A stretch of DNA of 42,495 bases from a virus: the IMG/VR virus record IMGVR_UViG_3300027759_000159, positions 1 to 42,495 of that record. One strand, written 5' to 3'. The notes beneath the pieces were generated by a model, which worked only from the letters and a program-made list of their open reading frames with translations, was not told the DNA's origin and searched no databases. Below, one piece after another: positions 1-42,495 of the stretch. The position numbers and the translations under genes are program-made. Position 1 is the stretch's first letter. Every line of letters starts with the position of its first letter.

Positions 1-576
1 ATTACGTTGATGCACACGATCTCTGAACTCTGATATAGTGGGTCTAGTTCCGCGATTCAAACACATCTTAACACCTTCTCGAAATCCGGCACGCCATGCG
101 TGAAATGCTGACCCATTAGGGTATGTGGTACTATAACAATCATACATAGGCCAATACAATGGATCAAAACAAAACTCCACTTCAGTTTCGGCTGTTCCGG
201 TAGTGGCTTCATGCGTTTTCATGTTGTTAACAAAGGCCTTGGTCCATGAACTTAATCCTCCGTTGCCATACATTAATCCATTGACGTGATTACGTGCCCG
301 CCAACGGAACACAGCAGACTCCCACTCACCGTCGGGAAACGTCATTGTCAAGTTGAAGAACTTGGCGTCGGGCATGTTGTCGCCATCTATTAAGATAAAA
401 CGTTCAGTGTCGCTGGCAGCCGCCGCTGCCTTGTGCGCGGCATCTGATCCTTTGACTCCGTCAACCCGTTTGGCCCATGGAATCATGTTGCGTATCTTTA
501 CCCAAAACTCTTCCTTTTGCGGTTCGTCATAGGTCAAGTAAATGCAGTCTAAATCTGCTATGTCAATTTGTTTCAT
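1..576 (-). CDS. Putative glycosyltransferase-like protein (C-terminus cut by window edge)
   Basis: An open frame of 192 codons with no stop runs from an ATG at 576 down to base 1, so the protein continues past the window. The start is preceded by AGGA about eight bases upstream and overlaps the end of the upstream gene by 14 bases. The N-terminal third holds FILIDGDNMPDAKFF, a hydrophobic strand followed by an acidic D-G-D-N motif like the DXD metal and nucleotide-sugar site of GT-A glycosyltransferases. The rest is rich in Trp, Tyr and Phe (FRWRARNHVNGLMYGNGG, FCFDPLYWPMYD). The neighbouring genes include two more GT-A-like proteins, which supports a sugar-transfer role, for example DNA or surface glycan modification. 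The enzymatic call is inference; the acceptor is unknown. Confidence 0.6.
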   Translation of the reverse strand, partial: MKQIDIADLDCIYLTYDEPQKEEFWVKIRNMIPWAKRVDGVKGSDAAHKAAAAASDTERFILIDGDNMPDAKFFNLTMTFPDGEWESAVFRWRARNHVNGLMYGNGGLSSWTKAFVNNMKTHEATTGTAETEVEFCFDPLYWPMYDCYSTTYPNGSAFHAWRAGFREGVKMCLNRGTRPTISEFRDRVHQRN

Positions 577-928
577 CGTTAAGTTCCTGTTTTTTTAAAC
601 ACCATGCAACATGAGGTTGATCAACGTCTACAACTACGCAAACATCATTGACAGCACACGCAACACCTTCAGTTGATGGCACTAATTTTTTAGAAAAGGT
701 TGTTCTATATACTACTATTTTTCCATTAACTATCCTGATGTGCTTGGGGCCATGATAGTATGTGTCTTGATCAACCACTACGTAATTACCGGGCAACGCT
801 TCTGTGCTATAAAATAATGGAAATCCGTTTTCATCATAGTATAATCGATACTCTGGTTCACCGTGGACAGCAGACGCTTGGTTTTGCCATATGTTGAAAA
901 ATTCCTCTTCAGTCATTGGTGCTGTCAT
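563..928 (-). CDS. Hypothetical phage protein, 121 aa
   Basis: This frame starts at an ATG that shares an ATGA with the stop of the gene before it. It ends 14 bases inside the next gene, so it is translationally coupled on both sides. The protein reads MTEEEFFNIWQNQ, then a Tyr-rich stretch (EYRLYYDENGFPLFYSTE), then alternating hydrophobic residues suggesting several beta-strands (YVVVDQDTYY, IVNGKIVVYR, VCVVVDVDQPHVAW). It has no signal peptide or membrane segment. The pattern is like small conserved hypothetical proteins of T4-like marine phages, but I cannot assign a function. A second in-frame ATG four codons in (MTEEEF) is an alternative start. Confidence 0.75.
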   Translation of the reverse strand: MTAPMTEEEFFNIWQNQASAVHGEPEYRLYYDENGFPLFYSTEALPGNYVVVDQDTYYHGPKHIRIVNGKIVVYRTTFSKKLVPSTEGVACAVNDVCVVVDVDQPHVAWCLKKQELNDETN

Positions 929-1185
929 TCATCAACCTTTTGATTGTTGCGTTTTTCTTGCACAGTCAGTCGATCTTTGTGTGTTTTACGGGGGTTTCCG
1001 CATAGATAGCACTCAGGGTTGCCACAATCCATGGCATGATGTTTGGACAACCTGTGTGGTTCTGCCAGTATAGGGTCGTTTTTTGTAAGACCGTGCGCTT
1101 TGGCTATCTTGACTTGCTTGGCAATAGCATTGTTGTCTTTTAACAATCGCTTGCTGTGTTTAATTTTATCTTCGTCTCGGCTCAT
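925..1185 (-). CDS. Small Cys-containing hypothetical protein, 86 aa
   Basis: I place the start at the ATG at 1185 (MSRDEDKIKHSKR). It forms an ATGA overlap with the stop of the upstream gene and has a GGAGAG Shine-Dalgarno six bases before it. A TTG at 1197 would add four residues but has no such support. The first two thirds are Lys/Arg-rich and probably helical. The C-terminal half carries HAMDCGNPECYLCGNPRKTH, a C-x5-C-x2-C arrangement with nearby histidines that could hold a zinc ion. This looks like a small zinc-binding or nucleic-acid-binding phage protein. It sits in the glycosyltransferase-like operon and its role is unknown. Confidence 0.75.
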   Translation of the reverse strand: MSRDEDKIKHSKRLLKDNNAIAKQVKIAKAHGLTKNDPILAEPHRLSKHHAMDCGNPECYLCGNPRKTHKDRLTVQEKRNNQKVDE

Positions 1186-1955
1186 AATGCTCTCCAATCT
1201 TTAACATGATAATGAAACAATCCTGATTGTGCTACTGTTTGCACTCTCAAGCCAGGGCTAGTATTTTCCCAAACAAACTCGTTAGTCCAGTCATTGGTCA
1301 CTGATGGAATAATTCCCGGTTTCATATGTGTGATCATTGGTCCTATTCCGGGTGGCAACGTAACTGTTTCTACGCCCATGATTATTGTTGCCACAGCATA
1401 GACTACATCTGTTGTTGGTAGTTCGTCTGGAAATTTTAGTATGGTTTTAAATCGATCCCAATTTGCAAAAATATTTTTTACTAACTCAAAAAAGTTCTTA
1501 GCTGTCAGACTTAATCGCCAATAGGTGACAGCATTATAAACATCTGGTAAAGCGTTGCTATCAAACAATCGACGATAAGTTCTGTTGTTGCTGGGCTCGT
1601 TAAATATGCCTTTACAACCTTGACTAATTACTACATCTCTTTTTTCAAACAAGGTCCACCAATGATCTATAGGGCTAGTGGCGATCATATCTGCTTCTAG
1701 TTTAATAGTCTGACGATATGGACTGGCTTCAAAACACTGCCAATCGTTAGCGAATCCGCCTAGGTCGCCATGTGGCAAAGGAATCACATGATCAAACACA
1801 GGATTGTCACATCGTTTGACTGTGATCGCAGAGATATTGGCGTCTGGGTGCCACTGTCTAATAGATTCTGCCAGTTGTATTGCACAAGCCAAGTAGTCTA
1901 CTGATTCAGTATCGATGGCTGGTATAAGATAACCGCGTTCAGCAAGGATTGGCAA
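1182..1955 (-). CDS. Glycosyltransferase-like protein, paralogue of the upstream gene
   Basis: There is no ATG near the 5' end. TTG at 1955 is the best start because AGGAG lies six bases upstream of it (1962-1966); an adjacent TTG at 1958 is three bases from the same site. The N-terminus GYLIPAIDTESVDYLACAI aligns with GVLLFAFNNEQIDYLAMAA of the upstream gene, and both then contain a central acidic strand (here IKLEADMIATSPIDHWW). This is the layout of GT-A-fold glycosyltransferases, where an acidic pair binds metal and nucleotide-sugar, although this copy has E-A-D rather than D-X-D. The two genes look like a tandem duplication followed by divergence. Substrate and acceptor are unknown. Confidence 0.7.
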   Translation of the reverse strand: MPILAERGYLIPAIDTESVDYLACAIQLAESIRQWHPDANISAITVKRCDNPVFDHVIPLPHGDLGGFANDWQCFEASPYRQTIKLEADMIATSPIDHWWTLFEKRDVVISQGCKGIFNEPSNNRTYRRLFDSNALPDVYNAVTYWRLSLTAKNFFELVKNIFANWDRFKTILKFPDELPTTDVVYAVATIIMGVETVTLPPGIGPMITHMKPGIIPSVTNDWTNEFVWENTSPGLRVQTVAQSGLFHYHVKDWRAL

Positions 1956-2745
1956 CAATCTCTCCTAGTGCTCGTTTACCCATGGCGTGAAAATCTTGTT
2001 TTAACAACAGCCATTTTGGTTTAGAGTCAGATGATTCATATTCTATTTTGTATGTATCTGGATCAACTTGTGTTAATTTGGTTTCTGGAGTGACTGAAGC
2101 CAACTGCCACGGTATTGACGGTGTGCTCAGAGTATGTCCATCTACCACGTTCATAGCAATGCTCAGGGCATAATCATTGCGGAAAGTATGTTCACTGACT
2201 TGGTATAGTTGTCGATAATGAGTCCAGTTATCTCGAATCATTTGCATGGTATTAAAAATTAATTCTGCTTTTTTACTGCGACGAAAACACATGATAGTCG
2301 CCCAGCTCATTGGCATTCGATAGGTGCCAAACCAATTATTATCTTGAAATGCCTGATGTCCTGCAATATCGTATGCCCACCTATGTGCGAGAAAATCTTG
2401 GTCAATGTTAAACAACTGTTTTAATTGGTCGGAGGCCACTACAAAATCAACATCCAGCACTAGAGTATGATCCCACGGGCTTAACTCATACGCATTAGAT
2501 CGATTTTTATTGTGCCAGGCCGCAACACTTTTGTAATCTTTAAAATATTTTGTTTGTTCTGTAGGTGGCAAGTCAACTGTGGCCACTTGATCAAATTGAT
2601 AGGTGCCTGGAATGTCCACAACATTGGTAACCACACACGTTGGCAAATTTAAATGCCTGCGTATGTTACGAGCAGACCATGCGGCCATGGCCAAGTAATC
2701 AATTTGCTCATTGTTAAATGCAAATAAAAGAACGCCCTGTGTCAT
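1939..2745 (-). CDS. Glycosyltransferase-like protein (GT-A type), 268 aa
   Basis: The ATG at 2745 shares an ATGA with the stop of the 101-aa gene before it. The protein opens with a strand (GVLLFAFNN) and IDYLAMAAWSARNIRRHL, as in a nucleotide-binding alpha/beta fold. Around residue 98 it has HTLVLDVDFVVASDQL, a hydrophobic strand ending in D-V-D, the classic GT-A DXD motif for metal-bound nucleotide sugar. Downstream, WATIMCFRRSKKAELIFNTM resembles the acceptor-side half of such enzymes. It is followed by its paralogue at 1182-1955. DXD placement and length support a glycosyltransferase fold; the sugar and target (DNA base, capsid or host glycan) cannot be read from the sequence. Confidence 0.75.
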   Translation of the reverse strand: MTQGVLLFAFNNEQIDYLAMAAWSARNIRRHLNLPTCVVTNVVDIPGTYQFDQVATVDLPPTEQTKYFKDYKSVAAWHNKNRSNAYELSPWDHTLVLDVDFVVASDQLKQLFNIDQDFLAHRWAYDIAGHQAFQDNNWFGTYRMPMSWATIMCFRRSKKAELIFNTMQMIRDNWTHYRQLYQVSEHTFRNDYALSIAMNVVDGHTLSTPSIPWQLASVTPETKLTQVDPDTYKIEYESSDSKPKWLLLKQDFHAMGKRALGEIVANPC

Positions 2746-3047
2746 CGGTTCTTGTGTAGTTCTTCGTGTTCCACCAGCCAGGCATTCATTTGTTCTTGCC
2801 AGCGTTGCATAGCCAACCCCCGAAGTTCCTCCAGATTAACTCGAATCGGCGTTTCGTATAAATCTAAAATCACTGCATCACCAGGTGGAACGGTAGCTAA
2901 TAGTACCAATAATTCAGGATCGGCCCGCCACATGCCTCCGCTATAAGCAAAGGTCATTTTGGCTTGATATTTTTCTCGAAGAACAATACGTGCTTGATGA
3001 TGATCAAATCGAGCACGGCTGTGGGAGATAAGTTCGTTGGTATCCAT
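2742..3047 (-). CDS. Hypothetical protein, 101 aa, first gene of the leftward accessory operon
   Basis: The protein begins MDTNELISHSRARFDHHQ and is mostly helical and charged. Its central segment reads WRADPELLVLLATVPPGDAV, and the C-terminus ends in EEHEELHKNR-like charged residues. I recognise no catalytic motif. It lies immediately after the 3080-3100 terminator and about six bases after a TATAAT box, so its mRNA may begin at or next to the ATG. Its stop overlaps the next gene (ATGA), tying it to the glycosyltransferase-like genes. Function unknown. Confidence 0.75.
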   Translation of the reverse strand: MDTNELISHSRARFDHHQARIVLREKYQAKMTFAYSGGMWRADPELLVLLATVPPGDAVILDLYETPIRVNLEELRGLAMQRWQEQMNAWLVEHEELHKNR

Positions 3048-3053
3048 AGATTT

Positions 3054-3082
3054 ATTATACTACAAAAAGTGCATAAAGTAAA
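3054..3082 (-). promoter_or_regulatory. Sigma70-like promoter for the 3047-1 operon
   Basis: On the minus strand TTTACT (3077-3082) is followed after 17 bases by a perfect TATAAT (3054-3059). The predicted transcription start falls at or within a few bases of the ATG at 3047, so the message would be almost leaderless. The -35 box overlaps the foot of the terminator palindrome. An early host-polymerase promoter fits the switch from late structural genes to accessory genes here. Confidence 0.5.
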
Positions 3083-3100
3083 GGGGCCGCGGCCCCTTTT
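3080..3100 (-). terminator. Intrinsic terminator after the fibre gene
   Basis: A perfect 20-base palindrome (AAAGGGGCCGCGGCCCCTTT, 3080-3099) lies 20 bases beyond the stop of the 325-aa structural gene. Folded on the minus strand it gives a very GC-rich stem, followed by UUUAC and then a U-rich stretch. It separates the late structural block from the accessory operon. The A/T flanks are present on both strands, so it could act in both directions. Confidence 0.75.
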
Positions 3101-3119
3101 GGTAAGACTGAGTTTTTAA

Positions 3120-4097
3120 TTAATAACCAGGGCCGCTGGCCGTACTGGCCACACTGGTTGTGCCCCAAGTATTGGCAAGGTATACGACTTCTGGTGGGAA
3201 GTATGTGACCACTGTGGTTGGTGCTGTTCCAAACGTAATACCTGTTGTAGCTGTTCCACCTGAAATGTATCGACTAGATCCAGACGTTGCTCTAGCGGCA
3301 GAGAACCAAGTGGTAACCAATGTTAACACACTGGATGAGGTAGCAGTTGCAGTAACTTGAACATAATCATTGGTGTAAGTATAACCAGTATCAAACTGTT
3401 TGTAAATAGTTGTTGGACTGGCTGTTAATTGATTCCAGCCAGTGCCTGTGGCCAATGTGGTTGGAGTGCCAGAGCCGCCAACAACTTTGGTGCCTAAATA
3501 TGTAACGTTGGCAATAACTTTACTACTAGCATCAGACGTAAAATAAACCGTGCCACATACGTTGTTAATAAAGTTGTTCCAGTCTGCGTCTGCGTCTGTT
3601 CCGGTGCTGGATTTACTAAATTGAATTTTCATGTAACCACCTGCGCCCCAGAAGTTTGTGGCTGCTGTGGCATTGGCAAATGTTACAGTATCAGTGAATG
3701 TCAGTGTCCAGGCAGTATTGGTATGTCCGGTTGCGCTGGTGATACTGGCTGTTCCAGTCCATGCTGTATACTGCGAACCACTGGCATAGGCGTAATATTT
3801 GTTGGAGTTGACTGAGGTAAGGTCGGTGTTGACATTGGCCAAGATAGCAATAGTGTTGCCGGCCACAGGACTGGTACGACTGGTAAGAGTAGTGGCCTGA
3901 TGATTACCCATGCTGGTCAATGTGTTATTCAACGAAGCCCATTGTGTGGCAGTCACTGTTGCTCCAACGTTTGCAGTTGTCAGTGCTGGCTGTCCGTATG
4001 TTGAGTTCCATACTGCGTTGACGTTGGCGCTTGCGGTATTGGCAACAAACCCGTTGTAATCTGCTGCCTGTATTAATCCACCTATTGTATAAGTCAT
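3120..4097 (-). CDS. Virion structural protein, probable tail fibre, 325 aa
   Basis: The protein is dominated by Thr, Ser, Ala, Gly and Asn with regularly spaced aromatic residues and almost no Lys, typical of beta-rich fibre or appendage proteins. The N-terminus MTYTIGGLIQAADYNGFVAN looks like a short attachment segment. Middle repeats such as NTAWTLTFTDTVTFANATAA suggest beta-sandwich strands. The C-terminus (VVTYFPPEVVYLANTWGTT) is hydrophobic and likely ordered. It is the last gene of the late block, follows another fibre protein and ends at a strong terminator. The role in the particle is inferred from composition and position; I see no enzymatic domain. Confidence 0.7.
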   Translation of the reverse strand: MTYTIGGLIQAADYNGFVANTASANVNAVWNSTYGQPALTTANVGATVTATQWASLNNTLTSMGNHQATTLTSRTSPVAGNTIAILANVNTDLTSVNSNKYYAYASGSQYTAWTGTASITSATGHTNTAWTLTFTDTVTFANATAATNFWGAGGYMKIQFSKSSTGTDADADWNNFINNVCGTVYFTSDASSKVIANVTYLGTKVVGGSGTPTTLATGTGWNQLTASPTTIYKQFDTGYTYTNDYVQVTATATSSSVLTLVTTWFSAARATSGSSRYISGGTATTGITFGTAPTTVVTYFPPEVVYLANTWGTTSVASTASGPGY

Positions 4098-4173
4098 TTT
4101 ATTTTGTTTCCCTTTGTATTAGTTGATCAAGCTCAACGCAATTATGAAACATAATCGCTGGGTGATTTTAATC

Positions 4174-4181
4174 CTGTTGTG
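4174..4181 (-). promoter_or_regulatory. Late-promoter-like motif AATAAATA
   Basis: On the minus strand AATAAATA lies 76 bases upstream of the ATG of the 325-aa fibre gene, in an 89-base intergenic gap. It matches seven of eight positions of the T4 late promoter TATAAATA that sigma gp55 recognises; gp55 is encoded in this window. Confidence 0.4.
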
Positions 4182-4186
4182 CATAT

Positions 4187-5476
4187 TTATTTGATTGTAA
4201 CAATCGCTTCAACAGTGCCTTCGTTTTCGTCCGCTTTGTCTCGCAACGCACGACCAATCACATTGAATGCTGTGGCTTCGCCGGCTTTTGCTGCTCTGGC
4301 CAGGCCGTTGCCTGCACTCACCAGTCTATCGCCTTTACGCACCTGACCTACGGTTCTAACTGGAACTCGCCCAGTCATTGCAACTGGTGGATGTGTAATG
4401 TTGGTTCCAGCAGCACCATTCATCATATATGCCGCTCTCGTACTTATGACTCCAAACACATTTTCGCTTAGATCGGAGTTAACTTGTGTGATTTCTGCTG
4501 ATCCGCCTAGTTCAACCACGGTGCCTGGGCTTAATTCTTCATCAGCTGCAAAACGTTCTGCCAAGTCAGCATAATTGGCATTGATTCCAGTTGCGCTACT
4601 AACAATTCCACTGGCGCCATTGATAGTTAACACCGTAGTAGGTGTTCCAGCAATGTTTGCACCAAAATTGATGTTGCCATTGGTATCATTGTTGTTGATG
4701 TTTATGTCAGAACCTGCGACTGCAACAGTAAAGTCGCCGTTTGATCCTACTGATAATCCTTGGTTGCTAGTTGTAGTTATTTTACCAGTGGTAGTTGCTG
4801 CAGCATCTGCTCGCATGAAACTGGTAGCAGCAAGGTTGGAAGGTCCCAAAGTGTCAGCATTGGTAATTGAGCCTTGAAATACATAGGCGGCGCTGACTGT
4901 GCTGAGTTGTAGGCCAGGTTTAATAGTGGCGAATCCAGCAATAGCAGGACTAGGAGTAAATGCTGTGGTATCTTTACTCATGATACCCATTAAAACACCG
5001 CCAACATAAAGTTGTAAAATAGTGTGTGCAACAGCACTGTTGTCAGATACAGTAGCAGGAATAGCACCGGTGGTACCTTGTGCATTGGTGAAGGCTGGTC
5101 CTACTAAAATCCAAGTTGTACCAGAATAAACATTTAATTGTTGGTTAACTGTGTCATACCACAGATCACCTTGAACATTTGATGTAGGTGCAGAAGCACT
5201 GGATGTTGCTGAACTAATTGTTTTCCAAACTGTGCCGTTCCACACACTCATTATTTTGTTCGTACTATTCCACCACAACTGACCAACCAAGGGTGTTGAT
5301 GGTGCTGTGCTGTTGGAACTGTTTTCTAATAGATGGACAAAATTGTCATCTAAATATATGCCATAACCGGCGTAGTTTTTACCCGGTAAAGCCATGCTAC
5401 AAGCGGTAGTATTAAGAGTACCATCTGCAATGGTGGTTAATACTGATCCATTTGTTAAGTTAATTATGTATGACAT
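4187..5476 (-). CDS. Tail fibre protein with ADLAE-type C-terminal domain, 429 aa
   Basis: The N-terminal 70 residues (MSYIINLTNGSVLTTIADGT, KNYAGYGIYLDDNFVHLLEN) form a conserved attachment segment seen in fibres of aquatic T4-like phages. Next come two copies of a G-x-LW-(Y/W) motif (GQLWWNSTNKIMSVWNGTVW and GDLWYDTVNQQLNVYSGTTW). A long Thr/Ser/Ala-rich shaft with NGDFTVAVAGSDININNND follows. The last 130 residues start at YADLAERFAADEELSPGTVV and include FGVISTRAAYMMN and TGRVPVRTVGQVRKGDRLV; this resembles the C-terminal self-processing or chaperone domain of phage fibres related to the Peptidase_G2 family. The fold is established for relatives only by analogy, and cleavage is not shown here. 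Two late-promoter motifs precede it. Confidence 0.75.
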   Translation of the reverse strand: MSYIINLTNGSVLTTIADGTLNTTACSMALPGKNYAGYGIYLDDNFVHLLENSSNSTAPSTPLVGQLWWNSTNKIMSVWNGTVWKTISSATSSASAPTSNVQGDLWYDTVNQQLNVYSGTTWILVGPAFTNAQGTTGAIPATVSDNSAVAHTILQLYVGGVLMGIMSKDTTAFTPSPAIAGFATIKPGLQLSTVSAAYVFQGSITNADTLGPSNLAATSFMRADAAATTTGKITTTSNQGLSVGSNGDFTVAVAGSDININNNDTNGNINFGANIAGTPTTVLTINGASGIVSSATGINANYADLAERFAADEELSPGTVVELGGSAEITQVNSDLSENVFGVISTRAAYMMNGAAGTNITHPPVAMTGRVPVRTVGQVRKGDRLVSAGNGLARAAKAGEATAFNVIGRALRDKADENEGTVEAIVTIK

Positions 5477-5500
5477 TCTTGTTCACTCCGTCCTATTCTT

Positions 5501-5508
5501 ATTTATGC
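5501..5508 (-). promoter_or_regulatory. Late-promoter-like motif CATAAATA (proximal)
   Basis: CATAAATA on the minus strand lies 24 bases upstream of the tail fibre ATG at 5476, a good distance for a gp55-type late promoter followed by a short leader. Confidence 0.5.
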
Positions 5509-5524
5509 GACCTTAATATACTCA

Positions 5525-5532
5525 TATTTATG
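5525..5532 (-). promoter_or_regulatory. Late-promoter-like motif CATAAATA (distal)
   Basis: A second CATAAATA overlaps the stop of the 205-aa structural gene, 24 bases from the proximal copy. Two identical octamers before the same fibre gene may give stronger late expression. Confidence 0.4.
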
Positions 5533-6145
5533 CAGCACTTAGATTAGTAAGCGTCTGGATACGCAAGGTATATTCAATTTGAATCTGACGATTTAAACTT
5601 TTTTGCACTGGATGAAAAATTACATGAGTAATCAACATTAAATCAGTTGGGCCACCGGCCCAACTTTTGAGTCCCAGCTCATCAAATACGTATTCGCCGT
5701 TAAAATTCGTACTATTGTCAAAGGCCTGTTGTCCAGCGGGTTCACCGTAGTCCAACAAACAGGTCACTAAAATATCTGTATAGGGCATGCCAGTGGTATG
5801 AATTACTGTCATATAGTTGTTTGCAGGATCTACATCTGCTGCGCTGTTGTCGTCTACAACTTTGGCATAAGTTTCGTTGTATAAGTCGGCATTTTGGCCA
5901 GTTATGTTGGGCGGCAGATATGTAATTACGCCAGTTGGGTCCACGCTTGATCCACCATTGCCGAATGCCATTTCGTAAATCCAGCCGCCACCTTGGGCAC
6001 TGGTGCGGTTGCTCAAAGTCTGAGCCATTGCAATACTAATATTCTCGTAATGAATTGCGTTCTTTTTATCTACTAGAACTTCGCCGGAGTTAGGGTCAGT
6101 TATTTTGACAAAACCTTCAATTTTGGCCAGGCCTGGTTGAATCAT
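5528..6145 (-). CDS. Virion structural protein, 205 aa
   Basis: The start ATG overlaps the stop of the 49-aa gene by an ATGA. The N-terminus contains IEGFVKITDPNSGEVLVDKK followed by NAIHYENISIAMAQTLSNR, a helix that packs against a beta-rich remainder (GGGWIYEMAFGNGGSSVD, ILVTCLLDYGEPAG, LMLITHVIFHPVQKS, QIEYTLRIQTLTNLSAA). The absence of enzymatic motifs, the composition and the position between a giant baseplate-associated protein and the tail fibres suggest a connector or fibre-attachment protein. It shares the EGFVKI-x-DP motif with its small upstream neighbour. Function inferred. Confidence 0.7.
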   Translation of the reverse strand: MIQPGLAKIEGFVKITDPNSGEVLVDKKNAIHYENISIAMAQTLSNRTSAQGGGWIYEMAFGNGGSSVDPTGVITYLPPNITGQNADLYNETYAKVVDDNSAADVDPANNYMTVIHTTGMPYTDILVTCLLDYGEPAGQQAFDNSTNFNGEYVFDELGLKSWAGGPTDLMLITHVIFHPVQKSLNRQIQIEYTLRIQTLTNLSAA

Positions 6146-6291
6146 GCTCGTTTCTCCACAAATGTCTCTTTGGTTTTAGGATCAAATATTTTTACAAACC
6201 CTTCGACTGCGATGGCACTGGTTTCGTTGGGCCGTTTGGGCTTGGTAGCCGGCGGCTTTTGTTGTGCGGATTGTTGGGTATTTTTTTCCAT
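6142..6291 (-). CDS. Small 49-aa protein sharing the N-terminal motif of the next gene
   Basis: An ATG at 6291 opens 49 codons ending in TGA at 6142-6144, which overlaps the next ATG (ATGA). The N-terminal half is Lys/Pro/Gln-rich and likely disordered (MEKNTQQSAQQKPPATKPKR). The C-terminal half reads EGFVKIFDPKTKETFVEKRA and closely matches EGFVKITDPNSGEVLVDKKN of the following 205-aa protein. It fills the gap between the giant gene and that protein exactly, in frame with the operon's coupling pattern. I take it as a real gene: a short partial paralogue, perhaps a competing or bridging form of the same attachment peptide. Confidence 0.7.
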   Translation of the reverse strand: MEKNTQQSAQQKPPATKPKRPNETSAIAVEGFVKIFDPKTKETFVEKRA

Positions 6292-6310
6292 GTATATTAT
6301 TTACCTTGAA

Positions 6311-9300
6311 TTATCGTCCCTGTAAAAACCTTGCACATATAGTGTCAGTTTCATTGAGTGGCAAGTCTGGTGTTGCTAAATTATACCAAGTGTGTGCTCG
6401 TTTAACTAAAATAGCTACCTCGTAACCAGTAGGTGGTGCTGTGTTAAACTCCACAGTAACAGGATTATCAGCAGTGATCGTGTAGTCAGTATCAGGAATT
6501 CTGGTTCCACCTATGTATACTTCTACTGACTCATCACGTGTTGCACTGGGCTCTTGACTGATATCAATGTCAGCGGTAAATTCAACAGTTGTTCCGTCAC
6601 CTAGGTTTACACCAGACTCTAGCGGGTTGGTTATGTTTGATACAATATAATTCTGGCAAGTAAGTGGCATTAAGTTTTCACGTCCCATGTTGTAGACCGC
6701 TGTGCCCGCTGTATGGGTAGTGATTGCTGTTCCTGCCGTGCCACGTAGCAGTCCACTCACTGTGTTGGCCACAGTGTCTCTGTGACGATACATGATCCGT
6801 TCACCGTCGATGGTAAGAATTCCCCAAATGTTTGCGGCTCCGTCAGTTACTTCCCAGTAATCGGTATCAGTTGGCAAGTTTCCAACAGTAGGTGCAATGG
6901 CTTGATAAAACCCATTACCATACATGACCACATCACCAACGACATAAGAAATGTTATTGTTGTAAGAGGTGGCAAGATTTGGGTCGCCTAATACGGTTGC
7001 ATCCTCTACATAGATTATGTCATCTAGTATCTCAACTGGCTGAACTAAAGTGGTCGTAGTGCCGGGTGTTATTCTATAGGTAGCTTGAACTTGACGCATG
7101 TCTTGGAATATGCGGAAAGCAGTTGGATTTGGTACTACCCTATTGGTAAAAAGCGTGGCCGCCAGCACATCTGTTGATACAATAGTCTGTCCTGAAATAG
7201 TTATACTGGTGCCATTTAGCACATAATCGATACCATTAAACAGCCAATAACCATTCAGTGACACTAACAATCTTTCTGGATTGACTATTTCACGACCAAG
7301 ATCAAAGGTATTATTGTTGATTGAACCAGGACCTATAAACACTTCAGTCAACAAGCCTTGTTCAGCAGTGTCGTTCCAAGTTATTATGTCAATACTGTCG
7401 CCGACAACTGGTATGGTGCCAGGTAAGAATGTTAACGAATTGTTGTATACTCGATATCCACAATCAGTTGCAACCGACAACAATATTTTAGATCCAATCA
7501 CCGGAGCAGTGGTAAACGTTATGGTTCTATAATCTGATATTCCATCGTAGGCGTCAACTACGTAGTCTATGTCTTGAATTAATTTAACATTATCAACAAA
7601 TACAAATACATCGTTGTCAGACACAAGTGCAGGATTATATCCGTAGCTGTTGGGCAACTGGTATACATCTGTAACTCCGTCGCCTAGGTATTCACTACCT
7701 TGATAAGGATTCAATCTATTGCCGTTAATTGATACAATAATATTAACTGCGTTGGTTCCTTGCATACTATTAACCAACTCGATGGTGGTAGCACCAGTGA
7801 ATACGACACTTTGGGCCAAGGGCAGGCTCCAACTATGAGTTATACCATCAACTGCGTACCCAAGCACAGCTAGATTGATACGTGCAGTATTGTCATATGT
7901 TGTGTCAAAAGTAACAGTAGTCGATCCACCACTGCTGGCAACAGTATAATCGGTTCCGTCAATCAGTTGGGTCTCACCGTTGAAAATCAATATCTCATAG
8001 ACAACAGCACCACCTGATATTAATGTCCAACCAACCAAATTAACTGGAGGATTTCCTATGTTAAGATCTATTGTGGATTGATAAAACTCACCGTTATAAG
8101 AAACCACATCACCCCAGGTATATGTTGTGGCAATATTGTAAGTAGATGGTGTTGCAAATGGTACAGTTACTTCGTCAAGCACCGCTTGATTATATGTGTT
8201 GAGATACAGTTGGTTACCGCCACCAACTCCGGTCACATAAAGAACTATAATATCACCGTCAGTTTCAGTCAGCCCTAATGTGACTTCATAGTTAGCCCAA
8301 TCAAAGTTAACTGGTTGAATAGCCAATCCTAATGTTGCATTAAACACAACTACAGTAAACGGATACTCTAATAACCCAGCAAAACTCAATACAGGATTTG
8401 CTGAATCGTATACATATCTTTGAGAAACAGCAGGAAATCCATGGCCAAGCCCGGTGTTATCAAATCCAGGGGCAGTATAAACACGGAAATCTAAAGTGTC
8501 GAATTCACTGCCGGGTACCAACTCTTCTGGTGCGTAGCTGCTGAACACATCTATGTAGCCACCGCCGTCCACGTTGATGTCTGTGGGTCTGAATCCCAAG
8601 AACGGGTCTAGATATGAACTTGAGTAGTTGGCATCTAACAGGGCAGGATCGTAAGTTGGAAAACCTTCTGGGCTGATACTGATATTGTCAAACGGATTAA
8701 TATCATAGTTGCCTACATCATATCCAGTGTTGTATGAAAAGTCCAGGGCATATACTTGAACGCCAGGATAGTTCAACCCATCTATCAACAATGGTAAACT
8801 ACGGCCAGGTTGGTTAACTGTGGGCAGATAAAAACCTTGTGTTCGATTGATACCGCTCAATATGCTGGCTGGTACTCTACTCCATTCTTCAATGATAAAC
8901 GGATTGTAAAAATTTACGGGTTCTAACGTAATTGACTGTAACACCGCACGACTAATTGTTACTGTATTGTCAACGTCGTTGATTTGAGTCACAGTTGTAT
9001 CAGCTGGAATTCCAAGTCCAGTTACAATCATACCTGTGGTTAGTCCTGTAGTTGACAGCACAGTCAATGTGTATGCTCCAGCAGTTCCGGTTGAATCAAG
9101 CACGATTGGTGTGTTGATTACTGTGTCAATAGCTTGCCAGACAGTATCGGCAAATCGAACTTGAGTATCTGCAGGATAGTTAGCTATCAAATAGTTCCAA
9201 TCAGTGATAGTGCTCAAGTATTCATAGCGGTCATACTTGATAGTCATGTTGAATTCGCGCACAAGAGGATTACCCATGTTGGCTCGTGCTTGAGCCCCGG

Positions 9301-12300
9301 TCCCGCTGTCGCTTACAAATGTTATTACAGGGTTAGTAGAATAACCAGAACCTTCGTTGACAACGTTGACTGCTATCACTTGTAACGAGGAATTAATAAC
9401 TGCTACCGCCGTAGCCGGTGTTCCAACATAGGTCAATCTAGCTGTTCCGACCAGTTGGCTACCTGTAACAAAGTCCGGCGGAACATCAGCAGAAGTTCCA
9501 GCTACAGTTACTGAATATAAATTGGATCCGTAAAATACCTGTTGTCCTACTGTATATGCAGTATTAGCTGTCCACTCAGTTCCAACAACAACTGTTGGTT
9601 CTGCGGCATATCCTGATCCGGTAGCAGTGACGCTGATTGATATTAAACTCAACAAATAATTGTTAAACCATTCTTGCCAAGGTGTTGTTGCCCAAATTTC
9701 AGCATCAGCTGGTGTGTCTGCAATGTCACTGGCTTGGCCAGTTCCTGTTGCAGTGCTCTTGGTATACGGTAATAAAATCGGACTAACATATTGTGGTATT
9801 TCCAACGTGGTATCGTAATATGATGGATTGTCAAAGTCTGTGGCAAATCCAGGATAGTCGTCTTGACCATTATAAACTAAATTAAATTGTTTGACCTGCA
9901 CATGATATGGCTTGACTTCCTGCAAGTAATCTGACACAAAATCTTGATTGTCTCGGCGATAGGTCGGAAACGGCAATAATGCTCTAATGTCGTGACGGAT
10001 ATTGACAAGGCTGGTTTTCATTAACCAGTCTGGAGCTTGTTCCTCGGTCAGGATAAACTTGAACATTAAAATCAGTAACTGATTCTTAAAAATTGCCAGG
10101 TCATCTATGAATAGTTCGTCATTGATTGCCTGTATGATCTTCCGCGTTTCTATTACCGGTTCTTGATCATAGTATTGAGCGTCATATACTTCGGCATCAA
10201 ACCCAAAACGTCCTGCAGCATAATCCCACAATGTGTTATCAAAAGCAATGGTTCCATCTTGTAGTCCAACACGTTCCCACCCAACTGTGGTTTTAATGTA
10301 AATTTCCCATTTATTTTGTGCATTGGCTGTGACTTTGACACTGGCTCCTACGGCCACGTCAAGTGTTACAAGACTTGAATAATTTGGAACTTGGGCAACT
10401 GGTGTTGTTGATGAGTTATAACCTAGTTTGTACCAGTCGATGTGATTCCAGTAATTTTTTGTATTGAAATTTTGAATTCTAACCAACTGCGGAACTCTAG
10501 GAGCGGCCGAAGCATTGGATTCCAACACAACTTCATAAATTGTCCAAGCGCCATTGTAGGTGCTGTCCGACAAAATCAAATACTTGTATCCCAATGGGAC
10601 TTGATAAAAATTTTGATAACTCAACTGTTCAATATTGTCCAATAATTTGTTGTATTGTTCACTGCCAGCGGCTGGGATAGGTTCGCTAGAATTTAACAAT
10701 ATAAATCTGCGTTGTTCGACAATGGGCAAATACTTTAGTATTTCGTTGGTTCTTGTCAGGTAGTTTTCTAATGCCATTAAGCGATCAACAAACAAACTTT
10801 GACGAGGACTAAATGCTACCCCATACTGTTCAGGAGGACTCAAGAATGGATCTGGAACCTGTGCACCATTTTGATTGTATCCACAGAAACTGTCTTGTAA
10901 CTTTTGATACAGATTATCGGCAAGGAAACTGGTTGGATCACCGTCGGCAATTAATTGGAATTCAGTATGAATATTGGCATCTGACAATTCTTGTGAAAAA
11001 TCTACGTGCAGTATAGTGTCAGATGCCGAAAGATATTGCGACCCATTATAGATTGCCACTGTGCTGGCATCAAGTGCAGCAATGTAAGGTATACCACTAC
11101 TGCGTGGCTCTTCGATATATCTAGCAATACCAGTGGTGCTGAGAGTTTTGCCTTCATTAACGGCAATGGTTGTAATTCCTGAAACCCAGAAATAATAAAC
11201 AGTTTCAAATGTACCAGTTGCAGTTAAATGAGCTCGTACTGAATAGCTAGTGGTATTTAATGGTGTTCCTTCTCCGGTGTAGGTTGCTGGCGGAGTTGAA
11301 CTGGCAACCCATTGATAGATATCTACTGTGCTGCTAGGGAATAACTGTCCCCAACGACGGCTAGCATACACAATGTCATCTTGATTTGGGTCAATAAATC
11401 GTGCATTTGTAGTATCCCACCAAATTGTTCCTACCCGTTCAGATCCCCAGAAGTTACCAATATTGTTAATCGAGCCAGTGTTATATTGAGCTGGATTTAC
11501 TTGGCCAATGAAATCAATATTTTGTCTAGCCGCTCCTAATATTTTACCTTGTAATGGATCAATAAAATCAAAGAAATAAGTTTCTTGGCTTTGCAATTTG
11601 TTATACATGTATACGCTGTTTAACAACGCAACATCAACCACTGGTTGTTGGCTGTGCAATATTTTCCAAGCAGGCAATCGGTCTGGATTAACAAGCTGCC
11701 CAACCCGTCCATAGTTATCAGCTCCGGTTGGGCTTCCTACCAGCAACTTACCAGTGGTATAGTTAACAGCCGCACCCCATTGATCCAGTGGATCTGTCAA
11801 GTTATCGTATATTTGTTGACCAAATACAAACTTGCCAGGATTTGTTACAGTATCTGTGGCACTAGGCAAGTAATCAAAAGTATAAACTACACCACTTTCT
11901 AAAACAGCATTGAAGAATGTAGTGCTACGGTCATCAAAGTATGTGGTTCCGTTATCAAAAATTACAGCTTCGTACAAATTACCGCGTGGTGCGCCAACAA
12001 CTAATGTTGACGCTGTTGTGTCGATATTTAGGGCGGCGCCAAAGTTTGCCCCAGCAGATGGGTTTGGACTGGTTATAGTTTGCGTATAGGCATACGTGTC
12101 AAACCCAAGATCGTCAAATGCTGTGCCACTTGTTCCGGGCCATACTGTTAATCTGTTGTATGCATCAGCTGCCGCAACATTTACTATGCTAATGGTCAAC
12201 AAGCCGTCGGCAACTGAGGCGATAACATTGGGTATCTCGGCCGCAACAATTGCCTGTGCTAGTCCGGCCGCTGTATTGTTAGGACCAGCAGGAACTGCTA

Positions 12301-15300
12301 CTGGAGTGTTGTTGATTCTTATCGTATCGCCAGCAGTTAAACTTGGGTTGGCATTAATGGATGTTATTGTTCCATACACGCGAGCTTGATTGACATTTCG
12401 TTGTACCGACCCAGCGCCAACTGTAACAGTTCCATCTACAGGAGCACCTGTGTAAATGCTACAATTATTTGGACAAACATCAACTGCGGAACCAAACGCA
12501 GATTCATCATAGGGTGCGTCTGGTACTATTTTTTGTACCTGAGTAAAAATATTACTTTCAATTTGTAGTATATCGCCTACATTTAAAGTGACATTTAATA
12601 ATACATCACCACCAACGACTGTAAATTGTCCATCAATGTATTGAGCAGTGTTGGTCAAATACACATTATTTAAAATCACTGCGACCGGATCTTGATACCC
12701 ACCTGGCAATGTATAGCTGAGTTGGGTAGTGTCACTTATGATGTAGCGAATTACACTACGATCAAACACATATACAGATCCAGAATTTACACCAGGATCT
12801 GATTCGTCATCGCTGGCACCAATTATGATCTGACGACCGTCGGTTGTGGTATGAATACTAGATCCAAATCTCGAAGCTGCAGGGCCTTCAATGGCTGCCA
12901 TTGGTTGCCAATAAGTTCCAGTTATTACTGTAATTGCATTGTTAAGGCCTGGTGCAGCTGTAAATGTTATTGGATAATCACCCGAAGCAGTAAACGTATA
13001 ATCAACATCAGGCACCTGTATTACCTCATTGACATATACAATAAAACTTTCAATATTGTCAGCAGTATACAAGTACGGTCCTAGGTCAAATACCGTTTCA
13101 ATGCCGTCACCGACAAAATCTTGTTGAACTTTCCGAGTTACAATTAATTTTTCGTCTGGTGGTGGAATACCTGCCAAATTAATCACGGTGCCGGCTACGC
13201 TATAATCAGTACCAATGGTCAAGAGATTATTGTTTAATACCACGGCCAATTGTAATTCGTTATCAAATTCAATTATGCCACCTATATTATAAACTTGATA
13301 AACGCCAGGGGTAATAAATTGTGCTGATTGCCCAGGTATAGTTACACGACCATAAGGATAAACTTTATTTTGTCCTGGTGCTGAAACATACATCCATTGC
13401 TCGTCTTGGCTTATAGCGACACTATATCCAAATTCAGCATTGCTAAAATCACCATCAGGTGAAGTTAGTAATTGACGTTCTTCAAATGCTGTGCTGCCTG
13501 TGGGCCGATATATTGCTACTGCATAACCTTGGTTACTTTTACTTGCACTGGCGCCGGCTATGGCCCAATTTTGATAGCCAATTTGAATAGCATTTCCGAA
13601 CCCAAGTGTGTCGGCTGCATTTAATAGTAGAATAGAATTTTCAGAATAGTTGTTGTTGTCATCTTTAACATAGGTATAGATGGCACCGGTAGCATCGTCG
13701 CCACCGGTTGGAGCTCCTATCATGGCAATAATATTTTGATATCCTTGTGCAACAGAACTGCCATATCCTGAATTAGCCACAGGAAGTGTCGGTGTTACAG
13801 CACCAGCATCAATGAACGGATCAGTCTTTTCCAAAACTTCCCAACGCCCGGCACCATTGTCGTCTACCCAAACTCTGGCACCCGGTACTAATGCATCTGT
13901 GTAGGGAAGATTGAGCACATCACTGGCCTGGCCAACACGCATTGTCTGTAGGCTAAATCCCAGGCCTGAGCCAGTTACGGTATTTGTTATAGTTAATGCT
14001 ATAGCAATTGATGTTAGGCCTGGGCGTGCCAAAACACGATACACTCCATCAACTGTGGTATCTAGGAATCTAATTATAACTATGTCACCTACTGCTAGCC
14101 CGGGTGGTTGGGTAAATGTTATGATTGTGGTGCCATTGAGATTTGGCGTGGCAGAACTTATATACCCTGGAACTTCTGTGCATCTATACACATTCCAGTC
14201 GTAGGCATTGCTCTTTGCTGCCCATACTGTGGTTCCAATTCCGATAGTGTTTAACACACCGTCGGCTAGTCCTAGTTGACCGTCAAGGTCAAATACAGTT
14301 ATGTCTACATCATTTAAATTTACATATCCTGCGCTGGGCAATGCAGAATCTGCAACTGGCATAAAGGCAGTTGGAAAAATATCTGGGCTTGTTACATTAT
14401 AACTTTCTCTCCATAAATCTTCATACAGTATGGTCTGATCTGCTACACTAGATTCTTGTGGGGCAACAATTTGTATCATTGCCGGGTTTGCTGTTAGCAA
14501 TGCTTCGTTGAGACGCATTTCAATAAATTGACGATTGGCATTGGCACCATATATTCCACGCTGGATACCCCAGTTCTCATATACTTGATATTGTGCAGTT
14601 TCTTTATTGAGATTGGTATTGGTTAACAATCGCACACTGTTGAGAGTACCTTTGTCTTTGATCAACTGTTGATAAAGATTAACTTGACTTATGTCAGTTA
14701 AATTCAAATCAACCATATACTGACGTGGTCTAAATCCAATCAATCCAAAGGCAAATAAATCTTGTTCAAGTTGTAGGTTGGATTGATTGACATCGTAACT
14801 GTTGGCCAGTTGGTTGGCCAATAATGGAATATTTTGTAATAGCCCGCCTTGGATTTTAGTGTAATTGCTTTGTGACCAAAGAGATTGATTCCACTGTGTA
14901 GAAGGTTGCACAATGTCAAGGGCTTGCCAATAGTTGTTTTTGTAAATGACAATTTCGCCTTTGGTATATTTTTGCAAAGGTTGCCATTCTTTTACTGTTT
15001 GTGTGTTGTTGTTTATAAATCCTTGTGCGTCTAACTGTCCGTTCCATTCAGCGGCAACTGTTGCTATAACCGTAACACGGCTTTGTCTTGCACCAGTGGC
15101 TGGATCATACAATAGGTCACCAAACACACTGACATTGTCTAAAATAACCAAGCTCTCATAACTGGTTTGGCGTAGCGCAATATAACTTATAGTTTGTTCA
15201 TTTAAACTGTTTACTCTAAATGTGTTCTCATAACGATCTATCACCAACTGAGCCGTAGGAATTGTAGTTCTGTTTTGATCTAGAATTAAATTTTCTGGGG

Positions 15301-18300
15301 TTTGTGTAACAATTGAATCAACCACCGCTTCAGGGGTAATCAAGGTCAACTGTTGAGCTGTGGGATTTAAACTGATCACACTGCCGGTCATCCATCCTTG
15401 GTTGGCCCAATACAAATATTCCTGGACCATTTGGTTCCAGTCTAGTGTTTTACCGTTCTCTCTGGCATCAAAAACTAGACCTTGACTTTCTAACAAGGCG
15501 CCGTAGCTCAACAAGAAGTCGGCCACAACCGTTTGATTAGTAAACACATATCCATACGGTACCTGCACAATGTTTTGACTGTATGTAGTTGGCACAGTAA
15601 CTCTGGTACCGCCAGCGGTAATAACCCGTGTTGGTCCTCCAGTACGGCTGGCTAATATTTCAAAGTATGGATTGGTTAAACTATATCCAGTAACCGACCA
15701 TCCACCTGCAACAACTTGAACAATAACAGCACTGTATAAAGTTTGACTGAATGGCTGGTTCTTGTATACCAATAAATTGTAACTGTTGTCCGGGATCAGC
15801 AGACTACTGTTTGTGCTGTCAGGACTGGCTGTTTCTGCAATAATTTCAAGGTATTGTTTGTCTGTGAATGTGCCCATTCTGTAGCACAGTCTTACGTCTA
15901 GTAGAGACAAGTCTTCGGTCAGCTTGTTGGTCGAGTTAACTCCCAACTGACGGTTATAGTCAACAATCCAATCAATGTAACTGGCTTTACTAAGGCCATT
16001 ACCGTACACTTGCACACCATTGGCATCTAGTCTATAACGTTGATTATATAAGAATTGTTCAAGGTCTACATCATACTTGTAAAGATCTCTATCAGCAAAT
16101 AAGCTAAAGAACTCAGCTGGGCGTGTGAGTGCCAACAATCTCATAACCGCAAACGGAAATGCCGAACTGGTACGCCAAGTGTATTCGACTGGTCCTTCGT
16201 CGCCGAACACCCAGCTCTTTTGCCATTGGCTTGAATCGTATTGCCCTACTACACTGAAGAACGGGCTTAATAATCGGCCTTCCGTGTCAACAGGTATTAC
16301 TTGACTCAACCCAGGTCTTGCATATTTAGGTAGGTAATACGTACCAGCAGGATCTGCTACTTTTCCAGCGGCTAGATCGTCCCACAACACCAAGTTACCC
16401 GAGGTATAAGGAGCAGGACCATACACTTCAGTCCACCAGGTGGGCTCTTGACTAAACCCTAACATTTCCCACGGTGTAGTCTGAGGAGTTGGCGTGTCGT
16501 AGAAATATTGATAAATGCCGCGCCAAGCGCCAACCGGCAGAGGTGGTTCATTGGAACTGGTTGAGCCGCTGAGTCTATTACCTGCAGCACTGTAATTCCA
16601 TGTAAATTGATTTGAAGAACTATATGTTTGTTCAGAATAAGTCAGTTTATTCCAACCCAACCAACTCAAGAAGCTGGGTGCTAATATTTGATTGATCTCA
16701 GAAAGACTATAACCAGTTGATCTGAACTGTCCGGGTGTAACATCAGTTATGGTCAATGGTATATCTGATTTAATTTTTAAGTTGTTAAAAATTCTAGTTT
16801 CAAATTCCAGCAATAGTTGATCTCTAAAGTCTCCAAAGGCCAATGTAAGGCTTCCGTCGTGTCCTTGGATAACCAGTTGTGGATTATCTACTGTAGAATT
16901 AACATACGTGTAGTCAGGGTAAATTTTGGGCTGGAACGCAGGATACAGTCCTAACTTGGTAGGAGTATTGGGAACAAACGTTCCATAGGTAGTGGCATAT
17001 TCCTGGATGACGATTACATCGCCTACTGCCAGCGGCACAGTTATAGTCAGTGTCGGAGTGTCGGTGCTGACAACGTAGTCATAACCAAATTGTAAAAGGA
17101 CGTCATTGACATAGACCAATACACTTTGATAGTTTGAACTGGTAAAGTTGTAGGTCGTATTGAGATTAAATGTTGGTGTCGAAATTAGTGAATAAGTTGT
17201 TGTGGTTGCGGTATATACTGGATTGGCCGGCAACATATCTGTCCAGTAAAACGGATTTGTTTGTATACGTCCAGCAATTAACTGCGTAACAATGTCTGTC
17301 AGCATTGCTGGAATTGTGTAATTTGTATAATCTGTGGTTACTGCGGCATTCAGCAGTTGTGCTTTATACTGTTCGTATTCTCTACTGCTGTAGGCCAATG
17401 AATCAAAAATATTGTATTGTTTTGATCTCATGAAATAACCAGCCAGGGTCATTGGCGCACTATTTTGTATAATGTTGGTGCCGTAAGGAATAATGTTACC
17501 CAAGTCTCGGGTATTATTATTACCATTGATTGGGCCAACCAAACCTAATAGGTTTTCACAGATTGATTCGTAGTGTGTTCTAGCAGTGCCTACTGTAAAG
17601 TAAGGACTATTAACGTTGAGTGGATTGTTTTCAAGATTAATAGGAACTTGATAAAATGCCACTTTACTGGCCTGGTCACTCAGCACAAGAACTTCAATAA
17701 TGTCACCCGTGGCAAACGCTGTGCCATTGTTGTAGCTGGCATCCGTCCAGGTTATTGTGGTACTGTTAGAGGTGGTTGATACTGAATATTTGTAGGATTC
17801 TTGAAACTCGCTACTCACATATAATTGAATGCCTGGCACAATTGTGTTAGGTAATGCAGCCACATCAAGTTGTAATGGGCGGCCATCATAACTGAATTGG
17901 AATTGCTGTCTTGCCCGGCTTGGAACCGCTGCAGTCTGCCATCCTAGTTCACGGGTGTAGGTAACTCGATCCTGGTACTGTCGAACAAACCCTAAACTGA
18001 CATTTTCAGTATAGCCCACACTATCTACAGTGTAGTTAAAGATGTCAGTGTATAAGTTATTGTCAAATACTATGTCACCAATGTTGGACAAACTTAAATA
18101 TTTAATGGCAAACCCTAACACAGGGTCTTTGCCATTGGTTGATGGAGCATACGAAAATAATTTAGATCCTGTGAAATCACTGCTAGGATATACAACAGGA
18201 TCAGAAAAACTCACACCATTGGAATCATACACATCAAACAATGGGGCTTGATTAGTTGAAGTCTTTTGTTGACTGCGAATCCAGTTAACTCCGTCAAACC

Positions 18301-20746
18301 AAAAACTCAAACCTTGTAGCGTGTTTCCGCTAAGACACACCACACTATTATCAACCACTATGTCACCGTCAACAGCTGGTACTAAATTAATCACTGGTTC
18401 AGACATTAACGGAGGAACAGTGTCAGGTGTGATAAATTCTACCACATATATTGTATCACGCACATCTGGATCAAGGTCGGCGGCAAATATAATACGACTA
18501 CCGTTTATTAAGTCATAGCCGTCGATTCCGTAACCAGTGCTTCCGTTGACTGTGCTAAATGCATCGGTATTTGAAAAATCAATAATGTCTACAGGCTGTT
18601 TGCCTTTGGTACCAAAATCAAATAACCGAGTTCCACCTCGAAATTCCAATATAGGACGACGGGCTCGTAGCGCATTGTCTATAATCAATACACTGTTGTT
18701 GTAGGCAGCTGTTTGTTCAATTACGCTAATATGGAACCAGCGGTTACTTCGTGTCCATGGATTTGAATCCGGACTTGATCGATTTATGGTCAAATAATCT
18801 GGCAGTGCAGGTTGATTTAAACTGGCATCGTAGTTGCCAAAATCATAAAGAGTGCTGTCGTACGGCACCGAACTGCTTTGTGTATAGGTTTCGGGTGTTA
18901 CAAATTCTGTAACTGGCAACAACTGTATGGCTGTGCCGACACCTTCAATATAATAACTATTTCCTTGATACGTGGCCGGTACAACTGATCCAATGAACTG
19001 AACTTTAAGACCATTGGTAAACACCACACCATTGGGACTAGTATAATTTTTCTTACCAAGTATATCTGCAATGTCTAGAGAGGCAGAGGCACTTTGGTTG
19101 ATGATATTTATTTCACCAAAGATACCAGGATCGATACCATCCTGATAATATAATCTATTTCTTGTTGCTGCCAACAGCGGAATTTGTTGGAAGGCTCCAG
19201 TATTATCTTTATACCAGCTGGTGTTGGAATATACTGTGCCAAATTGTATGCTAAATTTATACAAATCTGGTATGTCGTATACGCTGGTCAACCGCATATA
19301 CTGACCACCGCCTTCGGCGGTTATGTATTGTATTTGCCAAACACTACGTTGAATTGCTACGTCTGTAATTGGTGTAGTTTGATCAAACTCTAAGCTGTCA
19401 AAAGAACCCGGGCCAGCCAATACAGGATCTTCGGGCGGTGCTGTTCTAACCAACGGATCAAACTGTGACTTGATCAACCAGCCACCTGTATCAGGATCAG
19501 GATCAGGTTCTGTGAATACTATAGTTCGACCGTTTAAATTTGTAATGCCGTCAATGCCGTCAGGGTAGTTAGATAAAAACTGATCAACAAACACATTGTT
19601 GAGCTGGTCAAATTGCAAATTGGTTATGAGACCCACTTGCCCGTTGTTGGTATCAATATAAGGAAGGTCATAATAAAAATCTTGGGCATCACTTAGTGGA
19701 ACCGCAAAAGTTACCGTGCCGAGATCAATGCCGTTATTGGTTACGCCATTGACTGGGCCAAGTCTACTACTAATGTTGGGTGTGCTGGGTATGCGACCAT
19801 TTACTCCAGGGTCAGTTTGAATCCAGAAATCAGGGCCAGTACCAGGTATGGCATCCACAATTGTAAACACGCCTTGCATGTTCATCTGTGTAGAATTGTT
19901 GTAGTATAGCGTATTAGGTGCATTCTGCGGCACCGTAAAAGTTATTGTTCCAGTGGCAGCACCGTTGTTGGTTACACCTTCGGTGAACAAGTTGTTAATG
20001 CCCAGCGTCTGTTGTGTCTTGATAAAAAATGGCAATGCTGGAGTAGATACCAGTGTAAATGTGTAGGTGTTGCCACGGGTCAAAGTCAACGTAGGATTGT
20101 TTTCGTAATCAATTACCCAAGCACTGGTGCCTTGATTTGAAACACGAAAATTAACACTGCTGGCATCATTTTGAGCTACCTGGAATGTGTAACTGCCGCC
20201 ACGAACCAATGTCAACGTAGGATTTTCACCAGATACACCTGTGAATGTATAAGCACCATCGGCTCTAGTGACTACAAAATTGTCAGTGGTGGGCACAGCT
20301 CCTGTAAACACATCAACTGCATTTGGTCCGCCAGGTAACCAATAGTATTGTGCATAGTTTACATACTTGTCAAAATCTACAAAAGGATCCCAGGCATAAT
20401 ATTCGCTGGTATACAGTTGGTCAGCATTCTGAGTAACAGCTCCTTGCAGATTTAAAGCATCAGTTATGCCAGGATATGTTATAGCATCAACAACCTTATT
20501 ACTATCAGACGGATCAATTTGAACTACACCAGGCTCAAGTTGATAGTTGGTTCTAGTTGCCGTGGGTTCAGCAACATAATAGTCGCCTGGAATAACTCCG
20601 GGACCAACACGGCGGCCAACAAATCCTTGTATTTTTTTAAGCTGGGGTTCCTGGATCAATTGATCCAGGGTAGCAGCTAAAACTTGTCTGTTGGTAGAGG
20701 TCTGAAAGATCTCTGGTAAGAAATCTACTGATCTGGTGCGAGCCAT
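6311..20746 (-). CDS. Giant multidomain virion structural protein, 4811 aa
   Basis: One uninterrupted frame of 14.4 kb begins at an ATG overlapping the gp6 stop (TAATG). The N-terminus (MARTRSVDFLPEIFQT, then YAWDPFVDFDKYVNYAQYYW) is the conserved opening of large baseplate-associated proteins in aquatic T4-like phages. Regions read by eye: two cupredoxin-like repeats (about 165-370); a long aromatic body (about 370-1900) with LLALTRPAEFFSLFADRDLY; seven FG-GAP-like blades (about 2320-3020); four Y-x2-G-(D/E/Q)-x-V-x-Y modules near 1920, 3725, 4205 and 4595; and many V-x-V-(Y/F)-V-N ... DY strand repeats, dense in the last 600 residues. It sits where T4 has gp7, gp8 and gp10 after gp6, and may replace some of them, but I see no sequence match to those. 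Probable roles are wedge periphery and host contact. Confidence 0.85.
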   Translation of the reverse strand: MARTRSVDFLPEIFQTSTNRQVLAATLDQLIQEPQLKKIQGFVGRRVGPGVIPGDYYVAEPTATRTNYQLEPGVVQIDPSDSNKVVDAITYPGITDALNLQGAVTQNADQLYTSEYYAWDPFVDFDKYVNYAQYYWLPGGPNAVDVFTGAVPTTDNFVVTRADGAYTFTGVSGENPTLTLVRGGSYTFQVAQNDASSVNFRVSNQGTSAWVIDYENNPTLTLTRGNTYTFTLVSTPALPFFIKTQQTLGINNLFTEGVTNNGAATGTITFTVPQNAPNTLYYNNSTQMNMQGVFTIVDAIPGTGPDFWIQTDPGVNGRIPSTPNISSRLGPVNGVTNNGIDLGTVTFAVPLSDAQDFYYDLPYIDTNNGQVGLITNLQFDQLNNVFVDQFLSNYPDGIDGITNLNGRTIVFTEPDPDPDTGGWLIKSQFDPLVRTAPPEDPVLAGPGSFDSLEFDQTTPITDVAIQRSVWQIQYITAEGGGQYMRLTSVYDIPDLYKFSIQFGTVYSNTSWYKDNTGAFQQIPLLAATRNRLYYQDGIDPGIFGEINIINQSASASLDIADILGKKNYTSPNGVVFTNGLKVQFIGSVVPATYQGNSYYIEGVGTAIQLLPVTEFVTPETYTQSSSVPYDSTLYDFGNYDASLNQPALPDYLTINRSSPDSNPWTRSNRWFHISVIEQTAAYNNSVLIIDNALRARRPILEFRGGTRLFDFGTKGKQPVDIIDFSNTDAFSTVNGSTGYGIDGYDLINGSRIIFAADLDPDVRDTIYVVEFITPDTVPPLMSEPVINLVPAVDGDIVVDNSVVCLSGNTLQGLSFWFDGVNWIRSQQKTSTNQAPLFDVYDSNGVSFSDPVVYPSSDFTGSKLFSYAPSTNGKDPVLGFAIKYLSLSNIGDIVFDNNLYTDIFNYTVDSVGYTENVSLGFVRQYQDRVTYTRELGWQTAAVPSRARQQFQFSYDGRPLQLDVAALPNTIVPGIQLYVSSEFQESYKYSVSTTSNSTTITWTDASYNNGTAFATGDIIEVLVLSDQASKVAFYQVPINLENNPLNVNSPYFTVGTARTHYESICENLLGLVGPINGNNNTRDLGNIIPYGTNIIQNSAPMTLAGYFMRSKQYNIFDSLAYSSREYEQYKAQLLNAAVTTDYTNYTIPAMLTDIVTQLIAGRIQTNPFYWTDMLPANPVYTATTTTYSLISTPTFNLNTTYNFTSSNYQSVLVYVNDVLLQFGYDYVVSTDTPTLTITVPLAVGDVIVIQEYATTYGTFVPNTPTKLGLYPAFQPKIYPDYTYVNSTVDNPQLVIQGHDGSLTLAFGDFRDQLLLEFETRIFNNLKIKSDIPLTITDVTPGQFRSTGYSLSEINQILAPSFLSWLGWNKLTYSEQTYSSSNQFTWNYSAAGNRLSGSTSSNEPPLPVGAWRGIYQYFYDTPTPQTTPWEMLGFSQEPTWWTEVYGPAPYTSGNLVLWDDLAAGKVADPAGTYYLPKYARPGLSQVIPVDTEGRLLSPFFSVVGQYDSSQWQKSWVFGDEGPVEYTWRTSSAFPFAVMRLLALTRPAEFFSLFADRDLYKYDVDLEQFLYNQRYRLDANGVQVYGNGLSKASYIDWIVDYNRQLGVNSTNKLTEDLSLLDVRLCYRMGTFTDKQYLEIIAETASPDSTNSSLLIPDNSYNLLVYKNQPFSQTLYSAVIVQVVAGGWSVTGYSLTNPYFEILASRTGGPTRVITAGGTRVTVPTTYSQNIVQVPYGYVFTNQTVVADFLLSYGALLESQGLVFDARENGKTLDWNQMVQEYLYWANQGWMTGSVISLNPTAQQLTLITPEAVVDSIVTQTPENLILDQNRTTIPTAQLVIDRYENTFRVNSLNEQTISYIALRQTSYESLVILDNVSVFGDLLYDPATGARQSRVTVIATVAAEWNGQLDAQGFINNNTQTVKEWQPLQKYTKGEIVIYKNNYWQALDIVQPSTQWNQSLWSQSNYTKIQGGLLQNIPLLANQLANSYDVNQSNLQLEQDLFAFGLIGFRPRQYMVDLNLTDISQVNLYQQLIKDKGTLNSVRLLTNTNLNKETAQYQVYENWGIQRGIYGANANRQFIEMRLNEALLTANPAMIQIVAPQESSVADQTILYEDLWRESYNVTSPDIFPTAFMPVADSALPSAGYVNLNDVDITVFDLDGQLGLADGVLNTIGIGTTVWAAKSNAYDWNVYRCTEVPGYISSATPNLNGTTIITFTQPPGLAVGDIVIIRFLDTTVDGVYRVLARPGLTSIAIALTITNTVTGSGLGFSLQTMRVGQASDVLNLPYTDALVPGARVWVDDNGAGRWEVLEKTDPFIDAGAVTPTLPVANSGYGSSVAQGYQNIIAMIGAPTGGDDATGAIYTYVKDDNNNYSENSILLLNAADTLGFGNAIQIGYQNWAIAGASASKSNQGYAVAIYRPTGSTAFEERQLLTSPDGDFSNAEFGYSVAISQDEQWMYVSAPGQNKVYPYGRVTIPGQSAQFITPGVYQVYNIGGIIEFDNELQLAVVLNNNLLTIGTDYSVAGTVINLAGIPPPDEKLIVTRKVQQDFVGDGIETVFDLGPYLYTADNIESFIVYVNEVIQVPDVDYTFTASGDYPITFTAAPGLNNAITVITGTYWQPMAAIEGPAASRFGSSIHTTTDGRQIIIGASDDESDPGVNSGSVYVFDRSVIRYIISDTTQLSYTLPGGYQDPVAVILNNVYLTNTAQYIDGQFTVVGGDVLLNVTLNVGDILQIESNIFTQVQKIVPDAPYDESAFGSAVDVCPNNCSIYTGAPVDGTVTVGAGSVQRNVNQARVYGTITSINANPSLTAGDTIRINNTPVAVPAGPNNTAAGLAQAIVAAEIPNVIASVADGLLTISIVNVAAADAYNRLTVWPGTSGTAFDDLGFDTYAYTQTITSPNPSAGANFGAALNIDTTASTLVVGAPRGNLYEAVIFDNGTTYFDDRSTTFFNAVLESGVVYTFDYLPSATDTVTNPGKFVFGQQIYDNLTDPLDQWGAAVNYTTGKLLVGSPTGADNYGRVGQLVNPDRLPAWKILHSQQPVVDVALLNSVYMYNKLQSQETYFFDFIDPLQGKILGAARQNIDFIGQVNPAQYNTGSINNIGNFWGSERVGTIWWDTTNARFIDPNQDDIVYASRRWGQLFPSSTVDIYQWVASSTPPATYTGEGTPLNTTSYSVRAHLTATGTFETVYYFWVSGITTIAVNEGKTLSTTGIARYIEEPRSSGIPYIAALDASTVAIYNGSQYLSASDTILHVDFSQELSDANIHTEFQLIADGDPTSFLADNLYQKLQDSFCGYNQNGAQVPDPFLSPPEQYGVAFSPRQSLFVDRLMALENYLTRTNEILKYLPIVEQRRFILLNSSEPIPAAGSEQYNKLLDNIEQLSYQNFYQVPLGYKYLILSDSTYNGAWTIYEVVLESNASAAPRVPQLVRIQNFNTKNYWNHIDWYKLGYNSSTTPVAQVPNYSSLVTLDVAVGASVKVTANAQNKWEIYIKTTVGWERVGLQDGTIAFDNTLWDYAAGRFGFDAEVYDAQYYDQEPVIETRKIIQAINDELFIDDLAIFKNQLLILMFKFILTEEQAPDWLMKTSLVNIRHDIRALLPFPTYRRDNQDFVSDYLQEVKPYHVQVKQFNLVYNGQDDYPGFATDFDNPSYYDTTLEIPQYVSPILLPYTKSTATGTGQASDIADTPADAEIWATTPWQEWFNNYLLSLISISVTATGSGYAAEPTVVVGTEWTANTAYTVGQQVFYGSNLYSVTVAGTSADVPPDFVTGSQLVGTARLTYVGTPATAVAVINSSLQVIAVNVVNEGSGYSTNPVITFVSDSGTGAQARANMGNPLVREFNMTIKYDRYEYLSTITDWNYLIANYPADTQVRFADTVWQAIDTVINTPIVLDSTGTAGAYTLTVLSTTGLTTGMIVTGLGIPADTTVTQINDVDNTVTISRAVLQSITLEPVNFYNPFIIEEWSRVPASILSGINRTQGFYLPTVNQPGRSLPLLIDGLNYPGVQVYALDFSYNTGYDVGNYDINPFDNISISPEGFPTYDPALLDANYSSSYLDPFLGFRPTDINVDGGGYIDVFSSYAPEELVPGSEFDTLDFRVYTAPGFDNTGLGHGFPAVSQRYVYDSANPVLSFAGLLEYPFTVVVFNATLGLAIQPVNFDWANYEVTLGLTETDGDIIVLYVTGVGGGNQLYLNTYNQAVLDEVTVPFATPSTYNIATTYTWGDVVSYNGEFYQSTIDLNIGNPPVNLVGWTLISGGAVVYEILIFNGETQLIDGTDYTVASSGGSTTVTFDTTYDNTARINLAVLGYAVDGITHSWSLPLAQSVVFTGATTIELVNSMQGTNAVNIIVSINGNRLNPYQGSEYLGDGVTDVYQLPNSYGYNPALVSDNDVFVFVDNVKLIQDIDYVVDAYDGISDYRTITFTTAPVIGSKILLSVATDCGYRVYNNSLTFLPGTIPVVGDSIDIITWNDTAEQGLLTEVFIGPGSINNNTFDLGREIVNPERLLVSLNGYWLFNGIDYVLNGTSITISGQTIVSTDVLAATLFTNRVVPNPTAFRIFQDMRQVQATYRITPGTTTTLVQPVEILDDIIYVEDATVLGDPNLATSYNNNISYVVGDVVMYGNGFYQAIAPTVGNLPTDTDYWEVTDGAANIWGILTIDGERIMYRHRDTVANTVSGLLRGTAGTAITTHTAGTAVYNMGRENLMPLTCQNYIVSNITNPLESGVNLGDGTTVEFTADIDISQEPSATRDESVEVYIGGTRIPDTDYTITADNPVTVEFNTAPPTGYEVAILVKRAHTWYNLATPDLPLNETDTICARFLQGR

Positions 20747-23700
20747 TAAATTACTCCACTGCCGGGAGCAGTTCGTATATTCGTACTAGTTAATGCAGTG
20801 ATAACTTCAACGTTTTGCACAGTGGCTCCATTTACAAATATTTGGTTGGGGGCACAACGAATTTCATATAAACTTCCAAAATACTTATCCTGATTAAGCG
20901 GCACTAAAACTACACTGCTAACAATGCCAGATAATCTGTCGTGCAAGAAGCCTGACAATTCTGAGAAGTAGAAGGTGTCACCAAAGTCCCACAGATCTAA
21001 ACTAAAATATTGATTGAGATATTGAACTACCAAGTTCTGAATCTCACTAGTGCTGGCTACGCTCTGTGCCGCACGGATCACTTTGATTGTTGCTCGAAGT
21101 TCTGGCAGTGCCTTGGCTCCAAACAATGGTTGGAATTGCACACTGTTCATGATCATTGTGTCTGACAACATTTTATAATTGTTTAATCCTGCATAGGCTG
21201 TGTTTAAAAAATCAAGAGTTGGTGGCTGAGGCTCTGTAACCGTGTTTGTAGTATCTTGAATATAATTTGTATAGGCAATATAGTATTCGTTAGTGACCAC
21301 ATACACATCAATGATGTTGGTAGTGCCAGGATCAATTCTGTTGGTCAATGGACTGTTGTGTCTGTATTGGAAAAACAAGTTTTGGCGACCAGTTTGAGCA
21401 ATGTATTCATCGGTTGATACCAACGAACGAACGCCTGTGGCAACGTCCGCCACCAATATATAAAATGCCTCATCTGTGTAGGTGTAAAACACTTGACCAG
21501 GTGTATATTCCGGCATGACCACCAACACATCGTTTTCTGTGGCATACTGACTGTTGACTATGCCTGAATCGATCAACACGTATCTTTGCAAATTGTCAAA
21601 ATCTACAATGCGTTTTAAAAATACCCAAGGACTTGTAGCTGATGCAGGATTGGGTATGGGTCCAATAATCTCAGAGAAGAAATCTGGATTATCGGGTACA
21701 CCATCGTTGTTTCTGTTAGAAAAAGAGACCAACACTTGATAATCATCAACTAGCCCATCGATTTGTATAGGTTGTCCTACTATTTTGGTTATAATATCTG
21801 ACCCTAGTGGCAATGCCGATGTGGGCTGACTGTTGGTTTTTAATACATTTACAAAGTCACTAATAGTTGTTCCAGTTCTACTGTCATACACCAGCTGATC
21901 ACCACTAAAGAAAAATCTAGTTTGAGTTACACTTCCAAAATAATAATCAAGCGCACGGATACTAACAGTATAAAATCCGCTGTTAAACACAAACTCAACA
22001 AACCAACTTGCATCTAATCCTGCACCAGATGTGTTGCCGGCGTAGGCCTGACTCCAGGTGGCATCAACATTTAAATTTGTTGTGGTTATCAGATACCATG
22101 TGCCGGCTGTTCCTGTGATTGTTCCTAAGCTATCGTAACCCAGACCAAAATTTCTTTTTAATGCAATTTGTTCAGCCATGCTGGTTTGTAAACTTGTTGG
22201 CAATTCTTTAACAAAAATAGGTATAACTTGAACTGCTACAGCACCAGTGGGCACATACTGGTTTATTATAACTGGACCCAATCCACTAGGCAGGTTACCT
22301 TGTCCTTGATTGGTTCCGTCAAGGTATATTTCCAACGGGCTAGACCAAATGGTAAGTTTTTCATCTGCTAAAGTTGGCGAACCAACTTGTAATCGATTGT
22401 TGGCATCAAAATAATAACCAGCAGGTGCAGCAAATTTTACAAGACTGCCCACAGTGATGTATTGAGCGTTGGATGTCGAAGTGCCGTTGATCGGCACAGG
22501 ATTTCCTAAGCTGTTTACAAAATAACCAGTGGCACTACCGGCTTGGCTTGTGCTGAGACGCCAGCTGATAGACAATGAAGTCAAACTGGCTCTTGGAAAT
22601 TGTGCGTAATAAAATTGTTGTGCTTGGCTTTTGGCCAACAAAGGTTGAACTTCATTTAAAATAACACTGTTGGTTTCGTTGGTTGTTTGTGTAATAAACT
22701 GGAAGGTAGGTAAACTGTAATTTTGATATAGAGCGCCATCACTGCTAAAAGTGTTGGTGCTGGAATATTTGCCAGTGTTGTCTACTAGATCAAGATAACG
22801 ACTAACTCCAATACTGGCGCGATTTAATGCTTTGCTTTTTAAAATTGAATTGTAGGCTGTATGCGGAAAGTTATTGTAATCTTCACCATTGACCATACGA
22901 TTCTGTGTATAATATCTTGCAGGAGCATTGTTTTTAATTTGTGCAAGAGTCTCACGTGGTTGTGCATTTGATACTGGTGTTGTAATACCACAGGTAAATG
23001 TCAGCGTTTGCAATTGTCCAGTGCGACTTACATAGCTGATGGGTATAGCAATGCTTTGCATTTCTTGTGGATTGATAATGTATTGCAATCCATTACTTGC
23101 ACGAACATAGTTGCGGAATGTTCCAACCGGAATGTCGCTAAACACGCCGTCACCAAATGTTAAAGTTATTTGATCGTTGGTTCTACTGGTCACACTAAAC
23201 AAAGGACGGCTTCCAGGAGATGTTTGTTCTGCGGCAGCACCATAAACACTAGGAACATAGGTCCATTCAGTGGCAATGCTACCCACGTTGTCCAACTGAT
23301 ACAACCAAACATCAGTGTTGTTGACACCTTCAATGTTGATATCTACTGTTCTATTGCTCACACGATCGGCCAAGTTGAAATCTTGATTTTGTAGTGTGCC
23401 TTGCTTGAACAGGAAAAAATATCCAGTATTGGCACTGGCAAAGCCCAATTGATCATTACGGAACAGTATATTGAATCTGCCGCTGGGTTTTGGGCTGGGC
23501 TCGTATACATAGTCTTGTCCAACAATGGTAGAAGTAACTGCCTCAAATGGCATGTTAATGCCATCCACGGTGGCAGTATACGGCACCACGGGCAAGTAGC
23601 CAGGCACAAGATTAATACTGTATTCAGCAGTGTCAACTCCGAGAATTGTTGCTCGTGCACCTGGAACGCCCACTCGTTGAGCATCAATCAACGCAGCATT

Positions 23701-24180
23701 AATAATTGCTGTAAACTGTTCTTGCCAACTAAAGTTTGTAGGGTCTGCCCAGTTAACTGTTACGTTGGCCAGGTCAATACCATTGACATCAGTTACATCT
23801 TCTGTCGTTGATACCGAAAATACTTTGAGATAACCACTTGCTTCTATGTTGCGTTTAGGAGTATAACTGACCAAATTGGCCAGGCGAACCACACTGTCTC
23901 TACGCTCAGCACTATCAATGTAGTTTTCACGTGTGTTTAGGTCAGTGCGGAATGCCAAACTTTGACCCATAAAGGCCATAACGTCTAGTAACGCAATAAA
24001 TTCTGAACTTTCAATGTAGTCATTAAAAGTTTCTGGATAGTATAAACGTAGATAGTCTACAAAACTTTTGCGTAGAGTTTCAAAATCATAGCTTTGAAAG
24101 TCAGCCTCTTGATAGGTTTGATAGATTCTTTTCCAATCTTCAACGCCAAAAATTACTGTTTGTCTTGTAGTAGATGCCAT
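20746..24180 (-). CDS. gp6: Baseplate wedge protein gp6, enlarged (1144 aa)
   Basis: In T4, gp6 dimers form the inner ring that joins baseplate wedges. The N-terminal 120 residues match the gp6 type: YDFETLRKSFVDYLRLYYPE, then EFIALLDVMAFMGQSLAFRTDLN and NYIDSAERRDSVVRLANLVS with YTPKRN, a helical core that selects gp6 among phage proteins. A beta-rich middle follows (ITLTFGDGVFSDIPVGTFRN is a classic baseplate J/gp6 motif), then NNAPARYYTQNRMVNGEDYN. The C-terminus (LVVQYLNQYFSLDLWDFGDT, FYFSELSGFLHDRLSGIVSS) also fits gp6. The order gp25 then gp6 supports the call. T4 gp6 is about 660 aa, so this one carries some 480 extra residues, mostly in the middle. A CATAAATA motif lies 18 bases upstream. 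Confidence 0.88.
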   Translation of the reverse strand: MASTTRQTVIFGVEDWKRIYQTYQEADFQSYDFETLRKSFVDYLRLYYPETFNDYIESSEFIALLDVMAFMGQSLAFRTDLNTRENYIDSAERRDSVVRLANLVSYTPKRNIEASGYLKVFSVSTTEDVTDVNGIDLANVTVNWADPTNFSWQEQFTAIINAALIDAQRVGVPGARATILGVDTAEYSINLVPGYLPVVPYTATVDGINMPFEAVTSTIVGQDYVYEPSPKPSGRFNILFRNDQLGFASANTGYFFLFKQGTLQNQDFNLADRVSNRTVDINIEGVNNTDVWLYQLDNVGSIATEWTYVPSVYGAAAEQTSPGSRPLFSVTSRTNDQITLTFGDGVFSDIPVGTFRNYVRASNGLQYIINPQEMQSIAIPISYVSRTGQLQTLTFTCGITTPVSNAQPRETLAQIKNNAPARYYTQNRMVNGEDYNNFPHTAYNSILKSKALNRASIGVSRYLDLVDNTGKYSSTNTFSSDGALYQNYSLPTFQFITQTTNETNSVILNEVQPLLAKSQAQQFYYAQFPRASLTSLSISWRLSTSQAGSATGYFVNSLGNPVPINGTSTSNAQYITVGSLVKFAAPAGYYFDANNRLQVGSPTLADEKLTIWSSPLEIYLDGTNQGQGNLPSGLGPVIINQYVPTGAVAVQVIPIFVKELPTSLQTSMAEQIALKRNFGLGYDSLGTITGTAGTWYLITTTNLNVDATWSQAYAGNTSGAGLDASWFVEFVFNSGFYTVSIRALDYYFGSVTQTRFFFSGDQLVYDSRTGTTISDFVNVLKTNSQPTSALPLGSDIITKIVGQPIQIDGLVDDYQVLVSFSNRNNDGVPDNPDFFSEIIGPIPNPASATSPWVFLKRIVDFDNLQRYVLIDSGIVNSQYATENDVLVVMPEYTPGQVFYTYTDEAFYILVADVATGVRSLVSTDEYIAQTGRQNLFFQYRHNSPLTNRIDPGTTNIIDVYVVTNEYYIAYTNYIQDTTNTVTEPQPPTLDFLNTAYAGLNNYKMLSDTMIMNSVQFQPLFGAKALPELRATIKVIRAAQSVASTSEIQNLVVQYLNQYFSLDLWDFGDTFYFSELSGFLHDRLSGIVSSVVLVPLNQDKYFGSLYEIRCAPNQIFVNGATVQNVEVITALTSTNIRTAPGSGVI

Positions 24181-24198
24181 AGTGATCCTGTATTCTTG

Positions 24199-24206
24199 TA
24201 TTTATG
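24199..24206 (-). promoter_or_regulatory. Late-promoter-like motif CATAAATA before gp6
   Basis: CATAAATA on the minus strand lies 18 bases upstream of the gp6 ATG, in the 45-base gap between gp25 and gp6. An AGGA follows near the ATG. It would give a separate late start for gp6 and the giant gene. Confidence 0.45.
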
Positions 24207-24225
24207 GAAATCAAAAACGGCGCAG

Positions 24226-24600
24226 TTAAACGTAACTGGCTCGACGTTGTTGTTGATTAAAAAATATGCTCAACTGTTGTGCTGTGGTGTTGGGCACTAT
24301 GGCCAGTTGTACCTGTATTAATATCCCGTTTTCCTGTGGGAAAACCTGTGTGTCCGCTATTTGTATGCGTGGATCATATCCAGCAACACGTTGAATTTCA
24401 TTTTCTATTGCAGTAACTAGTGCAGGTGATTGGTTTTCAAATAAATTTTCCCACAAAGTAGTGCCAAATTGTGGACGTCCTGGCAGTTGTCCTTGTCTAA
24501 TGTTTAATCCGTTTAACAAGTCACGTTTGACCAAGTCTTCATCTAATAATGTAAACTTTTTATATTGATCTTGAGTGTTAAATCCAATAAATGTCGGCAT
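24226..24600 (-). CDS. gp25: Baseplate wedge protein gp25, 124 aa
   Basis: Length and sequence match the gp25/GPW family, the small wedge protein at the core of contractile baseplates and type VI secretion sheaths. Visible features are the N-terminal FIGFNTQDQYKKFTLLDEDL, the middle LPGRPQFGTTLWENLFENQS (the family's G-x-R-P-x-F-G pattern) and YDPRIQIADTQVFPQENGIL before the last strands. It binds gp6 in T4, and here gp6 is the next gene. Start is the ATG at 24600, ten bases after the previous stop. Confidence 0.9.
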   Translation of the reverse strand: MPTFIGFNTQDQYKKFTLLDEDLVKRDLLNGLNIRQGQLPGRPQFGTTLWENLFENQSPALVTAIENEIQRVAGYDPRIQIADTQVFPQENGILIQVQLAIVPNTTAQQLSIFFNQQQRRASYV

Positions 24601-24610
24601 AATCTAGTAT

Positions 24611-25459
24611 TTAACCTTGTCTTGATCCGCGCGAAAAGCGGAAAGTGCCATCATCGTTATTGCTTGGCGGTATAGCAATGTCTATATTTCCAACTGCGGC
24701 TATTAACTCAGCTGCCGCAACTGACGCAACAACATCAGCTTCTATGGCTATAATGTTGGCATACTCTAATGTGGGTATTTTAGGATTGTCAATAGTATCT
24801 GCAACTGCTTGGTCAATTTGTGTTCTAACTACTGTGTTGTCAGAACTTGGAGCGGTTGGGGCCAACAGTAATTCATCACCGTAGGTAGCAACAAAATCCA
24901 TGGCATAAATTCCTTGTCTGCCAGCAATTTCTATCGCCGCAGACAAATCAGAACTTGCTGTTCCTTGTAAGTAATCAACAACCGCATCGACTCCATATCT
25001 TACCGCAGGTTGCAAGAAAGCGGAAATATATCTAGCCGGTTCGTTGCCAACGATTACTTCGTAATTAAGTAACCCTTGATATGCTCCATCATACAGTGCC
25101 GTTTGAACTTGTTCTTGCAAGATAGGAGCGTCTAGATAGTCGGTTAAACTATTGATACTGTATGCTCCGGTCCACGCAGCCGGAGTGTTTAATACAATAA
25201 GAGTCAAAGTAGGATCGGTTATAAGATCCAAGGCCGCAGGTTTTATTAGTCCAACCAAAACCAAATTAGCCGGAGTTTGCCCGTAGAGACCTATTCCTCT
25301 AGTGGCGATGTCGGTGCCAGCATACACCGCTTCACCATTGGTGGCAATGTACCAGTCTGGTAATAATTCTCCAGTGGCATCAACTGACGTATAGGCGGCG
25401 GCAGCACGTGCCTGTGCTATCAATGCTGTAACTTGTCCTGTGGTTAAGATTGTGGTCAT
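24611..25459 (-). CDS. Unassigned structural or hub-associated protein, 282 aa
   Basis: Coupled to gp5 by an ATGA overlap and followed by gp25. It is Ala-rich and mostly helical. The central part reads YGQTPANLVLVGLIKPAALD, then LNTPAAWTGAYSINSLTDYL, a pattern (Y-G-x-TP ... G-x-IKP ... WTG ... L-x-D-x-L) I associate with helical modules in phage tail and peptidoglycan-contact proteins of T4-like aquatic phages, though I cannot name the family securely. Because the adjacent gp5 appears to lack the T4 lysozyme domain, this protein is a possible partner at the spike. I see no catalytic residues that would make it a hydrolase. Confidence 0.65.
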   Translation of the reverse strand: MTTILTTGQVTALIAQARAAAAYTSVDATGELLPDWYIATNGEAVYAGTDIATRGIGLYGQTPANLVLVGLIKPAALDLITDPTLTLIVLNTPAAWTGAYSINSLTDYLDAPILQEQVQTALYDGAYQGLLNYEVIVGNEPARYISAFLQPAVRYGVDAVVDYLQGTASSDLSAAIEIAGRQGIYAMDFVATYGDELLLAPTAPSSDNTVVRTQIDQAVADTIDNPKIPTLEYANIIAIEADVVASVAAAELIAAVGNIDIAIPPSNNDDGTFRFSRGSRQG

Positions 25460-27105
25460 GATGTTGTCGGTACTGTTTGAGTTGCTGGTTTTGTTCCAAG
25501 GAATTCAGCTTTGTTAACTGGCGATATAACTGGCCTTGTTGCGATTCTGTTGAATGCTGCTTGGGCCAATTCAGTATTGCTTCCTACTCGTGGAACTGTG
25601 ACCGTACTAGTCGAAGTCGCTGAAGCAACGGCATTGGCTGATGTATCATTTAAGTTGGTAGTGACATCAACTCCACTGTTGTGTCCTTTGAACGGTTCGT
25701 GGGTAGGAGCTCTGGTAACAATAGTTGGTAATACTCCGGGCTCAGACACCCAACCTTTATTGGCTACCCATCGCGTGTCGGGCAGTTTGAATCCGCTCAT
25801 GCTGGCCACTGGACTGACTGCCGCGGCAGATCCGCCATTTAAGTTAATAACTGATGCCTTGAGATTTAAACTTGATCCAGCATTCCAACTGCCAGATTTA
25901 CTTTGTAATGACAATGCGCCGTCACTTCTGATTCCAATCCGAGTTTGCCCATACATAGATATTGCCTGGGCGGTACTCATGGTAATACCTGCGACTCCTT
26001 CTAACTTGAGTTGGGCATTGGCTTTTAATTTAATACTTCCACCGGCATACATGTTAATATCTTTGTCGGCGTGTAAGTTTAATGTGCCTTGTGTTCTTAC
26101 GTTAACTGAGTTGGTGCTGTAAAGATCTATAGTTCCGTTTTGCCCTAACTCAATCCAACTCTGTCCATTGGCGTGGCAAATATAAAAACAATTGCCATCG
26201 TCGCTCATGGTTATCTGATGGCCTTTGGCTGTGCGTATACGAACCAGGGTATCTTTGCCACCTAGGTCGCCATCGTCCATGACCAAGGTGTGGCCACCCA
26301 TACGACCAATTATCACTATGTCTTGTGGTTTAACTGCGCCTGTTTCTAACTGTTTCTTGATAGTTTCTGGTTTTAATCCGCCCTGATATATTGGCTTTCC
26401 TGGAGTGCTGATTCCATATACCGAACTAGGACTTTCTCGTTGACTACTGCTTTTGATAGGTCCACGAACAGTATCAGTGATTAATCCTTGTTGTAGAAAT
26501 GTGCCAGCAATGACACTTTGCACTGGTTTCTGTTGATCATAAAACTTGGGATTCTGATTAATGCCGACGTTCAGTTCGTTAATTTCTGTTACTGGCAACT
26601 GTGTAGCATCACCAAATAGCCCCGACGCTTTGGCTGTGCTTGATAGTGCATATTCTTTTGTGTCTACTGCACCAATTGCTGGAATCATACGATTGATTCC
26701 ATTTACTGGCACACACCCTACATAGAAACCTTTAGTAGGATCGCCTCCTACAAAGAAACACAATACTTGAACTCCAATGTCCGGCGGTGTAAACCACATG
26801 CCATAGCTGTTACTATTGCCAGGATATGTGCCGGCTCCTGCACTGGTTCCTAACGGTGCTGTTGCTCCGTAAAAAGGCGGACAATAACTCACTGTGCGCC
26901 ACAAACTAGGATCACCTAGATTAGGTGTGCCGTCTTTATTGGTAGCACCAAATTGATCAATATACACTTGTAGTCGTCCACTACGGGTAGTATCTACATT
27001 GTTGACCACTGTGCCAATAAACGGACCCATTTCCGCAGGCATGCCACCACGATCAAATTTGTAGTTCTCTGGGCGACCTCGACTTCTTTGCGTATTCTCT
27101 GACAT
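25456..27105 (-). CDS. gp5: Baseplate hub/tail spike protein gp5 without a lysozyme domain, 549 aa
   Basis: gp5 forms the membrane-piercing spike at the tip of the tail tube. Residues about 25-150 form the N-terminal OB-fold (GPFIGTVVNNVDTTRSGRLQ, then WFTPPDIGVQVLCFFVGGDP). Residues about 265-420 begin with RMGGHTLVMDDGDLGGKDTL and continue into repeated short strands (ITMSDDGNCFYIC, WIELGQNGTIDLYS, NLHADKDINMYAGGSIKLKA), the trimeric beta-helix of VgrG/gp5 spikes. The stretch between (about 150-265) is Gln/Ser/Pro-rich and shows no lysozyme motif, unlike T4 gp5. The C-terminal 100 residues are low-complexity Thr/Val/Ala. Confidence 0.85.
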   Translation of the reverse strand: MSENTQRSRGRPENYKFDRGGMPAEMGPFIGTVVNNVDTTRSGRLQVYIDQFGATNKDGTPNLGDPSLWRTVSYCPPFYGATAPLGTSAGAGTYPGNSNSYGMWFTPPDIGVQVLCFFVGGDPTKGFYVGCVPVNGINRMIPAIGAVDTKEYALSSTAKASGLFGDATQLPVTEINELNVGINQNPKFYDQQKPVQSVIAGTFLQQGLITDTVRGPIKSSSQRESPSSVYGISTPGKPIYQGGLKPETIKKQLETGAVKPQDIVIIGRMGGHTLVMDDGDLGGKDTLVRIRTAKGHQITMSDDGNCFYICHANGQSWIELGQNGTIDLYSTNSVNVRTQGTLNLHADKDINMYAGGSIKLKANAQLKLEGVAGITMSTAQAISMYGQTRIGIRSDGALSLQSKSGSWNAGSSLNLKASVINLNGGSAAAVSPVASMSGFKLPDTRWVANKGWVSEPGVLPTIVTRAPTHEPFKGHNSGVDVTTNLNDTSANAVASATSTSTVTVPRVGSNTELAQAAFNRIATRPVISPVNKAEFLGTKPATQTVPTTS

Positions 27106-27108
27106 GCT

Positions 27109-30100
27109 TTATCCGAAAAAATCATTTAAGTCTGCTGGTGTGCTTTGTGGAGCATCCAACAGACGTGGTGTTTCATTGTTTCCGGCAGACAAATATTCAC
27201 TGGTTGATGCCGAATCACCTGAATCATCTGTGCCTGCCATAGTCTGATTACTTAGCGGGTTTACAACTGGTGGCCTTTCAATGTCTGCAATTTGCGGTAT
27301 GCCTAATCTAGCACGAATATAAGGATCAGTAGGGTCAGCATTACCTAAAGCCGCTATTTGTTCAGCGGTCAATCCATAGTATGGATCTAATACAACAGCT
27401 GCTCCGGCTGTGTTCACTGTGTTGTTTAATTTTGATGGCGCGGCAAAAGTCCTGTTTAATAATCCTATTACCTGACTGCTGCTGGTAGGCAGTCCTGGTA
27501 GGATAGATGGCCTGGTTGACTGACCGCCTAATACGTTTTGTGCCAAGAAATTTACAGCGGCGTTTGTTGCTGCGCCAACTGCGCCATTGACCGTGGTTGG
27601 TATCCAAGCCGGCATTGCAAATCCGCCAATGGCTGCAGTTGCAGAAGCACCGACTCTGCTAGAACTCAAAGCAGTAATGGCCTGTTGTTGAAGAAATTCT
27701 GTAGCAGCTGCGGCCGCAGCATTGTCTGCTGTGGTTTTTTCTAGCAGTATACTGCCTTTGATTTCTTGTGTAAATTTACCTTTGGCAAAAGTGCTATAAC
27801 ATTCTTTGGCAATAAATGTTCTGTTAATTGCGGCTGGTCCGCCGGCGCGACCAGTTAGTGCAGTAGCATCAGTGCTGGCACCGGACGTTGAAGAAACTGC
27901 TTGGCCAGTAATTGTTTGTAATCCAGTGTTGAGATTATAGTCATCAGCTGAGTTGAATGCAATACGGTACAAAATTTGTCCAGCATCAAAATTTATTGTG
28001 CCATCAGCTAAAAAAGAACTGAAATAATCAGAACTACCAATTGGGCGTCCAACAAATGCTTCCCCTTGTTGTAACCAGGCCGGATCACCTACAATGGTTA
28101 TTGAGCTTTCTTTAAAGTCTGCTGGATTAAACAATTGTTCAGCAGCATTGGCCACAGGTTCATTGGTTTTGCCATCGGCACCTTGACTGCTTTCTGTGCT
28201 TCGTGTTTGATGACTTTGTTGAATTTGATCTTCGGGTGCCGTTCCTGACCCTGCACCTGCTTTGTTAAAATTGATACCAGTCAAGGTTAGGTAATATAGA
28301 TTATTCAAGGTTTCTTCGTAATTTAATACCGAAGTGTTTTTACCAGTAAACCAATAGTTGTATTCTTTTTGCACTCCTGTAAAAGTTGGTTTAGGAAAGT
28401 ATTGACTGTTGAGCTGTGCAATGCGGTATGGACTGATGATGTATTTGATATTATAGGCAAAGTCATTTCGCTTGGGGTCGTACTTGTCAAATTGCGGTGT
28501 GGCCTGAAGATTGATTTTGAACCAGGCTACATTTTTTGCGGCTGTTCCATTGCTTAATAGTTGTCCAGTTTTTTGATCATAGGTAACCAACTGTTGGTCT
28601 TCAAGATAAGAACTATTACGAACAATTTGATCCAGCAGTTGCACAATCTGCATACCAGCTGTTGCACCTTGCGTCCGACTGTTGGTGTCTACACTTTGTT
28701 TACTACCTAACTTTTGATCAGCAGCTGTTGTGCCAACAGCGTTACTAGTTTTACTTCGATCAATGTTTCCTGGTTTTTTTACCTTGGCATTTTTTAATGC
28801 TGCAGTGGCAAACTCCACAGAATAAACATCTGGATAGGTGTACGGAAAGTCAGCACCAGGACCCGATAACTCACGTTGATAATTGTTTAGTGCAGTTATT
28901 AGTCCTTGACGAATAGTTCCTCTTGAAATTACAGCAGCATTGGCTGGAGCTGGAGGATTACTTGATCCTTCTCGATCTCGTTCTTCATCTTGACGATTTG
29001 GATTGTTTGCGACATCTAAACCGCCATTTATTAAATCATTCACAGATTGGCCGTTAAGTTCAATATTGTAAGGAATAGATCCACGTTTGGAACCCACGTT
29101 GATGTTGTAATGCACTCCAACGGCCTTGACATCATATTCGACCAATTTGCTACCTACTTTAAATTTAATGTCTTTGATTTGGATTGGGAAAAATTTTTCT
29201 ACAAACGCATTGGCATCTGTATTTGTGTTGGCACTGTTGAGGTTGCCTGGTGCACCTCTGACCAAGTTGCCATTTTGATCGTAGCCATAAAATCGTATGA
29301 CCATTAGATATACAATACTGGACAAACTTTTTTTAGTTGCTACATCTGGATAAAATTGTTGCGCCGCTTTGGTCAAGTTAGGAATAAGAGTGATACCAGT
29401 GGGCTCGGTTATGGTAAAGTCTATATCAACCACATTGTGACCTGATCCTGTTCCTTTGCCCATTATTTTAGATTGCAGTTTAACTGTTTCAATGTAATAA
29501 TCGTTTCCAAAATAGGGTGTTCGACTTCCTGTAGGAATGCCTGCACTTTGCATTAACAGCGCACAACCGGTTAGATTTTTTCTCCCAGTGGCGACCATAG
29601 TTGTATAGGCTTCTTTAGTAGTGAGATAAAGAGAAACACCATAGGTGTAACTGGCGTATTGATCCAACACATTTGGCAAGGGTGTTATTGGTGAATTACT
29701 GAAAATTGTATTGATTTCTTGTTGCGTCGCATTTGGAGTTTTTGCTTGGCCAGAATCTTCACCTGGTGCACCAACACCTATTTGTGTATTGGCCGGAGGT
29801 GCGGCCAAATCAGGACCTGGAATTACACCACTGCCTTCACGATTTATATCTAGTCGTCTAGGATCGTTGGCCGCATAAGCTGCCGAGCTCTGACCACCAC
29901 CTGTGCTGGTAGCCTGTGTTTGACTAAGTGGTCTGGTTGGTGCATCAAGTCCTTGATTCACATTAGGAGTGCCTGCGGCAGAATCACCCGGAGGGATAGC
30001 ATTAGTGCCAGATGTAGTGTCAGGTGTAGTGGCCACTCGACCGTCGGGTCGCAGGACTTGTTGTGGGTTATCTGGCGACTGTGGTAACGATCCTGAGGCC

Positions 30101-30360
30101 GTAGCCAACTGGTCTTCCCTGACCAAGTTTCCTGAGCTGGCTGTAGAAAGTGCGCCTGTGGTAATGGCATTGGCAATAAATTGTTGACCGCCTTGTGCTA
30201 CAAATTGAGCATAGGCCTGTGCTTCTAATGTTCCAGGAGCAGCCCCAGAATATGTGTCATTGCCCAGTTGAATGCTCAACTGGATCGCCGTCATCTGTTT
30301 TAAAGACAAAGGTTGCCCTGGTATATAAATTTCGCCGCCAATCAAAAGTTGTGTGGCCAT
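27109..30360 (-). CDS. Large baseplate hub-associated structural protein, 1083 aa
   Basis: The N-terminal 230 residues are Gln/Ala/Ser/Gly-rich and look disordered. The ordered region begins near residue 225 with PLPNVLDQYASYTYGVSLYL and KEAYTTMVATGRK, and includes YFGNDYYIETVKLQSKIMGK and VVDIDFTITEPTGITLIPNL. This block recurs in structural proteins of aquatic T4-like phages. Further on are KFFPIQIKDIKFKVGSKLVE and, near residue 650, FDKYDPKRNDFAYNIKYIIS. The Ala-rich C-terminal third (TATEFLQQQAITALSSSRV-like) is probably helical. Its place directly before gp5 and after a gp53-type protein suggests a hub or tube-end role. No enzymatic motif seen; function inferred. Confidence 0.75.
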   Translation of the reverse strand: MATQLLIGGEIYIPGQPLSLKQMTAIQLSIQLGNDTYSGAAPGTLEAQAYAQFVAQGGQQFIANAITTGALSTASSGNLVREDQLATASGSLPQSPDNPQQVLRPDGRVATTPDTTSGTNAIPPGDSAAGTPNVNQGLDAPTRPLSQTQATSTGGGQSSAAYAANDPRRLDINREGSGVIPGPDLAAPPANTQIGVGAPGEDSGQAKTPNATQQEINTIFSNSPITPLPNVLDQYASYTYGVSLYLTTKEAYTTMVATGRKNLTGCALLMQSAGIPTGSRTPYFGNDYYIETVKLQSKIMGKGTGSGHNVVDIDFTITEPTGITLIPNLTKAAQQFYPDVATKKSLSSIVYLMVIRFYGYDQNGNLVRGAPGNLNSANTNTDANAFVEKFFPIQIKDIKFKVGSKLVEYDVKAVGVHYNINVGSKRGSIPYNIELNGQSVNDLINGGLDVANNPNRQDEERDREGSSNPPAPANAAVISRGTIRQGLITALNNYQRELSGPGADFPYTYPDVYSVEFATAALKNAKVKKPGNIDRSKTSNAVGTTAADQKLGSKQSVDTNSRTQGATAGMQIVQLLDQIVRNSSYLEDQQLVTYDQKTGQLLSNGTAAKNVAWFKINLQATPQFDKYDPKRNDFAYNIKYIISPYRIAQLNSQYFPKPTFTGVQKEYNYWFTGKNTSVLNYEETLNNLYYLTLTGINFNKAGAGSGTAPEDQIQQSHQTRSTESSQGADGKTNEPVANAAEQLFNPADFKESSITIVGDPAWLQQGEAFVGRPIGSSDYFSSFLADGTINFDAGQILYRIAFNSADDYNLNTGLQTITGQAVSSTSGASTDATALTGRAGGPAAINRTFIAKECYSTFAKGKFTQEIKGSILLEKTTADNAAAAAATEFLQQQAITALSSSRVGASATAAIGGFAMPAWIPTTVNGAVGAATNAAVNFLAQNVLGGQSTRPSILPGLPTSSSQVIGLLNRTFAAPSKLNNTVNTAGAAVVLDPYYGLTAEQIAALGNADPTDPYIRARLGIPQIADIERPPVVNPLSNQTMAGTDDSGDSASTSEYLSAGNNETPRLLDAPQSTPADLNDFFG

Positions 30361-30361
30361 G

Positions 30362-30664
30362 TTAGAATCCCAATGTATCGCGCAGTGTGTTTATGGTAGG
30401 AAGATAAATGGTAGTTCCTGCTTTGAAATCCAGAGGTGGTGCTTGTAGCGTGTTGGGATTGCGTTGATAAAATACCCACCACAAGGTTGGTGTTTGATAC
30501 AAGTCAAGTGCCAATAGATCTGGCCTATATTGATAGGTTAAATTTATCACCATCTGCTGATCGTCTGGCAGTTTTGGTATAGGCCTGTTGACCATTGGGT
30601 TAAGATAGAACTGTGTGTAGCCCGTGGTAAAATAAGGACTAGTTGAGTCGTATGTATTGGCCAT
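30362..30664 (-). CDS. LysM-like baseplate wedge protein (gp53-type), 100 aa
   Basis: The core YRPDLLALDLYQTPTLWWVF followed by YQRNPNTLQAPPLDFKAGTT and IYLP is a LysM-like fold: a helix ending in LYG/Q-x-P-x-LWW, then a short strand entering G-T-x-I-x-LP. T4 gp53, which clamps wedges together, contains the same module (IYGNPQLYWVLL). The protein is much shorter than T4 gp53 (about 196 aa). It overlaps the preceding gene by TAATG. In contractile tails such LysM proteins bind the hub rather than peptidoglycan. Confidence 0.75.
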   Translation of the reverse strand: MANTYDSTSPYFTTGYTQFYLNPMVNRPIPKLPDDQQMVINLTYQYRPDLLALDLYQTPTLWWVFYQRNPNTLQAPPLDFKAGTTIYLPTINTLRDTLGF

Positions 30665-32703
30665 TACCAGAATCCTCCTTTAAGCAAGTTACCATTGGCA
30701 AAACCTCTGAGACTAAATTGTTGACTGACTTGACTGCGTGTCTGCACTGGCAATAACACCAGGCTCATTTCCATTTTGGTAGGAACATAGGTAGGGTTGC
30801 CAGCGGCCAAGCTGCCTTGTGGTGCAAACGGTGCTGTTACAGCACCTGGAAAAATCTTCTGCCCAAGACTGGAGAGCCGTTGAATCGTACTGCTTATTGG
30901 ATTGCCCAAGGTTGTTTGTCTAGTGCGAGCGGCCAATTGGTTACCACCATTGACCACAGTGCTTTGGGCACGAATATAGTTGACATCTGCGGGCAAGTTG
31001 TAGTTGAACTGTGACACCAAGCAAGGATGTCGATTAAACTGAAAGTCTCCTAGACCACTTAAAAATACCAGTGGTGGAGGTGTTCCGCGTTGTGCATCTT
31101 GTCCGTAGAACATTTTAGTAACTGATCTAAAAAAGTGTATGCAGGCCAGCATATAATTGGCCTCAACTGTGTCTTGAGCTGTAAATGTGGCTTTGATATT
31201 GATTCCGTCTATGTAACTGTTCTGATAAAAATAACCACGATAGTTACTGTGTGTAAGGTCATACTGAGAATAATTTGCCCGGTATGCTGTGTCTATTGTT
31301 GGTGTGTATGGAAATATTACTCCGTCGGTGTCACGCAGAGGCCAAAGCAATGGACCGCAGTCGGGTGCGTTATACAGATAGTCCGATGCGTTTGCCAACT
31401 GCAATCTTACACGCCAGTCGCCGGTGGCCGCATTGTTGTTGCTTTGCACTCGGGCTGTTTGTTGATTTTGTGCTTGTCTCAATAGTCCTTGAGCTCTTGC
31501 GGCGGCATCAGCAATGGCAGTTGTGACTGCTGTGCCACCTGGAATTAAACTTGCGGCTGCAGCCAACGCGGCGGCGGTTGATAGTGGAGGTGTTGCCAGG
31601 CTTGGATCGTTGACTGTGCCCGGAGTGTTGGCCTTTACTATTAGATTGTTAACAGCGTTAGATGCTGGTGCATCACCAGCATCAACAAAAGTTTGATCTT
31701 GGGCTGTAAGAATTGCTTGTTGTTCAGTAAGACCGCTGGCTACAATCTGACCTGTTTTTTCATTCTTGACATAGTAGGTGCCTTTTTCTGGATCTCGCCC
31801 AGTGACGTAGCCAACATTGCCAGCGGCGTTGTCAGTTGTAGTAGGTATCAATGATCCATTGGCATCAACTGGTAGTCCATCGCCATTGACGTATCCACCA
31901 AAGCCATCAGGATATACATTGCCGAATCCTTCGCCACTTTGGTTTGTATTGACTGATACAGCATTTGTAGTTGGATTCGGCGTTGCCCCTGTTTCATTAA
32001 CTCCATAACCTTCCAAGGTAGTTGGATCCACTGTGGCTTGAACTCCAAATCCTTCTAGGGTGGTTGGATCCACTGTGGCTTGAACTCCAAATCCTTCTAG
32101 GGTGGTTGGATCCACTCTAGAATAAGCAGTTGATGGCGCTGGGGGTCCAACAAATCCTGGAGTACCAGGAGTGCTACTAGATATCGCAAAAGCACTGCTG
32201 AGAGATCTTGTGGTGGTGTTGATTGCTTGGTTAGTATAGGGTTGCAGTGCTGGTGGCACTACCGAGGCCACAGCTTGTTTTACTGTGTTGGTTGCCAAGC
32301 TGATTGCTGTGTTTTGTACCTGATTGACTAGACTGTTGGCAATACTACTTGGATTTGGTAAAATCTTTGAAAGACTTGGAAAACTTGATGACAGACTTGG
32401 TAGACCAGAAGTAAGACTGTCTATAGATGGAATATTGCTAGTTATGCTTGAAAGGCTTGGAAACTCTGATGTAAAACTACTCAATGAATCAAAGTTGAAA
32501 CTGGGAGCCAGTGTGGTTACATCTGCAGGAATAATGTCACCAATGAAGTTAGAATCAAACCAGCTCGAGTCGCCAGCAAAAGTGCTGACTTGTTCTTGTA
32601 GTTGATTAAAACCGTCAGACAAAAATTCTTGGCCGTTTTCAATGATGTTGGATGCTACTGCAGAGGCTTCTGTGGCAAAACCGGCTAAGTCTTCAACGCC
32701 CAT
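30664..32703 (-). CDS. Virion structural protein with tandem 14-aa repeats, 679 aa
   Basis: Residues 1-130 hold a Ser/Leu/Pro-rich periodic stretch (FPSLSSITSNIPSIDSLTSG). Near residues 190-235 are three 14-aa repeats (VDPTTLEGFGVQAT). A middle Ala/Asn-rich linker leads to a folded C-terminal domain from about residue 420: GDWRVRLQLANASDYLYN, FTAQDTVEANYMLACIHFFR, SVTKMFYGQDAQRG, PPLVFLSGLGDFQFNRHPCL and FNYNLPADVNYIRA. That domain recurs in structural proteins of aquatic T4-like phages and probably belongs to the baseplate or tail tube interface. It follows the cupin-like gene by 18 bases and precedes the LysM protein. Confidence 0.75.
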   Translation of the reverse strand: MGVEDLAGFATEASAVASNIIENGQEFLSDGFNQLQEQVSTFAGDSSWFDSNFIGDIIPADVTTLAPSFNFDSLSSFTSEFPSLSSITSNIPSIDSLTSGLPSLSSSFPSLSKILPNPSSIANSLVNQVQNTAISLATNTVKQAVASVVPPALQPYTNQAINTTTRSLSSAFAISSSTPGTPGFVGPPAPSTAYSRVDPTTLEGFGVQATVDPTTLEGFGVQATVDPTTLEGYGVNETGATPNPTTNAVSVNTNQSGEGFGNVYPDGFGGYVNGDGLPVDANGSLIPTTTDNAAGNVGYVTGRDPEKGTYYVKNEKTGQIVASGLTEQQAILTAQDQTFVDAGDAPASNAVNNLIVKANTPGTVNDPSLATPPLSTAAALAAAASLIPGGTAVTTAIADAAARAQGLLRQAQNQQTARVQSNNNAATGDWRVRLQLANASDYLYNAPDCGPLLWPLRDTDGVIFPYTPTIDTAYRANYSQYDLTHSNYRGYFYQNSYIDGINIKATFTAQDTVEANYMLACIHFFRSVTKMFYGQDAQRGTPPPLVFLSGLGDFQFNRHPCLVSQFNYNLPADVNYIRAQSTVVNGGNQLAARTRQTTLGNPISSTIQRLSSLGQKIFPGAVTAPFAPQGSLAAGNPTYVPTKMEMSLVLLPVQTRSQVSQQFSLRGFANGNLLKGGFW
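32001..32126 (-). repeat. Three 42-bp tandem repeats inside the 679-aa structural gene
   Basis: Three in-frame units of 42 bases (14 codons) lie head to tail at 32001-32042, 32043-32084 and 32085-32126. Two boundaries contain the identical 20-mer TTGGATCCACTGTGGCTTGA. They encode VDPTTLEGFGVQAT and slightly changed copies. Near-identity at DNA level indicates recent slippage or unequal recombination. Confidence 0.85.
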
Positions 32704-32721
32704 ATTCTATCCTTGTTAGTC

Positions 32722-33096
32722 CTAATACAGTTCGGCCAACACTGTTGGATCTGTTTCAGTTGTTGCGTGAACACAATACCAGACTGAATCTGCCAGTGTG
32801 TAGATAGTGTAACGTGTCATTGCTTCGAACACAAAATGTGCAGGAGCTAAAAATTTTAGTTGTTGGTCTCCATTTTCAACCATGACACTACCTTGTCCCA
32901 GTATAGTCACATGATCATCAGGAAATCGCTTAGAATAAATTTTTAATCCGGCTGGTACTCGATAGGCCTTTATATACACGCCGTCACTGTGTATATTTTT
33001 AATTTTGGCCATATCTGACAAAGTTGCGCGGGCAGGCATTTCGACAGGTTCCAAACTGTCGGTCTCAGTGGTTAATTGTGTGTTGGTATTCAGCAT
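32722..33096 (-). CDS. Cupin-like (RmlC-fold) protein, 124 aa
   Basis: I choose the ATG at 33096 (MLNTNTQLTTETDS); the TTG at 33111 would add five residues without support. The second half has the spacing of a small cupin barrel: IYSKRFPDDHVTILGQGSVM, VENGDQQLKFLAPAHFVFEA, MTRYTIYTLADSVWYCVHAT. A single His before the turn and another in CVHAT could bind metal, but the usual two-His-one-Glu motif is incomplete. Proteins of this shape are common in T4-like aquatic phages; their role is unsettled (structural accessory or small-molecule binding). It is the first gene of the leftward late block. Confidence 0.7.
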   Translation of the reverse strand: MLNTNTQLTTETDSLEPVEMPARATLSDMAKIKNIHSDGVYIKAYRVPAGLKIYSKRFPDDHVTILGQGSVMVENGDQQLKFLAPAHFVFEAMTRYTIYTLADSVWYCVHATTETDPTVLAELY

Positions 33097-33125
33097 CTTG
33101 TATTTACCCAAAACAAAATAGGCGT

Positions 33126-33133
33126 AGTTTATA
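33126..33133 (-). promoter_or_regulatory. Possible late promoter TATAAACT for the leftward structural block
   Basis: TATAAACT on the minus strand, 29 bases upstream of the cupin-like ATG, matches six of eight positions of TATAAATA. It is the only late-like element I can find upstream of the cupin-to-gp25 gene run, which otherwise lacks a promoter. Confidence 0.3.
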
Positions 33134-33139
33134 AAAAGG

Positions 33140-33167
33140 TTGACAACTGTGGTTTTTGTGCTACAAT
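33140..33167 (+). promoter_or_regulatory. Sigma70-like promoter for gp55
   Basis: A perfect TTGACA (33140-33145) is followed after 16 bases by TACAAT (33162-33167). Transcription would start near 33174, just before AGGAG (33180-33184) and the GTG start at 33193. An AATAAATA (33165-33172) overlaps the -10 box and might also let gp55 act on its own gene late. Confidence 0.6.
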
Positions 33168-33192
33168 AAATATATTATTAGGAGACCCACCT

Positions 33193-34110
33193 GTGGCCAC
33201 ATCACTGCTTCCAAGAACCCCGGCAAAAACCAACTATCTCAACAACAGGGATATCTTAAAACAAATACACCTTAGCAAAAACACATATTGTTCGTATACA
33301 GATCCCGGTGCCGATCATCAATATGATATTATTTTGCCCAGCCTGGCCAAGATCAATCAACGCACAGTGGCCGAGGCTAGACGCAATCGTGCTGACCGTT
33401 TGAAGCGTGAAGGCGTTGTTATTGACCCAAAAAAGATACCAAATACTGACTTGGTATTCCGTATTACCTGCTGGGAACACATACCCATGGCCGCCAAAAA
33501 AGTATCTAAAAACGCCGCAAAAAAGAAAAAAATTGAAGATATTTTTGAACTGGACTTGCCTGAAGAAGACGATCCGTTGGCTGAACTAATTGATATTCCT
33601 GTGCTGGATCCCAAACATGTGAGATTGAACTTTCCTCCGTTTTATCACTACAGAATAGATGAAAACAAAACACCGTACCAAGTGGGCAAGAGTCACTGGA
33701 TCGGCGATTTTGAAACAGGCGAATTCAGCAAGGACCACGGGCAAGTCACACGCACCTTGGCCACCATGTATATGAAACTGTGTGAGCGTTATGCCACAAG
33801 ATCAAACTGGAGAGGATACACTTACAATGAAGAAATGCGCGGACAAGCCCTACTACAGCTCAGTCAAATTGGACTGCAATTTGACGAATCAAAATCGCAG
33901 AACCCTTTTGCGTATTATACTGCCGCTATCACTAATAGCTTTACTCGTATCTTGAATCTCGAAAAGAAAAATCAAAATATTCGAGACGACATGTTAGAGC
34001 AAGCTGGACTCAATCCAAGTTGGACTAGACAGAACGCTGGCAAGAAAAATCAAAATTTAAGTTCAGCTGTCACTAATATTGACGTGGCTGAATACAACCG
34101 CGACAATTAA
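33193..34110 (+). CDS. gp55: Late-transcription sigma factor gp55, extended (305 aa)
   Basis: gp55 redirects host RNA polymerase to late promoters. I start it at GTG 33193 because AGGAG lies eight bases upstream; the open frame extends further but without a ribosome site. NYLNNRDILKQIHLSK near the N-terminus parallels NYVNNKELLQAIIDWK of T4 gp55. The sigma2-like core lies near residues 200-275: YATRSNWRGYTYNEEMRGQA, FDESKSQNPFAYYTAAITNS and FTRILNLEKKNQNIRDD, parallel to T4 FSGYTQSWKQEMIADG and [20 protein letters not shown]. T4 gp55 is 185 aa; the extra length is a Lys-rich then acidic stretch (AAKKKKIEDIFELDLPEEDD) between the two parts. The C-terminus lacks the DFLYE-like clamp-binding end of T4. 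Confidence 0.85.
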   Translation: MATSLLPRTPAKTNYLNNRDILKQIHLSKNTYCSYTDPGADHQYDIILPSLAKINQRTVAEARRNRADRLKREGVVIDPKKIPNTDLVFRITCWEHIPMAAKKVSKNAAKKKKIEDIFELDLPEEDDPLAELIDIPVLDPKHVRLNFPPFYHYRIDENKTPYQVGKSHWIGDFETGEFSKDHGQVTRTLATMYMKLCERYATRSNWRGYTYNEEMRGQALLQLSQIGLQFDESKSQNPFAYYTAAITNSFTRILNLEKKNQNIRDDMLEQAGLNPSWTRQNAGKKNQNLSSAVTNIDVAEYNRDN

Positions 34111-34119
34111 CCAGAACGC

Positions 34120-34148
34120 TTGCAAAATTCTTTTTGCTGCTGTATACT
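34120..34148 (+). promoter_or_regulatory. Sigma70-like promoter before gp47
   Basis: TTGCAA (34120-34125) and TATACT (34143-34148) are 17 bases apart. The predicted start lies within about two bases of the gp47 ATG at 34157, and no Shine-Dalgarno is visible, so a leaderless or near-leaderless message is likely. Confidence 0.55.
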
Positions 34149-34156
34149 GATAACCT

Positions 34157-35173
34157 ATGACAAATCTATTTAAAAAAGTAGCTGTATGCACGGACATTCA
34201 TTTTGGACTCAAATCAAACAGCCTGGTTCACAACCAGGACTGCTCTGATTTCATTGATTGGTTTATTGCAACTGCCAAAGAGAACGGTTGTGAAACTGGT
34301 ATGTTTTTGGGTGATTGGAGCCATCAACGTGCCGCAATCAACATGCAGACTTTGCAATACAGCCTGCGTAGTTTAGAAAAACTGTCCAAAGCATTTGATC
34401 GTTTTTATTTTATCCCAGGCAACCACGATTTGTATTATCGTGACAAACGAGACATCTATTCAACAGAATGGGCCCGACACATTCCTAATATTCAAATTGT
34501 CAATGACTTTTTCAAAGACGGCGATGTAATTATTGCGCCATGGCTAGTAGGTGATGATCATAAGAAGTTGTCCAAGATGAGTGCCCGATACATGTTTGGC
34601 CATTTTGAATTGCCACATTTTAAAATGAATGCCATGGTGGAAATGCCAGATCATGGTGAAATCCGAGTAGAAAACTTTAGTGGCATCGAAAGCGTGTACA
34701 GTGGGCATTTTCATTTACGTCAGCACAAGAAGAATATCAACTATATCGGCAACTGCTTTCCACACAATTTTGCCGATGCTGGTGATGACCAACGCGGTAT
34801 GATGATCAAACAGTGGGGTGAGGCAGATCAATACTTTGCATGGCCTGGGCAACCGTTGTATCGTGTTATGAAGTTGAGCGAAGCCATTGATAATGGTAAA
34901 AATATACTTAAACCCAACATGCATGTGCGTGTAGAGTTGGACATTGACATTAGCTATGAAGAAGCAAACTTTATCAAAGATACTTTTGTCAAGGAACATA
35001 ATTTGAGAGAGATGGCCTTGATTCCTAGCAAGCGCACCGACATTGATATTGATCTAGCCCCAGGCGAGTTAAAGTTTGAAAGTGTAGACCAAATTGTCAC
35101 TGATCAACTTACCAATATTGAAAGTGAGTTTTACGATCCTAAGTTATTGTTGAAAATATACCAGGACTTATAA
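34157..35173 (+). CDS. gp47: Recombination endonuclease subunit gp47 (Mre11/SbcD-like), 338 aa
   Basis: gp47 is the nuclease half of the gp46-gp47 complex that resects DNA ends for recombination-dependent replication and helps degrade host DNA. The metallophosphoesterase motifs are all visible: D13-x-H15 (VCTDIHFG), G52-D53 with H56 (LGDWSHQR), G88-N-H-D91 (IPGNHDLYYR), the H149 region (FGHFELPHF) and G183-H-F-H186 (YSGHFHLRQH). Length matches T4 gp47 (339 aa). It has its own promoter and lies upstream of gp46, but separated from it by one inserted gene. Confidence 0.93.
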   Translation: MTNLFKKVAVCTDIHFGLKSNSLVHNQDCSDFIDWFIATAKENGCETGMFLGDWSHQRAAINMQTLQYSLRSLEKLSKAFDRFYFIPGNHDLYYRDKRDIYSTEWARHIPNIQIVNDFFKDGDVIIAPWLVGDDHKKLSKMSARYMFGHFELPHFKMNAMVEMPDHGEIRVENFSGIESVYSGHFHLRQHKKNINYIGNCFPHNFADAGDDQRGMMIKQWGEADQYFAWPGQPLYRVMKLSEAIDNGKNILKPNMHVRVELDIDISYEEANFIKDTFVKEHNLREMALIPSKRTDIDIDLAPGELKFESVDQIVTDQLTNIESEFYDPKLLLKIYQDL

Positions 35174-35174
35174 T

Positions 35175-35900
35175 ATGTTATGTAACCGAAATGACAATCT
35201 CGAATCAAGAAATTTTGTTGACAACGTAAATTTCTCAGCAGCCGATCCGTGCATCTGGGTTGTTTATCCGGGCGGAGCATCAGGCGACTTGCTGATATCT
35301 ATCATTGACAAACATTATCTACGCACCGGCTGTGAATATTACGGAATTGATGATTCTGGAAGAGTAAAATTGTATACCACTGATTACGAAACAATCGATA
35401 ACAATCATCAGATCACTGGCCAAACTCTATTTAATGATCAATGGTTCTTTGACTTGGCCGAGAAATTGGGCGAAAGAAATTTAAACTATTCATTACTTGA
35501 TCAGGTAATCTTCGGGTGTCATTTATATCCACCGTCTTATATAAACAATATTCTTAAAACTTTTCCTCAGTCAAAGATTATCAACATCTACCCAAAAGAT
35601 AAAAAAGGGTTAAATTTGATAAAAATTCTAGGCTCATATAAAAATAAAAATCTTCTCGATTTGTCAGTATTAAATGAGTCGGACGATTATCAACCTAACC
35701 TAGTTGAACACGAGAGGGTATTAAACGTTCCGTTTGGCTCACTGTTCAATGACATTTTGTATCACAAGCAGTATAATATGATATTAAACTTTTTGGAACT
35801 TCCAGGGCAGTTAATTTCTTTTGATTATATTAAATTTTATCTATCAAAACAACATCCAGAAATAAAAAACTTATTAACGGAATATAGCGAATCACTGTGA
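35175..35900 (+). CDS. P-loop/sulfotransferase-like protein inserted between gp47 and gp46, 241 aa
   Basis: The ATG lies one base after the gp47 stop, and the gene ends in a GTGA overlap with gp46, so it is embedded in the operon. After a hydrophobic strand comes WVVYPGGASGDLLISIIDKH, which has the P-x-x-(S/G)-G-x-x-x-L-x-x-x-I layout of the 5'-phosphosulfate loop of sulfotransferases and related P-loop proteins. A second strand (QVIFGCHLYPPSYINNI, KIINIYPKD) would be the matching half of the fold. No other motif is decisive. The gene is visibly richer in A/T (many AAA, AAT, TTA codons) than gp47 and gp46, suggesting later acquisition. A role in sulfation of a host or phage glycan is speculative. 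Confidence 0.6.
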   Translation: MLCNRNDNLESRNFVDNVNFSAADPCIWVVYPGGASGDLLISIIDKHYLRTGCEYYGIDDSGRVKLYTTDYETIDNNHQITGQTLFNDQWFFDLAEKLGERNLNYSLLDQVIFGCHLYPPSYINNILKTFPQSKIINIYPKDKKGLNLIKILGSYKNKNLLDLSVLNESDDYQPNLVEHERVLNVPFGSLFNDILYHKQYNMILNFLELPGQLISFDYIKFYLSKQHPEIKNLLTEYSESL

Positions 35901-37660
35901 TACATATAAAAAATTTAACTGTTAAAAACTTCATGAGTGTAGGTAATGCTACACAAGCCATTGATTTTGATCGCAAGGATCTAACACTGGTATTGGGCGA
36001 GAACTTGGATCTAGGTGGTGACGGCAGTCGCAACGGCACAGGCAAGACCACAATCATCAATGCTTTGAGTTATGCTCTGTATGGTACAGCACTCAGTAAT
36101 ATTCGCAAGGACAATTTAGTAAACAAGACCAATGGCAAGAATATGTTGGTCAGTCTTGATTTTGGTGTCAGCGGTAAAAATTATCGCATTGAGCGTGGTC
36201 GCAAGCCAAATGTTTTACGTTTCTATGTCAACAATGAAGAACAGGCCATCACAGACAACGCTCAAGGTGATTCAAGAGAAACGCAAGACAACATAGAACA
36301 ATTGCTAGGACTTAGCCATGATATGTTTCGACATATCCTGGCCTTAAACACCTACACAGAACCATTCTTGAGTTTGAAGGCCAACGAACAGCGCACAATT
36401 ATTGAACAGTTGTTGGGCATTACACAGCTAAGTGAACGTGCTGACCGCATCAAAGAACTCAACAAACAAACCAAGGATGCTATTCAGCAAGAAGAATTTC
36501 GCATTCGTGCTGAACAAGAAGCAAATAAACGTATTGAAGAACAAATAGAAAGTCTACGACGTAGACAAACATTATGGACAACTAAACATGGCGAAGATAT
36601 CTCGGAACTTGAGAAAGCCCTCAAGGCGTTACAGAATATTCAGATCGAAGTGGAGATCCAAGCGCATAAAGATCACAAAGAATGGGATCAACGGCGTAAG
36701 GATATCAACGAATTATCAACACAAATCAGTCGTGTCAAGATGGACATCGGTAGGGAAGAAAAGCTGGCAGCCAAATTATCAAAAGAAATTGAGACGCTCG
36801 AGAATCATGAGTGTCATACGTGTGGGCAGGCCTTCCACGACACTAAGCACCAACAAGTTTTGGCGGGCAAACAGGCGGATTTGGCAACGGCTCGACAAAG
36901 CGGCACAGAATTTAGCACCCTGTTATCAGAGCTGGAGATTGCCCACACCGCCTTGGGCCCGCTAGGCAAACCACCCACGATGTTCTATGACAAAGAGTCT
37001 GATGCCATCCAACATCAGGCCACGGTGGCAAACTTGGAACAACAGATTGCCGCAAAGGCTGTTGAAACAGATCCGTATGCAGAACAAATTGAAGAAATGC
37101 AACAGCAGGCATTGAAAGAAATCACATATGATACACTTAACGAATTTACTCGCTTGCAAGAACATCAAGACTTCTTGCTCAAATTGCTTACCAGCAAAGA
37201 TTCGTTTATCCGTAAGAAAATTATTGAACAGAATCTCAGCTACCTAAATGCTAGACTCACACACTACTTGGATCGTGTGGGATTGCCACACACAGTTGTA
37301 TTCCAAAATGACTTGACTGTCAGTATTGAGGAACTGGGTCGTGAGTTAGACTTTGACAACTTGAGTCGAGGTGAACGCAATCGATTGATATTAAGTATGA
37401 GCTGGGCGTTTCGTGATGTTTTTGAAAGCCTATATCAACCTATCAATCTGTTATTCATTGATGAAATGATCGACAACGGTCTGGACACCGCAGGTGTTGA
37501 GAATGCCCTGGCCTTGCTGAAACAAATGAGTCGTGAGCGCCACAAGAGTATCTGGTTAGTGAGTCACAGAGATGAGTTGGCTGGTCGAGTTGAAAACATT
37601 CTCAAGGTTGTTAAGGAAGGTGGCTTTACTAGTTACAATACTGATGTAGAGGTCACATGA
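35897..37660 (+). CDS. gp46: Recombination endonuclease subunit gp46 (Rad50/SbcC-like), 587 aa
   Basis: The GTG start overlaps the previous stop (GTGA). gp46 is the ATPase partner of gp47. Walker A is the extended T4-type loop GENLDLGGDGSRNGTGKTT (residues 34-52). Two long charged coiled-coil arms (about 170-300 and 315-450) flank the zinc-hook HECHTCGQAF near residue 305, whose CxxC dimerises Rad50-type arms. The ABC signature is LSRGERNRLILSMSWAFRD (near 487), Walker B INLLFIDEMIDNGLD (near 516), and the H-loop WLVSHRDEL (near 555). Length is close to T4 gp46 (560 aa). No disruption seen. Confidence 0.95.
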   Translation: MIHIKNLTVKNFMSVGNATQAIDFDRKDLTLVLGENLDLGGDGSRNGTGKTTIINALSYALYGTALSNIRKDNLVNKTNGKNMLVSLDFGVSGKNYRIERGRKPNVLRFYVNNEEQAITDNAQGDSRETQDNIEQLLGLSHDMFRHILALNTYTEPFLSLKANEQRTIIEQLLGITQLSERADRIKELNKQTKDAIQQEEFRIRAEQEANKRIEEQIESLRRRQTLWTTKHGEDISELEKALKALQNIQIEVEIQAHKDHKEWDQRRKDINELSTQISRVKMDIGREEKLAAKLSKEIETLENHECHTCGQAFHDTKHQQVLAGKQADLATARQSGTEFSTLLSELEIAHTALGPLGKPPTMFYDKESDAIQHQATVANLEQQIAAKAVETDPYAEQIEEMQQQALKEITYDTLNEFTRLQEHQDFLLKLLTSKDSFIRKKIIEQNLSYLNARLTHYLDRVGLPHTVVFQNDLTVSIEELGRELDFDNLSRGERNRLILSMSWAFRDVFESLYQPINLLFIDEMIDNGLDTAGVENALALLKQMSRERHKSIWLVSHRDELAGRVENILKVVKEGGFTSYNTDVEVT

Positions 37661-38262
37661 AGATAGCCATTACAGGAACAACAAGTGGTGTTGGTAAAGA
37701 ACTTAGTGATCAATTAAGTAAAGATCACAACATTATAGCTATTACTCGCGATGATTTAGAATTAAGTGCTCTTAACGCAGTAAACAATTACAGCATGTCT
37801 ACAGTAGACATGTTGATTAACTGTGCCGGCACAGACCAAGGTGGCAAAATTGAATTTGCCAAGCAAGATTCAGCTAGCATCATAAACACATTAACAACTA
37901 ATTTGTTAGCACCAATTTTATTATCGCATAAGGCTTTGGAATTAAATTCTGCTTGTAAAATAGTAAACATTACCAGTACCAATAACAAACAGTATTGGCC
38001 AAACAATTTAGCCTATAGCCTGTCAAAAAAAGCCCTGAGTGAGTTTGGACGAATGTTACAGGTAGATCATCCTAGTGTAAAGTATTTAGAAATACAACTA
38101 GGACTTACTAAAACAAATTTTAATCAGAATAGATATGTTGGTCACGAGAATAGATTTGACGATGTATATCGTAATGCCCATTTAACTCCCAAGGACGTGG
38201 TCAAAAGAATCTTGTCTGTGTTGTTTGATAATACTGTAAAATTTATTGAGATCTCACCATGA
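37657..38262 (+). CDS. Short-chain dehydrogenase/reductase, 201 aa
   Basis: Overlaps the gp46 stop by ATGA. The Rossmann N-terminus has T6-G-T-T-S-G11-V-G13, the SDR dinucleotide loop TGxxxGxG; NCAG at 55-58 is the NNAG-type strand; the active site is S107 (VNITSTNN), Y120 and K124 (AYSLSKKAL), with the usual 13-residue Ser-Tyr spacing. At 201 aa it is shorter than a classical SDR (about 250), missing part of the C-terminal substrate lobe, so its substrate cannot be guessed. It is AT-rich and directly coupled to a radical SAM gene, as in an auxiliary metabolic cassette, for example nucleotide-sugar or small-molecule modification. Confidence 0.85.
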   Translation: MKIAITGTTSGVGKELSDQLSKDHNIIAITRDDLELSALNAVNNYSMSTVDMLINCAGTDQGGKIEFAKQDSASIINTLTTNLLAPILLSHKALELNSACKIVNITSTNNKQYWPNNLAYSLSKKALSEFGRMLQVDHPSVKYLEIQLGLTKTNFNQNRYVGHENRFDDVYRNAHLTPKDVVKRILSVLFDNTVKFIEISP

Positions 38263-39356
38263 CCCATCAATGGCAATTATATCACTGGCATTTTGAAGTT
38301 AGTGGCAAATGCACACTAAAATGCCCTAGATGTCCAAGGAACGACACTGCACCAGTGCCCTGGTTAAACAAAGAACTAGATTTAGATTTTTTTAAAAAAA
38401 CTTTACCTCCTGAGTTATTAAAAACTCAGGTCAAAAGAATAACCATGTGTGGTGATATCGGTGACCCAATCTATGCTAGTGAATATCTCGAAATTGTAAA
38501 ATATATTAAATTGCACAATCCTAAAATTCATGTATACACTATCACAAACGGTAGTTATCGTAAGCCAGAATGGTGGAAAGAGTTTGCCAAAATCAGTAAT
38601 GAATACGATACCATAAACTTCAGCGTTGATGGGTATGACAATGCCAGCAATAATTTATATCGAGTCGGCAGTGACTGGGACTCTATCATAACCGGCATGA
38701 AAATTATGTGTGGCGAAAGTCCTGCGTTTGTTTATTGGGCAACAATTGTTTTTGCATTTAATCAAGATTATCTGGATCAAATTGAACAACAAGCCCGTGA
38801 TCTCGGGTGCGACGGATTACAATTAACTTACAGCACAAAATTTGGTAGCAAGTATGGTGAAGCATATGGTGGCACCAAAGACCCAATGGAACCACGCCCA
38901 GAATTTATTAGTTCATCTCACAGATACGAAAGACATTTCCGTAACATAAGTGGCCGCAAGCAACTTAATACCGAATATCTATTACATAATCAACAACAAT
39001 TTGAACAGATTAAACAAAAACATAACACTGTTATTACACCTATGTGTAGTATTGGTAATCGTGGATTATATGTTAGTGCAGACGGTGTATTACACCCATG
39101 TAGTTGGGTTAGCTTTCCTTATGTGTCTATGAGCACCAATCGTAAAACTATATATTTTAAGGATAGTTTTCATCAGGTCTATAGAGAACAATTAAATTTA
39201 AAAACACAATCATTGACAGACATATTGAAAAACCCAATCTGGAACAAGCTATTCGACACATTTGATGATCCAAAAAAAGCCTGGGTAGAGTGCGAGCAAA
39301 AATGCAATTGTAATCTAGTAGATAACGAATATGCTGTTGGATGGCTTACAAATTAA
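38259..39356 (+). CDS. Radical SAM protein with Cys-rich C-terminus, 365 aa
   Basis: The start overlaps the SDR stop (ATGA). C18-x3-C22-x2-C25 (SGKCTLKCPRCPRND) is the 4Fe-4S cluster motif of radical SAM enzymes, which cleave S-adenosylmethionine to a 5'-deoxyadenosyl radical. ITMCGDIGDPIYASEYLEIV supplies the GGE-like SAM-binding strand, and INFSVDGYDNASNNLYR a later barrel strand. The C-terminal third has further cysteines (MCSIGNRG, LHPCSWVSFP, VECEQKCNCN), resembling a SPASM or twitch auxiliary-cluster domain. Such enzymes often modify peptides or sugars. The target is unknown; the pair with the SDR suggests a two-step modification. Confidence 0.88.
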   Translation: MTHQWQLYHWHFEVSGKCTLKCPRCPRNDTAPVPWLNKELDLDFFKKTLPPELLKTQVKRITMCGDIGDPIYASEYLEIVKYIKLHNPKIHVYTITNGSYRKPEWWKEFAKISNEYDTINFSVDGYDNASNNLYRVGSDWDSIITGMKIMCGESPAFVYWATIVFAFNQDYLDQIEQQARDLGCDGLQLTYSTKFGSKYGEAYGGTKDPMEPRPEFISSSHRYERHFRNISGRKQLNTEYLLHNQQQFEQIKQKHNTVITPMCSIGNRGLYVSADGVLHPCSWVSFPYVSMSTNRKTIYFKDSFHQVYREQLNLKTQSLTDILKNPIWNKLFDTFDDPKKAWVECEQKCNCNLVDNEYAVGWLTN

Positions 39357-39390
39357 TAGGAATTGATCAAATAATGATAACTACTAGTCC

Positions 39391-39819
39391 ATGGTATGGC
39401 TGTACGAAAACACTCAAATTCAAGAACTACCCGAAGACTGTGTTGGTTTTGTCTATTTGATTACAAATAACTTAACCGGCAGAAAATATATTGGAAAAAA
39501 ATTAGCAAAATTTAGTAAAACAACATATAGAGTAGTAAAATTAAAGAACGGCAACAAAAAGCGTAAGAAAATCAAGAGTAAAATAGATTCAGACTGGCAG
39601 CTATACTATGGAAGTAACGATCAACTTAATAAAGACATTGCAGAGCTAGGCTCCAACAACTTCACAAGAGAAATATTATTTTATTGTAAATCAAAAGCAA
39701 CTTGCAGTTATATAGAAGCTAGAGAACAATTCAATCATAAAGTATTAGAATCAGACGACTGGTATAACGGACAGATTAGTGTTCGTGTGCATGGCAGTCA
39801 CATAAAAAACAAAATTTAA
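39391..39819 (+). CDS. GIY-YIG nuclease-like protein, 142 aa
   Basis: The N-terminal strands G19-F-V-Y22-L-I-T-N and K32-Y-I-G35-K-K are the GIY and YIG signature. The Lys-rich loop KNGNKKRKKIKSK follows, then DWQLYYGSNDQLNKDIAELG and NFTREILFYCKSKATCSYIE with AREQF, the helix bearing the candidate catalytic Glu, and DDWYNGQI. T4 relatives (Seg proteins and other GIY-YIG proteins) are freestanding homing endonucleases, and close counterparts are common in T4-like phages. Start is the ATG at 39391, 34 bases after the radical SAM stop. An unusual structured non-coding region follows it directly. Confidence 0.8.
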   Translation: MVWLYENTQIQELPEDCVGFVYLITNNLTGRKYIGKKLAKFSKTTYRVVKLKNGNKKRKKIKSKIDSDWQLYYGSNDQLNKDIAELGSNNFTREILFYCKSKATCSYIEAREQFNHKVLESDDWYNGQISVRVHGSHIKNKI

Positions 39820-40119
39820 AAATTAGATAGGCAGCTTTACTGACTCTGTGGTAGGTGTTATGGCCTACCCCCATCGAGGAACGGTGCAATACCCGGTCTA
39901 GAACTTTGGGCGTCAAAGGCAATTGCTAACTTAAGGCAACAAATGGTTTGGGCTCCGTTGAAAAAGATACGACCCATGCTCGTAGGACTTGGATTTATTA
40001 TCGGGTTACTAGGGTTCCGTTGATATGTGAAGCTAGAGTAAGGGGTACCGGTCAACCGCCTCTGCGTAGAAATACAATCTCTTTATAATAAATGGCAGCT
40101 ACACTCAGATAATGTAGAA

Positions 40120-40153
40120 GGTCAGTTCACCGTGCATACGGTGAATTGTGACC
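40120..40153 (+). other. Perfect hairpin with coaxial outer stem
   Basis: A seven-base-pair stem TCACCGT/ACGGTGA with a GCAT tetraloop (40127-40144) is nested in GGTCA/TGACC (40120-40124 and 40149-40153) with small internal loops. No U-tract follows, so it does not look like a simple terminator. Confidence 0.65.
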
Positions 40154-40186
40154 GCGTAATCTAGATAATGCTAAAGAAAAGCAAAT

Positions 40187-40221
40187 AAAAAAAATTATGT
40201 CTGAGCTCAAGCGAAAGACAT
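40187..40221 (-). terminator. Intrinsic terminator for the leftward auxiliary operon
   Basis: Read leftward, the stem ATGTCT...AGACAT (40197-40202 with 40216-40221) is followed by AA and eight U residues (40187-40194), about 30 bases after the stop of the 111-aa gene. A second stem, GATTAGC/GCTAATC (40223-40239), lies just before it and may reinforce the stop. Confidence 0.6.
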
Positions 40222-40251
40222 AGATTAGCGTAGCTAATCGTTTAATGCCAC

Positions 40252-40587
40252 TCAGAACTTATCGGGCCAGTCCCTAAAAAGTGCGTGTTGGATATCTCCT
40301 GCAACAAACTGATTAAATGATTTATGTTTAACTTCGAGCTCGCCTTCTAAAGGTGCTACTCTCTTAAAGGCTTCATCCATCTGTGCCATATTTTTAAACT
40401 CCATCAAAATCATAAATTCCGGCATGTCGGCAATGCTGCGGAATCCCATTTTACATCTAGTGATTCTATAGCTCTCCATTTTGCCTTCGCTGATCAAATG
40501 ATCAAAGAAACTTTTCATTCCATTGACCCAATCAAGGTCTGAGATGTCACCTTCTTTGTTTGCCCAAATTGTATATAAGTCTGCCAT
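40252..40587 (-). CDS. DUF6614-like small protein, 111 aa
   Basis: The sequence opens LYTIWANKEGDISDLDWVNG, continues MKSFFDHLISEGKMESYRIT and RCKMGFRSIADMPEFMILME, and ends LFRDWPDKF. It matches my memory of the DUF6614 family (a one-domain, ferredoxin-like, antibiotic-monooxygenase-shaped fold in many Proteobacteria), including the helix plus R-x-K-x-G-F/L strand and the final LYRDFPD-type ending. No catalytic residues are known for that family. It starts four bases after the stop of the GNAT-like gene and is the last gene of the operon before a terminator. The family assignment is from recall. Confidence 0.7.
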   Translation of the reverse strand: MADLYTIWANKEGDISDLDWVNGMKSFFDHLISEGKMESYRITRCKMGFRSIADMPEFMILMEFKNMAQMDEAFKRVAPLEGELEVKHKSFNQFVAGDIQHALFRDWPDKF

Positions 40588-40591
40588 ATTT

Positions 40592-41035
40592 TTACTCCAT
40601 AGGTCCTAGTATTTCAAATCCATCCATATCGGATTTGTATAAGTGCGCTTGCTCAAGGTACAAGTATTGAAATCCTCGTTCCTTGTAGATAGCACACTCT
40701 GCTTTCATTGTTTCGATGCCTAACCGCATCCGGGGTCGATGATACGTCCACGCAAACTGATCGCACAAGGCATTGTGCTGATCAAACTTGCGAATCAAAC
40801 TGAATGCTACCAATCGTTCTTGATCGTAGTAACCAATGATCTCAGCCATTGGATCCATGTAACGGCTGTGAAACATGGGCATTACACTAGCAAAGTGCTT
40901 GTAGATGCAATAGGTTCTATATATATCATCTAACCGGGCCAGCATGTCAGGTTCGCGACTGGTAATATACTTCCATGAGACTGTGGGTGTATAGTTGGTT
41001 TTTGTCAGGTCGATCCGCGCAAATTGATAAGTCAT
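40592..41035 (-). CDS. GNAT-like acyltransferase-type protein, 147 aa
   Basis: Overlaps the amidinotransferase stop by ATGA. The order of strands and helices fits an N-acyltransferase (GNAT) fold: AEIIGYYDQERLVAFSLIRK is the strand pair before the acetyl-CoA site, DQFAWTYHRPRMRLGIETMK an altered acetyl-CoA loop (R-x-R-L-G-I instead of Q-x-x-G-x-G/A) followed by its helix, and GFQYLYLEQAHLYKSDMDGF the last strand with YLE-x-A. The loop is divergent, so cofactor binding is uncertain. A role in processing the amidinotransferase product is only a guess from context. Confidence 0.65.
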   Translation of the reverse strand: MTYQFARIDLTKTNYTPTVSWKYITSREPDMLARLDDIYRTYCIYKHFASVMPMFHSRYMDPMAEIIGYYDQERLVAFSLIRKFDQHNALCDQFAWTYHRPRMRLGIETMKAECAIYKERGFQYLYLEQAHLYKSDMDGFEILGPME

Positions 41036-42168
41036 AACTTCTCCGGGAAGTAATCTTGCATGACGCCTTCTCTATGTAAATCACTAGTTACGCAATGTAT
41101 ACCACCGTCCCAAAAATATCTATGTCTAAACGGCACAACATGCGGAGTGATTCCATAACGGTTTAATGCATCAAATACTTGTTTATTATAGTTGAATACT
41201 ATGACATTTTTTGGATCAACTATCAGCATGTTTACATCAAATACTGTTTCTTCTACATAACCAGTCCAGTGGCCTAACCAATTTTCCACAAGATCAACTA
41301 CCGCTTGATCTTGTTCAAATCCGGGTATCCACCATTTGCCACGATTTTTTTCTTTGAGCTCTAAAAATGGCTTTACTTTAGACCAACCCTGATTGGGAAG
41401 ATAAACAACTTCCCAATCAGGAAATGTATCGGCATAGGTTGGTATATCTCTTAGACTTACAATTAATCCAGGACACACAGGGCAATAGGTTCCGTCGCTG
41501 TGACCGCCGGTATCGATAATATGATTTCTAGTATTTGGAAATTCTTGATGGACAAATCGTTTATAATCAGTTGTGTCTTGATTGTAGACTTCTGTTCCAA
41601 AAAACAAATCTTTGCCAATGCGTGATATTTGTGCTCCATTGATCAACGCCGAGTGATATTGGTGTGATTTAATTGTATTTCCTTGTTTGCGTATGCAATC
41701 AAAAATATGATCGTATGTGGAATAAAATTTTTGATATGCTTCAAATTGATGAAGAGTATTGCATTCTTGTTGTATCCAATTTGGCAACGATAAAAACTCT
41801 TCAATCGAACTGCATTCAGGCCACGACGAGTCTTTGACATTCTCGTATGATTTTTTAAAATCAAAACTGTAATTCTCGTAAAATTTGTCACCGACCATTG
41901 CAGTGAAATCCCGTGGGCACATTGGTGGCGGCATAAACTTGTTATTGATAAACGTTGTATCTGCTAAATTAGGACGCAAAACTTCAACACCAAACTCTTG
42001 TAATTTTTTTATGATGCTTTGATAGTCTTCTTCAGTTTCGATTGCAATACGTTCAAACAACGAGCGAACATGTGGCACTGTAATCCACGAATAAAACTCA
42101 GGTGGATAACTGCGTCCTACTACACACACCTTTAATGGATCCCAATGTTGATAAACAGAATATGTCAT
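41032..42168 (-). CDS. Amidinotransferase (glycine amidinotransferase family), 378 aa
   Basis: This family moves an amidino group from arginine to an amine acceptor through a covalent Cys intermediate. Recognisable blocks: WDPLKVCVVGRSYPPEFY at the N-terminus, MPPPMCPRDFTAMVGDKFYE (the P-R-D block), IIDTGGHSDGTYCPVCPGLI (catalytic His region), FDVNMLIVDPKNVIVFNYNK, and near the C-terminus RYFWDGGIHCVTSDLHREG, where C359 fits the nucleophile of human AGAT (GGFHCWTCDVRRRG). Length fits the family (360-420 aa). The acceptor cannot be told from sequence; relatives make guanidinoacetate or act in toxin pathways. It is coupled by ATGA to genes on both sides and is likely an auxiliary metabolic gene. 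Confidence 0.88.
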   Translation of the reverse strand: MTYSVYQHWDPLKVCVVGRSYPPEFYSWITVPHVRSLFERIAIETEEDYQSIIKKLQEFGVEVLRPNLADTTFINNKFMPPPMCPRDFTAMVGDKFYENYSFDFKKSYENVKDSSWPECSSIEEFLSLPNWIQQECNTLHQFEAYQKFYSTYDHIFDCIRKQGNTIKSHQYHSALINGAQISRIGKDLFFGTEVYNQDTTDYKRFVHQEFPNTRNHIIDTGGHSDGTYCPVCPGLIVSLRDIPTYADTFPDWEVVYLPNQGWSKVKPFLELKEKNRGKWWIPGFEQDQAVVDLVENWLGHWTGYVEETVFDVNMLIVDPKNVIVFNYNKQVFDALNRYGITPHVVPFRHRYFWDGGIHCVTSDLHREGVMQDYFPEKL

Positions 42169-42495
42169 AGTCTTGGATCCTGACGATGTTTGAACAGGGG
42201 CGTTAGATACTCTTCGGGCCAGGTGTTGTAAAAACCCTTCCGGCCAACCAGTTGTGCTTTTTCATTCAAGTCTGTGAGACTTTGAATCAGGGCCAAAGCA
42301 TAGGTTCCGTTGTTCATAACCACTCCGTTGACTATTTCTGCCGCATCAGGATGATCTTCCAGGGCCAATAAATTGTTTGGCACTAAAAATTCTCGATTAC
42401 AAACATCAACAGCATGGCTTAATTCATCATGTGGTATATCCTTAGGATCGTAGGCAAAAATAATCACACTCTTGCCCGCCAATCCTCGGCGACTG
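42165..42495 (-). CDS. Unknown protein, N-terminus outside the window
   Basis: The frame is open to the window edge (the first codons read S-R-R-G-L-A-G-K-S), so its true start lies beyond 42495; a TTG at 42482 is unlikely to be the start. Visible C-terminal 110 residues: VIIFAYDPKDIPHDELSHAV, then VCNREFLVPNNLLALEDHPD, VVMNNGTYALALIQSL and GFYNTWPEEYLTPLFKHRQD. It looks like a small alpha/beta protein of unknown function. The stop overlaps the amidinotransferase ATG (ATGA), placing it first of the visible genes in that operon. Confidence 0.65.
   Translation of the reverse strand, partial: SRRGLAGKSVIIFAYDPKDIPHDELSHAVDVCNREFLVPNNLLALEDHPDAAEIVNGVVMNNGTYALALIQSLTDLNEKAQLVGRKGFYNTWPEEYLTPLFKHRQDPRL

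Follow-up and report, generated by a model that had tools for sequence, protein, structure and literature searches.

The window analyzed here (42,495 nucleotides; IMG/VR virus record IMGVR_UViG_3300027759_000159) carries an SDR gene followed by a radical SAM (rSAM) gene, directly downstream of a gp46/SbcC-like gene (Table 1). The ATGA overlaps that a sequence-only reading had proposed, between SDR and rSAM and between gp46 and SDR, are both present in the sequence, with the open reading frames (ORFs) placed as claimed; the SDR/rSAM overlap is the boundary preserved in relatives. Pfam and PHROG searches with the 241-aa ORF returned zero matches, and in relatives the slot between gp47 and gp46 is occupied by other genes. 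The GIY-YIG gene is absent, or its boundary with rSAM is interrupted, in many relatives. A structured RNA without an Rfam match also adjoins the pair. The nearest cultured relative of the window gp46 is that of PA5oct, a jumbo phage type (53%), and no SDR or radical SAM annotation appears in the stretches seen of PA5oct, Phosso, and Atu_ph07, the cultured relatives by gp46.

Table 1. Features of the SDR-rSAM locus and its surroundings in the window.
Feature	Position	Strand	Basis
SDR gene, 201 aa, minimal Rossmann form, Asn82-Ser107-Tyr120-Lys124	37657..38262	+	ATG start, open frame, PF00106
Radical SAM (rSAM) gene, 365 aa, predicted Twitch-type C-terminal domain	38259..39356	+	ATG start, open frame
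rSAM cysteines	C18/C22/C25 (core cluster) and C263/C281/C345/C349		
ATGA overlap, gp46 stop/SDR start	37657..37660	+	Read from sequence
ATGA overlap, SDR stop/rSAM start	38259..38262	+	Read from sequence
gp46/SbcC-like gene, upstream neighbor, outside pair	35897..37660	+	PHROG 77, E 1.1e-102
gp47/SbcD-like gene, context	34157..35173	+	PHROG 100
241-aa ORF, variable slot between gp47 and gp46, context	35175..35900	+	Null search (see text)
SegE-type GIY-YIG endonuclease gene, usual downstream neighbor, context	39391..39819	+	PF19835, 113.1 bits

The SDR had been described as short with an intact Ser-Tyr-Lys site, and this is confirmed. It matches PF00106 at 70 bits (cut-off, 26.6), and in an alignment of 31 relatives T6, G7, G11, S107, Y120, and K124 never vary, while G13 and N82 are nearly invariant. 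The TGxxxGxG motif, the Ser-Tyr-Lys residues, and the Pfam score are all as expected of a classical SDR; the size is not (201 aa against ~250 residues with the full strand/helix set), and in the structure model the segment leading from the second strand to that at 52-55 is shortened. Truncation beyond function, raised earlier as a concern, did not occur: the modeled protein is short yet unbroken (pLDDT 95.4), and all 59 distinct phage SDR sequences have YxxxK. A sister class of ~170 aa makes two SDR size classes. The dN/dS ratio of 0.08 to 0.16 in all five comparisons indicates purifying selection. The nearest structures are hydroxy-acid and hydroxy-amino-acid dehydrogenases together with one aldehyde reductase; judged from their titles, two of the best five are NADP bound or NADP dependent, and R31, likewise invariant among the 31 relatives, is consistent with an NADP-type enzyme. 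The YdfG-type serine/3-hydroxy-acid dehydrogenases (3asv, 3rku) are closest in both fold and sequence profile, but the SDR shares ~21% identity with them, is some 45 residues shorter, and scores 35.4 bits against the YdfG model PRK10538 (cut-off, 411). Among 50,697 phage records, the SDR had zero matches.

The rSAM protein belongs to the radical SAM superfamily (PF04055, 39.8 bits; cut-off, 29.5), and its core CX3CX2C motif (C18-X3-C22-X2-C25) is invariant. The extra C-terminal cysteines noted earlier are real, lying in C263-X12-G276-X4-C281 and C345-X3-C349, and all four are invariant in 13 of 13 aligned phage and bacterial proteins, but their description as SPASM-like does not stand. SPASM, as set out in the available text of PMC6231123, is a seven-cysteine motif (CX9-15GX4C-gap-CX2CX5CX3C-gap-C) with two auxiliary clusters; full membership was rejected because only C263/C281 and C345/C349 are invariant and PF13186 scores slightly below its cut-off (20.7 against 21.5 bits). 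The arrangement is instead a predicted Twitch-type (half-SPASM) four-cysteine site for one auxiliary cluster, like that of BtrN. In three of five comparisons rSAM dN/dS was 0.040, 0.042, and 0.046, the other two being saturated at synonymous sites; both genes of the pair are intact and under purifying selection.

Structural matches of rSAM are a mixture of peptide, nucleoside, and sugar enzymes. Viperin-like enzymes head the Foldseek list, with BlsE third, and a second comparison places SuiB (Z 18.6), SkfB (17.7), and anSME (17.1) with the nearest folds. Among PDB sequences, too, viperin-like enzymes match the rSAM profile best (E 6.9e-6), over positions 55-171 of 366 and therefore across the radical SAM core only. 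Membership was rejected for viperin (TIGR04278, 13.3 bits, cut-off 450; NF038283 unlisted up to E 0.1), for PqqE (TIGR02109 absent from the NCBIfam matches of the window rSAM up to E 0.1), and for the tungsten-cofactor oxidoreductase maturase TIGR04317, the best NCBIfam match (47.3 bits; cut-off, 380).

The SDR and rSAM genes occur side by side in many uncultured giant phages and in a few Bdellovibrio-type bacteria. The rSAM profile search confirmed at least 590 viral stretches; these loci are not independent, and because many are near-identical we quote distinct proteins where possible. ORF labels at several loci, including bacterial ones, were assigned by eye unless a Pfam match is stated, and the trees were built quickly and have long branches for the bacterial sequences. 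The SDR-rSAM overlap is found with 61 of the 62 distinct viral rSAMs, and the exception (locus L044) is a start-call error. Among viral relatives, 8 of 56 have an interrupted gp46-SDR boundary and 11 of 43 an interrupted rSAM-GIY boundary; insertions flank the pair on both sides and never separate SDR from rSAM. An SDR lies directly upstream of 94 of 97 rSAM ORFs (the remaining three are accounted for), and no other gene is constant next to rSAM; at one locus (L038) the SDR has been exchanged for another without loss, a natural partner swap. Among the matches listed, eight rSAM loci fall in the Bdellovibrio-type phylum, six with an adjacent SDR, in reshuffled order and orientation relative to the viruses, and two without. 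The Tyr of YxxxK is missing from four of seven bacterial SDRs, which may therefore not be reductases. A contig scan with rSAM alignment A1 found 80 stretches fitting the pattern, none of them relatives; the rSAMs of L056 and L126 had remote matches only, in phages and plasmids; and rSAM profile A4 (E<=1e-60) had no hits in the phylum of L107 (0 of 398) or that of L141 (0 of 377), sets without a positive control, for which an empty result is uninformative. Matches in a viral structure library were all remote, reaching 23% identity at most.

The pair thus co-occurs elsewhere, as the earlier reading required. That reading also had it fused to the recombination operon; the coupling holds at the window locus, but the tie to recombination looks incidental because the pair also occurs without gp46 (at L039, L044, and L056, with ~9 kb upstream seen) and in bacteria, and on the first of these grounds we rejected membership in the recombination system. 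The SDR and rSAM very likely act in one pathway, which is strongly supported because all resolvable viral relatives examined have the two genes together and the pair recurs, rearranged, in Bdellovibrio-type bacteria.

The closest functional parallel is the aminoglycoside enzyme pair AprD4/AprD3 of the apramycin pathway, a radical SAM dehydratase and an NADPH reductase acting in two steps according to PMC5461906. The linkage of our pair indicates that here, too, a reductase of NAD(P)H type is the dedicated partner of a radical SAM enzyme. The genes here differ in coming from phages and Bdellovibrio-type bacteria, in overlapping, and in encoding a minimal SDR; we would treat the resemblance as a working likeness rather than homology and claim no family membership. 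BtrN, the Twitch radical SAM dehydrogenase of the butirosin pathway, resembles rSAM in its core plus Twitch and in its four cysteines for one auxiliary cluster, which is predicted in rSAM (available text of PMC6231123), and in fold (Z 14.8 over 239 residues, 13% identity), but rSAM has a longer C-terminal part and a fixed SDR partner. BlsE, a radical SAM enzyme of the blasticidin S pathway, ranks with the folds closest over the whole length (Z 18.1, 273 residues, 15% identity); we know of no partner SDR for it. HygY, an epimerase, can be thought of as an analog. Against 50,697 phage records (E<=1e-5), rSAM had only four matches, in Campylobacter phages F379/CP220 and Pelagibacter phage Mosig. 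These share 25 to 28% identity with the window rSAM and occur as several rSAMs in tandem with no SDR annotated alongside, in clusters that include genes for amidinotransferase and sugar transfer in F379 and for an aminotransferase and a carbamoyltransferase in Mosig. The earlier reading knew of no described phage pathway made of an SDR and a radical SAM enzyme, and our literature search likewise found none in the source texts available.

Our leading proposal, held tentatively and at less than even confidence, is that the pair is a two-step, radical-then-reductase tailoring module that works like AprD4/AprD3 on a sugar, nucleotide-sugar, or similar polyol. The 5′-deoxyadenosyl radical of the Twitch rSAM would take a hydrogen from a hydroxyl-bearing carbon, and the second Fe-S cluster may accept an electron, yielding a ketone or else a keto compound that has lost water. 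Reduction of the ketone by the small NADP(H)-type SDR would then leave a deoxygenated or epimerized center. The substrate, probably a sugar, nucleotide-sugar, or similar polyol, would be destined for a glycan of the virion or infected cell; that it is sugar-type is itself a suggestion we put at perhaps a third. Hints of a sugar come from gene content. PF01370 occurs in seven of eight records, including all seven larger ones, DegT in five, and PF00535 in four (one below cut-off), but the sugar nucleotidyltransferase PF00483 is in none of the eight. In record G371 an rSAM relative (99 bits) overlaps a DegT fragment as well as two PF01370 ORFs, and bacterial cluster L235 includes Pfam-confirmed glycosyltransferases. 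Sugar enzymes are common in large phages, so their presence here is weak evidence. Of the two-step modification of a small molecule, sugar, or peptide first suggested, the joint pathway is upheld and a sugar gains indirect support, but a peptide is unsupported. A bolder version, which we consider doubtful, is that the pared-down SDR docks on the Twitch rSAM and takes the reactive ketone directly, as an undescribed obligate system of hundreds of phage contigs and Bdellovibrio-type bacteria that makes a new deoxy or epimerized sugar or nucleotide for infection.

The alternative that survives best, although we think it rather unlikely, is that the substrate of rSAM, like those of viperin and BlsE, is a nucleotide or nucleoside, with the SDR completing a product that serves to modify DNA or RNA or to inactivate a host defense nucleotide. 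The viperin-like and BlsE matches, the latter a nucleoside-antibiotic enzyme, and the position within a DNA-recombination operon are consistent with this; the viperin match, however, is confined to the radical SAM core, its family score is far below cut-off, and the gp46 link is not kept everywhere. It is unlikely that rSAM modifies a residue of a ribosomal peptide, host protein, or virion protein and that the SDR completes it. SuiB, SkfB, and anSME are near in fold, and at bacterial loci L222 and L232 the start of rSAM is overlapped by ORFs of 79 to 94 aa, but these have no counterpart in phages. The rSAM begins 17 residues ahead of its first cluster cysteine and so lacks the in-chain N-terminal RRE domain of the sactisynthase/SuiB type (RRE being described in the available text of PMC6231123). 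No conserved precursor ORF adjoins the pair in the operon, none of 642 small ORFs (15 to 70 aa) within ~3 kb being a precursor peptide candidate, and the small-ORF families that turn up at the majority of loci reflect the conserved RNA.

Acyl or lipid chemistry, with the SDR as a small ketoacyl-type reductase working alongside the acyl-AMP ligases of some phages and rSAM acting on the same chain, seems improbable. The PHROG match of the SDR is labeled FabG-like, and short AMP-binding (ligase-like) ORFs lie near the pair in L027, L056, and record G370 (L257), but such ligases are at a minority of loci and the nearest SDR structures handle small hydroxy acids or aldehydes. It is very improbable that the two are merely separate accessory enzymes in one operon slot: both are accessory genes and the slot receives many unrelated insertions, but a chance neighborhood is disfavored by the absence of any insertion splitting them, and bacteria show the partnership in other orders. 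A helper role in PQQ/methanol metabolism, as proposed in the accessible part of PMC7678222 for radical SAM genes that methylotroph phages of Lake Baikal carry, is highly improbable. The T4-like population reported there encodes radical SAM proteins along with a methionine adenosyltransferase and an S-adenosylhomocysteine enzyme, and record G374 is similar in gene content (MetK, plus AdoHcyase beside the pair at L039). However, MetK is in one of eight records, TIGR02109 is missing from the window rSAM's matches up to E 0.1, and bacterial relative L126 scores 26.7 bits against it (cut-off, 381.35).

Radical SAM genes have repeatedly been reported in environmental phages without a role, as far as the available text of PMC7029224 and PMC9301287 extends. 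The SDR-rSAM family is unusually tractable in this respect, with a fixed partner, overlapping genes, defined catalytic residues, two SDR size classes, the L038 partner swap, and bacterial homologs. A substrate for the pair would be the first for such a phage pair and would tell whether the product is a new glycan, nucleotide, or protein modification.

The two open reading frames noticed in the sequence-only reading, a short-chain dehydrogenase/reductase (SDR) and a radical SAM enzyme (rSAM), are present as claimed, with ATGA overlaps joining them to each other and the SDR to gp46, the SbcC-like gene upstream. The nearest relatives of this gp46 come from Pseudomonas phage PA5oct and its kin (53%), followed by Sinorhizobium phage Phosso and Agrobacterium phage Atu_ph07. 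In the stretches shown, the gp46 setting of these phages is comparable to that of the window (in Atu_ph07 a late sigma factor and a gp47-type endonuclease precede gp46), and none carries an SDR or radical SAM annotation downstream of gp46. Because of this affinity, and because a record of 349,369 bases contains one relative in the rSAM profile search, we infer that the window, an IMG/VR virus record, is a piece of a jumbo-phage genome. That 349-kb record also holds, close to its end, periplasmic binding proteins and a porin-like ORF (recognized by eye), which represent either host-type genes that the phage carries or chimerism at the contig end.

Features of the window and of related loci
Feature	Sequence	Position (strand)	Description
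SDR	window	37657-38262	open ORF, 201 aa; PF00106, 70 bits
rSAM	window	38259-39356	open ORF, 365 aa; PF04055, 39.8 bits
Structured RNA	window	39819-40225	non-coding; ~400 bases long, following the GIY gene; conserved among phages
gp47-gp46 slot	window	34157-37660	variable-gene spot
Amidinotransferase-like candidate	window	41032-42168 (-)	378-aa ORF
Conserved block	window	40252-42482 (-)	DUF6614, p40592 and p42165 ORFs
Large ORF	window	6311-20746 (-)	4811 aa; adjoins apparent tail and baseplate genes
Radical SAM insertion (weak B12-binding match)	L019	11100-13207	
Radical SAM insertion (weak B12-binding match)	L026	7514-9405	
Bacterial cluster	L235	1899-17000	Bdellovibrio-type; numerous radical SAM ORFs plus two glycosyltransferase-2 ORFs
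Host-type genes or chimeric end	L253 (G369, 334601-349369)	1952-10720	periplasmic binding proteins, porin-like ORF

We found 47 viral loci with the rSAM query and 21 with the SDR query, and a profile built on 29 rSAMs gave at least 599 viral pattern matches, at least 590 of them confirmed, of which the best 80 were retained for analysis. The neighborhood survey bore out the co-occurrence of the two genes elsewhere: among all collected rSAM ORFs scoring 200 bits or more, 94 of 97 directly follow an SDR encoded in the same orientation. Of the other three, L037 is explained by a contig end, L044 by a start call, and L046 by a broken frame. The gap between SDR and rSAM does not exceed 20 bases in 61 of 62 distinct rSAMs, and a homologous start at 10001 brings the last (L044) within this distance as well. 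The outer boundaries of the pair served as an internal control; the gp46/SDR boundary is broken in 8 of 56 loci (gp46 is absent in 3 more), and that between rSAM and the downstream SegE-type GIY-YIG endonuclease gene (GIY) in 11 of 43 (GIY is absent in 16 more). Gene clustering across loci revealed no constant neighbor of the rSAM other than the SDR. Selection is purifying on the rSAM (dN/dS = 0.040, 0.042, and 0.046, with two other comparisons saturated), the SDR (0.08 to 0.16, five comparisons), and gp46 and the SbcD-like gp47 (0.02 to 0.04 where measurable).

The phage rSAMs group together and divide deeply into two branches, which match SDR size classes of ~200 aa (mostly overlapping the rSAM by 4 bases) and ~170 aa (mostly by 10 bases). 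In one locus (L038) a short SDR is paired with a long-branch rSAM, and therefore the SDR was exchanged there; two others (L004, L031) are mosaics in which one pair member is much more divergent than the adjoining genes. The slot accepts new partners and is never left empty. In bacteria, the CxLxCPRCPR DNA pattern matched at least 119 stretches in one-per-species genomes; the four true rSAM relatives among the matches listed (324 to 362 bits to the rSAM profile) all come from records titled Oligoflexia or Bdellovibrionales. Within that phylum, 7 of 368 genomes have an rSAM match at E ≤ 1e-60, for 8 loci, and an SDR adjoins the rSAM in six: upstream in L219 and L220, downstream in L222, L231, and L232, and convergent in L221. 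The rSAMs of the two loci without an SDR (L223, L233) bear a different cluster motif. Order and orientation have changed and the partnership has been retained, which argues for a shared function independent of the phage operon. Of the bacterial SDRs, 4 of 7 lack the Tyr of YxxxK; each of the 59 distinct SDR sequences from phages has it, among them two additional copies that do not adjoin this rSAM. In the bacterial cluster L235, a second SDR (PF13561, 27.3 bits) adjoins a different radical SAM ORF.

The predicted SDR structure (pLDDT, 95.4) is a compact Rossmann fold, shortened from the second strand to the strand at 52-55, with serine dehydrogenase with NADP+ (3asv), sulfoacetaldehyde reductase, and 4-hydroxyisoleucine dehydrogenase as top structural matches. 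R31, directly after the second strand, is invariant among aligned relatives; a basic residue at this place favors NADP(H). The rSAM (predicted structure, pLDDT 90.9) had been called SPASM-like with extra C-terminal cysteines. The cysteines stand (C263-X12-G276-X4-C281 and C345-X3-C349, like C18/C22/C25 of the core, are invariant in 13/13 phage and bacterial proteins), but the domain that follows the radical SAM core is of Twitch type, and SPASM PF13186 scores 20.7 bits, slightly below cut-off. In the available sections of PMC6231123, the SPASM motif is CX9-15GX4C-gap-CX2CX5CX3C-gap-C, and the Twitch domain of BtrN, a butirosin-pathway dehydrogenase, holds four Cys and one cluster. Fold matches to SuiB (Z = 18.6), BlsE (18.1), SkfB (17.7), anSME (17.1), DesII (17.0), a viperin-like enzyme (16.1), and BtrN (14.8) span sugar, nucleoside, and peptide enzymes and do not decide the substrate class.

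Among known phages, the SDR has no match in 50,697 records and the rSAM only a remote relative in four (25 to 28% identity). The earlier statement that no described phage pathway consists of this pair agrees with our literature search, which found no published account in the accessible text of sources including PMC12619734, PMC9723584, PMC7029224, PMC7678222, and PMC9301287. Radical SAM genes of Baikal methylotroph phages are interpreted as PQQ-related in the portion of PMC7678222 available; our rSAM has no match to PqqE, and that reading is very improbable for it. The enzyme families are known and the partnership has a known analogue; as far as our searches show, the present branch, fixed partner included, has not been described.

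A conserved RNA follows the GIY gene: in an alignment of 40 sequences, 30 of 79 predicted pairs show compensatory changes, and the core motif occurs in 111 viral stretches. Its identity between phages reaches 87% where the nearby rSAMs share only ~58%; it matches no Rfam family, contains no tRNA or tmRNA, and is a candidate new RNA family. Beside the pair, some loci have an inserted second radical SAM ORF that weakly matches a B12-binding domain (PF04055, 62.7 bits; PF02310, 19.1 bits), with either of two kinds of small protein ahead of it; this cluster spans 24 of the clustered loci. The 378-aa ORF has weak arginine-deiminase-type matches (16.5 bits, below cut-off) and is possibly amidinotransferase-like; Campylobacter phage F379 likewise has an annotated amidinotransferase in its radical SAM cluster. 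The block of DUF6614, p40592, and p42165 is conserved in 17 to 21 loci, and p42165 and p40592 sit between gp47 and gp46 in L069, which shows that the position of the block within this region varies. ORFs in the gp47-gp46 slot differ between relatives, and the window's 241-aa ORF there is without a match.

The genomic setting offers clues to a sugar substrate: seven of the eight records, the window being the exception, contain PF01370 sugar-nucleotide epimerases, five contain DegT aminotransferases, an rSAM relative (99 bits) in record G371 overlaps with two ORFs of PF01370, after which comes a DegT fragment, and the bacterial cluster L235, which holds the pair, contains Pfam-confirmed glycosyltransferase-2 ORFs. 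Against it count PF00483, found in none of the 8 records, PF00535, found in 4 (one below cut-off), and the lack of any constant neighbor besides the SDR. A nucleotide substrate is suggested by viperin-like enzymes, the top rSAM sequence match, over the core only. SAM-cycle genes accompany the pair in a single record (G374), with AdoHcyase beside it (L039) and MetK, seen in 1 of 8 records, elsewhere. A peptide substrate gained no support: the rSAM lacks an RRE, and the search for a small peptide partner found no precursor candidate among small ORFs near the pair. For a sugar, the rSAM would abstract a hydrogen from a carbinol carbon, the Twitch cluster would then take up an electron, or water would be lost, to give a ketone, and the SDR would reduce this ketone. 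According to the available part of PMC5461906, the apramycin-pathway dehydratase AprD4 and its NADPH reductase AprD3 act together in such a manner, and we liken the pair to them in this joint action, observing the linkage and inferring chemistry and substrate. The full sugar version of this two-step mechanism is our leading proposal but a tentative one, somewhat less likely than not; that the SDR and rSAM serve one pathway is very probable.
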